Below, in pieces: positions 1 through 64,000 of a stretch of DNA of 64,000 nucleotides. This DNA is from Acarospora socialis (lineage: Eukaryota; Ascomycota; Lecanoromycetes; Acarosporales; Acarosporaceae). The position numbers and the translations under genes were made by a program. Below the pieces are notes generated by a model, which saw only the letters and a program-made list of their open reading frames with translations, ran no database searches and had not been told where the DNA came from. How positions within the stretch are numbered: the stretch's first letter is position 1; the number at the start of each line of letters is the position of its first letter. Where the stretch lies: positions 806,001 through 870,000 of the forward strand of contig JAMYGW020000004.1 of assembly GCA_025617375.2 (NCBI GenBank), written 5' to 3'.

Positions 1-174
1 GTGCACGGCGTGTTCGTCGCTATGTATGCATTTGACACACATTCAGGTTCTATCCGAAGCTCCAGTGCACGAGTCCGACTCCATATCACCCCAACTCCAT
101 CGCTCTGGAACGACACCAGGCTCCGCAAAGAGCATCCCCATATCAGACGCCCATCGCGACTCCCCCGCCATCAA

Positions 175-1325
175 TCAAAACCACGCGAGCGTCCACAGCG
201 CCGGCAAATGCGGCCACCTACCCTGCCACTCCGCAATGACCTCCGGCACCCTCTCATCGAAGCCCTGCCTCGCCCGTCCCTCCCCCTCCCCCCACCCCTC
301 GCTCCCCGCACCCTCCCTCTCCTCCCTCGCCACGCGATTCAAACTCTCCGCCAAATCGACAATCGCGTTCCCGCCCACCAGCGCCTCCTCATGATTATCC
401 TTGATATCGACATTGATCACATGCACCGGCCGGTTCAGCGGCGCCCCCCTGTTCAGCAAGTCATCCACCACCGCGTCCCAGCACCGTTCCTCGCACGTGA
501 TGACCACGTCCACGACGCCCCCCTCCACGCCCGCGCTGCCGCGGTCGGCGGCGTGTTCGAGCCGCGGCCGCCCGACGGCCCAGTCTTGCCAGCGTTCCGG
601 GCCCCATTTCACGGCGCGGTTGCGCTCCAGCATGGTGAGGAGGCCGTTGGCGCGGTAGAGGCGGGCGTCCTTGGAGAGGAGCTCGTCGTGCATGCTGTTG
701 TAGGAGGTCGTGTTGAAGGCGTAAACGTTGGGTTGTGTTATGGTGGGGCCGGGGAGCCGGACGAGGGAGCCGGTGCCGAAGGAGAGAACTGGGTAGTGGG
801 CGGTCGACAGGCGGAGGTGGGCTTCCATTGATCTGGTGGAGGTGGTGGGTGTGTGAGATTGCGGTTCTCTAGCAGGAGGGTAGGGATGATGAGGTGGGGA
901 GAAGGGAAGAGGGGAGTTAAGGCACGCAGATGCAGTTGTTTTTGGCTATTGTACATGATCGCTGAAGACACGGAGGCCGCTTTTGCGTAAGACGCTGAAC
1001 AAGTCTATGTGCAGCGTAACGGTGGAATGCCCACGGGCTTTGTGGGGACACACAGTGCTACCCGGTGGAGGGCCACCGTTGGAAGAGCCGAAACTCACCT
1101 GTTCTGATTACTGGCGCACACGGTGCAGAACTTCAACTTGAAGCCGCCTTCATCCCGCTGTGATGCGCCGGCTTCGGACACAGCTTCGTCGCCGGCGCCG
1201 TCGAGTCCGGGACTCTGCGTCGTTGCTGGCATAGGTTCTGATGGTGGTGGAGGTGGCGGCGGAGGTGGGTTGGGTGGCGTGGCCGTCCTCGGAGCCGCCC
1301 TTGCTAATCGTGGATCCGACGCCAT
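175..1325 (-). CDS. SSU72: RNA polymerase II CTD phosphatase Ssu72
   Basis: Ssu72 removes phosphate from Ser5 (and Ser7) of the RNA polymerase II C-terminal repeat and works with the cleavage/polyadenylation machinery in the nucleus. Two exons are supported: 1325-1099 and 832-175, with a 266-bp intron (GTGAGT donor, CCAG acceptor). The splice falls inside the active-site loop: exon 1 ends VCASNQNR and exon 2 continues SMEAH, giving the C-x5-R-S phosphatase signature diagnostic of the family. Downstream, [12 protein letters not shown], the block around [12 protein letters not shown] and the [13 protein letters not shown] stretch are typical Ssu72. The product is 294 residues, longer than yeast Ssu72 because of an alanine/proline-rich N-terminal extension of about 70 residues with a nine-proline run. 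The start at 1325 is the ATG that keeps this extension; a reading frame continues further upstream but looks non-coding. The C-terminal half has a low-complexity Glu/Gly/Arg insert before the conserved WP-x-L-x-ALWTL end. Confidence 0.93.
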
Positions 1326-3225
1326 GGTGTTGGAAGGACCCGGGGGGGTACAAGGACGAGGGGCGGAGCCTGTTGACGGGGGGGATCTGGGGGACGTTCG
1401 TGGTTTATTCCCGGGACTGAAACGCTGTAACGCAGATCTGGGGTTGTTTAGCTGGTGTATATTTGGTAGAGGCTTCAGCAATTTGATCAGAGCGTATGTG
1501 TAAGGGTATATTTCAGAATCTTTAGTTGCGTAATCTGTGTGTTTTGTCCTCATTCTCGAAACGTAGGACAGCTCCAATGAAAGGTGTTCATCATATATTG
1601 GTCATTTGTAGGATCGAAAGGGACACCTAAAAAGAGACAGACTTACGGGCTATTAGTACTTTAAAGAAATCATATCCCTTTGATCGAGAATAGAGACTCG
1701 GGACTTTTCATGAGGCTCTTCGTGGTGGTTAAAAGTACGAGTGACTTACGTTACCGGTACCTTAGGCTGACCGTTGTGGTCGGTTATAGTTAGCCTCTTG
1801 AAGCTAAGCGAGAAGATGAAACACGGGACCCCTGCAGTGCTGGACTAAAGAGCGTCAGACCCACTCTGGTCTGTTCGATCAGATTTGCTTTCTCACATTT
1901 GGATTTCATATTGATCATGTCCGGGAGAAAGAGGCCGAGGAACTGCGAGACGACACCTGGACAGCGATATACAGAGTGTCACACAGAATTTGAACAGATG
2001 AGTGGTCGCTGGCTGAAGAACATTCTACGGTAGAGTAAGTACCGAGCCAGCGGTTTGACGATCAGTGCTGGCATGTAGATCCTGCAAGTTCCATGAACTC
2101 ATTGGAAACAATTCACTCCCCATCGTGTGCAAATACCGTACAGCAAATACCAGTGAACCTATAAGTACTCCGTTATTGTTTGTTGTTGTTGACCTGATCT
2201 GAGCATCCAAAAATAACAAACCCGCCAAATCCTCCGTCGTTCGTTTCCAAATATAGAGCTCCACATTGCCGATTTGACGCCGCGCCGGTCTAACAACAAA
2301 GATCCCTCATGATTCGACCTTGACCCACAGCCCGCCCTACTCCGTACCTACCTTCCTCTACCCTACCCTCTACCTTTGATCCTAATCCACTGCCTGCAGC
2401 ACGGTACTCGACATACACAGGCAGTATCGATAGTACGTCTAGTTCTCAGGCGCAATCCTTACCTACCTACCTTACTTACCTTACTTCCCTTAGCACACGT
2501 TGTGTTACAAGTTCTTCCTTCTTACACTAGCGGTCTATCTGCGGAGGCAGAACCCTTACAGATCAGGTATCTGTCCACTCTCCGAAATCTGGCCTTGCGG
2601 CTATTCGATTTGGCGCCCAGAGAGAGGAGCCCTTGACGGCGCTTCGATTTTCACTTCTTCCAGCCGTACTCGAGGCGCTACTACACTGACTCCAGAGCGG
2701 GCGGCGTCGGCCACCTCTTTCGCTTGCCCTCCTGGAAATTCGATACCGATCTGAGGGATCTGCGACGAAGGGAACCTTGCGGACCTTCGAGAGACGGCCA
2801 AAGAATATCTTCATAATTCGCATTCGGCGGGATCACCGGAATCAGCTGCACCACGAAGCTATTGGAAGCCACAGGGCGTACCAACGGTCATAGTTGCGCA
2901 GCTGAAACATAACATATCCAAACATTATTGCCGGACTGTTCAACGTTTCAATCGGACGCTATCAGCCACCGTACTATTCCTGCGAACGAAAACAGATTCC
3001 ACGTAGGTACTTCCGCCGCAGCTCTCCGGTCTAGCAAACCGTGGCTCAGACACTCTTCTCCTGTATCAGAACCGTGTTTGGTGCCATGTGCACAACACCG
3101 TTGTTGTGTTACGGGAACTTATTTTGTGATTTGCTGATCCGTTGTCCCACGGTCGAGTTATAGCTTACGAGTTGGCGCTGACGTTGTTGGAGTTTGTAAA
3201 GACTACAACTACCTCTTAAGCCAGC
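1326..3225. other. Intergenic region, SSU72 / NBP2-type gene
   Basis: This is a shared divergent upstream region of about 1.9 kb. It has normal GC content and no reading frame with recognisable protein features. A pyrimidine-rich stretch with repeated TACC/TTACC words lies at about 2335-2495, typical of fungal promoter or 5' leader DNA. No tRNA or rRNA was seen. Short open frames at 2376-2884 look like chance. Confidence 0.5.
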
Positions 3226-4857
3226 ATGACTGCCGTACTATCGCCCTCATCTTCCCCCTCTCCCTCCGCTCCGCCTGCGAATCCAAACCTCTCTGCGCTA
3301 CCACCGTTGATCACCAACCCGTCATCAAAGCGCTCCAACCCACAACGACCGCCATCTTATGCGAAAAACAGAATGTCGTCCTACTCAGCCGCTTCGAATG
3401 CATCTCAGAACCGTTCACGACCGGCTTCACATGTGTTTCCAATCTTTCATTCTAGTCTTCCATACGCGACTGTCCGCGACTTCGCATATCCAACTCTGCA
3501 TCCTTTGCATTATGGTCCCCCAGCCGAGCCTTCTGGTCCTACCTCCGGACTCTCGACGCCTGTGAGTGAGCAGCGAAGACTCTCGGATCCTCCTCCGACG
3601 TCGTGGGAGACTTCAGGAGGTCAATGGTCGGCCGGCCCATGGGGTGGGGATGGATTCTTTGGAACACATCAACTGCCTCAGATGGCGTATGGAGATGGAC
3701 CACCATACAGCGAAGACGAGGACTTACACAGCCCGGTTGTCGTGAGCTCCAAACATAAAAAATCGAAATCGGCTTGGGGTCACTTCGGGAATGGGAGAGG
3801 ACGGGGCAGGAGTCCGGCACGAGGGCGAACACAAGGCGAATCAGATGTGACGGTGTCGGCGAACTACGAAGGGGATCGAGGCTTTTTCACGGGTACAAAT
3901 GGTGACGGCAGTGAGACTTACTACGTCAACAACGCAGACGAAACGGCAAATGGTCCAGGTGGAGAACTCGTCACGTATCCGCCAGATCAGGCTCGACACT
4001 CCACACTTGCTCCTAATACGTACAACGTCCCGGGGCAACGGGATTCACACTTCGCCGCAACGTTACCGAATCGTTCGTATAGGCAAAGAGATACCCCTGA
4101 AGCTCTCGATCCGGATGATCACCTCGAAGATTCTGACGATGACGACGACTCGGAAGTTGACTATCGAGACAACCAATCCCGCTACTCCCGAGATTATCAG
4201 TTTACTATCGCTTCACCAGACGAGGAGATGCACGGCAAGGCAGTGGCACTCTTTGATTTTGCGCGCGAGAACGAGAATGAGCTCCCACTCGTCGAAGGAC
4301 AAGTAATATGGGTGTCATATCGACATGGACAGGGCTGGCTTGTAGCCGAAGATCCAAAAACCGGCGAATCCGGGTTGGTGCCGGAAGAGTATGTCCGTCT
4401 ACTGCGACATATTGAAGGCGGCTGGACCTCTCTCAACGGCGAGCTTGCAAACTCCACCGAAACCGGCTTTCTCAGTCCCATGTCCGCCACACCAGACTCG
4501 GCGATAACGCCCACACAAGCCGATCCCCAACGGCCGAATACTCTCGGAGAATATTCTTCCCACTCCAGCAACGGCAGCAATGTCGGCGGCGAAAAGCACC
4601 CACCAATGGTGTCGACGTTCTCGACCAGCTCGAAGGATTTACACCCGTACCCTCAACACTTGCTAGGCACGCAGGCCGGCCAAACACCACCGCATGTCAT
4701 GCACTATGATGGGAAAAAACACGGAAGTCAAATGAGCACGCCGACTCTCGCCAACCCTTCTGGTGGGTTTAGGAGAGAAAGCGGCGACTCCGGTGGTTCG
4801 AGAAAGCATAGCACCGAAGAGGCCGGAAAAGGGGAGGATCAGAAGACAGCACGGTAG
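3226..4857 (+). CDS. NBP2: SH3-domain adaptor of the Nbp2 family
   Basis: Single-exon gene of 543 residues. Residues about 324-396 carry the Nbp2 signature: YQFTI, then an SH3 domain beginning HGKAVALFDF and running through VIWVSYRHGQGWLVAEDP to GLVPEEYVRLL. The ALYDY-like, RHGQGW and LVPxxYV elements are the peptide-binding surface of an SH3 fold. In yeast, Nbp2 bridges the Ptc1 phosphatase to MAP kinase kinases and acts in cell-wall integrity and HOG signalling and in organelle inheritance. The N-terminal ~300 residues are Ser/Pro/Gly-rich and probably disordered, with an acidic run (EDSDDDDDSEVD) just before the SH3 domain. The C-terminal 145 residues are also low complexity. The start is the first ATG of a frame open to the stop, and no intron is needed. 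The protein is larger than yeast Nbp2 because of the disordered arms, which is common in filamentous fungi. Confidence 0.9.
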   Translation: MTAVLSPSSSPSPSAPPANPNLSALPPLITNPSSKRSNPQRPPSYAKNRMSSYSAASNASQNRSRPASHVFPIFHSSLPYATVRDFAYPTLHPLHYGPPAEPSGPTSGLSTPVSEQRRLSDPPPTSWETSGGQWSAGPWGGDGFFGTHQLPQMAYGDGPPYSEDEDLHSPVVVSSKHKKSKSAWGHFGNGRGRGRSPARGRTQGESDVTVSANYEGDRGFFTGTNGDGSETYYVNNADETANGPGGELVTYPPDQARHSTLAPNTYNVPGQRDSHFAATLPNRSYRQRDTPEALDPDDHLEDSDDDDDSEVDYRDNQSRYSRDYQFTIASPDEEMHGKAVALFDFARENENELPLVEGQVIWVSYRHGQGWLVAEDPKTGESGLVPEEYVRLLRHIEGGWTSLNGELANSTETGFLSPMSATPDSAITPTQADPQRPNTLGEYSSHSSNGSNVGGEKHPPMVSTFSTSSKDLHPYPQHLLGTQAGQTPPHVMHYDGKKHGSQMSTPTLANPSGGFRRESGDSGGSRKHSTEEAGKGEDQKTAR

Positions 4858-5593
4858 CAAGGGTTTGCCGAACTCCTCGCTCTCTGATTCTACCGTGTCT
4901 TTCCTGTCAATAGTACGGTTGATTAGCCTGCACAACAGACCTCCACACAGGATTTTACTCTGTAATTTTTGCTTCCTCACAGATCGAGACGCATATAGCA
5001 GATGAATTTGACGATCTAGCGTTCCAGTACTGTCCACGGGATCAGTACTGCTGATTTTCTGGGGGTCCGAGGGGTTGGTTGGAAAGGGGTACGCTAGGTA
5101 GATAGAGCGTGCAAATATGACATGCCTTTGGCTCTTGGCTCTGCGGGTAGGGTTGATGGCAATGTAGACGAGAAGAGTGTATAATGTGATTGAGGGTAGG
5201 TGGATGGGATTGTCGGTTGGGTGTTTCGACGTGTAATTCCCTGGAAGCTTCCCATTTCGACCTCATTCAACGATTCGAGTGGAAGTACGTGTGCGTATGG
5301 CATTCGGCATAATATTGACGGTCCTGTTCGCAGACAAAAAAGAGCAGTTCTCACCGCATTCAAGCGTCACCACCGTGAAAATAACACTGAAAACCGAGGT
5401 ATATGGATCAGAGTAGTAATATTGCAAAACTGAACAGCTGTTCTCCTTGATTTGCATATTTGTCACATCTGGCCGCCCGGACCCTCCACCAAAAGCCGCA
5501 ACCACAAAGCTTAAGGGTTGTAGCCATTATCGACTCACCAATATCACCGTTCCCACCACCGTGCATCTGCACTTTCCCCACACACTCCCGATC
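4858..5593. other. Intergenic region, NBP2-type / ENT3-type genes
   Basis: About 740 bp between two plus-strand genes, holding the 3' end of the SH3 gene and the promoter of the epsin gene. A perfect 12-bp palindrome, GAACAGCTGTTC, lies at 5432-5443, about 150 bp before the epsin start. No convincing gene was seen. Confidence 0.5.
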
Positions 5594-7547
5594 ATGGATT
5601 TCAACAGCCTCAAGGACCAGGTTTCTAACCTGACGCTGTACGACCTGAAAGCTGGGGTGAGGAAAGTGCAGAATGGTAAGCTCTACGCTCAGGAAGGCCA
5701 TTGGGCGGCATTTTCTATTTCATGAAGAGCTCACCGTTCGTTTACAGCGGTCATGAATTACACCGAGATGGAAGCGAAGGTATGCAGACGTCGCGTCTGG
5801 TTTACAGTGACGGACGTCGGGTTCTGATAAGGGGGGCTCGACAGGTCCGAGAAGCCACGAATAACGAGCCGTGGGGGGCATCGTCAACGCTGATGCAGGA
5901 GATTGCCAATGCCACGTATAGCTAGTATGAGCGTCTTCCGAACACGGTCTCTGTTGTTGCTGAGAAGGTGATTCTAGCCAATTGCTCAATGAGATCATGC
6001 CCATGATCTACAAGCGCTTCACCGAGAAGGCGGCGGAGGAATGGCGGCAGATCTACAAGGTCGGTCGGAAATGCCGTTCCTTTCTTCGCGTATCAGACTG
6101 ATTTCCTGGTTAGGGTCTTCAACTTCTCGAGTTCCTGATCAAGAATGGCTCCGAGCGGGTTATTGACGATGCGCGCTCCCACCTTTCTCTGTTGAAGATG
6201 CTACGACAGTTCCATTACATCGATCAAAATGGCAAAGATCAAGGTGTCAATGTGCGGAACCGTGCGAAAGAGCTGGCGGAGTTGTTGAGCGACGTCGATC
6301 GGATTCGGGCGGAGAGGAAGAAGGCGCGTGCGAATAGGAATAAGTTTGGGGGAGTTGAAGGGGGAATGGGTATGAGTGGAGGTATGTCGAGTGGTAGCAG
6401 ATATGGTGGCTTCGGCAGCGAGGACGCTGGCGGATACGGCGGGTATAGTGGAGGAGTGTACGGCGATGGAGGTGGGTTCGGCGGGAATACAGGAGGCTTC
6501 CAAGATTCGGGGAGCCGGAGGGATCGATTCGAAGAGTATGATGAGTACGATGAAGGTGGTGCTCCGTCTTCTGCACGACGGAAACCCGAGCATCCCTCAG
6601 CAGCATCGAGTTCACGCAGAGAAGCCGAGAAGACCGAGAAGCCAAAGCCGAAAGCAAAGGAGCCGGAGGTCGATCTTTTCTCATTTGGAGACGACGACAT
6701 AGCTAGCAGCGCTGCATTGGCACCACCTACGAATGGCAAAATGATGAGTGGCGGTGGCATGGATAACGGCTTCGGCACGCAGCGGACCGGAGGCGGCGAC
6801 GACGACGACTTCGACGACTTCCAATCCGCGACTCCGTCCACACAAACCTCCACTAAACCCTCTCTCCAGGGCCTACCACCTCCGACGGGCATCCCAAACA
6901 CATCCACCTCCACAACCACCCAATTCGCAACCTCCAAACCCGTTTCAGGTCTCCAAGGAGCCAACCTCAATGACCTCGTCGGCTTCTCGTCCATCTCCCC
7001 CGCACCCTCCACATCAACACTCCCCAACTACTCCTCCGCGCCACCACAACAGCAACAACAACCCCTCCGTCCAACCGGCTACCAAGCCCCACAACCAAAC
7101 TACTTCACCTCCATCCAAGTCCCCTCCCCGCAATCCCAATCCCAATCCCAACAGCCCCAACCAACCACCTCAAACTTCCCTCTCACCTCGCCCTCGACAA
7201 CGACCGCGAAACCCTCCTCTTTGATATCTTTAGGACGAGGTGGTGCAGACGCTTTCGGCTCCCTCTGGTCCACGGCCAGCGCGACCGCCGGCATCAAGAA
7301 AGTCGGCGGCGCCTCAAGTACGCAGGGCCCGAATCTGGCCAGCATGGCGAAGGAGAAGGCTAGTGCGGGGATCTGGGGTACGGCTGGGACGGGGACGGGT
7401 ACTTCACAAAGCCAGAGTCCGGGACCGGTGCAGGGGCAGACGCAGGCGCAGGGTTTGGGTCTGGGTCTAGGTCTAGGTGCGGGGGGTGGACGGAAGGGGA
7501 CGCAGACGCAGACGCTCGGCGGCGGGTTGGAGGACCTGTTGGGGTAG
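5594..7547 (+). CDS. ENT3: ENTH-domain epsin, Ent3-type
   Basis: Epsins of this class bind phosphoinositides through the ENTH domain and recruit clathrin adaptors at the trans-Golgi/endosome. Five exons are supported by frame and ENTH homology: 5594-5675, 5748-5779, 5845-5924, 5978-6059 and 6114-7547. The introns are 72, 65, 53 and 54 bp; the last uses a GTCGGT donor. The spliced product is 569 residues. The ENTH domain covers residues 1 to about 160: it starts MDFNSLKDQVSNLTLYDLKAG, then VMNYTEMEAKVREATNNEPW, NEIMPMIYKRF, LLEFLIKNGSERV and LRQFHYIDQNGKDQG. The rest is low complexity: a Gly-rich stretch, EVDLFSFGDDD at about 277-287, and an acidic-phenylalanine DDDDFDDF motif at about 321-328, the kind that binds gamma-ear domains of AP-1/GGA adaptors. 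Q/S/P- and G-rich tails follow, ending in EDLLG. The adaptor motif supports Ent3 over plasma-membrane Ent1/2. Confidence 0.93.
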
Positions 7548-7805
7548 GGGTATTGGTAGGGTAGTGCGTTCGCTTGACAGAATAGCGGAGTCGTGTGCGT
7601 CCACTTGGCCAGTTACTCTCTCATGCGCCTGGAGCCAAAAAGTTTCCTTTGCTTTTGGTCGGAGCCGGTGTGGGTGGTCGAGCTAGCATACGTAGGTTAC
7701 GTCGCGTAGAACATCCGAATCGAAACACGAGAACCGATGGATAACTTGCCTTTGGTTCTTCTTTTAAAAAGAGTTGTGGCGTGCTCGATTATATACATAG
7801 CGCAG

Positions 7806-7925
7806 GGGGTTAAGGGGACGTCGGGGAAGGGAGGGAGGGGAGCTGAGGGGAGGGGAGGGGAGCGTGGGTTTGTTGATGGGGTGGGGAGGTAGGTAGGTAG
7901 GTGGGTAGGTAGGTAAATAGGGAGG
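7806..7925 (+). repeat. G-rich purine tract with (GTAG)n repeat
   Basis: About 120 bp on the plus strand are dominated by GGGG/GGGA runs (GGGGTTAAGGGG, then GGGGAAGGGAGGGAGGGG) followed by a GTAG microsatellite at about 7886-7917. Several close runs of three or more G could form a G-quadruplex. The tract lies in the shared 3' region of two convergent genes. Confidence 0.7.
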
Positions 7926-8208
7926 CAGCTGATTCGATTGGAAGGGTGAAGGTGGGGCTAAAGAACATAATATTACGAGGAGAGCCATATCCGCGCCATC
8001 AAGCATCCTCCGTCAACCCATGCTCATTGCCTTTTTGCGAAATCGGCTTGGTGGGGAGATGGGAGACGGTTTTCCGAGTTTGGTATTTTCAGCTGCTCGG
8101 TAGGTGGTGGGTAAGGGCTGTTGCGAGAGAAGGACCTGTCCGACTGATGAGCGGGCGGGAGAGGCGTGGTGAAGGATATGAGAGATTACTTGATGGGGAG
8201 AGTTCGTT

Positions 8209-8258
8209 GGTGCTGTTGCTGGTGCTGGTGCTGGTGTTGATGTTGATGTTGGTTGGTC
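8209..8258 (+). repeat. (GGTGCT)n / (GTTGAT)n microsatellite
   Basis: Imperfect hexanucleotide repeats, GGTGCT changing to GTTGAT, over about 50 bp in the 3' flank of the permease gene. Confidence 0.65.
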
Positions 8259-8494
8259 CGTGCCGGCGTTCGTGGGCGACTAGGTGCGGAGGCGGAGAGA
8301 TGAAGGAAGTGCAGGCATGCGAGAACAGAGATCGGGACTTCGAGGGAAGTCCGTCGGGAATATCTGGAGGGTTTGGTTCGCTCTATACTTCATATATACC
8401 GACACGTCAAGGCTCACGATCCCCACCTCCCACGCTCAAACCCATGCCGAAAGCTACTGACATCTCCGCACACGCACCAAAAAGGCCATCCTCA

Positions 8495-10265
8495 TCACCT
8501 CTTGAAATACTTGACCTCGATCGTCCGAAAGCAGATATAACTGATGGCACTAAAGGCAAAGGCCAGCCCGAACCCGACATCGCCTCCATAGCCGGGTAAA
8601 CCTATATGCTTTCCGATCGGGCCAATCCACCAGATTTGTGCCATCCCCAAAACGGCCCCGAGCACACCAAAGCAGAACGCGGCCATGGCGGCGATGCCGG
8701 GCGGGAGTTTGGAGGGTTGGTTGTAGATCTCCACATGGTAGCCTAGGTAGCCGCGCTTGAAGACGAAGTGTTCGCTGAGGGAGATGCCTTCGTAGATGGC
8801 AAGCCAGTAGGCCTGCGGAGGGGAGGTGTTAGTAATGTAATGTGATGTGAGGGTAGAGAGAGGGGTCTTGTTTCTTTTGAGAGAGAGAAGAGAAGAGGGA
8901 TGCGTACGATGACCAACATGAAGTTCTCGAGCACGGACGCGAAGTGCGAGTAGCCTGGGATGGCGATGGCGCAGTAGATGAGCGTGCCGACAAAGGTCCA
9001 GATGAACCGGGGGATACTTTGCGTCCAACGGCCTAGAACTTGTAGGCTGAAAGTCAGGGAGTAGATGTTCGGGCAGTTGCTGCCGATGATGGATAGGGCA
9101 AGAAGGACCAGGCAAAATTGACCGAAACGGCCGAGATGCGGGAACAGTACGGCGGCCAGCAAGCCACCGATGCCGGATTGATGGTAGCCGTCCAGGTATT
9201 CTGGCGTGTTCACCGAGGCGGTTGCCACTGCGAGGCCAAGCATCTCGGCGAAGCAGAGCGGGAAGATGAGACCTGCAAACGTCCAAGCGAAGACCTTGAC
9301 GCGCGAGGAATCGGCAGGTTGATAGACGGCGTAGTCTGCTGCAAGACTCGTCCAGCCGGTGCCAAACCCATACACCGAGGCGGCGAAGGAGAGAATCGAA
9401 CCAACTTCGGACGAGCCAGCGCCCATTGGAAGATTGGAAAACTTGCCAGAATGGGCAAACTCCCCCAGGACGATTAAGAAGGTGATGAAGCAGGGAACCC
9501 AACTCCAGAACTCGTAAGCGTGGACAACTTTGTAGCCGAACAGTGTAACGATAAACGTCACCGCCGCGATGATGATAATGCCTGCATATCCTGGCACATC
9601 GTTGTTCACTGCATTCAGCAGTTGGGCACCAACGATCACGTTGATAGACGCCCAGCCCACGCACGCAAGGATGTTGAAGATCGCGACTGAAAGATGAGTT
9701 AAATCGGACCTCGGGCCTCCTTGTGCAAGAAAAGACTTACGGATCTTGACTCCATAGAATCCGAAGAAGAATCTTGACAGCACCATCTGGCGCAACCCGA
9801 ACCTTGGCCCGAAAGTGGAGAAGAAGCAGACGGGCATGATCGCCAGGATGTTGATGAACAGAATGGTCAACAAGGAATCCACAAAGCCCAGCTGGAACAC
9901 CATCACCGCTAGGGCGCCGATGGCAAAGGAGGAGACGACCATGTTGGCAGCAAGCCACTTTCGACCGCGTTGTATCAGCGTCCACATCTACGATCATAAC
10001 CATGTCCTGGGCACGCTGTATGCCTCACCATGGTCCCAACTTTCATCAAGTTGCTATCTGTGCGCTCGTTCTCCGGCACCCTCTCAATGCCCCTTTGCTC
10101 GATCTTGAAGCGGCCAGCGAAGCGCTGGGTTCGCGCGTACCAGCTGTTGCCGACTTCGAAGCTCTCCGCCGGCACGGCCCCTGTTTCGAACGGTAACGGA
10201 CGAACCTTCTCCGTGCCAGTGGGCGAGCCCGTTTCGACATCATAGTCCGCATGCCCCATTGCCAT
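8495..10265 (-). CDS. NCS1-family purine/cytosine permease (Fcy2/FcyB type)
   Basis: Plasma-membrane proton symporter for nucleobases such as cytosine and purines. Four exons are supported: 10265-10029, 9957-9741, 9686-8908 and 8812-8495, with introns of 71, 54 and 95 bp; the third has a classical ACTAAC branch site. The 516-residue product has a hydrophilic N-terminus followed by about 12 membrane segments. Family landmarks are ANMVVSSFAIGALA, GLRQMVLSRFFFG at the end of TM2-3, CVGWASINVIVGAQ, FGYKVVHAYEFWSW, YGFGTGWTSLAADY, and GSNCPNIYSLTFSLQ. The C-terminus reads LAIYEGISLSEHFVFKRG before the last two helices. The exon-2 acceptor could instead be 30 bp upstream, at 9987 (GTAG), in the same frame; I chose 9957 because the family joins this position directly to W-x-x-AN. 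The upstream region carries a GATA-site cluster. The exact substrate cannot be read from sequence. Confidence 0.92.
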
Positions 10266-10498
10266 TCGTTGACCAGAGCCAGTGATAGCGTTACTGGTGG
10301 TGGGCGCGTGAGATGGAGTTCTCTAACGCGCAGAACGCAGCAATGAAGTCCGTCAGAGCTTACGAGCGAGACCAATTACCGGAACATGCAGGTCGGTAGG
10401 TCACACGAGGAGGGGAGGGGAAGACAGGTCCCTGGGTCAGTAATCAAGTGGCAACTGTACCATTCCCAGTGCTCGAGCAAACGAGAGAACTAGAGAGC

Positions 10499-11028
10499 GA
10501 TAAGAGGTAGCGTGCAGAGGCCGCGATGAACGCTGTACCTCTCTCCACCTTATACCAGTGGGAAAGAAGGAATGTGAATTGACAGGGCTAAGGCGACATC
10601 TTCTCTTTCTTTGGTGCTGATAAGAAGCGATCAGCCACATCACCCGGAACAACCCTGAGTTCCTCGATCCGTCTCAAGCTCCGATCAGAAGATGTCCCGA
10701 AGAAGAACTAAGTAGGAAAGTTGCTCGATAAGGTATCTGTACCTTAGAGGGGCTCGCTAAGTGGGTGGGAGGGACCGTAAGCCGAGTAAGAAAAGATAAG
10801 GTAAGGGCTGTAACAGTCACACAAGTGCGGTCGCAGATAGAGCTTAATGATGTTCCTCTTTCCTACTTCAAGCTACCTTATGGTGAACCTTGCAGAGAGC
10901 CCTTGACAGTGCCATTGTGCATGTCATTTGTTTCTATACCACTCAGATGCTCAGCGAACAAGAGAGTGCGAGTAGAGTACGAATAGAGTACTAGTGTGCC
11001 TTCAAAGTAAAGACGCACGAGCGATAAG
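10499..11028 (+). promoter_or_regulatory. Cluster of GATA-factor sites upstream of the permease
   Basis: Five GATAAG hexamers lie at 10499, 10619, 10727, 10795 and 11023, and one AGATAG at 10835-10840, all on the plus strand. They sit in the divergent region between the nucleobase permease (start 10265, minus) and the dioxygenase (start 11325, plus). HGATAR is the binding site of fungal nitrogen regulators (AreA/Nit2). Nucleobase permeases are known nitrogen-controlled genes, so control of the permease is the likelier role. Control of the dioxygenase, or both, is possible. Confidence 0.6.
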
Positions 11029-11324
11029 AAAATGAAACAGCGATGGATCCACACTTGACTAATGAGGTCTAGCTTCAACAGCTCTGCCACCTACCTCATT
11101 TGACAAATGCATGGGAAACACGATCGGCGGATCAATGATGAGAGATATATTCAGCATGAATCACAAAAGTAGCTGCAGTGCACATTCACAGGGCTACCTA
11201 AGAAGATGAAGTGCATAAGCGCTTTGCGCTTTGAGATCCGAAGAGCTTTGCAGGAATACTGACTAAGCATTCTACTTTACCGGGCGCTCCGTTAGTAGAC
11301 ACCCTCAAGTTAGCTAGCACCAGA

Positions 11325-12323
11325 ATGGCCGCAGTCCAACAACCTCCTCAGCCTGCTCATGTCCTCTCCTCCTCCACACCCTCCAGACCGGCGCCGAAGC
11401 AACGTACAAACTATGGCTCCTATGTCGACACTTTCATGGTCTCGTGGCTTCGGCCAACGCCCCGTGACACCCCTCTCTCCGAAATGCAGCGCCGCTACGC
11501 ACAAGACGGTTACGTCTGGATCAAAAACGTTATACCCCGCGACGACGTCTACGACTTCCGCCAGACCTACTTCACCCACCTCGGCCCCACTGGCCTCCTC
11601 AAACAAGGCACGAGTCCCAGAGATGGAATTTTCAACCCCACCCTCGACGCGCACAAGCATCAAGGCCTCGGCGCGACGCCAGAGAAGAGCGCAGAGAGTC
11701 TGCTCGACGCAGTGCATGCAGACGACAAGTACCACGAGTTTCTCGCGCACCCAGCTCTTCGCGCGATGGTGAGGGATCTGACGGGCTGGGAAAAAGAGGT
11801 CATAATGAATAGAGGCCTGGTACGGCACAACGTCCCGGGCAGCAAGTGTCCGAGCGGGATCCACTACGACCAGCTTTTCCTCCGCGCCGGCGACCCCGTC
11901 TTTGTCAGCGCCTGGGTGCCTATCGGTAACTGCGCCGCCGATGGCGGGGGGCTCATGTACCTCGAGGACAGCTGCGCGCTTGGTCAAACCGTGGAGACAA
12001 ACTTCCATGACCGGCAAGAGAAGGAGGACATGCCGTGCGAAGAGCGAATAAGCGCGTTCAACAGGCACATGGGTGAATTAGGGCATCTAAGTCATGATGC
12101 TGAGCAGTGGGCGAAGGGGGACGGGCAGGGGAAGCGGTGGTTGGTGGCGGACTATGAGGCGGGGGATGTGGTGTTTCACAGCCCTTGGATGATTCATGCC
12201 AGTAGTCGGAATGAAGATGGGAACGGCAGGATACGGCTGGCGACGGATTTGCGATTTTATGAGGAAGGGGCGCGTGTGGATGAGAGGTGGACGAAGCACT
12301 TTTTCCATGGGGACGGGTTGTAA
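11325..12323 (+). CDS. Phytanoyl-CoA dioxygenase (PhyH)-like Fe(II)/2-oxoglutarate oxygenase
   Basis: Single-exon gene of 332 residues. The PhyH family hydroxylates diverse substrates using Fe(II), O2 and 2-oxoglutarate. The protein begins with a disordered stretch, then YAQDGYVWIKNVIPRDDV, the usual N-terminal strand of the fold. The metal site is visible as H180-Y-D182 in GIHYDQLFLR and the distal His in WMIHASS (about H291); the nearby Arg in GRIRLATDLRF (302 or 304) would bind 2-oxoglutarate. GDVVFHSP before the distal His is also typical. All three iron ligands are present, so the enzyme is probably active. The substrate is unknown; human PhyH works on phytanoyl-CoA, but fungal members include secondary-metabolism enzymes and many of unknown role. 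The start is the first ATG of the frame, preceded by an in-frame non-coding leader. The gene is the last intact one before the AT-rich island. Confidence 0.85.
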   Translation: MAAVQQPPQPAHVLSSSTPSRPAPKQRTNYGSYVDTFMVSWLRPTPRDTPLSEMQRRYAQDGYVWIKNVIPRDDVYDFRQTYFTHLGPTGLLKQGTSPRDGIFNPTLDAHKHQGLGATPEKSAESLLDAVHADDKYHEFLAHPALRAMVRDLTGWEKEVIMNRGLVRHNVPGSKCPSGIHYDQLFLRAGDPVFVSAWVPIGNCAADGGGLMYLEDSCALGQTVETNFHDRQEKEDMPCEERISAFNRHMGELGHLSHDAEQWAKGDGQGKRWLVADYEAGDVVFHSPWMIHASSRNEDGNGRIRLATDLRFYEEGARVDERWTKHFFHGDGL

Positions 12324-13049
12324 GCTGTATATCAGGTGGGCGTATGTTTGATGGATGTCCGCTCTGGTGTCTGTCACGATCTAATGGTGGGAACGTGTGA
12401 CGACATTTCAAGGATATGATATACAGCCCCATATCTTAGGATGGCCTCATCAACCTTGCCATAATTCGAATCTGTTGCATCGGTGGAAATGCTTATGCGT
12501 TCCCTATGGAGCTGTCTATATATGCCATAGGGCTGTTTGTACAAGCCCTATGACACTGCCTTTGAATGTTATATACGGCTATTCATATGTGTTCTATAAA
12601 GCTGCGTATGCCTTATGTGTCTATGTGATCTTGTGTCATGTCATGAACATCAACATCACACTGCAAAGAATTGCAAATTCAGTTTATTTAGACAAATTCA
12701 CTCATTGATTAATGATCTCAAACCTCACACACAATGAAGTCATTGAGAAAGAGCGTTGTGAGTACAAGTTGATTGGCGATGGGCAGAGGAAGGAGCGACA
12801 GGTTCCTCTCCTCTACCTGGAAGCGATGTACCATTGCGGCATTGAAATGAGAAATCCGCAGCTTCCGCCCTCTTCGGACCCAGAGTCATTGGATGTTTTG
12901 TAGGTCTTAATTGCGATGGCCATATCGGTAAATCACTATGAATGCAAAGATGTGGGAGGCACAACGCAGAAAGCTTAGAGAGCCAACAATGTCATAATTG
13001 GATACATGTATACTAGAATTGAGGCCCTCACTTACACAAGGAGAGACTT
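12324..13049. other. Transition from dioxygenase gene to AT-rich island
   Basis: About 725 bp of moderately AT-rich DNA that still contains GG, CC and CG words, so it is outside the hypermutated block. A perfect inverted repeat is annotated separately. A 63-residue open frame at 12712-12903 has no recognisable feature, and I do not call it a gene. Confidence 0.5.
12526..12552. repeat. Perfect 9-bp inverted repeat (possible hairpin/terminator)
   Basis: CATAGGGCT, a 9-nt spacer, then AGCCCTATG. It lies about 200 bp past the stop of the dioxygenase gene. It may fold in the 3' UTR or be the footprint of a small element. Related CCCTATGG/CCATAGGG words are nearby. Confidence 0.55.
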
Positions 13050-13139
13050 TTTTCTGTATACACAATTTATAGACTTATATACACAATGTGACTACAAATT
13101 TAAAATTTAGTAGTCATCAAAACAATAGAAATATGAATT

Positions 13140-13640
13140 CTTCATCTCATCATTCTCACTGATCTTCTCACTGTTCATACATTCTTCACAAGTTTCTTCA
13201 CAAGTTTCTTCACAAGTCTGTTCACTCTTACTGATCTTATCACTGTTCATATTCTCTCTGCATGTTTCTCAATAAGTCTGTTTATCTTTGCAAATCTGTT
13301 CATCATTGCTGATCTTACTGCTGTCTGTGTTTTCTCTGTAAATTTCTCTGTAAGTCTTTAGATTTAATATGTCAGTCTTTTTTGTTTTGAATCTTTAACT
13401 CTCTGTGAAAAAATCATGAAAGTAAGAATTTCTCTTGAGTATTGAGAATAAAACTTACTGCAAATCTTCTCACTGATCTCAACATCACTTATATTTTCTT
13501 CACAAAATTCTTCACAAATTCATTCATCATCACTGATGTTCTCATCACTTATATTTTCTTTACAGAACTCATTCTCATTCATTATTTCATTCACACTCAC
13601 ATCTTCACAAAACTTCTTTGTCTTCATTCTAATTCTTTTA
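13140..13640 (+). repeat. Degenerate TTCTTCACAA / TCACTGATCTT short repeats
   Basis: A run of imperfect short direct repeats, including three copies of CACAAGTTTCTT-like words at about 13186-13225 and repeated CACTGATCTT/CACTGTTCAT words. It lies in the probable Copia 3' LTR. It may be an internal LTR repeat array blurred by mutation. Confidence 0.4.
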
Positions 13641-13984
13641 TTACAAATTTTTATGTAATTCTTCATTTAATTGATCTGCAACTTCAATATTCATGATAAT
13701 GTTCATTTTTTATACTTCTGTTTCATTCACAATTTTTACATCTGTAATGTTTGTTTTATAGATTTATTTTTGTTTTGCTGACATGCTTAACAGTATTATG
13801 CTGTTCATGCTCTATCATAAATCTGTAATGCAGCAGTATCTATAGATTGCACTTGAAATTGAATTCAAAAAATAAACAAATTATTCACACTTTTATACTG
13901 TTGTAATCAGTGTACTGAATAAAAATTTGTCTCAGTGTGAAACTGAGACACAGAATATTCAATTGAAGTCTGTTTTTGAATTCT

Positions 13985-14062
13985 TTCACTGTAAAACAGT
14001 CAGTAAAACAGTCAGTAAAACAGTTCACAAAGCAGTCAGTTAAATCAGTAAAGTCAGTAAAG
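13985..14062 (+). repeat. CAGTCAGTAAAA short tandem repeat in Copia LTR
   Basis: About five to six copies of a roughly 12-bp word, CAGTCAGTAAAA and variants. It lies in the probable Copia LTR about 190-270 bp inside its TGTTAG end. On the element's own strand it follows a TATAAATA-like box, so it is in the promoter region of the LTR. Confidence 0.5.
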
Positions 14063-16455
14063 TGTATTTATAAAGATTGTGAAGAATTCATCTTTCATAC
14101 TTTATAACTTTGATAATTTGTCAATTAACATTGTCAATGTTGTTCATGATGTTCTGCTTGATTCTTGAATTGTTTATTTGCAAAATCAAAGTTAATGTTA
14201 AAAGTGAGCATCACACTTTAGTTATGCTAATTGTGAGTTATATTTCTAACACTTTTTCTAATCTGTGATTGCTAACAATGTACTTATGTCACTGAGATTC
14301 AGCTTTGCACAGACAGAATTTGTGTGTGTAATGTGTGTCAAATCTACAATCTTTAAGCTTACTCTTCACACTCTGAACAGCCAATAGACATACAAAATTA
14401 ATTGTGTTTCTGCAAGATTTTTTCACTGTATTAATCTGAGCTCATAATCTATTGAATCTATTGAAAGATAAAAAGAATACTTGTGCTATACTGCTGACTA
14501 ACTGTTTATTTAGTGAAATATACACTGTTGATTTAACTGTGATTAATATAAATTGTAAAGATTGTCTATTCACATACTCTGTCATGCAGACTATATGAAT
14601 AATGAGTAATTTCTGATGTTAGTTTCAACTAAAACTATGAAAGCAGTTAAAACACTGCATTTCTCAACACTCTCACTTGATGACACTGCATCTATTGACT
14701 TTCATTAACAGTAAGTCTCAGTTGTTTAATAAAGTGCTTAAAGATTCATTTAAATAAAAACTTAATTAGTTCATCAGTCATCATGTCTTGACTGAGCACA
14801 AAGTTTACATCAATTTAATTTTACTTGTGCAGATCACAGATATGATGATAAACAATGTTGATGTATTTTAATTGTTCATGCACATGTGCATTCTTAATCA
14901 GAATCAAGACAGTCTGATTGTCTTTCTTGAGTTGAAGAAATAAGACTGCTTGATGAGCTTTATTTTTTTTAATGTTTACACAGTATGAATTGTCTTCAAG
15001 ATACTTGTTTATATTTATGTCTTGTAGTATCTGTGTAAGTCAGATCTCAGTCTTTACATATATTAATATAATTATATATTCAGTTTCTGTGATTAAAATA
15101 ACAACAGACTTCTGCTTTTAACTTGTTCATGACATTAATTTATTTTTAAGCATGTACATATGTTTCAGAATTAACTTCTGATCTTGTTTGTCTGATGTAT
15201 AATTGAAGTTAAAGTATTTAAGCATGATTTAACTCTTACTGAGTCTGTACACAATGTTAAAATTAGTAATTAATTTCACATATTGCAGCAGTTTCTTAAA
15301 TACATGTTCATGATGTTTTGCAGAATCACTAAAATACTGATTTAGTTAATTTAGAACAAAGATAATATTTAATTGAGTATGAATTGCTGTATACATCAGA
15401 CTTTCAATTGCATATTAATACTGTTTTTGATCTATTCTTTGATCAGCTGAACTGATGAAATGAAGAACATTATATTTATTGAGTGAAATTGTTGTGATCT
15501 TGTGTTTATTGAACTGCATATGAAGATCTTTCAGCATCTTGTTCACATAGTGAGTTTAATTTAAATGTAGAATTTTTCTCTTGCAGTTGTGTGTAACTTG
15601 TATATCAAGAATTTTCTGTGTCTTTCTTAAGTTCTTAACTTTAAACATCTTCATAAGAACTTTCTTAAATCAGAGAATATGTATCAGATTTATTGAAACT
15701 ACAATCATATTATTCACATAGAGAAGCAGCATGATTCTTTTGATGCTGTAAATGAGAAAATATGAGTCAATATTGTTTTGATGAAAGTTTAATTTGTGCA
15801 AATCAGTGATGCATTACTTATGTTAATTTTACACAGTTTACTTCAGATCATAAAGACTATACAATATATGCAGTGCACAATTAAATGCAACTTGAACTTC
15901 AGAAGAAACTGTCATGTAGATGATTTCTTTAAGAAAGAATTTCATGAAAATGTTGTTGATGTTTATTTAATGACATTTAAGATTCTCAAGAGCAATGATG
16001 ACAAGAAAGACTCAAAGAGTATTGAACTTAACTATAGATGCAAAGATGTTCTTATAATTAATGTTATACATTTGTGAGAAATTTCTCATCATAACTTTTG
16101 TCTTAAATTTGTTCAGAAATTCATCAGTATTCAGCTTAAGTTTGAACATTTATTTGTTGATCACTATATTTGCATTCTTTGATGATACAATTTCTTTTTA
16201 TGTTTCATTGACTGTTAAAATCATCAACTCTGCACAAATAGCATTCTTTTACATTTTTTCTCAAATTGAATCTTTCACTGCTTCAATATAGATAATAAAT
16301 GTAAAAATATTAGATCTGATGTTCTCAGTGTTTTTTTTATTATTTGTGATGAATGTTATAAGTGTCAGCATAACTCATAATATTTTAATTATAAGTTCAT
16401 TGAAGTCTTCATTGTTGCTGTTCTGTTTTTTCTTTGAAATTTTAACACACAAGAA

Positions 16456-16812
16456 TGTAACATTCTAATCTGAGCTTTCTTGAGTATGTAGAGTTAAGAG
16501 TTTGTGCTTATTAATATAACAACTTGATCTGAAATGATTCTGATCTTTAACTTTTAAATGATTACTTAAGTTGAACATGATTCTTTTCATAAGAAAAATG
16601 ACTGTAACTATATAGAACAGTACTCATCATCTCTGTGTTGAGCACTCTTAGTGTTTTGATGTCTTGATGTCAAGAAATTGAGTATTCAGCTCATCTGCTC
16701 ACTATTGAGCTGTTGTGTTGTTACATGACTTATTTCTTAATAGACATTCTGTTAACACTCATTCAGCATATAAGTCAAATTATATTTTATTTTTTTAAGT
16801 ATGATCATAACA
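16456..16812 (-). repeat. Gypsy copy 1 LTR (357 bp)
   Basis: Begins TGTAACATTCTAA and ends ATCATAACA on the plus strand. It aligns over its whole length with the two 361-bp LTRs of the complete copy at 28037-28397 and 33850-34210. Confidence 0.85.
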
Positions 16813-16890
16813 TTATTTTCTTCTTTTTTAGATGCTAGTTTTCTAGATCTATATAAGTGAGAGTATTCACACTATTCATTGTTAGCAACA

Positions 16891-17313
16891 ATGCTTTCTA
16901 AAAATTTCAATCATCTAAGAATTGCAAAGAAAATTCAGCTCAGTGATAGTCTTATTATGTTTTTTTGTGAATTCTGTACTGTCTGTAATCTCAATTATTT
17001 TGTTATGACTGATGAATGATCAAAGTGCAATAAGTGTACTTGTCACAGTCATTTATATGTTGCAGTTTCATAAAAGTCTCTCAACAGAACTTGTTTTTCT
17101 CTTTAAAAGAAAATAAGTGATGTAAATGTGATTCTTGATGCTTTTGTCATCAAGATAATATATTTTCAAAAAATTTTGAATCAAACAGATCATCATGTCA
17201 CACAGAAAATTGATTGTCTTGCTGTTGAACTTAATAGTGATAATGATAAAACTGAGAATAAAGATTTTCAAACAATGTCATAACTGATTAACTTGATATC
17301 TTCATTCTTCTGA
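16891..17313 (+). pseudogene. Antisense frame of Gypsy copy 1
   Basis: A plus-strand frame antisense to its host element, between the integrase end and the LTR. It matches frames at the same place in the other copies (28473-28898, plus, and 51360-50920, minus). It starts MLSKNFNHLRIAKKIQ and holds a Cys-rich CxxC-type segment of possible zinc-binding kind, then a helical segment. Part of a decayed element; function unknown. Confidence 0.55.
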
Positions 17314-18591
17314 GCTAATATTGATTTTTTTTCTCAAAATATTGAAGTGTTCTCATACAGTTCTTGAGATTCTCTTTAAATTTTCAGATATTTTCTGAGA
17401 TATTATAATCTTTTCATTTTACAAAATAATGAACTTTCTCACTAATCATTCTCTTTTTTAAAATATTCTTGACTTCATATTCTTTATTGAATTTGACAGA
17501 TATTTTAATGATTTGAAGTAATATGAACTGATTGCAGTGCTGTAACATGAATGCATAAAATACTGAGTGTATTCTCATTTTCTTGAGTAAGTCTAACTCA
17601 TAGCTTAACTTCTTGATATTTTGTATAATCTTAAATAATTTTATGTTCTTGTTTCTCAGCTTCTTGCTTCTTTCTTTAGTTTGTATGTTGTTTGTTTTTA
17701 AATATACTCTTTTTTCTTCTTTAAATAATTTTATCTTTATCATTTATTTCATCTGCTGTTCAATTCATTCTATTAAATCTTAATGTAGTTTCTTTATCTG
17801 AACAATATTCAAAATCACTTTTTAACTTCATGATTCATGTTCTCTGAAATCTTATTATATCTCTGAGTTGTAGTTATAGTTCACATAGAAAGATGTTTTT
17901 CTCATGATTTTGTTTCTTGTGTTGTTGTACACAAACTGTGCTGTTGATTATAGTCATATTCAGTTATCTTGACTTTTATTGACATAGTGTCTCAAGTATG
18001 TCTCTATTATCTGATTCATTCACTTGCTTTGTTTATCTGTTTGTGAGTGATATGCTGTTAACATTTTATGTTTTATTTTGAGTTCTGCTGTAAGTGTCTT
18101 TCAAAACTTGCTTGTAAAAAGTTTATCTCTGTTGATGATAAATTCTCTTAATAATTCATGATTGTTAATTAATTTCTGCAATATAATGTACATCAATACT
18201 GATGCTGTTGTGATTTTTCTGAATGAAATGAACATTGTATATTTGATTAATCTGTTCATTATGATTAATATACTGTTGAATTTCATTTTTCATGTTGAGT
18301 TCTTTAATAATAATAGCTTCATAATGAAGTTCATAGTAACTGACTTTCATAATGTGTTCAGTGCATCTAGTTGTATTACTTTGTCATATTATTTGTCTTA
18401 ATTGATCTTATTTCTTCAGCATGAATCACACACAGTAATCATTTTGATGACTTAATTTCTAAAATTGCTAATGTTATGTTTTCTTCACACAAGATTTTCT
18501 GTGCATTTAATTTTTAAATGTTCATCAGTTCTGTCATAGTAACATATTTTGATGAGTTCTTTATCTGTTAAGAAAGCTTGTTCTATTTTAT

Positions 18592-18953
18592 TGTTACAAC
18601 TATATTTAAAAAGAAAGAAACTCAAGAATTTAGAATCAAAAGTTCACTCAGAGTGCATACAGAAAGAACTGCTGAGCAGTAGTTACATAATAGTATAATG
18701 ACTCAACAGTGAGTAAAAGAGTTAAGAACTCAATCTCTCAACATTAAAACATCAAGACATCAAGAGTACTCAATGCAGAAACATTGAGCATATTCTATAT
18801 AGTAGAGTCATTTTTCTTATGAAAACAATCATGTTCAACTTAAATAACTATTTAAAAGTTAAAGATCAGAACTGTTTCAGATCAGCTGTTATATCAATAA
18901 GTATAAAATTCTTAGTTTTACATATCTGAGAAATCTCAGATTAAAACATTATA
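18592..18953 (+). repeat. Gypsy copy 2 5' LTR (362 bp)
   Basis: Reverse complement of the family LTR: starts TGTTACAAC and ends near ACATTATA, followed at once by the CTTTGAACA leader shared with the other copies. Confidence 0.85.
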
Positions 18954-21600
18954 CTTTGAACATTCTTATAATATAACAAGTACAATGTCTGACACTCAGA
19001 AAAACATCTTAACTTTGTTCTTGAGACAAATTCAGACAAATTTATCTTTATTATTTACTTCAGATAGAACAGTAGCACAATTAGTGATATTAGTTTTGAT
19101 AATATAACTATTTACAAATGCATCAAAGATTTAGATACTCAATATCTTTGATGAAGAGTGAGAAAAGCTGCAAGTCTTTGTGACTAAATTCAATCTGTAT
19201 ATCAAATTCAATCAATTAAAGTTTCAGATTAATCAGAAAAAAATCTTATTTATGACAATTTATCTAGTAGATGCAGCTTTCAATTGAATGAATTTTAAAC
19301 TGCATGAATTTCTAAAAAAAAATTACAACAAACACAACACTGATGAGAAGTTCATGTTTAATGACTTCAGCAAATTCAAGAAAGAACTTAAAAAAGTCTT
19401 TGAAATAATTGATGAAAAAAGAGCAGCAGAGAAATAAGTTCATATTTTGCAACAGAGTAAATCAGTGACAATATACATTACAGAGTTTCAGTGATTAACA
19501 ATACTTATCAGATGAGATAATGAAGCACTCATTTATCAGTATTATTGTGAATTGAGAAAGTTCATCAAAGACAAAATAGTCTGAGCAGAACAATCAGACA
19601 ATCTTTAAGAGATAATTAATTTAAGTATCAATATCAATAGTCATCAATGAAAACAACAAATGAAACAAAAAGAATATCAAATGTTATCTATAATAGAAGA
19701 TCAAGAAGAAAGCTTTTAATCATAAACAAAGCAATATATTTCATCAATAATATATAGAAGAACAAACTCTATGAATCTCAATACAATTAAGAAACATCAT
19801 CAAAAATCATAAAAAACTAAATGAACAGAGTCTAAATATTAAACAGAGTGATTCACTAAGTCTCAGATAGTATTGCAAAACAAGATGTGAATATGTTATA
19901 ACTGTGAAAAACTCAAACATCTTGTCTGAGAATGCAATAGATCTCAAATAAAGAGAAAAAACATTGTAGTGACAGTCAAGAAGAATACACATATAATGCA
20001 CAACATTCTCAGCTAAACAGTCTGTTACAATAACATGTGCAGAGTATACATGAGCACAAAGAATGAAGTTAGATAATACTTTCAGCAATTATGTAAAGAT
20101 GTAAAGAACAGATATAACACAATGAGTTGATCAACTGATGAAAAAGAATTAGCTATTTTTATCAAGAAAAGAGTTTTTGATACTGAGAAAGAAAACAATA
20201 TTTTTAAAGATGACATTGAAGAGACTGATGATCATGAATTTCAAATTGATAAATCATGAATATTTTTCAATAACAATGAACTCATGAAAGAAAGTTCAAA
20301 CAATGCTGAGACAGAGTTCTTAAGAAAGTATCAAGTAAAGATTGAAAAAAATTTAAGTATTCAAAAAAGAGAGACATCAATCAGCAAAAAAACACTGAAA
20401 AAAAAGTAAAAAACTCAAAATCAAAAAGCAGAGACATGCAAAGAACTTGATAAATTGATAAAAAATATGCAAACAGTCATCAGAAAGTCAATGTCAGAAT
20501 TTCTTGTGTGAAAAACAAAGAATCACAAGATTGAAATACACTTATCTGAAGAATATATCATGCAGAATGAAGACAGATGAATTTTCAGCAAAGAATATAT
20601 ATTATTTGAATTTCTGCAAAGAGTAAGAGTCTTTGAGAGTCAGTTGTAGATGAAATACAATTAATATAAATTTTAATTACACTTAGAAAAACATATTAAG
20701 CAGTACAGTCTGAAATATGTAAATCTTATGATCAGAAGAAAATTCAGATAATTTTTAGAACTTTGAAGATGAGCTGAAAACTGAAGAGAGTCAAAAAACA
20801 AAGAGCTTTCTTGATGAGATTAAAGAATAAGAAGTTAGCAGCATTTTAAAAATAAGATAGTGATCATTGAATATGAATCAAGATTGTGATCAACAAACAT
20901 CAAATTAACACATTAATGAATTTTGAAGTGAACAGTAACATCATGAGTTGATAAATAGTTAATATGTTGAAATTAATGATACAATGAGCATGTTGTTCAT
21001 TCAACATATGAATGATAAATGAAATCATTGAAAGAATTAATGAGAAAATCTGTGTGAAAGTCTCAATTCTTAAAAATTCACAAGAGATAACATTCAATGT
21101 TATAAAATCAATTGAATATGACACAATGCTAAAGATATCTTGATTGTGCAAAAAGAATTCTAAAATTAATTGAGTTACAAAAGAAATATACACAATCAAA
21201 GACACATATGAAATTTCTAAACAATCAGAAATGAACTTATCAGAATATAAGTTATGAAATTATGAGATACTGCTATTGAATGAAAAGCAATTTAAGTGAA
21301 TGTCATTATATTTAATGAGTGAGAATCAACTTAAGAAAGTTAGAACTTATTTTGATGAAAATTTAAAGAAAGAATTCATAAAATCATTGAAGTCATCTGC
21401 AGAATATTTGATTCTGTTTATATCAAAAAAGAATGACAAGAAAAGACTATGTGTTGATTACAGACAACTTAACAAGATAATTTATTAAGATAATTATTTT
21501 CTATTGTTGATAGAAGAATTGCAAGACTGATTGAGCAAGACTAAGTGATTCATGAACTTAGATCTTAAGAATATTTACTACATTGACAAGTTGAGAGACA
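18592..21600 (+). mobile_element. Ty3/Gypsy copy 2, 5' part, inserted in copy 1 (decayed)
   Basis: Fossil element on the plus strand, head to head with copy 1. The 5' LTR is 18592-18953, followed by gag (from about 18985, MSDTQ start, with a CCHC zinc knuckle near 19885-19930) and the start of pol up to the reverse transcriptase (RLCVDYRQLNK at about 21448-21480). Similarity to the complete copy stops near 21600 in the reverse transcriptase region. No 3' LTR of this element was found. Many breaks. The 5 bp before the LTR (TTTAT) would be its target site in copy 1. Confidence 0.8.
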
Positions 21601-21751
21601 GCTCACAAATATAAGTGAAGATTATTAAGCTTAAAGCAATATTTTCTGACTCAAAGTGCACTTCAATCTCAATAAAACAGCTCTAAGCTCTCTGAGCTGC
21701 ATCACTTCACATATTCAATGAATATTTGAGCTGTTAATGAAGATGAGTGAC
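21601..21751. other. Junction sequence, unassigned
   Basis: AT-rich sequence between the end of recognisable Gypsy copy 2 and the 30-bp repeat array. Nothing is recognised in it. Confidence 0.4.
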
Positions 21752-22140
21752 TTGTTTGTTGAATGTGCAACTGAGTGACTTATAAATTGAAAATTTGAGA
21801 ATGAGAGACTTATTCATTGAACATGCAACAATGAGTGACTCATTCACTGAATCTTCAACAATGAGAATCTTGTTCACTGAACATGTGATTTTGTGTGTCT
21901 TGTTCATTGTACATGTGACAATGAGAATCTGATTCATTGTATATGTGATAATGAGAGTCTGATTCATTGAACATGCAATAATGAGAATCTGATTTGCTGA
22001 TTATGTGATGTTGTGTGCTGTGTTTATTGAACATGTGATGTTGTGTGTTGTGTTCATTGAACATGTGATGTTGTGTGTCTTGTTCATCAAACATGTAATG
22101 TTGTGTGCATCATTCATTGAACATGTGAAAATAAAATCAT
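21752..22140 (-). repeat. Minisatellite, 13 units of 30 bp
   Basis: Unit of the form GATTCATTGAACATGTGATAATGAGAGTCT-like words, spaced exactly 30 bp from 21781 to 22111, with one unit of 29 bp before. On the minus strand it reads as a 10-residue repeat (for example MFNEQDTQHH and MFNESDSHYH). The whole-codon period and exact phase suggest it was once coding. Two base patterns alternate, TTGTGTG and ATGAGAR. Confidence 0.85.
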
Positions 22141-22299
22141 GTTCAATTAATACTTGTTGATGACATAAGTGTATTCAATGTACTTATTGATTTACTCACA
22201 GAATACATGCACACATCATTGAGCTAATGTATGAATGTCAATCACAATACTGACTATACACACACTTAGAACAGAAAATCACTTCAAGATACTCTTGAT

Positions 22300-25200
22300 C
22301 TTGAACTAAACTATCTTTTTGACACTATTATCATTTCATATCTTTCACTTTTGACTGTTCTTCACATAATCATCATTTCTGCACAGCAAATTCTTTTGTG
22401 TAATAAAATTTACATCATCATTTTTGTCATTGTTCATCTCTCTGATTAAATCACTCTGATTAAAAGTGTTTAAATTTAAAGTTTATTGCAAAAGATGAGT
22501 TCTTCAATTCTGTTGATCATAAATGATCTTTTTAACTTTTAACTCAACACATTGTAAAGCATATATGATTGTCTGTGTTTTCTGCTTTATTCAGTTTATT
22601 TATTTCTTGACTTATTTATGATCATGATTCATTCACTCTGAGTCAATAATTATCAGTCTCTTTGCTCTGTATAATATATATTTTATTTTGATGAGTTTTG
22701 TGATGTCAACAATGTATTGAGAAAATAGTGTATTTAAGTTACATTTAATAGCTTTCAGCATCTTCTGAAACAATCACACAATCTTAATTAATCTGAATTT
22801 AAACAGTTCAAAGTGAATGAGAATCACTGAAGCTTTAAAAACTAAATGTATGTACTATATCAAAGTCAGCATCACTCTGATCATTTTTTTTGATGAAGTT
22901 AATACTGCATCAATTGATTATCAGTGCATATGTTTTCAACTTGTTCAGTATAAAACAAGAGCAACTGTAGAATTCATTGAACAAAATACTGCTTTCTTGT
23001 TTGATTTTTATTTCATTTAAATAAGATTGTTGATTGCATAAATCTTAATGAAGTTGTGATTTGTGCATATTTCAGCAATGTACTTTCATATAATGAATCA
23101 TATTGTACAAGCTTGTACAGACTTTCTTGCTTCATACAAAGTCAATCATTATCTCTGTCTTACTTTTCAGATAAACTCAGATCTTTTGTAGCTTTTAATT
23201 TTTTTAGCAATGAAAATGTACTTAAAACATGTAATTTTCTTATCATCTGCAGTCAGTCATTTACACTCATTGTTGACTGAACTCTCAGTTCATTGCTCTG
23301 TTCTTATATTTGTTGTTTTTTTTGAAGATCTTTCTTCATTTTGTCTGAGATGTTTGTAATTAATTTGTTGATGATATTGTAAAATTCAGATGATAATGAA
23401 TAGTCAACAATTTGATGTATATTGAGTAATACATCAGTTAGAGAATGATTGAAGAATGTAAACTGAGTTGTACTTTGCTTCATTCATAGAGTTTTGAGAA
23501 CTATTATCAATGATTTGATGTGCTGAGCTCTGACTGTTGAGTTTGACTTCTTGTTTTTCACAAAACATTTGTGTATTTTATTCAATTCTTGAATCTGACT
23601 CTCAGTGCAGTATTTCAGCTTTTTTTGATGCATTTATTTCTCTAATCAGTCAGAATAAGAAGCAGACTTAATTTAATAGATATTTTTAATGATATTGATT
23701 CATTCTGTCATCTGAATAGATAAGAATTTAAATGATGTGTCAGTAAGAAATCATTTTTTGAGAGTGAGATCAAAGATTGCAAACATACATACTCTTGTGA
23801 CAGTAAAGTTAATTTCAGTATGAGTTTTGTTGACAGCAACTCTTTTTCAGTCTATATCTCAAGATTTAATCACCAAAAACAGCACTTTTCTCTTTCTGAG
23901 TAATTTAAATGAGTGATTTATGTCTTGCATGATTGATTTCACATGATTATCATATGACTTCTTAATTATAATAATGATAATTTGTGACTGTCTAAACTGC
24001 AGATGCATAATATCATTTATATCAACTTAATGTTCAAAAAGACTTCAGTCTTCAGCAGAAAACTTCTTGACATGTATGTTTATCTTATTATTTCTGTATG
24101 CATGATGTACTTTTTATTTGATCAACTTGTTGTTCAAATTAAGATGTCTCTTAACTTTCTGCAATTAATTGAGAATTAAATCAGCTGAGATCACAATCAG
24201 ATTAGAATCTCATTAAGACTTCAGATAACTTGTTGAATTATTGTTAACACAAAAATATTTTATGTTGAACTTTCTGTCAGATAAACATTGTGTATTTGAT
24301 GACTAAGATGAAATGATTGTTTCTTAAACTAAATGTTTGTTGAACTGCTTATTCTTGTAAGCAGTTAAGACTTCTGCATGAGCTTTCTCAAGAGTTTGAT
24401 TTAGATAAATAACTCTCAACAACTTGATGATCTGTTCAGTAAATTCAGTGTTTACTTAAAAGATAATGAATCAGAATTGTTATCTATTTTTTTTTTTTTT
24501 CATGTCATTAGCATTGTACTCTTCTTCTTGAAACAATTTCATCTCAAACATTATGAATATCTCAAAAATCTGATACAGATATAATGAAGTGTGAAGCTTC
24601 AAAATGTGTATTTTTTCACTTGAGACAATGTTTGCTGAATTGTGAGAAAACAGTTGTGCACATCTTTGTCAGTGCTCTTTCTCATGAAGATGTTCAGTAA
24701 CTGTCAGCTTAATGTTTGTCACAAGTCTGCAAAATTCAGTTAGTCAAGTTCTCAATTTCACATTATTGAATCTAATATACTCTTCAGCTGTAGATGATGA
24801 CTTTAATTGATGAATTTTGATGCTTGAAATATCTTTTACAATATCATTGTGAAATATTGAAGTCATGTTGTCAGTGAGCTTAACTTTGAATGATCTCACT
24901 GATGTTGCTGATTCAGTAGTATTGATAATAAATACAAGCTTAAAAGTGTTGCTGATTGAAGCTATTGTTGCAGTACTCATTGAATTTGCTGTCAGTTGTG
25001 AATTTTTAGCATCAATAGTAGATGTTTTCTTTGCAGTATCATTGATTGTAGTTAATGTCATGATTGCTGTTGAATTTGCTGCTGCTTGTGACTTTGTAAC
25101 ATTGATGACAGATGTTGTTAAAATTACTGCTGCTTGAGTCTCTGTAACTTCAGCAGTAAATGTTGTTGAAGTTGCTGATGCTTGTGACTTTGTAGCTTCA

Positions 25201-26150
25201 GTAATAAATGTTGTTAAAGTTGCTGATGCTTGTAACTCTATGATCTTAATGATAAATGCTGTTGAAGTTGCTGCTGCTTGAGTCTTCATAACTTTGATGA
25301 TAAAAGCTGTCAAAGTTTTTGATGCTTATAACTCTGTAACTTTAATGATAGATGCTGTTGAAGTTGCTGATGCTCATAATTTTGTAACTTTGATAATAAA
25401 TGTTGTCAGAGTTGTTGATGCTTGTGACTCTATAGTCTTGATGATAAATGCTGTTGAAGTTGCTGTTGCTTGAATCTTCATAGCTTTGATGATAAAAGTT
25501 GTTGAAGTTTTTGATGCTTGTAACTCTGTAGCATTAATGATAGACTGTTGCTCAGAAGTATTATTGATGATAGTTATTATTGTGTTAGCTGTTGCAATGT
25601 TGTCAACAATGAGTTGTTAATTTTGCAAAATTCAGATATTATACTCATGATGCTGTTAAAAACATTCACTGAAGTTTGCTCTTCTGATGTATTACAATAC
25701 ATTATTTTTTGATTATGAAAATTTTTGTTTCTCAATCTTGCAGATAAACATGCTGTTTTTTGTCTTTGCTTACTGATCTTTTGATGCTTAATAGATTGTT
25801 TCAAGTTAAATCTGTAATTGTGAGATGCAATCTTGCTGATGTTCATTGTATTCACACTTTTGCTCAGTTCTATAACACATTTGATCAATATTGAGTGATA
25901 AAACACTAAAATAAAGTTATTTAAATAGCTATCTCATGTTCAAGAAATGTTTAAACTTACAAGTCTTCTTTAAAAAAATAACTTCAAACTTGATGTACAG
26001 CAATTCTCTTTGTCTGACATCAATAACAGCTGTATGAAACTTTCTATTTTTTTTTAATCTTTGTTTGAAAGTTTTTAAAGTTGTAGCTGATGATGTTATC
26101 TTTAATGTATTCAATATCTTCACTGAGTAACTTCTTTCACATTGCAAAGA
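22300..26150 (-). pseudogene. SNF2-type helicase relic A
   Basis: A hypermutated gene read on the minus strand. The C-terminal helicase part is recognisable at about 22500-22680 by AKRLIIIDSE, then INWIKQKTQTIIYALQC and VKKIIYDQQN. These correspond to the DPEW..HD, R-I-x-R-I-G-Q and VExxI blocks of SNF2 ATPases. Upstream (25313-24744) an N-terminal region contains ten 48-bp repeats, then a conserved segment with EEYIRFNNVKL. A second, similar relic lies at 38600-42500. Many stops make it a pseudogene. Whether it was a host gene or cargo of a mobile element is unknown. Confidence 0.6.
25072..25551 (-). repeat. Minisatellite, 10 exact units of 48 bp
   Basis: Ten units of 48 bp in exact phase (first at 25072, last at 25504), each starting GAAGTTGCTGATGCTTGT or a variant. 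On the minus strand each encodes 16 residues, for example TAFIIKIIELQASATL. It lies in the N-terminal part of SNF2 relic A. Confidence 0.9.
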
Positions 26151-27049
26151 ACAGTTAACTGCATTTGTCTCTCTCTGAATTCATATTGAAGAGTATAATA
26201 TTAAATATTGTGACTGAACTGAGCTCTGTGATTCTTTTAGTATGTAATATATGTTTTGTTTATATGCTGTAGGTCTCAGCTTCAGTCATGATTGATATTT
26301 TTTGTGATAAAATAATCATTAATGTAATGTAAAATATTGACTCTGTCTTCTCTGAAGTAAGCTTTGAAGTTGAGTGAGCTGTGCTTCTGACAAGTGAGTC
26401 TTTCTTTAAGTTTTTGAATTTTGATTTTCATCTTTTATTAATGAGTCTGTGTTGAATCAGAAACTTTATGCATGATTTAATGAATTTATGAGATTTATTC
26501 TTAAAGTAGTGTGTCAGCTGAGTGTAAAGTAGCTGTAACAATGATTTTATTGTTTTTTGACTCACATTGAATTGAAGATTTTTCAGATTTAATGCATACT
26601 CTTTTAGTCATTCATCAATCAGAATATTGATCTTATCTTTGTTGCTTGAGATTATAAGAATGATCTTTTATAACTGTGTGAGATTCTTTATTTTTAATTT
26701 CTCTTCATTTGTCAAGTTATCAGTGTGTTTGAGTGTAGTATTTCTCTTAGCTGACATAATGATATTATAAGATTTGAAGTTGAATCATCTGCAACAGTGA
26801 GAAAGCAATGTAGATTGATTTTAAATATTTGTAGTGAAGCAGCAAATTAGATGAAAAATTGAGTAAAATAAAATATGAGTTGATATGCAGCTGAAGTGTT
26901 ATCTCTTGTTTGATGTGTATTCATTGAAGAGCGAATTTGTAATAAAATGATGTGTATGTCTAAATGATCACTGCATAGAAGTTTGCACAGCTTTATAGTT
27001 ATTGTGTTGTGTTCATTGAATCTGTCATATGTTCAGTGAATGTTGCAAG
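26151..27049. other. Unassigned AT-rich sequence
   Basis: May be the N-terminal end or promoter of SNF2 relic A and the 3' flank of the UPF1-like relic. It has no independent landmark and contains the only clear CG dinucleotide seen in the island (about 26932). Confidence 0.35.
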
Positions 27050-28036
27050 TTTGAATTCATGATTTGACAAGATGCATATTTACTTAACTAAAGTAATCAT
27101 ATTTCATCATAATACACTACAGAAGCTCTTAATCATCTTGATAGAAATTGTTAAAAACATTATCAGAACTGTTTTAACTATCTTTTAGTTGTCAGTAATG
27201 TCACTTTAAACATTTTTACTCTTAACATCTCAGCTGAAATCAGAATCTTCTGATATATCATATAAAACTTACATGATAGTGAAAGAATTCAGAAGAGATA
27301 AATCTCAGTTATCAATGAGAACATTTAACTATGCATTGTCATTCTCATCAGAAATAAAGATATGTAATTGAAAACTGACTTCATCATTATGCATAAAAGT
27401 ATTCTGCTGAAAACTGATCTTGTTATTGTGCATAAAAGTATTCAGCTCAACATTGACATCATTATCAAGAGTAAAGATATCTGACAAAACATTGATGTCT
27501 TTGTTCTCTTTCAATGAAAAATTCAGAAATGAGTTATCTTTCATTTCTGTTTGTGTGTCAATCTCATTTTCAGTAAATGTTCAATCTTCTTTTTACATCA
27601 AAGTCTTATTGATCTTCACACTCTCAGACACACATGAGTTCTTTATTATGTTCTTGACTGCTTGAACTAATCTTAACTGCTTGAAGTGACTAATGAGCTT
27701 ATTCACTTAACAAGCAAATTCATGACTATCTTGACTCTTGTTGACAGCTATATTCATTATAATGATCATCTCATTCTGTGCTTTGATCAGAGCAATATTG
27801 AGTTTATTTATTTCATAAGTGAACTCAAGTCTCTTTGTGACAACTAAATTCAGAATGATGATGATAATTTCACTTTCTTGAAATAAGTTGATAATTTTGT
27901 TCTGAATTGCATGCAGATTCTTGTTCTTGAAGTTGAACTGCAGTTGATGAAGTGCATAATGATAAATCTTGTGTTGTGCTTGATAAGAAGAGATGATTGT
28001 CAGATTTTTTGATTTAAATTGCTTCAGTAACTTCTT
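27050..28036 (-). pseudogene. UPF1-like SF1 helicase relic, C-terminal part
   Basis: Minus-strand continuation of the relic at 34211-36759, separated from it by the Gypsy insertion. It shows the AAA_12-type tail of UPF1-like helicases: a LFQESE-x-IIIIL block (equivalent to the DxFQGxExDIIIxS motif V region) and LNIALIKAQN near 27770-27810 (equivalent to LNVALTRAR, motif VI). After this comes an acidic tail with two close repeats of NTFMHN (about 27380-27460). Heavily mutated. Confidence 0.65.
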
Positions 28037-28397
28037 TGTAACATTTTAACCTGAGCTTTCTTGAGTATGTAGAGCTAAGAGTTTATGCTTATTGATATAA
28101 TAACTGGTCTGAAATGGTTCTGAACTTTAACTCTTAGATAGTTACTTAAGTTGAACATGATTGTTTTCATAAAAGAAATGACTCTACTATATAGAACATG
28201 CTCAATGCTTCTGTGTTGAGCACTCTTGATGTTTTGATGTCTTAATGTCAAGAGATTGAGCTCTTGACTTGTCTGCTCATCATTGAGCTGTTATGCTGTT
28301 ACATAACTACTGTTTAGCAGTTCTCTTTGTATGTACTTCAGATGAACTCTTGATCACAGATCTGTGAGTTTCTTTCTTTCTTGATATGATCATAACA
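28037..28397 (-). repeat. Gypsy copy 3 3' LTR (361 bp)
   Basis: TGTAAC...CATAACA on the plus strand. Same length as its partner at 33850-34210; the differences seen are C/T or G/A. Confidence 0.93.
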
Positions 28398-28472
28398 TCA
28401 TTCTTTTTCTTCAGGTGCTAGTTCTCTAGAGTTTATTTAAGTGAGAGTATATAACAATTTCTATCATCAGCA

Positions 28473-28898
28473 ATGATGCTTTCTAAAAATTTCAATCATC
28501 TAAGAATTGCAAAGAAAATTCAGCTTAGTGATAGTCTCACTATATTCTTTTGTGAATTCTGTACTACTCATGATCTTGATTGCTTCATTATGATTGATGA
28601 AAGATCAAAATGTGATAAGTATACTCATTGTGATCATCTGTGCATTGCAATTTTGTGAAAGTCTCTCAACAGAACTTGTCTTTCTCTTCAAAAGAAAATA
28701 AGTGATGCAAATATAATTCTTGATGTTCTTGCTGTCAAGATAATGTATCTTCAAAAGACTTTAAATCAAACAGATCATCATACTGCACAGAAGATTAACT
28801 GTCTTGCTGCTGAACTTGATAGTGATAATGATGAAACTGAGAATGAAAATTCTCAAATAATGTCACAACTTATTAACTTGATGTTCTCATTCTTCTGA
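28473..28898 (+). pseudogene. Antisense frame of Gypsy copy 3
   Basis: Plus-strand frame opposite to the host element, between the chromodomain end and the 3' LTR. It starts MLSKNFNHLRIAKKIQLSD, then FFCEFC...CDKYTHCDHLC, a Cys/His pattern that could bind zinc, then a helical segment and an acidic ELDSDNDETENE stretch. The same frame occurs in the copies at 16891-17313 and 51360-50920. Such an accessory antisense gene is not a standard part of Gypsy elements. Decayed. Confidence 0.6.
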
Positions 28899-31800
28899 GC
28901 TAATGTCAACTTTTTTTCTCAAAATGTTTAAGCATTCTTGTGCAGTTCTTGAGATTAACTTTGAGTTCTCAGATATTTTCTGAGATATTGTAATCTTTTC
29001 ATTTTATGAGATAGTGAGTTTTCTCACTAATCATTCTCTTTTCTAAAATGTTCTCAACTTCATATTCTTTTTTGAGTTTGACAGATGTTTCAGTAATTTA
29101 AAGTGATATGAATTGATCACAATGCTGTAACATGAATGCATGAAATACTGAGTGTATTCTCATTTTCTTGAGTAAGTCTAGCTCATAGCTTATTTCTTTG
29201 ATGTTTCATATTATCTTGAATGATTCAATGCTCTTGTTCTTCAGCTTTTTGCTTTTTTCTTTGATTTTTATGTTGTTCATTCTCAGATATATCTTTTCTC
29301 TCTCTTCAAATAATCTTGCTCTTATTGTTTGTTCTGTCTGCTGTTCAATTCATTTTGTTAAATCTTAATGCAGTTTTTTCATCTGTGTGATGTTCAAAAT
29401 CACTTTTTGACTTTATGATCTATGTTCTTTGAGATCTTGTCATATCTCTGAGTTGTAATCATAGTTCATATAGAAAGATGTTTTTTCTGTGATCTTGTTT
29501 CTTGCATTGTTGTACACAAACTGTGTCATTAACAACAGTCATACTCAGTTGTTCTGATTTCTGTTGACATAGTGTTTCAAGTATGTTTTTACTGTCTGAT
29601 TCATTTGTTTGCTTTGTTCATTCATTTGTGAGTGATATGTCATTAACATCTTGTGTTTTATTCTGAGTTCTGCTGTAAGCATCTTTCAAAACTTGCTTGT
29701 AAACAGCTTGTTTCTGTTGATGATAAATTCTTTTGATAGTCTATGATTGCTAATCAATTTTTGCAGTATAATGTATGTCAATACTGATGCTGTTGCAGTT
29801 TTCTTGAACAAAATGAACATTGTGTACTTGATTAATCTGTTCACTATGATTAATATACTATTAAACTTCATTTCTCATGCTGAATTCTTGAACAGTGATA
29901 GCTTCATAATGAAGTTCATGATAACTGACTTTCATGATGTGTCTGATGCATTTAGTTGTGTTACTTTGTTGTATTGCTTGTTTTAATTGATTCTGTTTCT
30001 TTAACATGAATTATACACAGTGATCATTTTGATAATTTAATTTTTAAAATTGTTAATATTGTGTTTTCTTCACATTAAATCTTCAGTGCATTTAACTTTC
30101 AGATGTTTTTCAGTTCTACTGTAGTGATATATCTTTATGAGTTCTTTGTCTGTCAAGAAAGCTTGCTTCATCTTGTACATTGCTGCTAAGTCTTTCATGA
30201 GAACTCTGTTGTTGTCTTTGCTCAGAATTTTGATGTATATTATCTGTATGTCTTTATGATCAGATTGTCTGCTCAAGATGTCTGCTTCATTATTCTCATT
30301 ACTTTTCTTGTAATGAATCTGAAATTCATAATCTGTCAACTGTTCTGCTTAATGAATTTGTCATTGATTGAGTTGTTTTGTTGTTGTAAAGTTTCTCAGA
30401 TTCTTGTGATTCATGTAGATCTAAATTGACTTGCTTGTTTCTGCAAGATAAGATCTTTAATCTTGTAGTGCTTTTACTATTGCAAGAAGTTTCTTATTGT
30501 GAATCTCATATCTTTTCTCAGTTTCTGATAGTTTTCTAAATCAATATGCTATGAGTTTCTGTTGTTCTTTCTTAATCTAATATAAGTATGTATTTACTGT
30601 GAAATCTGAAGCATCAGTTTTTAGTGTCTTCTTGCATGTTGAATTGAGTATTCTTAGATGTGTCATTTCACTAAAACTTTTCTTTAATGCATGAAACACA
30701 TTCTTCTGCTTCTTATTTCAATGTTATTCTTTGCTCTTGTGTGTCAAATGCATTAGTGATTTCACAATTCTTGCATAATTTGATACAAACTTTCAATAAT
30801 AGTTTGTCAACTCTAGAAAGACCTGTACTTTCTTGATTCTCTTTGATGTTGATCAGTTTCTGACTGCTTTCATTTTTCTTAAATTTTTCTTGATCTGTTC
30901 AGATTGAATCACATAGTTTAGAAACTTAACTTTTTTAATTTTAAATCTGCTCTTTGATCTTTTCATATACAGAGCTCTTTTGTTGAGTCTTGTCAGTATC
31001 TTTTGCATGTGTTTACAATGCTCTTCAAGGTTTTCTGAATATATCAAAATGTTGTTGAGATACATGATTACAAAGTCATTTAAATATTCTCTCAACATGT
31101 CATTGATCAATCTCTGAAAGATGACTGAAGTGTTTTTCAACTTAAATAACATGATGATGTATTCATAATGTCTGTATCTTGTTCAGAATGTTGTCTTTCA
31201 TTCTTAATCTTCTTTCATTCTAACTTGATAGTAGACATTCTTGAGATCTAAACTCATGAATCATGTGACTTTTTCTAACTAATCTTGTAACTTTTCTATT
31301 AGTGGTAGAAAATAACTGTCTTGATAAGTTATCTTGTTGAGTTGTCTGTAGTTAACACATAGTCATTTTTTGTCATTCTTCTTTGATACAAATAGAATTG
31401 AGTATTCTGCTGATGACTTTGATGATTTTATGAATTCTTTCTTCAGATTCTCATCAAGATAAGTTTTAACTTTCTTGAGCTGGTTCTTGCTCATTGAGTA
31501 TAATGATATTCACTTAGATTGCTCTTTGTTCAATAGTGATATCTCATGATTTCATAATTTATGCTCTAATAAGCTCATTTCTGATTGTTCAGAAATCTTG
31601 TATGTGTTTTTGACTGCACATATCTCTTTCATAATTCAATCAATTTGTGAATTTCTTTCATGCAATCAGAGCATCTCTAGTACTGCATCATATCTGATCA
31701 ATTTTATAATGTTGAATGTTATCTCTTGTGAGTTTTCAAGAATCAAGACTTTCACATAGGTTTTCTCATCAATTCTTTTGATGACTTCATTTATTATGTG

Positions 31801-33849
31801 TATGTTAAATGAACAGTGCACTCATCATGTCATCAATTCTAACATATTGACTACTCATCTGTTTATAATGTTATTATTCACTTCAAAATTCATCAATGCA
31901 TTAATCTGATGTTCATTGATCATAATCTTGATTCATATTCAATGATCATTGTCTTGTCTTTGAGATGCCACTAGCTTCTTATTCTCTAGTCTCATCAAGA
32001 AAGCTCTTTGTTTTTTGACTCACTTAATCATTCAGCTCATCTTTAAAGTTCTTGAAATTATCTTGATTTTCTTTTGATCATAAGATTTGCATACTTTAAA
32101 CTATATTGCTCAATGCATTTTTCTGAGTGTAGTCAGAATTCATACTGATTATATTTTATCTGCAATTGACTCTTTAAGACTCTTACTCTTTGCAGAAATT
32201 CAAGTGATATATATTTTCTGCTGAAGATTCATCTGTTTTTATTTTGCATGATATATTTTTCAGATAAACATATCTCAATCTTGTGACTCTTTGTTCTTCA
32301 AACAAGAAATTTAAACAATATCATGTTGTTGCTGCTGAAACATTTGTCTTTAACAGCTGTCATCAGCTTCTCTAGCTGATCATATGTTTTTTGTGTCTTT
32401 GCATTTTTGTGTTGTGTCTTCTTTCTTTGAGCACTTAGATTCTCTTCAATCTTTGTTTGATACTTTCTTAAAAGCTCTGTCTTAATATTGTCTGAACTTT
32501 CTTCTGTGAGTGTATTGCTATTGAAAAATATTCATGATTTGTCAATCTGAAATTCATGATCATCAGTTTCTTCAATATCATCTTTGAGAGCATCTCTTTC
32601 TTTCTCAGCATCAAGAACTCTTTTTTTGATAAGAGTAGCTAATTCTTTCTTGTAGATTGATTAACTTGTCACATCATATCTGTTCTTTGTGTTCTTGCAT
32701 AATTTCTGAGAATATCATCTGACTCTGTTCTTTGCACTTATATGTGCTCAGCACATATCATCATAACAGACTGTTCAACTCAGAGCATTGTGCACTACAC
32801 TTGTTTTCTTTGTCTTTGTTTCAGTCATTACTGCTGCAATGTTTCTTCTTTTCATTTGAGATCTGTTGCACTCTTGAGTAAGATGTTCAGATTTTTCACA
32901 GTTGTAATACATTCACATTTTGTTTTGCAGTGTTATCTGAGACTTAGTGAATCACTCTGTCTGACATTCAGACTCTGCTTATCTAGTCTTTTATAACTTT
33001 TAATAGTGCTTCTTGATTGCATTGAGATTCATAGAATTTGTTTTTCTATATCTTGTCAATAAAACATATTGCTTCATTCACAGTCAGAAGCTTTCTTCTT
33101 GATCTTTTATCATAGATGACATTTAATATTTTTTTTGTTTCATCTGTTGTTTTTATTGACAACTGTCAATATTAATACTCAGATTAATCATTTTCTGAAG
33201 ATTGTCTGATTGTTCTGCTTGAGCTATTTTGTCTTTGATGAATTTTCTCAACTCACAATAATACTGATAAGTAAGTGCTTCATCATTTCATCTAATAAGT
33301 GTTGCTAACTGCTGAAACTCTGTAATATATACTGTTACTGATTTATTCTGTCACAAGATATAAACTCATTTCTCTACTGCTCTTTCTTTATCAATCACTC
33401 TGAAGACTTTTTTAAGTTTTTTCTTGAACTTGCTGAAGTTGTTGAACATGAACTTTATGTTGACATTGCATTCATTGTAACTTTTTTCTAGAAATTCATG
33501 TAGCTTGAAGTTCACTCAATCAAAGACTACATTCACTAAATAGATTGTCACAAACAATGTCTTCTTCTGATCAGTTTGAAACTTCAGTTGATTAAATTTA
33601 ATATACAGATTAAGCTTAGTCACAAAGACTTGCAGCTTTTCTCTCTCTTCATCAAAGATATTGAGTATCTAAATCTTTGATGCATTCACAGATAGTTGTA
33701 TCATCTGAGCTGACATCACTAATTGTGTCATCATTCTATTTGAGATAGATGATAGAGATGAGTTTGTTTGAACTTAATTCAAAAACAAAGTTGAGACATT
33801 CTTCTGTGTGTCAGACATTGTACTTGTTATATCATAAAAGTGTTCAAAG

Positions 33850-34210
33850 TGTAACATTCTAACCTAAGCTTTCTCAGATATGTAGAGCTAAGAGTTTATG
33901 CTTATTGATATAATGACTGGTCTGAAACAGTTCTGAACTTTAACTCTTAAATAGTTACTTAAGTTGAACATGATTGTTTTCATAAGAGAAATAACTTTAC
34001 TATATAGAACATGCTCAATGTCTCTGTGTTGAGCACTCTTGATGTTTTGATGTCTTGATGTTGAGAAATTGAGTTTTTGACTTGTCTGCTTGCTGTTAAG
34101 TCATTGTACTGTTATGTAACTGCTGTTTAGCAGTTTTCTTTGTATGTACTCTGAGTGAACTCTTGATTACAGACTTGTGAGTTTCTTTCTTTCTTAATAT
34201 GATTGTAACA
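33850..34210 (-). repeat. Gypsy copy 3 5' LTR (361 bp)
   Basis: TGTAACATTCTAACC...GATTGTAACA on the plus strand, followed by the TTCTT target duplication. Confidence 0.93.
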
Positions 34211-36759
34211 TTCTTCATGATATTCATTAAGACATTTGTGTTGACTAAATTGCAAGTTAAGTTTTCTATCAGATCTGTTCTTTTCTTAATATTCAGCATC
34301 AGTGCAAAATCAGTCATTTTATATTTTTTCTGCATGAAGTTCATCATTGTTTGTCTCAGTGAATGAGAAATTAAGTATGTAATAATGATGTTGATGAGTT
34401 CATTGTTGTAGAAGAGCTTGAAGCTGATTTTGAAGATGTTGAAGTTCATTTGATGCTGTTCAGTGAATATTCTTGATGAATGATCTAGTCATATGAAACA
34501 TATAAACAATGACATAGTCATCTGTTCTGTGAATTACTGACTAAAACTCATCTTATTAAGCACTGTCAGCTTCAGTTACTTGTGATCTTCAATCATCATA
34601 ATTGATGTTTGTGCATAGTGTGCAAAGATGATAATTGCATTGAGTTTGATCATCTTGACAGCTTCATTCATAAAGACAATTACTGATTTGAACACTGTGA
34701 ACAGTTTAGATGTGTCTGCATTGTTGATGATGCAGATCATGATGAATGTTATATGAAGTACATGCTTTTGTAGACTGATGAAAATCTTTTTAAATTGTAC
34801 TTGCTGCATGCTATTCAGATCATCATTGTTGTATAAATTATACTGTTCTTGAAATTTCTTTCAGTTGTCAGAGTCAGAGACAGCATGCAGAATTATATTG
34901 ATGATTTTTAATATTCAGTTTGTCAGATTATGCTCAATAAAACACACTTTCTTGTTCATAATGATCACTTCAGATTAATTCATGCTCTTATATATTTTAT
35001 AGATTGTTCTGATCATGTCAAAGTCTGTAAAAATACTCAGTTTTTCTTCATTAATGACTGATGAATGTGAATTATGTTCTTCTTTGATGATATTTCAGAT
35101 AATATTTTCTTTCATGTTCAGAGAATACAATCAAATAATGATTTTGTCTTTGATCTCAGTCTTTTTAAGTGCAGCTGTGTCAATTTTCTCAACAAGTTTA
35201 TCAATCATATTATTTGTAGAAGTTAATATCAAAACTTGATGTGCAATGAAGTCATTGTGAAGAAATAATTGTATCATCTTTGCACATCATCAGCTTTTGT
35301 TTATGCTTGATGATTTTTGTAGAATATTGATTTCATATAACAATGTTTGACAATAGATGAGTGTCTCTGTCTGTAATGAAGTGAGATTTAATGCTTTAAT
35401 TTAATAATCAATGATGTCTGACAGAATGCTGATGAAGATGTTTTTAGTTCAGACTTAAATGTAATCTGACTTACAAATTATTCTATGCATTTTATCTTAC
35501 TCATTTTGAAATATTCTTAGTGCATTGATCTGATGCTTGAGTACTTTATTTTGCAGAATCACTTGAATCTTCACTTTCATCTTGAAATTCTTTCAACATT
35601 CAGTTTGAATATTCTCATCAGTTTTGAAGTGATGTGAGATTGCTGTCAACAGTTTGTCTTTGTAGTCTTCACTCTTGCAGTTTCAGAGTCTACAAAAAAT
35701 AATGAATGTTTGATCAGTCTGCTCAAATGATAAATGTTTAACAATAACTGCATTTCAGTTTTCTGCACAATCATCAATCTCAGCATTGAAATTAATGTGT
35801 AATGTTTCATCTTGATCAAATCTCATTAATATATTCTTCAAACTGTCTATCAAAGTCAGATAGCAGTGCATTTCTTTATTTGATACAGTGATGATTTGTA
35901 AAGTAAAAAAGAATGTTTAAATATTCTTGACTTGATCAGTAATGATTTTGTGCTCAGTTATAACTTTAAATTTCATGATTGTGATTCATTCTGAAGTAGT
36001 TAAAAACAAAATTTAAGATAATAGCTTGATCAGAGATCAATATTCTGAAAATGCAGTTTGATTTAACTGAACAAAATGTTTACTTAAGTGAACTAAATGT
36101 CATGCATTGAGCAGATTATTGATTCTTTTTACTTTTATGATGTCAAGAAACTCATTGACATCTTCAGTTATGTCTGTCAAACTATGCATGTATAACTTGA
36201 GAATGATTTCTTGAAAAATCTCTTGAAGCTTTTCAATAATAGTGCTCAGATCTGTATGTTCAGTGATGTTGATTCACAGTTGATTGAAAATCACTTTTTT
36301 GAATTTAAATGACACATTAACTCAGTATATAAGACTCTCTTCATTGATCTGCTTCATCTTTGCAATATTTTTAATGCTTAAAGAAAGAAGTTCTGACTGC
36401 ACAAACTTCTTAATTACATTTCTGTTTAGAATGATGTCACTTTTGAGTTGAATAACAATGATCTGATTGTCTGTGCTCTTTTTTTTTAAGATGATTTGAA
36501 TTTAAAGAATTGACTTTCATTCATGAGTCAAATTGAACATGAGAAAGATGCAACAATATAAGATGTCACTGTGAATAAACTGATCAAGATCTGAAGTATT
36601 CTCTGTTTTGTCTTTGTAGATAATGATGATTTTATATTTGAAAGAGTCTTGTTTCACATCTTTGTCATCTGAGTAATAAGCATTCTTGTCAATCTTCTCA
36701 GTCTTGTTGACTTTAAACTTTTTCTTTGTCATGATTATATTATTATAAACTGATTGCAA
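34211..36759 (-). pseudogene. UPF1-like SF1 helicase relic, N-terminal and core part
   Basis: Minus-strand relic of a superfamily 1 helicase of the UPF1/NAM7-like (AAA_11) kind. In order it shows a Walker A position near 35300-35330 (SSSINKS, degraded from a GPPGTGKS-like motif), LILTSTNNMIDKLVEKID (equivalent to the APTNAAVD block) near 35190-35245, VIVFMNEAVKM (the DEA box region) near 34650-34690 and MIEDHKQLKLTVL (the GDxxQLxP region) near 34560-34600. A block around FTEQHQMN (Q-x-R-M equivalent) follows. The N-terminal 400 residues are conserved-looking but unassigned. The coding sequence is split by Gypsy copy 3, and its C-terminal part continues at 28036. Heavily mutated. Confidence 0.7.
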
Positions 36760-37261
36760 TTTAGAAGTGAGATATGACTATAATGTGTAACTGTGAGCTT
36801 TGAGCATGATGTGTAGATGTAAGAAATACAAACTCACAAAATATAAACATGAGCTTTGTGAACTTCTGAATGTGAACTATAAATGTGAACTTTAATCATA
36901 AGATTTGAAGATAAGAAGTAGAAACTTACAAGATATGAAATGAGATATAAATGTCAGTCTTGAATGAAATGTTCAGATGTGACATATGAATGTAAGCTTT
37001 GAATGACAAGTTTAGATGTAAAATATAAAGATGAGCTTTAAATGTAATATTTAGATGTGAAGAAATGAAGTAAACTGATGAAAAGAAAGTGATAGTTGAA
37101 GTAGATGACTGTTTGTTTTAGTTCTTTGCTGAGAAATAAGTGCAATGTGTTAATAATGTAAGTGATTAAAGTGAATATTATATGAATCATTCAGCACAAA
37201 ACAAGTTCATATTCAACAAAATCATATTAAAGACACAAGAGTAAATCTGCACAGATCAATG
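36760..37261. other. AT-rich gap with TGAACTTT/TGAGCTTT repeats
   Basis: Between two minus-strand relics; probably the promoter of the UPF1-like relic. At about 36780-37060 imperfect copies of a roughly 55-65 bp unit (AATGTRAGCTTTGAATG...GATGTGAGA) recur about five times. No coding sequence is recognised. Confidence 0.4.
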
Positions 37262-38506
37262 TTAGAATATCAGTTCACAAAAGAAGTAAAGAGTTGTTAA
37301 ATATATGAAGTTTACTTGATCTGTGATTCTATATGATGTGAAGATTAGTTTTGTTTTATTGAAGATTCTATTTAATGTGACTTGCTTGATTAACTTTCTA
37401 TTGTCTTTGCATGAAGAGTTTATCTTTGTAAATAGTGATGATAGATTCAATGCTTTAATGATAGCTTGAATATTCTGCTCAGAGTTCTAATATATTTAAA
37501 TCATTTGCAAATCAAACATTATTAAAAGTTAAGACTGCAAACAGCTCATTGCACACAATTTTGAGTAGCTAACAGAAATAAATCTATTCATATCAAAGAT
37601 ATCATCAGTCATTATGTTCTAGAACATCAACATTCAATTTTTATATGAATTGAACAGCTTATCAATGAATTTGCAGTGTTTCTTGTTGAAAGTCATAATG
37701 TATCTGATCATACAAGTTCATAACATGAAGCTTTTAGAATGAAAAATCTTTCTTGATTTGTTTCAAATATTCATTACTTGTTCTTCTGTGTACTCTTGTT
37801 CTGAAGTTTATGATTTGTTGATGTTGTAAATTGTACAGTGAAACAGTTGCTTTTGCTGATGAGTGAATGCTGAATATATTGTTTTGCTCATTGTGTAATT
37901 CTAAATTCTTTTTAACTTCAATCTTCAGACTCTTTGTGTTGTACAGTACATTGTGACTGTCATTGCTAATCTCTGATAAATGTATTGAGTTAAATGTTCA
38001 AACATGATATGAGTGTTCTTGATGCATCTTTGACTTGTTTTGTCACTATGTTGTGAATATATAATTCATAAATTCTTCTTTTGTACTTGATCTACAGCAG
38101 TCATGTGCTATAATCTCAACATCTTGTTCTGCTTTCTTAATTGAGCATAGAGTCTGATGATGCTCAGATAGAAGTCATGTGTAAGTGCATCATTAATGAT
38201 ATTAATTATGCTCTGAGTATTGTCAATCTTCTATTCAGTCAGTTTGAAATTAACAATCATCTTAGTGATTGCAAGTGAAACTTTTGATATAATGCTGTAG
38301 TTATAACTATGTGAAGTATAATTCATTGAACTATGTTTTCTGATCAATGAATCATGATCTTTGTTCATTGAATTATGATCTAAATTCATTGAACTTTATT
38401 CTCTGTTTCTTGAATTATATTATGATTTACTCTGTTGTACATGTAATCTTCAGTTTTGAGTCAGTAAGTGAGTGAAAGATTTATTTTGATCTTTATTCAT
38501 TGACAT
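37262..38506 (-). pseudogene. Relic of unknown gene with short N-terminal repeats
   Basis: Minus-strand coding-like sequence of about 415 codons, starting MSMNKDQNKSFTHLL and ending at a clear stop at 37262. The N-terminal part has degenerate 10-residue repeats (HNSMNKDHDSL, REQSSMNLD) that resemble the 30-bp minisatellite at 21752-22140. The rest is basic and alpha-helical in character; I do not recognise the family. It sits between SNF2 relic B and the UPF1-like relic, the same side of a SNF2 relic as the 30-bp array at 22 kb. It contains several stops. Confidence 0.4.
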
Positions 38507-38599
38507 TTTTGAGAATTCTTCTATTGAATCATTTATCACAAATGCACTTGCAGTGAATATGAAAAGTAAGTAGTTGCAGTTAGCTAGAATATCATGCAG

Positions 38600-41500
38600 C
38601 TATATAGTGCAACAAAATATGTGATTTGACACTGATTTGAAGATCTCATCATTAACTTAAATCTCATCTGCACTCTCTTCTTTCTCAATTTCATTGTTTT
38701 TCTCAATGATCTGCAGATCATCATTCTCATTGTTGTTTATCTTTCTCTTAATTATTGCTTGAATGAACTGATCAGAATCTAGAGTCAGTTTTATGAGATG
38801 TGTTCTTTGATTTTATTGATTGTAAATGATTTTCTTGACTTTGAAGCTCACACACTGTAGTGTATAAATGAACATTATCTTTTGTTGATCAATTCTGTTA
38901 ATTTGCTTCTTTGTTTATTTTTAATCATGTTTTATTCATTTAGAATCAAGTTAAATTAGTTGTTTAACTCTATACAGTGTGTATTTAACTCTGATGAGCT
39001 TGATGATGCTTACAATATATTGAGAAAGTGTTAAGACTGAATATCTGATCATGATGTTTGACTCTTTTTGAAATAGTCACACAATGTTTATAATATTTAA
39101 TTTTAACATTACTTCATGAATAAAAACAATCAGAGTCTTCAACACAAGTCTGAAATACTGATGAGAATCAATATGATTTCATTTGAGTTGCTTTATGTTA
39201 AAGCTTGATGTTATTAATGAAATTGAACATACTCAGTACAGAATCAATACATTTGTTGAGTTCATTGAACAGAAGACTGTCTTCTCATCTTTATTTCACT
39301 TTTTAATTCTGTCATTGATGATTTTAATCTTTGAACAATTGATCTTTGAACATATATCTGCAATATGTCTTTCATAGAAGAGTTTGTGTTTTTTAAACTT
39401 GTACAATTGTTCTGTTCTTATATGCACTCAACTTTTTTCTTAATCTTCTGTGTTCAAGAAGATAAGTGACTTGATGATGTTTAACTCTTTCAGTCATGAA
39501 AAACTGCTCAAAATTCTGAGATACTGCATCAAAAACATTCAATGATTGACTGTAATAGTTGACTTCACATCTATATGATTCTTGACAATTCACTTTGCTT
39601 TTACATTTATCTAATTTCTCTTTAACTGATCTGTTATGATCATTAGTGAAGAGTTTACAAGTTTTATGAATTTGACAGATAGTAAGCAGTTAATAATGTA
39701 ATAAATATTGATGATAATATTGATCAGAAGATTGTCAAAAAATGTAAACTGATTTGCACTTTATTTGAGTCATAAAGTTCTGAGAATGTCTGACAGTGAT
39801 GTAATATATTGATTGATGACTTTCTGATTGATTTTCTTTTTGATAATAATGTAATTATATGTTTTTCTCATTTAATGAAGTGAGTGTGCAGTGCAGAGTA
39901 AAAGTTTAACACAATATGTATCTCTTTCTGATCAGTTAGTGTATTGCTGTGACTTAATTTATTTTTTAGTTTTAAAAGTTGCAATTCAGTCTGTCATCTG
40001 AGCAGATGATTGCTCAAATGAAGTGTTAGTCAAGAATCACTTGCATATCTCAACATTTTTGAACAGTTAAATCATTTCAGACATGAATATCATCTCAAAA
40101 TGAGTCTCATCTGTGATGACTCTATCTCAGTCAATCTTTCAATATCTATGCACAGAAGCTGACTGCTTTCTATTTCTTAATGACTTTGATGAATAGTGAA
40201 TATCTTTCATAATGTTCTGAACATAATCTTTATACAATTTTCTTGTAGTGATCACAATGATACATGACTGTTTAATAGTATTTCAAAGATTGACAGAGTT
40301 GTTCACAAAATAAAATTAACATTCTATCAATGCTCAATTCTCTCTGAAGAGCTTAGAAGTGAGTTTGTTTATCTTTGTATCATCATAAGCATGTCTCACT
40401 ACTCATTTCTCAAGCTGATTATTGAGATTCAAATGTGTTCAAGTCTCTTGAAGTCAATTAGAGACAAGAATGATTAATATCACAATTAAATTGACTTCAA
40501 ATTGTGATATCATTTGATGAGTCAAACTACTGTCAATACACAGACACAATATTCTTCATTGTGTGTCAGAAGAACATTTTACATCTTTAAATTGAGAATT
40601 TTCAACAGTTTCTCTAGACAGATGTCAATGAAACTGTTATTTGTTACAAGACTGTTAAATCTTCAAATGAATTACTTTCAGAATATAATTCAGACAGATG
40701 AGTGCTAACATTTCTATTGTTTAATTACAAGATCAACTTAATGTTTCATGATTTGAGAAGAAGAATCATATATCTTTTTCAGACTCATGTCATTCACATT
40801 GTAACTGCTGTTCTGAAACATCTTTATCTCAAACATTATAAACACATTAAAGATCTAATAAAGAAATAGAGAAGTCTGTAACTCTGAGATATGAATTCTT
40901 TCATTAAATATTGTCTTGAAATGATCATGTAAGAAGAATTTACAGTATTATTGTCAACAATCTGAGTCACTAAGATGTTCAGTCACTACAAGCTTAATCT
41001 TTGTCATCAGTTTATAGTGTTTTATTAGTCAGAACTCAAATTTCACAATATATTAGACAACTCACTGCTCTGTAATAATCTTTACAACTTTTTCTGACAT
41101 AATGATGTTTAGATTTTCTGTAATATCTGTTTTAACAGTTATGTCATTGTTTGTTACTTAAATGTTAAGCTGATTCAATGAATCTGCTTGAATATTGAGT
41201 TAATTTGATGAATTTGTGAAAACATTAAACTGCTTTGATGAATCTCTAAAGAGAGTAAACTGCTTTGATGAACTCTTCAGAACATTGAACTGATTCAATG
41301 AATCTATGAAAACATTGAACTGATTTGATGAATTTATAAAAATATTAAACTAATTTGATGAACTCTTCAGAACATTGAGTTGATTTAATGAACTCTCTGA
41401 AATGTTGAGTTGATTTGAGAAGCTTGTGATGATTGACTGTGAATTTCTCAACATTTCATGAATATTTACTTCAGTCATGATGCTGTTATCTGATTCAACA

Positions 41501-42500
41501 GTCTCAATAACTGATCTCTTTGTTGTCTTGTGTTCTTCTTGAGAAGTTATTAATTATTTTTCTTGTCTGACTGATTCTAAGTGTGTGAATATAGTATTAT
41601 TATCATCATTATTTATCAACAATATTCTTTGTAATTCTTGTTAAGTGAGAAGCATGAAAGCAGAATCTACATAGAAGATTAACTTGCTTGAGTGCTGTTT
41701 ACATATATATGTACTCATGAGCAGTGAATGAAACAGTGATGTTGAACATGATATATGAGAGTTTTAGATTTTAAGCATCAAGTAAAACAGTGCAAAACTG
41801 TCTGTTCTGATTTATGTGCAGTAAATTGTTGATGAAAGCATATCTGATTGTGTGAAATTTAGTATAGTTAACATTTTGATGTAAAATATTGATTCAGAGT
41901 GTGAACAATATCTGAATAAATAAACTCTTGTTTTCTTGTTGTAAGTCTGACAGAACATTCTTAAAAGTGATAATACTTAACTTGAAAGTGCTGTTCAAAC
42001 ATTCAGTATTGAGATCTTATAGAATATGTGTTTGTATATCAAAGTTCTTAATGTTGATTGCTGTCAATACTGAATTGAATGTTAATGTGATGAAATGTTG
42101 TCTGATGTTCACTTCTTTTGATATGATTAAGATAGTGAGTCATGATTCAATTCAATTTTTATCAGCATAACACATATTCAACAATTTTCACTGAATCACA
42201 AACTTCATGACAGCTCTGATATAGATAGACTTCTTATTTAGAAATAGATTTTCATACTCATTATAGATAATCTTGATCAGAGATCTCAAGACTGTTTTTT
42301 TGATGTTTGACTTCATGTTAATGATGTTGAGCTCATTATTTTTGAGTCAGTTCTTGATCATACAGTTCATCTGCTCAATATTGACTTACTTTAAAGAAGT
42401 AATCTTCAAAACTTAAGTCATATTGACAAAAACTGAGTTATCTGAATCAATCTCATTCTCATTATGTCTCAGTGTTGTATCTTGTTTTGTCAACATTGTA
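38600..42500 (-). pseudogene. SNF2-type helicase relic B
   Basis: Second minus-strand relic of the same kind as relic A. The C-terminal helicase region at about 38800-39000 shows INRIDQQ and IYTLQCVSFKVKKIIYN, corresponding to the RINRIGQ and following block of SNF2 ATPases. Nucleotide similarity to relic A is visible over the C-terminal third. Upstream, nine exact 30-bp repeats (41161-41430) take the place held by 48-bp repeats in relic A. A further N-terminal block lies at about 41650-42250 (for example LTTRKQEFIYSDIVHTLNQ). Heavily mutated. A paralogue, not a recent duplicate, because the repeats differ. Confidence 0.55.
41161..41430 (-). repeat. Minisatellite, 9 exact units of 30 bp
   Basis: Nine 30-bp units in exact phase, of the form AACATTGAACTGATTYRATGAATCTATGAA. 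On the minus strand each encodes 10 residues, such as FIDSLNQFNV, a pattern that could form a coiled coil. It lies in the N-terminal part of SNF2 relic B. Confidence 0.9.
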
Positions 42501-44039
42501 TATTATAAGAAAACTGCAAATGTCAGATGGCACAGCTTTGAGAAGTAAGTGAAAGAAAGTATGAGTGATTATATATGACAAGTTTTCTTTAACTGAATCA
42601 TCATCATTTTAAAAAATTAAATGCAAGCAGCACATAAAGAGTTAAAGTTAATGCATTCAATAATACTTTAATCTCAGAACAGAATGTCAAACATTAATTT
42701 ATGTACAGTCAAACTTTGTTCACAGCATAATGACTTGTTCAGTGAACATAACTCATGTTCATTGAACTTCACAATCTATCATAACATCATGAATCTCTCT
42801 CAACTGTCATTTAAGAGTTCATGAATTATAGAATCTATTGTGCACATGAGTCTCTGTTGATGAGAAGTCAGCTTGTTTTGTTATAAAGATAGACACTTGA
42901 CTCATACATATTCTCTAAATAAACTGATCTTGCATTAACAACTTCTTTCAATTGTAATTGTCTCAACAGTGTTGAACATGACTCTCTGATATTTATAGAT
43001 ATTTAAAGAAATATTTTGATCATATTACAATTCAATTTCTCAGAACTATGTCACTTGCAGATCAATCTCATTCTGAAGTAAGATGTACACTTTTTTATTC
43101 AATTCACATTGCACTGAATACAGCATATTCTTCTTTTCAAGACAAATTCTGAGTCTGCTGTAGCATCAGAAAGTATGTATAAAATATATAATTGCATAGA
43201 CATCATCAGATCATCAAGACTAAAGTGTACTTTAAATGTGTGAATGTTGAACTGAAAAAATTATTAATACATACTTAATCATAATGCAGCAAAATTGATT
43301 CAACACAATCTGCAGTCACAAGCATATTAGTTATGTTACTATAAATTGAGTAATGATTGTATGATGCAACAGATTATATCTACAATAGCTGAATATATTA
43401 ATGACTGAGATTGACAATTATGAAGTGCTTAATCAATGATGACATGATTGACATTGAAATAGTACAAGCACTTCATGACTAAAGCACTTTTCATCATATG
43501 AACTGCACTTATATTTCACTCAATCATTCTGTGAAGTTCATTGAACATTATGTAGAGTTCATTGAATCTATTATATCAGTTATTTTCATCATTCACTGTT
43601 CTGTGAGCAAGACATCTTCTTAGTTATGTATTAAGTTTGTAATTACTGCAATAAGAAAGTGAGCAACATCAGTGAATTAAAACATCACATAATGAAATGT
43701 TCTGTTCTACTGCATGATCAATCTTAAAGAATTCTCAAAAACAAAATGTCATCAAATGCATAATCATCAGAGTACACTGAACATGACAGTAAAGATACAT
43801 TGATTGATGAATTATTTCTGACTTGAGTAGAGAATAATTGAAAGATGAATATGAATTCTCTCATCAATGAGTTTGATGCTTCAGAGACAAATTTCTTGAT
43901 TAACATTAAAGACTCAATAATTCTTTATAGTGAGTCAACAACTTATGTATCAGACAATAAACAGACATCTTACACAGAACAGACAATCAATCTATAATGT
44001 CAATGCAGTTTTCTGTCAACATCATCAATCATTTAAGTG
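42501..44039. other. Unassigned AT-rich sequence
   Basis: Between SNF2 relic B (minus) and the Plavaka relic (plus). It may hold their 5' ends; I recognise no landmark. Confidence 0.35.
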
Positions 44040-46830
44040 AAAATCTTTGAAAAGATCACAGATTGCAGTGCAGATACAGTTCAGTGTACTGAGAAGACAC
44101 TTCATTGCTCAACAAATAAGTCTGTTGATGACAATCATTATGAAATTAAAAATACTGACTATTACTCTTTTCATAATGAGAACAACTTTGTCTTCACATT
44201 ATGACTTCACAACAATCAAGCTACAAAGAACAAGATGAACACATTCTTTCAAGATTCACAACTGAGAAAGATACACAGTCACTTGAGCTTTAATAGTGCA
44301 AACAAATAACATAATCATTTGCATAAGATTTCATACAGAATCAGTGTTGTGCAAGAAAATCAAGAATGAATGTCACAGATCTTTACAGTTGAATTTATTT
44401 ATGATGAGATGACAGATTGTCAATATGTCATATAATATTGCAATGTCATAAACATTCTTCACTTTTTACTGAGTCATAAGTCTTTTCACAACAATCTTGT
44501 ATATATGTTGATTCATCACTACAATGATGAGAACAAGTGAGTTTACAGTGAAATACATATCAAAAATTAATGATGACAAATGCAGAAAAAGCTTCTGAAC
44601 AGTGCAATACTTGTGTTATTATTGATATTTACTGTCAAAATTGTTTTTATTCATCATCAAAGTGATTTATCTGCTTGATCAATGTACTTAATAATTGAAA
44701 ATCTAAATCAACATACAAAACAAATTCAATTAAGATCTAGCTTAGTTCTTCTTGATTTTCTTTTAATAATTGAAAATGATGATGATAACATCAAGTTAAG
44801 AGTTTGACACATGATCTTGTCAATTATACTTAATCATGAGTTAATTTATTGTCTGCATATCAAATATCTCTTACAGTCATTGAACAGCTATTTGAGCTGC
44901 TGTGAAGAACAGACTTAATATAGTGTGTGTTAATGATCAAAGTTGCAAATGTCATCTCATGATTGCTGACTTCATGATAAACTATAAGAAGTAAATTCTG
45001 ATTACAAATATTAAAATGAATTAACACTGTACAATATGTAAAGTATCATTACAAGAGCAAGAAAATCTTGAAGAAGTTTGATCACTCTGAACACATAAAT
45101 TGACTCAGAATTAAATTAGTTGATAATGAAAGACAGACTTATCTGAAAATGACATCACATGAATTTATTCTGTTGACAACTTTGCTTGAACTTATTATCT
45201 GATCAACATTTATGAAACAATGATGATCAATATACTGCATCAGCTGCTCAAGAGAACAGTTATATACTTGATATGCTGATTGAAACAACTTATTGAAAAG
45301 AGTATTTCAATCACAAAAAGAAAAAAAAAGATCAAAAACTTCATTTCAGATGTATCAGAAGTAATATAACTTGATTAGCAGTTTTGCTCAGTCTCAGTAT
45401 TTGTGAAACTGAAGAGATTTCAGAGATACAGCAGTGTAAAGCAGTGAACTGAAGTGAATTAAAGAACAATTATATGTCAAATTATATCTGTAATGATCTC
45501 ACTTCTGACTCAATGAGTATCTGCTGTAATATACTTCACTTGAGCAGTTGTGAATTTTGTGATCTTGACTCAGTATAGTTCTCATGATGATGATATGCTT
45601 CAATATTTGAAATATACTTTGTTTTGAATAAATAAACTAAAGAATGTTTTCATCATCTGTGTTTTATTGACTTGAATATGAGTGCAGAACACTTTAATAT
45701 TCTTAAATTACATGTTATGATTCACTATGCACAACACATTCATTGATATGACAGTGCAAACAACATCAACACTGAATATGATGAGACTGTTCACAAGTTT
45801 TTGATGAAGACATTCTTTAACTGAATAAATAAACAAAAAGACTTTCAACAACAGCTGTTGCTTTACAACTCTCATCATTTAAACATACTCATGATGAAGA
45901 ATCTGATTCTGTGAAAAAAAATATGAGCTAGTAAATTCAAAAAGAACTTTATGATTGCATTGATTACTCAATTAAGTCAGACAATCTCACTAAAAAAAAT
46001 TGATGATCTGCTGCTTCAGAAAAAGAAAAAACAGATTCTTTGAGCAGATTTTAATTACAAATGATGATGTTCAGCATTAATGTTAAATGCTGTGCTCAGT
46101 ATATCAGAACTTCTTGATGTGTTAATTGCATTTGTACATGACTATTGAAAGACACTAAATGAAATTAACATAATAAATCAAGACTTGAATTGAAGAGCAG
46201 AAGATCAGTTTGATGTTGAATTATATTATGTATGTGTTTATAATTCATTTAAGTGCTGAAAGTGAAACAAAAAGATGATTCAAGATTTTAAAAATCTTGT
46301 TGAAGAGAGAATCTACTGCATTTTAAACTGACAAAATAAAGTAGAGTCATAAAGAAATGACTTTGTTCTGATTCAAGAATGACTGAATAATATACAAGAT
46401 TCACTGACAATATTGAATGACTGATTATCTAAACAATTGTGAGTTATCTTGTTTGTGAAAAACACTCTATGAGAAGATAGTTGAAACAAGTTCATAGAGT
46501 ATATGAATGCTCTTGTTGATCTTCTCAAACTATTGAACAATGATTGTTCAGATTTGATACATAACATGATTGAGCTCATTAACTAATCAGAGTATAACTT
46601 CAAGAAGTCATGAATCATAGAGAATTAAAGATTCTACATCATGTCTACTGTAGTACAAAGTGTTTATATAGTGTCAGTGTCTATTAAGAAGAGTCATATG
46701 AGCAAGAATGTCATTTATTATCTCAACAACTTCATTGACTGAAACTTTTACAATTCAATATATAAGAAAGACTTTCTAAAGCAAGATATTAGAGTTGCAT
46801 TGTATTATAAGCATAGAAGTTAAATCAATA
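44040..46830 (+). mobile_element. Plavaka-type (KDZ/CACTA-like) DNA transposase relic
   Basis: A plus-strand relic of a large fungal transposase. Recognisable pieces, in order: IVCVNDQSCKCHLMIADFMINYKK followed by ITNIK...HCTICKVSLQEQENLEEV (about 44920-45085), which match the D-Q...P-I-x-A-G-F-x-x-D-Y-E and H-C-x-x-C block; HQLLKRTVIYLICWL (about 45236-45280), the His-Gln-Leu motif before the last catalytic region; INKLKNVFI...(about 45630) and KLHVMIHYAQHI (about 45700); and a C-terminal FYIMSTVVQS...YYLNNFID block (about 46630-46740). The assignment rests on recalled similarity to Plavaka transposases of Basidiomycota and Ascomycota. The frame is broken by many stops of the TGG-to-TGA/TAG type. 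Terminal inverted repeats were not identified. Confidence 0.55.
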
Positions 46831-49800
46831 TGACTTTACTTGTGAATCACATCAGATATCTTAGTTGCAACTGTTCATTGAACATACACAGTGATGATTC
46901 ATTGAACATTACAACAGTTCATTAAATACTGTTCTCTGAAACAGATACTAATAAAGCAGTTTTATTGTCTTAAACAAAGACTTTGATCATACTTATACTG
47001 AATATGTGTCACAAAACTAAAAACTACTTCTTGAAATTCAATTATGTAAGACAATAATCAGAAGTTTCTAATCTAATAATAACATCAGTTAAACATCATT
47101 ATAATTTTGTGACAATCATCAATTTCATTCAATTAAAAATCACAACATGATCTCTATAGCAAATCAGAATGTGTTATACAAGAAAATTGATGCTGTTGTA
47201 TGATCTGAAGATGTTGTATAACATAAACTGAATATTAATGAATGCATGTACACACTTCTGTTGTCAAAGCTGCAGACTTAAATGACTATGTTTGATCTTT
47301 TAAAAGAGAAACTGAACACTGTCAGAGTCAAAGCATTATTTTGATGTGTATTCACAGTTATTTATCACAATTTTGATGATGTATTTCACAATATTTCAAA
47401 AACATGAAAAAATAAATGTCTCATGTTTCTGACTCAACAGTGCAATTATAACAAGAGAAGATAAATAAAGAATAAAAGATCTTTTAAAAGATCTGATGAA
47501 CATAATGTGACATTATCTTTCAATATGTTACAGTCATCAGACACAAATCTTTTCTTCTTTACTGATGATGAGAAGTTTGAATCACTGAAGACAGTTCAAA
47601 ATATCATGATACAAATTCACTGAGACATAAATTACAGCACATTCTGTAAATTACAAGATCTGTTAATGTCTGAAAAATTGAAAGAATTGATTAGAATGAA
47701 TGACTTAAATTTCAATAAGTTCATATCACTGATCATGAAAGAACTGAAGTACAACAATAGTGAGAACATAATTGTATATGAGTGTGTTGAAGTGATCATC
47801 ATGCATATTATCAATGAGCTTGAATGAAGAACAGCACTTTTCAAGATATATACAGAGAAATCTATAAGATTTTTCTTCACAATCAAGAGAAAAGTAACAA
47901 GAATAACTGATAAGACTTTCATTGACATTATCACAACATATGTACACTATCATAAGTATATTCTTTGCAGAATCAAGCTAATCAAATGATATAATACATG
48001 TCAAGCTTGACTCAGTTAAATTCAAAAATCAAACAAACTGATCTTCTTCTGACACACTTTACAGTATTTATACAGTCTATATAATGAATTAAAAGCTTGC
48101 ACAAGAGAATTGTTCAGATCAATACATGACAAATATTGTACTCAAGTTTAATTTGAAGAAAGAAATGTAAATCAAATCTTTTCTCAACAATAAACTTGAG
48201 ATTCTTCAGATGAATACAACTGTGATTGCAGACATTAACATTATTCATTCTTTTCTGAATAGTATCAAAGATGCTTTCAGCATCATAGATGTAATAGTTA
48301 GCATTGACAACAAGTTTAATCACTGATCTGCAAGTATTTGTGTTCAGAAAGAATGAAAGAACAAGAGAAAATGATATTAAAGCTGACAGATATGATGATC
48401 AAACATTTTTAAATGTTGTGAAAAAAAAACAATCATATTCTGTCAGAACAAAATCTGATTTATAGTGATAAAGTGTTGAAAGATCAGTATAAGAAATATG
48501 ATGATGTGTTCATTGAACATGATTAATTCATTGAATGCATTCACTGAATACACTCTTGCAAGTGTCAGATTTGATCTCTGCTAGTTTGATGAAAATTTGT
48601 AAATTTATTGTTAATGCATCAAAATAACAACATTCATTCTCAAATCATCATCATTTAAATTCACAGTATCATTGAGATTAACAACAACACTATTTCAATA
48701 GTGAAGATGTCTCAAGCTTATAGCAACATTACTTTAAAAGATGTACATCATTCAAATACTTGTGACATTCAAATCAATGTTATATTGACATGTTATTGCA
48801 GACAAAGTGCATTCAGATAGAGAGTGCAACTTCAGTTAAAGTGTATAAGTATCTCAAACAATATCTGTTTGATGATTAAGACAATAGATATACATAAGAC
48901 AAAACTATGAGTAATGATATTTTAGAAAACTCATTTGATGACAGTTGTGTTAACATGAAGATATGAATCTTTGAGTATGAAATACACAATGAAACTAAAG
49001 CACATAAAGACAAAGTTCACTATAGAAAATAAAGTGAAGCAGCAACAACATTTCTCAAGTTCTCAGATGTCTTTCAGCTCAAGTTTTTCAGCTGAACATA
49101 AATGAGTTAATTCTCAATCTCAGAGTCACAATAACATTGACTTCAACAGCAATGATAGTTCAACAGTATTGAACTTCTATCTGTGAACTAAGACATTAAG
49201 AAAAAAATCATATAGATCAACATTAGAGCATGAGTCAGTCATATTAATAATGTTCTTATTCATTAAAACATAAATTATTAACAGTCATGTCAGATCAGAG
49301 AGCACATCATGATCAGATCACAATAAATAGTGATTTAATGACTGAATTGAGAAAGCATGAAGAACAATGATGAAACATTTAGATGATAAATCAGATTGCA
49401 GATGACTGAAAGTGAATGATATTTTCATTTTGTTGAAAGTTCACAAAGTATACAACTACATCTATGAGTGTGTGTAAATTAACTAACATTTATAGTTCTA
49501 TAATGCATTCAGTGCATTTCATGAACATTCAATGACAACAGTACAAATTCTTGTCAGATTTAGTTATGATTGACAGCTGCAGAGAACAAGAAAAGATGTG
49601 ATGAAATATGTGAAGAAACTTCTTTAAGATGATAACTTTGCATGCAAGAACATAAGTAGCATTCATTCATATATTTGACAACTAATCTCTGCACAGTCTT
49701 CAAAGACAAAATTTTGTGCACTGATAATATCAAGAACATTAATGTGTACAGTGTTTGTCAGAATCAAGAATAAAATGATCTTTCATGCTCATACTAAAAA

Positions 49801-50000
49801 CATATTTAATTTGCTGCTGATCAATTCAGTACTTCTTGTTGTAGTCATGATTGTGCATTATATTTGAGAGTATAAGTCAGAAAAATACATAATTAAGAAG
49901 TTTGATGATCTCAGAGTGTTAAATATGTGTTTTACTGTTTGCTTGTCAGTCATGACAGACTGTTCTGACTCAGAATGATATATCAGTTACATGAACTTGT
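46831..50000 (+). other. Unassigned, coding-like hypermutated sequence
   Basis: Codon-like structure on the plus strand, for example at 47560-47960 (LMSEKLKELIRMNDLNFN and following helical sequence) and at 48500-49250. It has no domain I can name. It continues after the small LTR element at 51790. It could be a second gene of the Plavaka-type element or an unrelated relic. Confidence 0.35.
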
Positions 50001-50351
50001 TGTTATGATCAAGTCAGAATGAGCTTGAAGTGAACTGATGTGTACACACAAGAAGCATATATTCAAGAAATGTTTAAACAGCAGTCATGTGACATCTCAA
50101 CATGCTTGATGATGAGCTTGACAAGCAAGCTTGACAGATTGCATGAACAAGTCATCTTGATGAGCTCAACAACAAGATCAACAAGTGAACTCACTATATA
50201 GTAGAATTGTTTTTCTTATGAAAACAATCATGTTCAACTTAAATAACTATCTAAGAGTTAAAGTTCAGAACTGTTTCAGACCAGTCATTATATCAATAAG
50301 CACAAACTCTTAGCTCTACATATCTGAGAAATCTCAGGTCAGAATGTTACA
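50001..50351 (+). repeat. Small LTR element, 5' LTR (351 bp)
   Basis: Starts TGTTATGATCAAGTCAGAA, ends AGAATGTTACA. Equal in length to the partner at 51439-51789. Confidence 0.92.
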
Positions 50352-50919
50352 CTTTAAACACTCTTATGATATAATGAGTACAATGTCTGACACACAGAGA
50401 AATGTCTCAATCTCATTCTTAAAACAAGTTCAAGTGAACTCATCTCTACCATCTACTTCAGAGAGAACAATGACACAATCAGTGATGTCAGCTCAAGTGA
50501 TACAACTATCTGTGAATGCATCAAAGATTCAGATACTCAATACTTTTAATGAAGAATGAGAGAAGCTGTGAGTCTTTGTGACTAAGCTCAACCTGTATAT
50601 TGAATTCAATTAACTGAAGTTTCAAACTGATCAAGAAAAGATGTTGTTTGTGACAATCTATCTAGTGAATGCAGTCTTTGACTGAGTTGATCTTAAGCTA
50701 CATGAGTTTTTAGAAAAGAGTTATGATGAATGTCTGTCAAACTCAATGAAAAATATGAAGTTGAGAACATTTTAGAGAAGAGAATGATTAGTGAGAAAAC
50801 TCACTATCTCATCAAATGAAAAGATTATGATATCTCAGAAAATATCTGAAAATCTAAAGAAAATCTCAAGAACTGCACAAGAACACTTCAATATTTTGAG
50901 AAAAGAAGTCAATATTAGC

Positions 50920-51360
50920 TCAGAAGAATGACAACATCAAGTTAATAAGTTATGACATTGTTTGAGAATCTTCATTCTCAGTTTCATCACTATCACTATC
51001 AAGTTCAGCAGCAAGACAGTCAGTTTTCTGCAAAGCACAGCAGTTCATTTGATTCAGTATTTTCTGAAGATGTACAACTTTTGAGAAAAGTGCAGCAAGC
51101 TCAGTGTGCTTGACTGTCAATTCACTGTTTGCTTTACTTATTTCTTTTCAGAGCAAAAGATGAGTTCTATTGAGAGACTTTCACAATACACTGACACATG
51201 AGTGATCATGATGAGTACACTTATTGTATTTTGATCAAGATTTCATTACAAAACAGTTGATGCCACAATGAGCACAATAGTCACAAGAAAACAAGACAGG
51301 CACACCATCAATCTGAATTTTCTTTGCAATTCTTAGACAATTGAAATTTTTAAAAAGCAT
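50920..51360 (-). pseudogene. Antisense frame of the small LTR element
   Basis: Minus-strand frame, opposite to its element, starting MLFKNFN...RIAKKIQID and containing CDYCAHCGINCF and NKCTHHDHSC, a Cys/His-rich segment. It is followed by a helical stretch and an acidic ELDSDSDETENE segment. Homologous to the frames at 16891-17313 and 28473-28898, and the best preserved of the three, with an extra helical insert in the middle. Confidence 0.6.
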
Positions 51361-51438
51361 CATCACTGACAACATACAATGTAAATACTCTCACTTATAT
51401 AGATTCTAGAGAACTAGCATCTGAGAAGAAAAGAATGA

Positions 51439-51789
51439 TGTTATGATCAAGTCAGAACAGACTTAAAACAGACTGATGCATACACACAAGAGATATATAT
51501 TCAAGAGATGTTTAGACAGCAGTCACATGACACCTCAACATGCTTGATGATGAGCTTGACAAGCAAGCTCAACAGATTGCATGAGCAAGTCATCTCAACA
51601 GACTCAACAACAAGGTCAGCAAGCAGACTCACTATATAGTAGAATTGTTTCTCTTATGAAAACAATCATATTCAACTTAAGTAACTATCTAAGAGTTAAA
51701 GTTCAGAACCATTTTAGACCAGTTATTATATCAATAAGCACAAACTCTTAGCCCTACATACCTGAGGAATCTCAGGTCAGAACATTACA
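51439..51789 (+). repeat. Small LTR element, 3' LTR (351 bp)
   Basis: Starts TGTTATGATCAAG, ends AGAACATTACA, followed by CTTAT. Differences from the 5' LTR appear to be transitions only. Confidence 0.92.
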
Positions 51790-53140
51790 CTTATGTTAAG
51801 AATATGTGATATTGTCAGTTCAAAAAGTGACAAAGCACAATTCTGAAGATTCTGCTATGTTGTGTTTGTATATAACTTAATAATGACAAAGTTGAAGCAG
51901 CAATAGACATTGCAGCTGTTAAGAATCAATATATTGATGTTTTATCTGATCTGTTTACACATGAGATTGATGAGATTATTTTATCAACAATTTTGTTCTC
52001 AATCAAAAGAAGTCAACTGTCAATCTTCACATTCATTTAAACATTAATCATCATCTCATCAATCATCAGCAAGAGCACAGAAGAAATAAATATGAGAGAC
52101 TACTTTTATAAGTTGATCAATGCTGACAATAAAAGTTGAACAAAATAGATTTGAACAATAAAGATCTTAATGATATTGATCAGATAAATCTCAGTAATGA
52201 CTTAGTTTCTATTCTCAACATCAAATTGAATTCAATTCATGATGACATGTTCTGCATGAATAGTGATCTATTGAATGTTTTGAAAACTTAACTAAAATGC
52301 ATGTTAAAGCACAACTATTTACTGCTGATAAAGAAATGTGATGTCAAAAAGCTGCATTAACTTTGTGTCAATTCAGATTGAACATGAAACAAATTTGCTG
52401 AAGAGACTGATCTGAAGATGCATTCTGATGTATGACTATAATATGAAAATATTGTTGTAAATGATGAAAACAATTACAGAAAGTTTGTGAACAAACTTAA
52501 AGATAAAAGTTCTATAACTGTGCAGTATAAAAAGAAATCAATTGTGAAGAAGTAATGAGTAGCTTGTTCATTAGAGAATTTGCTCTGCAATCTAAATTAT
52601 GTGATGATTCTTATTGAGTGCTACTGCTTTTATGAGTAACTATGATGTTGAAACAATCTGTGATGAATTACAAGTTCAATAAATCAATCATGACAGATGT
52701 AATCAATGAGTAGAAGAGATTCAATGAATCTTTTGAGATGAAGATGATCAATTAACTAATGTTGTAAAACATATTCAATGAATCTTGAACAGAAATGCTG
52801 ATAATGATGCAATGTGTGTTCAGATCATTTATTATGATCAAAGCAACTATAAGATCAAGATTGACAAGAACAAGGTTATTCAGTTATTTGACAACACAAA
52901 CAATTTTGATATATATGATAATGTTCATTAGCATGACTTCAGCACAAAATGTGTTAGAAAGACTTGAAGTGATAAAATGAATAAGAGCATCTTTTTCTAA
53001 AGAGAATTTTCAAGAATGCTCAGAGCACTTATGAGCTGAAACATGAGATTTCTGACTCTGAGTGCTCTGAGCTGAATTTAGTTGAATCAGTTCAGCTCTG
53101 AGCTGTGCTTTCAACTTGCTGATGAAAGAATATGTTTGTG
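51790..53140 (+). other. Unassigned, coding-like hypermutated sequence
   Basis: Continuation, beyond the small LTR element, of plus-strand coding-like sequence. One readable stretch is around 52400-52600 (ENIVVNDENNYRKFVNKL, then SIVKK and ACSLENLLCNLNYVMI). No family recognised. Confidence 0.35.
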
Positions 53141-53150
53141 TGTGTGCTTG

Positions 53151-53375
53151 TTTTGTTCAACTGTTGAGCATCATATCAAGCTGTCAGTATGTCTCATTTT
53201 GCTCAATCTTTGAGCTCTGTATCAAGTGCTGAGAGTGTTATTTTGCTTAACTCTTGAGTTCTGTATTGACTGCTGAGAGATATTGTTTTGCTCAATCTTA
53301 GAGCTCTGTATTGATGATTGATAATGCTTGTTTTGCTCAATCTTTGAGTTTCTGTATCAAGCTGCTGAGATACTA
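53151..53375 (-). repeat. Minisatellite, 5 units of about 45 bp
   Basis: Units starting TTTTGCTCAATCTTTGAG at 53151, 53197, 53241, 53286 and 53331 (spacing 44-46 bp). On the minus strand they lie in an 84-codon open frame (53457-53203) and give a roughly 15-residue repeat with QYRALRLSKT-like units. Confidence 0.8.
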
Positions 53376-53431
53376 GAACAGTATGCACTTTCTCTGAGAA
53401 GCTTCTTGCTAACTTGGGCTCATAATCTATC

Positions 53432-53483
53432 AAAAGTGGGCACCACACTTTAGTCATGCTAATTGTGGGTTATATTTCTAACA
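53432..53483 (-). repeat. Copia-type LTR terminus at right edge of island
   Basis: 52 bp that match 14200-14251 (the TGTTAG end of the Copia LTR) at 48 of 52 positions, all four differences being transitions. The similarity ends sharply on the inner side. Just inside lies TTATGAGCCC (minus strand, about 53415-53427), a word complementary to the anticodon arm of initiator tRNA-Met, which some Copia elements use as primer site. It marks the point where base composition returns to normal. Confidence 0.6.
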
Positions 53484-54244
53484 GTCAATTATGTATGTAG
53501 TCATGATGTATGTCTAAATTCTATGTTTTCTTCTATATACTGTGTTGCATAGAATTGTATGTGAAGGGGTAGTCACTATGTCTAAAGGGGAAGTCATAAC
53601 ATAGAATTGCTGAAAGAGAAAGTTTCACATAGAACAGTACAAGTATAGATTAGATGAGCCATTGTGGACAGCAACTTCCTGTTTAGTAGTGTTGAGTCAA
53701 TGTCTTGCAACTACTGCCTGCCTTTTTGTTCAAAGTAGGTTTACAACCACAGCAAATGAGACTCATGCATGCAGAACTGAATCCTTAAGAGTATAGTTCT
53801 AGGTCATAAATGAATGCCAATAGTTCCATGGCGCACTTCAAAACATTAAGACATGAACAAATGTGATTCTTGAGAAAATTTGAGACTATGTTACATAGAG
53901 GTCTCCATGAAACTGTCAGAAATTAAAAGGAATTCATTTTACAAGATAGGCCTAGACTTGGAGAGTACTTTACCTATATTGTCTTGGTGCACAACGGCAT
54001 CATTTAGGACCTGGAACCATACTACATCAACAGTATGTGATGCTTCAACCCCATGACTAGGCTTCCAAGGCACTCTGAGTTTCAACACTCTTCACGGTTC
54101 TTCGAGACGGAAAGATCGATAGGTGCGAGTGCCTTACACCCTGAAAGGTGAAGGTCAAGTCTGAGTGTCATTTTAGTATGGTGTGAACCCATTGGATAGA
54201 AGCAAGTCATCTACAAACCGAATAATCACTGGCAGTTATCAACA
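53484..54244. other. Intergenic region right of island
   Basis: Normal dinucleotide content returns here. Nothing recognisable was found; short frames only. Confidence 0.5.
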
Positions 54245-54667
54245 TCAATCCTTCCGCAGCTTCCAGTCTCCCCAGTCATACCCTGGTACGCGGCGAGGGT
54301 CGCAACACACTATAACCCAGATAACAACCGCCTGAGCGATTACCATTGACAACATCACTGCACCTCCCTTTAGAGCATTTGGCAGCCCGCATAATCTGAT
54401 CACGAAGATTACGAAGCCACCCGAGATAATTCCAAAGCAGGATCCGAACATTAAAACGATAAAGGATGCAGCCTCATGCACCTGGAGGCGAGGGGGGCCG
54501 GGCGAGAAAAAGCCAATCCGATGGGGAATATGTAATGTTTGTGACTGGATGCGGAACCCAGTGGTCGCAATTGCAAGGTGAACCGGGTTGAGGCGATTGT
54601 CGACTATTTCACCAGCGAAAACTCCCTTGGCAATCGTGAGAATATTACTGATAAGGTTGTGAAGCAT
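54245..54667 (-). CDS. Hypothetical small membrane protein
   Basis: Open frame of 140 residues. Two hydrophobic segments are visible, AASFIVLMFGSCFGIISGGF (about residues 66-85) and GGAVMLSMVIAQAVVIWVIV (about 100-119), each long enough to cross a membrane. The C-terminus, CDPRRVPGYDWGDWKLRKD, is polar with aromatic residues. I do not recognise a family. The N-terminal 60 residues are plain, and the true start could be an exon boundary further right. It lies alone between the AT-rich island and SPA2, where relics are common, so it may be a fragment of a larger membrane protein. Confidence 0.4.
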   Translation of the reverse strand: MLHNLISNILTIAKGVFAGEIVDNRLNPVHLAIATTGFRIQSQTLHIPHRIGFFSPGPPRLQVHEAASFIVLMFGSCFGIISGGFVIFVIRLCGLPNALKGGAVMLSMVIAQAVVIWVIVCCDPRRVPGYDWGDWKLRKD

Positions 54668-55165
54668 ATTGATGAGGGTTTTTCGATTATGTGTCGCTTG
54701 ACTGACTTGTTGATGGGAAAGGAGCGGTTCTGTTGCGTGTTACCTTTGTTCAATGGGAGCGAAGTGAATATGTGAATGCTTAAAGGAGAAGACCGAGAGG
54801 TCTCTTCGAAGGAGTTATGTACTGGTACACTAGGCTAAATACAGTATAGTAGGGGACCATCTATAATATCCAGTTGTTCTAATAACCTTTTGGCTAGTAC
54901 ACATCAAGTTGTCTTGGATTGAACAGATCAAGACTAAGGTGAGATGTGAAGGCACTCAAGAAAACTTCATGTAATTCAAAAGTATGTTTTGACTATGCAC
55001 CATTCCTATGCCCTAAGTAAAAATCCCCAAGCGGTAAATGGGCGCAACTCTGATGCGAATGAGATAATACTTCAGAGTATGCCAACGATGAAAGCTACCG
55101 CCAAAAGCTGCAAGAAAGGATTTTCTACAGAAAGAAGGCAAAAAGGGTATCGCCAAAAGCATTGG
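54668..55165. other. Intergenic region, small membrane protein / SPA2
   Basis: About 500 bp with no recognised gene. It should contain the 3' UTR of SPA2 (minus). Confidence 0.5.
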
Positions 55166-58086
55166 TCATCGGAAGTCGTCGTCATCTGCCGCTTCATTAT
55201 AGATCTGCTCCACTCGGTGCACGAGCTCCTTCGTCTCCCGTGCGATCTCAAAGGCCATGGGCGGCAGGCGGTTGTTGAAGTCTTTTAGCTGGGCGGTATC
55301 GGTCATGGTTGCGCTCTCGGCATTTGTGTCCAGGAGCCGGGTCCTGCAGTCGGAAAGCGTGCGCATGATCGGCTCCGCTCCGTCTCGAAGCGACTCATTC
55401 CCGGTTTTGTTGATGGCTGCGTCGGTGGATGATAGCACCTTGCCCACCAAGGTGACGATGTCAGAGGTATGGTCCCGGATGATGGATACGCCATCGTCAG
55501 CTCGGACGCTGCTGACAAGTGATTGGATGGAGTGGACAAGACCCTCTGTCTGGCTTTCGAGGTAGAACTACGTTACATTAGTGATATTGACAGTGTCAGG
55601 GAAGTTTGCGCTGCCGTACTTTGAGCTCCTCGATCTCGGTATCTCGTTTCCGCAAGCCAAACCCCATCTTCATCGAAAGTCCCAAGCCGTTCCCGTTGGA
55701 CAGACCGTTCGTTGACGTAGACCGACGTTCAGCCCAAGAGTTGTTCCCATGGCTCTTCGTGCGCATTGATGAAGCACGTGGTGAACTCATGGAACTATAG
55801 ATAGATTCCCCGCCGCTGTTTCGACCTGGTAGTAGGCTGAAGTATCCCGATGATTCAGCCGGTTGACTCCCATTATCATCGTCCTCGAGCTCATCGGCAG
55901 GTGTAGGTCTGATTTTGACGAGTCGAATGAGCTCAATCACGGCTGATGTAAGGTGCGATGCAGCTGCATCCAGCAACGACACAGGGGAAAGTCCGTTTGA
56001 AGCAGCAAAGTTCTTTGACGCTGTGATTAGATTGTTCGCGGTAGCTGATACTCTCGTCTTAAGCGCTTGCCGTCGCGGTGCCGATCCATCCTCGCTGGAA
56101 GCCAAGTCACCCATGTCCTGTGTCACATGCCTCACGCTTATTACCACAGCCTTCATGTAATCCAACACGGACGCCGGCTCATTGACTCTCGCGGTCCGTA
56201 GCAACTCGTCGATAGCGATTTGAAACTTCGTCACATGAACATCCTTTACCAAGCCATCCGGACTTGTTAGGCCACCATCCTTGGCATAATGGCCCGCGTC
56301 ATGTTGCTGTATCGACACACCCATTGATGAAGCCCGTAAAGTTCGAAGCTGCGTCTTAGCCCTTGCATACCTACTCTTCCAGTCTTTAACCTCCTCTTCT
56401 AGCCTGTGAACTCGATGGACGAGCTGCTCTTCTCGCTCCCATGACTGACTGCTGCGGTCTGAAATTGCTTTCATCTCCTTCAAGAACGCGGAGGCCTCTT
56501 GCCTCACTTCGTTCGTTACCTGTTGTTGCTCACGGAGCTCTGTCTTCAGGGCTTGGTTGTCTCTTTCCAGACTTTCGCAACGCGTCCTCCACTCGCCGCC
56601 AGCGCTACCTTGTTTGGATGCCTTGTCTATCTGTATGCGCAGATCTCGCTCTGTTTTGGATTGGTCCATTTTAACTTTGTCCAGTTCCAAGTGTAGCGAG
56701 GAGTTAAGACTGAGAGCATCGTCAAGCTTGCTCTCAAGATTAGTTCGTAAATCGGACCATTCTCTGCGTTCCGAGTTCAAAGACTGAAGCGGATGAGAGT
56801 CAGTACATATTCCGCCGTAACAACTCTAGACGATATCAGAACACACTTACACTGCCTCGGTCCCTCTCAGCCTCCTGAAGCCTGCTTAACTCAGCATCCT
56901 TCCGCCGCATCTGGCCTTCCAAATCTTCAAGCTTTCCCTGTAGCTGGCCAATTTGCGTCTGATAGTCGGTAATGGTTTTCTTGTCCCTCTCCGAAACTGC
57001 CACGCTCCGGGTTGTTGTGTCAGTGTTCCTTCGACTTCCGAGCCTTGACCCAGCTCCCTCTAGGCCAAAGGCATCACTCCGATTGTCGTCATCCTCGTCC
57101 AGACCACTTTGATCATCATCGTCCTCAACAAGGGTGCTCTTGTTGGGGACGATCGTGCTGCTCTGAAAGCTTTTCGGTTGTGGCCTGCCGAAACCACCTT
57201 CAGGCCCAGATGCGCCAGGGATGCCCAAGCCAACGGGTGGTGATCCTCCGAGAGAGCCGTCCCTGGCTGGGAACGACTGAGGTGGCCTTCCAGGCCCTCG
57301 CGGTGGTAGGACTTGACCGCGAGACCCTGGTCGCATACCCGTCGGTGTTCCGCTCCGACTCGGCGGCCCTCTCATGCTAGCAGGACTGCCCACTCGCTCA
57401 ATATCTCCCCCTGCGAACCGCGGAAACCTGCGCTCCAGCTCATAGAAGACGTCGGTAGCTAGATCCCGAAAGCGAGAAGGTGGGAGGGTGGATAGCTTCC
57501 GCCGCGCCTGGTTACGTTTCGGGTGGAAGTTCTCCTTAGGTAGGAGGGAGGCTGGAACCTCGTTCGGAGTAGTTCCTGCGCCAAGGTTACTCTGCCTAGC
57601 GGAGCTTTGCCTGCGCATTAGCTCGTCGTACACATCCGTACTCAGTTCCTGAAACTGCACTGCCGACAATCGGAGGAGTTTATCCCGCGCTCGAGGGACT
57701 TTCGGGTTGCCTTTGTCATCCCGCAAAGACGGCGCCAAATATCTCTTGAGAATTATATAGTGTTCCGACAGCGCTTCTTCCATCATCAGGGCCTTCTTGG
57801 TCTGTAGCTCCGACAAACTCGTTGCGTTGCTCGATCGCGCAACCGAGCTTGGTGGTGAAGGGTTGCCCGGACTATCGCTAGGCCTGCGATTCATGCCGCC
57901 CGGTAGGCTTCCATCCAGAGTACTCAAGGAGCCAGATATGGGAGGTGTAGCAAGGGCGCCACGTGTTGATGGTATTGAGGGTGAGTACACAGAATCTGCA
58001 GTAGTGATCGATTGGTACCGTGAAATGCCCGACCACTCACTGCCTGCCACCGACACCGGCGACAGAGTACCTGAACGGCCATTCAT
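55166..58086 (-). CDS. SPA2: Polarisome scaffold Spa2 (SpaA)
   Basis: Spa2 organises the polarisome at hyphal tips, linking the formin, Bud6 and MAP-kinase components. Three exons are supported: 58086-56851, 56783-55620 and 55567-55166; the introns are 67 bp (ACTGAC branch site) and 52 bp (GTACGG donor). All junctions are phase 0 and give 933 residues. Two Spa2-homology (SHD) repeats mark the family: residues about 129-160 (RDKLLRLSAVQFQELSTDVYDEL) and about 189-221 (RRKLSTLPPSRFRDLATDVFYELERR). Between about 355 and 600 is a long coiled coil (YQTQIGQLQGKLEDLEGQM onward) and the C-terminal 200 residues are a helical domain ending DDDDFR. The middle 220-350 is Pro/Gly/Ser-rich and disordered. 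The order SHD, coiled coil, C-terminal domain is that of filamentous-fungal SpaA. Confidence 0.92.
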
Positions 58087-58760
58087 GATGCGCTCGTATG
58101 GACTTCCACGGCTAAATCAGTAGTACATTGTCGACTAAAAATATGCCCAAGAAGTGAGGTCGACGGTGGTCTTCAAGGCATACATGGGACGAGTGCGACA
58201 GAGGTGAAACAAGGGAGCCTGCTCAATGGTAACAGCAGCACGCAAGGAACGTATGATGTAGAGCAACGGTCAACCTCTAGCGACGTTCAACAAGCCTATG
58301 CTTTATATAATTATCATTATTTCGATCGTTGAAAAGGTCAGCGTGTGCTTTGTGTATGTACTTGCATGCGCGCTGTCGATCTCCTATTCGAGACAGACTC
58401 CAGAACAAATTAGCCGCGCTTGGATCTCGGCACCTTTTGCCCTTTTGATTGGCTGCCACCGTTTAAAATTTCCCTTCAAGTGCTGGCGGCTATAGAAAGG
58501 ACTAACCCCGAGAGATCCTCTCGATATGGAAAGAGAAGAGACACCCTCTCTCAATATTGCATTGAGCCGCTGTCTTATTCCCTTCTACACTGCTTCGGTA
58601 TGGAGACAGATGTCCGGTAATTTGCGTATCTGGATACTGGTATGCCAATGTAGGGAGTTTATTGTACCCAGGAACGTGAAGATGAGAACAGTGGATATCA
58701 CAACGAAAAACAATGACGCCTGCCAAACGTAAACGCCTATGTATACAAGACTGGCACTTC
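58087..58760. other. Intergenic region, SPA2 promoter / ERCC6L2-like 3' end
   Basis: Between two minus-strand genes. No recognised gene. It holds the SPA2 promoter and the 3' UTR of the helicase gene. Confidence 0.5.
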
Positions 58761-61700
58761 CTATCTAGTTTCTTCAAGGTTTCCCCCTTCCAAAGCCATA
58801 TCTGTGTCCACTGGTACCTGCTTCTCCCTCCTCAAGCGGTAGAATTTTTCCAAGCAATTCCGTCTCTGTGCCTGCGTCCAGCCTTCAACGACCAACGCAA
58901 ACTCCGTTGCGTCACTGAATCCAAACGTCTTCGCCATGGTGCAGAACTGCCTTTTCATGACTTCTTGCGGCGGATGATAACGGTACTGAAGTCCGTCCCC
59001 GCCACCAACCTTCACAGCGTCATCCTGACTTCTGCCGAACACGTACTGTTCCGCCATGTCGAGATCGTTGCCCGCTTCCTCCGCTCGTCTGCTTAGTTGC
59101 GCTTCAACTTTGGAAGATCCAATGACTTCTGAGTTCTCGTGCGTGTACTCGACTCCTGCTCCGGCGAGTATGGCCTGCACTGGGTCGCTCTTTTTGCTCG
59201 CCTTTTTGCGGGTCGTCGGCTTGTCCTCGCCTCTGACTAATGCGGCGAGTTGACTCATTGCACTGTCCTGTTCCTCTCCGGCCAGAGGATCTTCATCATC
59301 GTTGGAGGCCTCATCAATGTCGAGCCCTACCACCGCCACCCCGGCCTTCGACTCTGCAACATTGGTCTTATTGACAATATCCTTTAGTACCATGTTGTCG
59401 TGTTGGTATGCGAACAGGTTTACCAAGCCGAAGATCTCACCTTTTTGCTCTTTTCGCTCCTGCACTCCCTTGAAGTATCGTCGTTCGGTGGATGCAGTAT
59501 AGGCGATGTTAGCCTGCTGCTGCTTATAAATCTGACGAGCGTATACAATCTCTTCGATCGTGCCTGCGGACACCAGTCGAAAGACCTCGACGTCTCGTAC
59601 CTGACCAATGCGGTACGCCCTGTCTTGGGCTTGTAGGTCGTAGCTTGGATTCCAATTGGGGTCAACGATGACGACCTTATTAGCCGAAGTGATGTTCAAG
59701 CCGACGCCACCGGCCTTGGTTGAGATGAGAAAGACAAACTGTGCAGGATCGCTGTTGAAGTCATCCACCGTCTTAGCCCGGTCTTCATAGCTCATCGCGC
59801 CGTCAAGATAGCTCACGTTGTAGCTCGTATGGTTGAAGAGCATCTGAAACATCTTGAGCAACCTTACGCTGTGCGAGAAGACAAGGACCTTATCGCCGTT
59901 ACCGTGCCAGAACCGCAAGAGCTTCTTCAGAATCTTCCATTTTCCGCAGAACTCCGGGTTCGAATAATTGAGGATAGAGTCTCGATTCCGATAGAGCTCT
60001 CTCCATCGGTCCGGTAGGGCCACTTGCAGCATTTCCAGGTCTTTGTCTTGCTTCTCTTTTGGGTCCGTTCCTTGTGGTATGAGTATCGCGAGATGATTGC
60101 TCAGCTTCTGGAGGTTGAGAATAGCTGGGAAGACATAGCTTTGCCACTTCCCACTCAACGGTTCGGGAAGGTACACGTTGCAGCACCACCCGGACTTTTT
60201 CCCAGAGCCACATGCACAGGGATCCGAGGATGTCTTGATGTACTGGACAATATCACCATCTAAAGTATTCTCGTACGCTTCTGCTTGCGTGTCCGTTAGC
60301 GGACAGAAAACAACTCGGTCACTCTTCTTCGGTAACTGGTGTGCAATCAAAGTCTTCATTCTTCGCAAGAAGAATTCCGGTAATAAGTTCTCGACTAGCT
60401 TTTTCGCGGTCTTCCTCGCCTTGCTGAGCTGGTGGATGGTGGCATCGTGTGACTGTCCGATCTTTAGAGGTTCGCTAATACTGGCTTTCCAAGTAGAGAT
60501 AGGTCCAAACCTGCCCGGATTCGTCCAGTTGAGTAGGGTCCAAAGCTCGTCGTACGAGTTCTGTATGGCAGTGCCTGTCAGGCCAATCCTACAAAGAGCA
60601 TTGACCTCGTTCATTGCCTGTGTAGTCTCCGATTTTCTTCCCTTGATAACGTGACACTCATCTGCAACAACAGAGTCCCACTCGATCAAGTTGATGGCAC
60701 TCTTGTTCATTCGGTAAGTGGTGTAGGTTGTGATCATAACCTCCGTTCTGCCAGTTGTAGCTGCTTGTAACGCAACCTCCTTTGTATCACCGTGATAGAC
60801 ATCGACATGCCACCAACCCCACCTATGGAACTCGTTCTTCCAGTTCTCGATCAAAGTTCCCGGACAGACTACCAACACCCTTGGGTACCAAGACGCGCCT
60901 GCCCTTCTTAACTTGCGCATGCGTTTGGCGTCTCGCTCGTCCCCAGTCTTACCAAAAGCGGCTGTAAGAAAAGCAATGACCTGCACTGTCTTCCCCAAGC
61001 CCATATCGTCGCCTAGAATGCCTCCTTTCTGGTAGACGAAAAGCTCATGCAAGAACGATACACCCTGAACCTGGTAGTCCCGGAGCCACTGTGAAATTGG
61101 TGCTGGGATGATGCCGAGCGAGTACGGTAGTTGAATATCCTTGTAGGGCGCAGAGGGCTTTGCTAAAGGGAAGTCGGGTCTCTCTTGAAGGTGTTCGAGT
61201 CTGTCGTCGTCTGAAAACTCTACATCTTCGTAACTCGGCGGCAGTTTGAGACCGGCTTGTTTGAGAGTCGCTATCCGTTTATCGAACCTTGCCTTTCGAG
61301 TCTGCAAGTAGTTTGGCAGCGTGTACTCCATAAGATCATCGTCCGACTCCTCGCTATAGTGCTGCTGTGCCACCGAACCCTTATTGCCAGTCATCGTCTT
61401 GCCCTTGCTTTTTCCAACAGTCCGCTCCTTCTCCACCGCTTTAGCCTTGCGTGTACTGGCTGCGGCACGTTTCCTTTTGACAGCTTTACGGTTCTTGAAC
61501 TTGTTGTAGACAGCCTCGCCATCTTCGTCTGACCATTCCACCTTCTCGCCGTCGTTGTGCGCCAACCTTTCTCGCTGTGGACGCGCTCTGGTAACATCTT
61601 CTCCAGTGCTTTCGGGTTGGCTTGTCGGGGCCTCGCTCACAGCCTCTATAGGAGCACAATTTCTCTGATTAGCTTACGTCCATCGAGGAAAATGATGCGC

Positions 61701-61798
61701 GTACCCTCAACAGGATATTCCGTATCTCCCAAGTCTCTCCTGACTACACTTGTAATCTCTAGATCATCATCGCTTTCCGCCTCCCACCGCTCTCCCAT
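58761..61798 (-). CDS. SNF2-family DNA repair ATPase, ERCC6L2-like
   Basis: Two exons, 61798-61705 and 61645-58761, give 992 residues. The intron is 59 bp (GTACGC donor, GCTAATC branch); a GTAAGC donor 27 bp downstream is in the same frame but leaves only a 32-bp intron. SNF2 motifs in order: GGILGDDMGLGKTVQVI (Walker A, about 239-255), PGTLIENW, DECH (about 360-363), GLTGTAIQN, then the helicase C half with VLVFSHSVRLL, DGAMSYEDR, STKAGGVGLNI and QAQDRAYRIGQ. Between the halves is DPCACGSGKKSGWCC, a SEC-C-like possible zinc-binding motif. The C-terminus (AKTFGFSDATEFALVVEGWTQAQRR) matches the HEBO-type end of the ERCC6L2 family. Family members act in DNA double-strand-break and crosslink responses. 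The N-terminal 150 residues are basic and probably disordered. The role in this species is inferred. Confidence 0.85.
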
Positions 61799-62079
61799 AT
61801 TGCATTGCCTGGTTGCAATTGCGGGGTGACGAGGGGCAGCTTTGAGCCGCGCCAAGAAGTATCACTTCGTTCATGAGTGATTATGAGTGGTCAACCCACT
61901 GCAAATATTAATCAGCTGGCTGGTATGCCCGCTTCTTTGCATTCTGATAAACCATTTGTTTTCTCTCTCGAATTCGGTTTTAGGATCTCGCAAGATCAGT
62001 TTCACGATAAGGCTAGCTGGTGTTTGAGCAACATGGAATTGGTATATCGTACATCAGAGGCCCTTCCATACTCCACGAT
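61799..62079. other. Intergenic region, ERCC6L2-like / methyltransferase fragment
   Basis: Upstream of the helicase gene; no gene recognised. A short out-of-frame ATG precedes the chosen helicase start. Confidence 0.5.
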
Positions 62080-62550
62080 CTACATACCAGACCCACTCGT
62101 GCTACTTGACGTCTTCTGAGCGTAAACGAAAATTTGCTCCTCCGTGCCTGTATCAAATCCGACTTGCTTGAAACATGCAAGATAGTCGGCGAGCGGCGTC
62201 GTGGTCTCCACGACCTCCTGCCCTAGCCAAGTGATCTTGATCTCCTTCCAATCACCGGGCACAGTGGGAAATAGGAAGAACCCTCTGTTTTTGAACCATG
62301 TGTGAATCTGTGCAACGACCTGGTGGATGGCGGCTCAAGACATATGGAACAGAGCGAAGTAAGAGCACACGACGTCGAAGCTGTCAATCGTATCTAATTC
62401 GGAGCCAAGTCTATCTACAGCAATTTCGAAAAGCCTGCTTTGTCTTCGTTCAACCGCTATGGGTATGAGTGGCCACGACAAGGATAATGTCGAATTACTG
62501 ACACCTTCAGCATGCCTAACATGGTCTCCATGTCTGATAATTCCTCGCAC
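62080..62550 (-). pseudogene. SAM-dependent methyltransferase fragment
   Basis: Minus-strand remnant of a class I methyltransferase C-terminal half. Recognisable are DSFDVVCSYFALFHMS (the post-motif-II acidic/FALFHM block, about 62384-62338), TWFKNRGFFLFPTVPGDW (motif III-like strand) and LADYLACFKQVGFDT (the C-terminal helix and strand). An in-frame TGA at 62337-62335, just after FHMS, interrupts the frame. The SAM-binding glycine motif (motif I) is missing, and upstream sequence is not recognisable. It lies between the helicase gene and a broken P450. Probably a decayed secondary-metabolism-type gene. Confidence 0.6.
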
Positions 62551-62772
62551 ACAGCTCGAAGGCGCGCACTTGGAGACGTATTGAGCAAAAGTACAATCCA
62601 GACGTCGAGTGAAGTGCTCAAGATCTCACAGGTCCTGCCTAGCCGCTTGACTACCGTGATCGAAGCCAGCATTCACAAGCAACGAGTCATTCACTTCTAT
62701 GGATTGAGCTAAGCCATTGGTCTAGACTTCATATCTGCCTACGTATTCAATCTCCATAACTGTGTCAATTGG
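62551..62772. other. Intergenic region between two gene fragments
   Basis: No feature seen. It may contain worn ends of either neighbour. Confidence 0.4.
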
Positions 62773-63831
62773 ATGCAGAATCTCTCGGCGTGCCGCAGAT
62801 GGATGACGGTATATTTCCTTTCCAAATCAAGTCGTCCGTGGCCGATTGGTTCGCTCAATGGCATGCCGTGGTGGCAGAGAGCGCTGGGTGCGGGATATGT
62901 CCCGCCTTCGGTCGTGGCAGCCGATGATGAGAGCGAAGTTATCAATCTGGAGCTCATCCAAGCCGTCAGAGCAGCGCCTAGGGAGGAAGCCCAGCAACAC
63001 TATACAGGACCAGTAGTCTACTACAACCTCCCCAGATCCTACGCATCCCGCGATCAAGGTCTGTCCCCTAGCGACATCCTGCGCATTGCCTCCGAGACGA
63101 TGGATCATATCGTGGCCGAGACCGATGCGACGGCCATCGTGATCATTTACGCTTTTCACGAGCTCTCGCGGCGTTCCGATCTCCGGGCAGCGTTGCGGAA
63201 GGAGCTCTCGTAGATTCCCTCACCACTGCGCCAGCCCATCGAGGACCACATCGTCAATATCGAACTCATTCGTACCGTCAATAGACTGCCACTTCTCGAT
63301 GCAACACTCATGGAAACCCTGCGTCTCCACTCTGAATCACCGGGAGCAACACCACGCATCCTACCCCGATGGGGCACCAATCTAGCAGGCTACGACATCC
63401 CGGCCGGCACCCAAGTCGCAGCGCAAGCGTGTTGTCTGCATCGCAACGAAGGTGTGTTCCCGGACCCAGAGGTCTGGCGTATCGAGCGCTGGCTGCATCC
63501 AGAGAAGGAGCAGCGAGAGGAGATGAACAGCTGGTTTTGGCCGTTTGGTAGCGGGTCGAGGAAGTGTGCTGGTAATCATTTTGCGATTCAATTAGGTACA
63601 TCTGGACTGATCACTCTGCCCCCTTTACGTGTTAGGACCAGAATGAGTGGAACATGGTCAAAGCGTACGGCTGACAATGACGGGTTGACAGAGATTAAGT
63701 TCGTGCTTACGGCACTCTACACTAACCATGTGACGAGCATTGTTGATGACAAGGGTGTTGAGCATGTTGATGCCTTGATCGCTGGGCCCAGAGGTCATAA
63801 GTTAGTCCTCAAGTTCGAGGAGGCTGGGTAG
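62773..63831 (+). pseudogene. Cytochrome P450, N-terminally truncated
   Basis: Haem mono-oxygenase remnant. The C-terminal core is clear: SDILRIASETMDHIVAETDATAIVI (I-helix region), ETLRLHS (ExxR), then WPFGSGSRKCAGNHFAIQ with the haem-ligand Cys. The last part, ALYTNHVTSIVDDKGVEHVDALIAGPRGHKL, follows a probable 96-bp intron (63596-63691), which keeps frame either way. The first ~200 residues, including the membrane anchor, are not found upstream. An in-frame TAG at 63211-63213 lies between LRKELS and IPSPLRQ. Both faults point to a pseudogene. The early part, MPWWQRALGAGYVPPSVVAA, is also P450-like. No intact partner gene is present in the window. Confidence 0.75.
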
Positions 63832-64000
63832 GGAAGGGCACTGCAAAGCCATGTTCCGTTCGGTTGTTTATTGCTCTTCTAGGGTTAGATAACCAGATCT
63901 GAAACATATTTGTATTCGTAGCTGAGGTTTGGAGCTTGTGACAGCAAACAGCCTGCGGATCATCCACAAAAGCTCTTATATGTAAGTGACAGCATGTGAC
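63832..64000. other. Window end, no feature seen
   Basis: 169 bp past the P450 remnant; nothing recognised. Confidence 0.4.

What the first reader, a model, noticed from the sequence alone, without database searches (positions are those of the whole stretch)
21752..42500. Cluster of helicase gene relics in repeated order on one strand
Reading the minus strand from right to left: SNF2 relic B, an unknown repeat-bearing gene, a UPF1-like SF1 helicase, SNF2 relic A, then a repeat-bearing region with a 10-residue period. The SNF2 plus repeat-bearing arrangement occurs twice, with related sequences but different repeat arrays. Two helicase classes in one module suggest either a subtelomere-like helicase family or the cargo of a large mobile element; the Plavaka-type transposase relic next door fits the second idea. 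The module order is seen; its mobility is inference.
Basis: partly seen in the sequence, partly recalled or inferred. Interest (0 to 1): 0.75.

Follow-up and report, generated by a model that had tools for sequence, protein, structure and literature searches.

The report
Mutation-killed fungal helicase gene cluster
A stretch of fungal DNA holds the heavily mutated remains of three neighbouring helicase-type genes, one of them later cut in two by a retrotransposon; such wrecked helicase clusters are known in fungi, but the mutation pattern here is unusual.

Summary
A 40-kb AT-rich island (13.0-53.4 kb) was saturated by C-to-T mutation: CC, CG and GG are nearly gone, CA is not. On its minus strand lie two old paralogous relics, B (38.7-41.4 kb) and A (22.4-25.6 kb), each with its own N-terminal repeat array, and between them a UPF1-like SF1 helicase. 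The UPF1-like identity is firm (AAA_12, E 2.5e-7). SNF2 identity of A and B is moderate: Pfam and HMMER miss it, but profile-profile comparison with a computer-degraded SNF2 model beats 700 of 700 shuffles and places motifs I, Ia and V/VI in order. Transversions between A and B pile up at third codon positions, so both were working genes. Not in the finding: a Ty3/Gypsy retrotransposon (28037-34210) splits the UPF1-like gene. No terminal repeats, Plavaka or captain domain was found, though decay could hide them. Best reading: a RIP-type-inactivated helicase gene cluster like X3X3R8 of Parastagonospora nodorum, but with a UPF1-like gene. Mobility is untested: no fungal genome was searchable.

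The parts
13041..53416 (.). AT-rich island saturated by C-to-T mutation; CC, CG and GG nearly absent
   Evidence: GC 0.26-0.37 in the 41 1-kb windows from 13001 to 54000 against 0.46-0.63 outside; 5 CC, 1 CG and 10 GG in 16001-48000
38700..41133 (-). Relic B, SNF2-like ATPase core, pieces in two frames
   Evidence: paralogous to A; hhalign against degraded SNF2 profile 34.8 alone, 32.7 with A
41165..41434 (-). 10-residue tandem-repeat array, N-terminal and in frame with the first piece of B
34216..36450 (-). UPF1-like helicase relic, N-terminal part (motifs I and Ia read by eye, start of the AAA_12 domain)
   Evidence: PDB hits of 34151-36399 are three NAM7/Upf1 chains, E 0.05-0.1; AAA_12 positions 3-106 at E 0.84; 8 of 745 codons are TAA/TAG in frame against 28 and 35 of 744 in the others
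28037..34210 (-). Ty3/Gypsy chromodomain retrotransposon inserted in the UPF1-like gene; LTRs about 28037-28397 and 33850-34210
   Evidence: Retrotrans_gag 4.7e-5 at 33261-33446, RT_RNaseH 7.5e-20 at 30328-30627, SH3_Tf2-1 1.8e-11, Chromo 8.6e-6; LTRs 87% alike
28032..28036 (.). Target-site duplication TTCTT, left copy
34211..34215 (.). Target-site duplication TTCTT, right copy
27560..28036 (-). UPF1-like helicase relic, C-terminal part (end of the AAA_12 domain)
   Evidence: AAA_12 positions 98-193, E 2.5e-7, 30.9 bits against cut-off 27; degraded UPF1 model E 1.1e-9
27369..27462 (-). 13-residue tandem repeats in the frame of the UPF1-like C-terminal part
24970..25590 (-). 16-residue tandem-repeat array, N-terminal and in frame with A
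22400..24890 (-). Relic A, SNF2-like ATPase core, pieces in two frames
21743..22128 (-). 10-residue tandem-repeat array below A, in another frame than A's C-terminus; perhaps the start of a third gene cut off by Ty3 sequence at 21580
   Evidence: third gene is inference
18592..21580 (+). 5' part of a Ty3/Gypsy copy of the same family
   Evidence: 79% to copy 1 over 3003 aligned positions
16456..18580 (-). 3' part of a Ty3/Gypsy copy of the same family
   Evidence: 81% to copy 1 over 2145 aligned positions
49998..51792 (+). Ty3/Gypsy copy with two LTRs, lacking most of its inside
15493..16188 (-). Ty1/Copia reverse-transcriptase relic
   Evidence: RVT_2 E 2.3e-20
43635..43694 (+).
   Evidence: zf-C2H2 E 0.017, under cut-off

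Best explanation
This is the wreck of an old cluster of fungal helicase genes: two divergent paralogous SNF2-like ATPases with repeat-rich N-terminal extensions and a UPF1-like SF1 helicase, all reading the same way. Shown: the paralogy, the in-frame repeats, the UPF1-like identity, third-position excess between A and B (so both evolved as working genes), saturating C-to-T mutation, and a Ty3 insertion that split the UPF1-like gene. Inferred: that the cluster existed in several copies, which is what exposed it to a RIP-type process; that the living proteins moved along DNA (SNF2 type) and unwound nucleic acid 5' to 3' (UPF1 type), as known for these families; and that the locus is now inert heterochromatin. 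No present function is likely.
For: UPF1-like: AAA_12 E 2.5e-7 over the curated cut-off; degraded-model E 1.1e-9; with the two flanks put together one alignment of the native model runs through the insertion point in frame, E 3.3e-6, best of 500 shuffles 0.03. SNF2-like: hhalign score 32.7 against at most 28.6 in 400 column shuffles and 27.8 in 300 block shuffles; the three local alignments fall in order on motif I, Ia and V/VI; a UPF1 profile as control scores 17.4. Former genes: transversions at codon positions 1, 2, 3 are about 143 of 809, 122 of 806 and 235 of 806 on a DNA-level alignment (counts recovered from the rounded rates), p about 1e-12; TAA/TAG are fewer in the relic frames than in the other two in all 7 stretches counted, clearly in the long ones, weakly in 22400-23067 (7 against 13 and 9). 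RIP type: 47 of 47 LTR differences of Ty3 copy 1 and 45 of 46 of the deleted copy are transitions. Order of events: residual CC/CG/GG 12 in 6175 bases of Ty3 copy 1 against 6 in 27246 of the island outside Ty3 copies, p 1e-5. Precedent: X3X3R8, nine copies of a RIP-damaged cluster with tandem Rad5/SNF2-like helicases in S. nodorum (PMC3017866, passages, discussion).
Against: No second copy of the module could be sought, so its multi-copy state is inferred. SNF2 is not seen by Pfam or above noise by HMMER with native or degraded models (the native model's best is B at E 1.6, at the motif VI place), although a real SNF2 gene degraded in the same way is still found at E 7e-80; so A and B are divergent or further decayed, not merely mutated. 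A alone scores only 19.7 in hhalign, within the range of shuffles of the pair. The AlphaFold model of B was useless (mean pLDDT 34.3).
Confidence: 0.62

Rival explanations
1. The helicases are cargo or machinery of a large DNA mobile element (Starship-like, Plavaka-like or a new kind) that moved as a unit and was then destroyed by RIP.
For: Same orientation of three unusual genes; saturation of the whole island, including 15.8 kb (34.2-50.0 kb) with 1 residual CC/CG/GG in which no known transposon was recognised; a weak C2H2 finger on the other strand.
Against: No module-wide terminal inverted repeats or target duplication found; the only strong edge pair is a 52-nt direct repeat whose two copies differ in mutation state. 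No Plavaka, captain or other DNA-transposase domain listed in the scanned frames; decay could hide one.
Confidence: 0.15
2. A, B and the UPF1-like gene are host pseudogenes that lay near retrotransposons and were mutated by leakage from these repeats; the cluster never acted or multiplied as a unit.
For: Ty3 and Copia sequences are scattered through the island; leakage of RIP beyond repeats is known (general knowledge).
Against: The 15.8 kb between Ty3 copies at 34.2-50.0 kb is as saturated as the rest, further than leakage is usually reported (general knowledge); A and B are paralogues in the same orientation.
Confidence: 0.15
3. A and B are not SNF2 proteins but another repeat-bearing family that resembles a few helicase motifs.
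For: Plain Pfam and HMMER searches miss them; PDB searches with the two A/B profiles gave 0 hits and 1 hit to a potassium channel at E 0.32.
Against: Motif order and shuffles.
Confidence: 0.12
4. A subtelomeric telomere-linked helicase family.
For: Helicase relics in mutated, repeat-rich DNA.
Against: The telomere-associated family in the S. nodorum paper is RecQ (PMC3017866, passages); gene-bearing DNA on both sides; 0 telomere-like matches.
Confidence: 0.03

Closest known systems
X3X3R8 repeat of Stagonospora (Parastagonospora) nodorum, Dothideomycetes (PMC3017866)
   Same: RIP-damaged cluster with tandem SNF2-like helicases next to genes of unknown function
   Different: X3X3R8 has Rad5-like helicases and a Rad6-like ubiquitin-conjugating gene in nine copies, and RIP in that species is CpA-dominant (PMC2621366, passages); here a UPF1-like helicase is present, no ubiquitin-conjugating match was listed, copy number is unknown, and CpC/CpG rather than CpA is exhausted
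SNF2-family ATPases (PF00176 with PF00271)
   Same: order of motifs I, Ia and V/VI; further motifs and Trp positions read as TGA by eye
   Different: too divergent or decayed for Pfam; repeat-rich N-terminal extension
UPF1/NAM7-like SF1 helicases (PF13087)
   Same: AAA_12 domain; NAM7 chains as the only PDB hits
   Different: 13-residue tandem repeats at the C-terminus; broken
Ty3/Gypsy chromoviruses (Tf2-like)
   Same: gag, RT-RNase H, SH3_Tf2-1 and chromodomain order, LTRs, 5-bp target duplication
   Different: ordinary member; the copies here are mutated
Repeat-induced point mutation
   Same: almost only transitions between LTRs, AT-rich island, repeats hit
   Different: CpC and CpG exhausted while CpA and CpT are only partly hit; the passages seen report CpA, CpT or CpG signatures, and S. 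nodorum repeats show CpC and CpG depletion together with CpA loss and TpA gain

Membership tests
SNF2-family ATPase (A and B) | significant match to the family profile | tested here: inconclusive
   Pfam and HMMER: no match; profile-profile against degraded SNF2 beats 700 of 700 shuffles
SNF2-family ATPase (A and B) | motifs in the order I, Ia, II, III, IV, V, VI (order recalled) | tested here: inconclusive
   I, Ia and V/VI placed in order by hhalign; II, III and IV only read by eye in the translations
Rad5/HLTF-type SNF2 | RING finger between motifs III and IV (recalled) | tested here: inconclusive
   4 Cys in A and 5 in B over 253 residues, 7 His in each, counted without spacing; no RING match listed by Pfam
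UPF1-like SF1 helicase | AAA_12 domain above curated cut-off | tested here: met
   30.9 bits against 27
UPF1-like SF1 helicase | Walker A helicase domain upstream | tested here: inconclusive
   read by eye near 35300; no Pfam match for 34905-35639
Ty3/Gypsy chromovirus | gag-pol domain order, LTRs, target duplication | tested here: met
Classical RIP | transition damage of repeated DNA | tested here: met
   47 of 47 and 45 of 46 LTR differences in two copies; 350 of 402 and 548 of 611 between more distant copies
Classical RIP | CpA-to-TpA preference (TA excess, CA/TG loss) | tested here: not met
   TA 0.61, CA 1.57 and TG 1.64 of expectation in 16001-48000
X3X3R8-type cluster | tandem SNF2-like helicases plus a ubiquitin-conjugating gene, several copies | tested here: inconclusive
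   two SNF2-like relics, not adjacent; no ubiquitin-conjugating match listed in the scanned frames; copies not searchable
Plavaka transposon | Plavaka transposase domain (PF18759) | tested here: inconclusive
   0 of 6 frames of 41.4-50.0 kb match at E up to 1; the model is in Pfam; but such scans missed A and B too
Starship | DUF3435 tyrosine-recombinase captain at one end (recalled) | tested here: inconclusive
   not listed in the scanned frames, which leave out some Ty3 parts; decay could hide it
Any large DNA transposon | terminal repeats and target duplication around the whole module | tested here: not met
   old or short ones could be missed
Telomere-linked helicase | RecQ type at a chromosome end | tested here: not met
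   no RecQ match listed; no telomere repeat; genes on both sides

The most novel reading that the evidence does not exclude
The module is an undescribed multi-copy, possibly mobile, gene set that coupled two repeat-bearing SNF2-like ATPases with a UPF1-like helicase, in a fungus whose repeat-mutating machinery exhausts CpC and CpG instead of CpA.
Probability: 0.15. Interest if true: 0.72.

Novelty: new variant of a known kind. Interest (0 to 1): 0.4.

Why it matters
It shows that a reading by eye can recover divergent helicase relics that standard profile searches miss. If the CpC/CpG pattern holds genome-wide, it would depart from the CpA preference reported for most Ascomycota and would make the target choice of the RIP methyltransferase directly testable. 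A helicase cluster that is multiplied and destroyed raises the question of what such clusters do.

Tried and rejected
Plain Pfam scans of the three minus frames of 22.6-42.5 kb found the Ty3 element but no helicase; short pieces found the UPF1-like C-terminus only. A motif pattern scan was uninformative. HMMER with native and degraded SNF2 models did not find A or B above noise; I then used profile-profile comparison, so the SNF2 claim rests on a second, more sensitive method after the first had failed. PDB searches with the A/B profiles failed. An AlphaFold model of B read through its stops (mean pLDDT 34.3) was not used for a fold search. The UPF1 reference script failed (empty reference set, stale output) and was replaced, in which 7 of 11 chosen references entered the model; there the degraded model scored the joined site badly (E 130) while the native model gave E 3.3e-6 for the joined site, 2.2e-6 for the left piece alone and 0.47 for the right piece alone. 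Considered and not adopted: subtelomere family, Plavaka, Starship. Literature searches for SNF2 with UPF1, Plavaka, Starship or helicase clusters listed no such element in the rows shown: 20 of 22, 15 of 36, 10 of 66, 0 of 0, 12 of 24; these were read as listings, with passages of PMC12730594 and PMC10799480.
Full report
Setting. The window looks fungal and no whole genome is held for it. In the 1-kb windows from 13001 to 54000 the GC content is 0.26-0.37, against 0.46-0.63 outside. In 16001-48000 there are 5 CC, 1 CG and 10 GG dinucleotides; CA stands at 1.57, TG at 1.64 and TA at 0.61 of expectation. The flanks look normal and carry ordinary genes: of 10 open frames given to Pfam, 7 matched, with SH3, ENTH, a cytosine/purine-type permease and PhyH on the left, and VBS-like, Spa2/GIT and an intact ERCC6L2-like SNF2 gene (58761-61673) on the right. 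The island is thus inside gene-bearing DNA; 0 telomere-like matches were found.

Mutation. Damage is of the RIP kind. The two LTRs of Ty3 copy 1 differ at 47 of 362 aligned positions, all transitions, 28 in CpA and 19 in CpT context; in the deleted copy 45 of 46 LTR differences are transitions (25 CpA, 15 CpT, 5 CpC); between copies 1 and 2 it is 350 of 402 and 548 of 611. CpC and CpG are almost exhausted. Classical RIP in Ascomycota prefers CpA (PMC2621366, passages; PMC4352252, passages), with CpT and CpG signatures also reported; S. nodorum repeats are depleted in CpC and CpG as well, but together with CpA and with a gain of TpA. I saw no report of CpC and CpG exhaustion with CpA in excess, in the passages read or in the rows listed (17 of 17, 15 of 33, 1 of 1). 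That is not proof of absence. One consequence (simulated): Trp becomes TGA, Gly, Pro and many Arg and Ala codons change, which weakens profile searches.

Nested retrotransposons. A Ty3/Gypsy chromodomain element lies at 28037-34210 on the minus strand: gag (E 4.7e-5), RT_RNaseH (7.5e-20), SH3_Tf2-1 (1.8e-11), Chromo (8.6e-6). Its LTRs are 87% identical and TTCTT stands on both sides. Pieces of a second copy lie at 16456-18580 and 18592-21580 in opposite directions, and an internally deleted copy at 49998-51792. Residual CC/CG/GG are 12 in 6175 bases of copy 1, 16 in 1795 of the deleted copy, 0 in 5114 of the split copy, and 6 in 27246 of the remaining island. So copy 1 and the deleted copy look younger than their surroundings (inference). 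A Copia reverse-transcriptase relic lies at 15493-16188 (RVT_2, E 2.3e-20).

UPF1-like gene. The stretch 27581-28057 matches AAA_12 at E 2.5e-7, profile positions 98-193; 34151-35040 matches positions 3-106 at E 0.84. The Ty3 element sits between. Putting the two flanks together with one target copy keeps the reading frame, and one alignment to a native UPF1-type model then runs through the insertion point (E 3.3e-6; best of 500 shuffles 0.03). The left piece alone gives 2.2e-6, or 1.1e-9 with the degraded model, the right piece alone 0.47; the degraded model scored the joined site badly, E 130. The only PDB hits of 34151-36399 are three NAM7/Upf1 chains, at weak E-values of 0.05-0.1. TAA/TAG codons number 8 of 745 in this frame against 28 and 35 of 744 in the others.

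SNF2-like relics. A and B are paralogues: 37% identity over one aligned block and 46% over another. The 16-residue array lies in the frame of A's core, and the 10-residue array in the frame of B's first core piece (frames worked out). Plain searches do not see SNF2, nor does HMMER above noise with native or degraded models; the native model's best in the pair is B at E 1.6, at the motif VI place. As a control, the window's own ERCC6L2-like gene degraded in the same way is still found at E 7e-80 with the native and 2e-93 with the degraded model, so this mutation alone does not hide an ordinary SNF2 protein. The profile of A and B against a degraded SNF2 profile (30 bacterial proteins and the host gene) scores 32.7; the best of 400 column shuffles is 28.6 and of 300 block shuffles 27.8; B alone scores 34.8, A alone only 19.7, both at the same place. 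The three local alignments of the pair fall in order on motif I, Ia and V/VI. Motifs II, III and IV I read by eye in the translations. I call A and B divergent SNF2-like ATPases with moderate confidence. No RING-like Cys cluster is evident between motifs III and IV (4 and 5 Cys in 253 residues).

Were they genes? On a DNA-level alignment, transversions, which RIP does not make, number about 143 of 809, 122 of 806 and 235 of 806 at codon positions 1, 2 and 3 (rates, counts recovered from them; p about 1e-12). Ty3 copies compared over 1 kb show only 14 transversions (5, 8 and 1 by position), too few for a firm control, and their transitions show no third-position excess in the first of three frames. 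A and B most likely diverged as working genes and were destroyed later.

What it is. The best reading is a dead helicase gene cluster. The nearest precedent is X3X3R8 of S. nodorum, nine copies of a RIP-damaged cluster with tandem Rad5/SNF2-like helicases and a ubiquitin-conjugating gene (PMC3017866, passages, discussion read). Here a UPF1-like gene is present and no ubiquitin-conjugating match was listed. Saturation of 34.2-50.0 kb (1 residual CC/CG/GG), where no transposon was recognised, suggests that this DNA was itself repeated; that is inference. Mobility is not shown: no terminal repeats found around the module, no captain or Plavaka domain listed; but scans of this kind also missed A and B. 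Pfam scanning left out the Ty3 parts at 16.45-21.58 and 50.0-51.8 kb on both strands and the plus strand of 28.04-34.21 kb.

Verdict. The finding is a good catch that is partly confirmed; it is a variant of a known kind. The retrotransposon inside the UPF1-like gene and the CpC/CpG mutation pattern are the main additions.

Noticed in passing
13041-53416: CC, CG and GG are almost absent over 40 kb while CA is in excess: a RIP-like process with an unusual CpC/CpG target choice.
   Followed up: partly
49998-51792: Ty3 copy with both LTRs but about 4.4 kb of internal sequence missing, and the most residual CC/CG/GG per base of the three copies: a likely non-autonomous and youngest copy.
   Followed up: partly
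16456-18580 and 18592-21580: The 3' and 5' parts of a Ty3 copy lie next to each other in opposite directions, suggesting an inversion or two truncated insertions.
   Followed up: no
15493-16188: Ty1/Copia reverse-transcriptase relic at the left end of the island.
   Followed up: no
14200-14251 and 53432-53483: 52-nt direct repeat near both edges of the island, 92% alike; the left copy is mutated, the right copy keeps its GGG and CC.
   Followed up: partly
53147-53371: 45-nt tandem array just inside the right edge of the island; none of its three minus frames is free of stops.
   Followed up: no
13010-13018 and 53370-53378: ATACTAGAA occurs near both borders of the island; too short to call a target duplication.
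   Followed up: no
58761-61673: Intact ERCC6L2-like SNF2 gene on the minus strand of the right flank, an ordinary host gene, used as a control.
   Followed up: yes
24483-25325: 281 codons without TAA or TAG across the repeat array towards relic A, the longest such minus-strand stretch in the island.
   Followed up: yes
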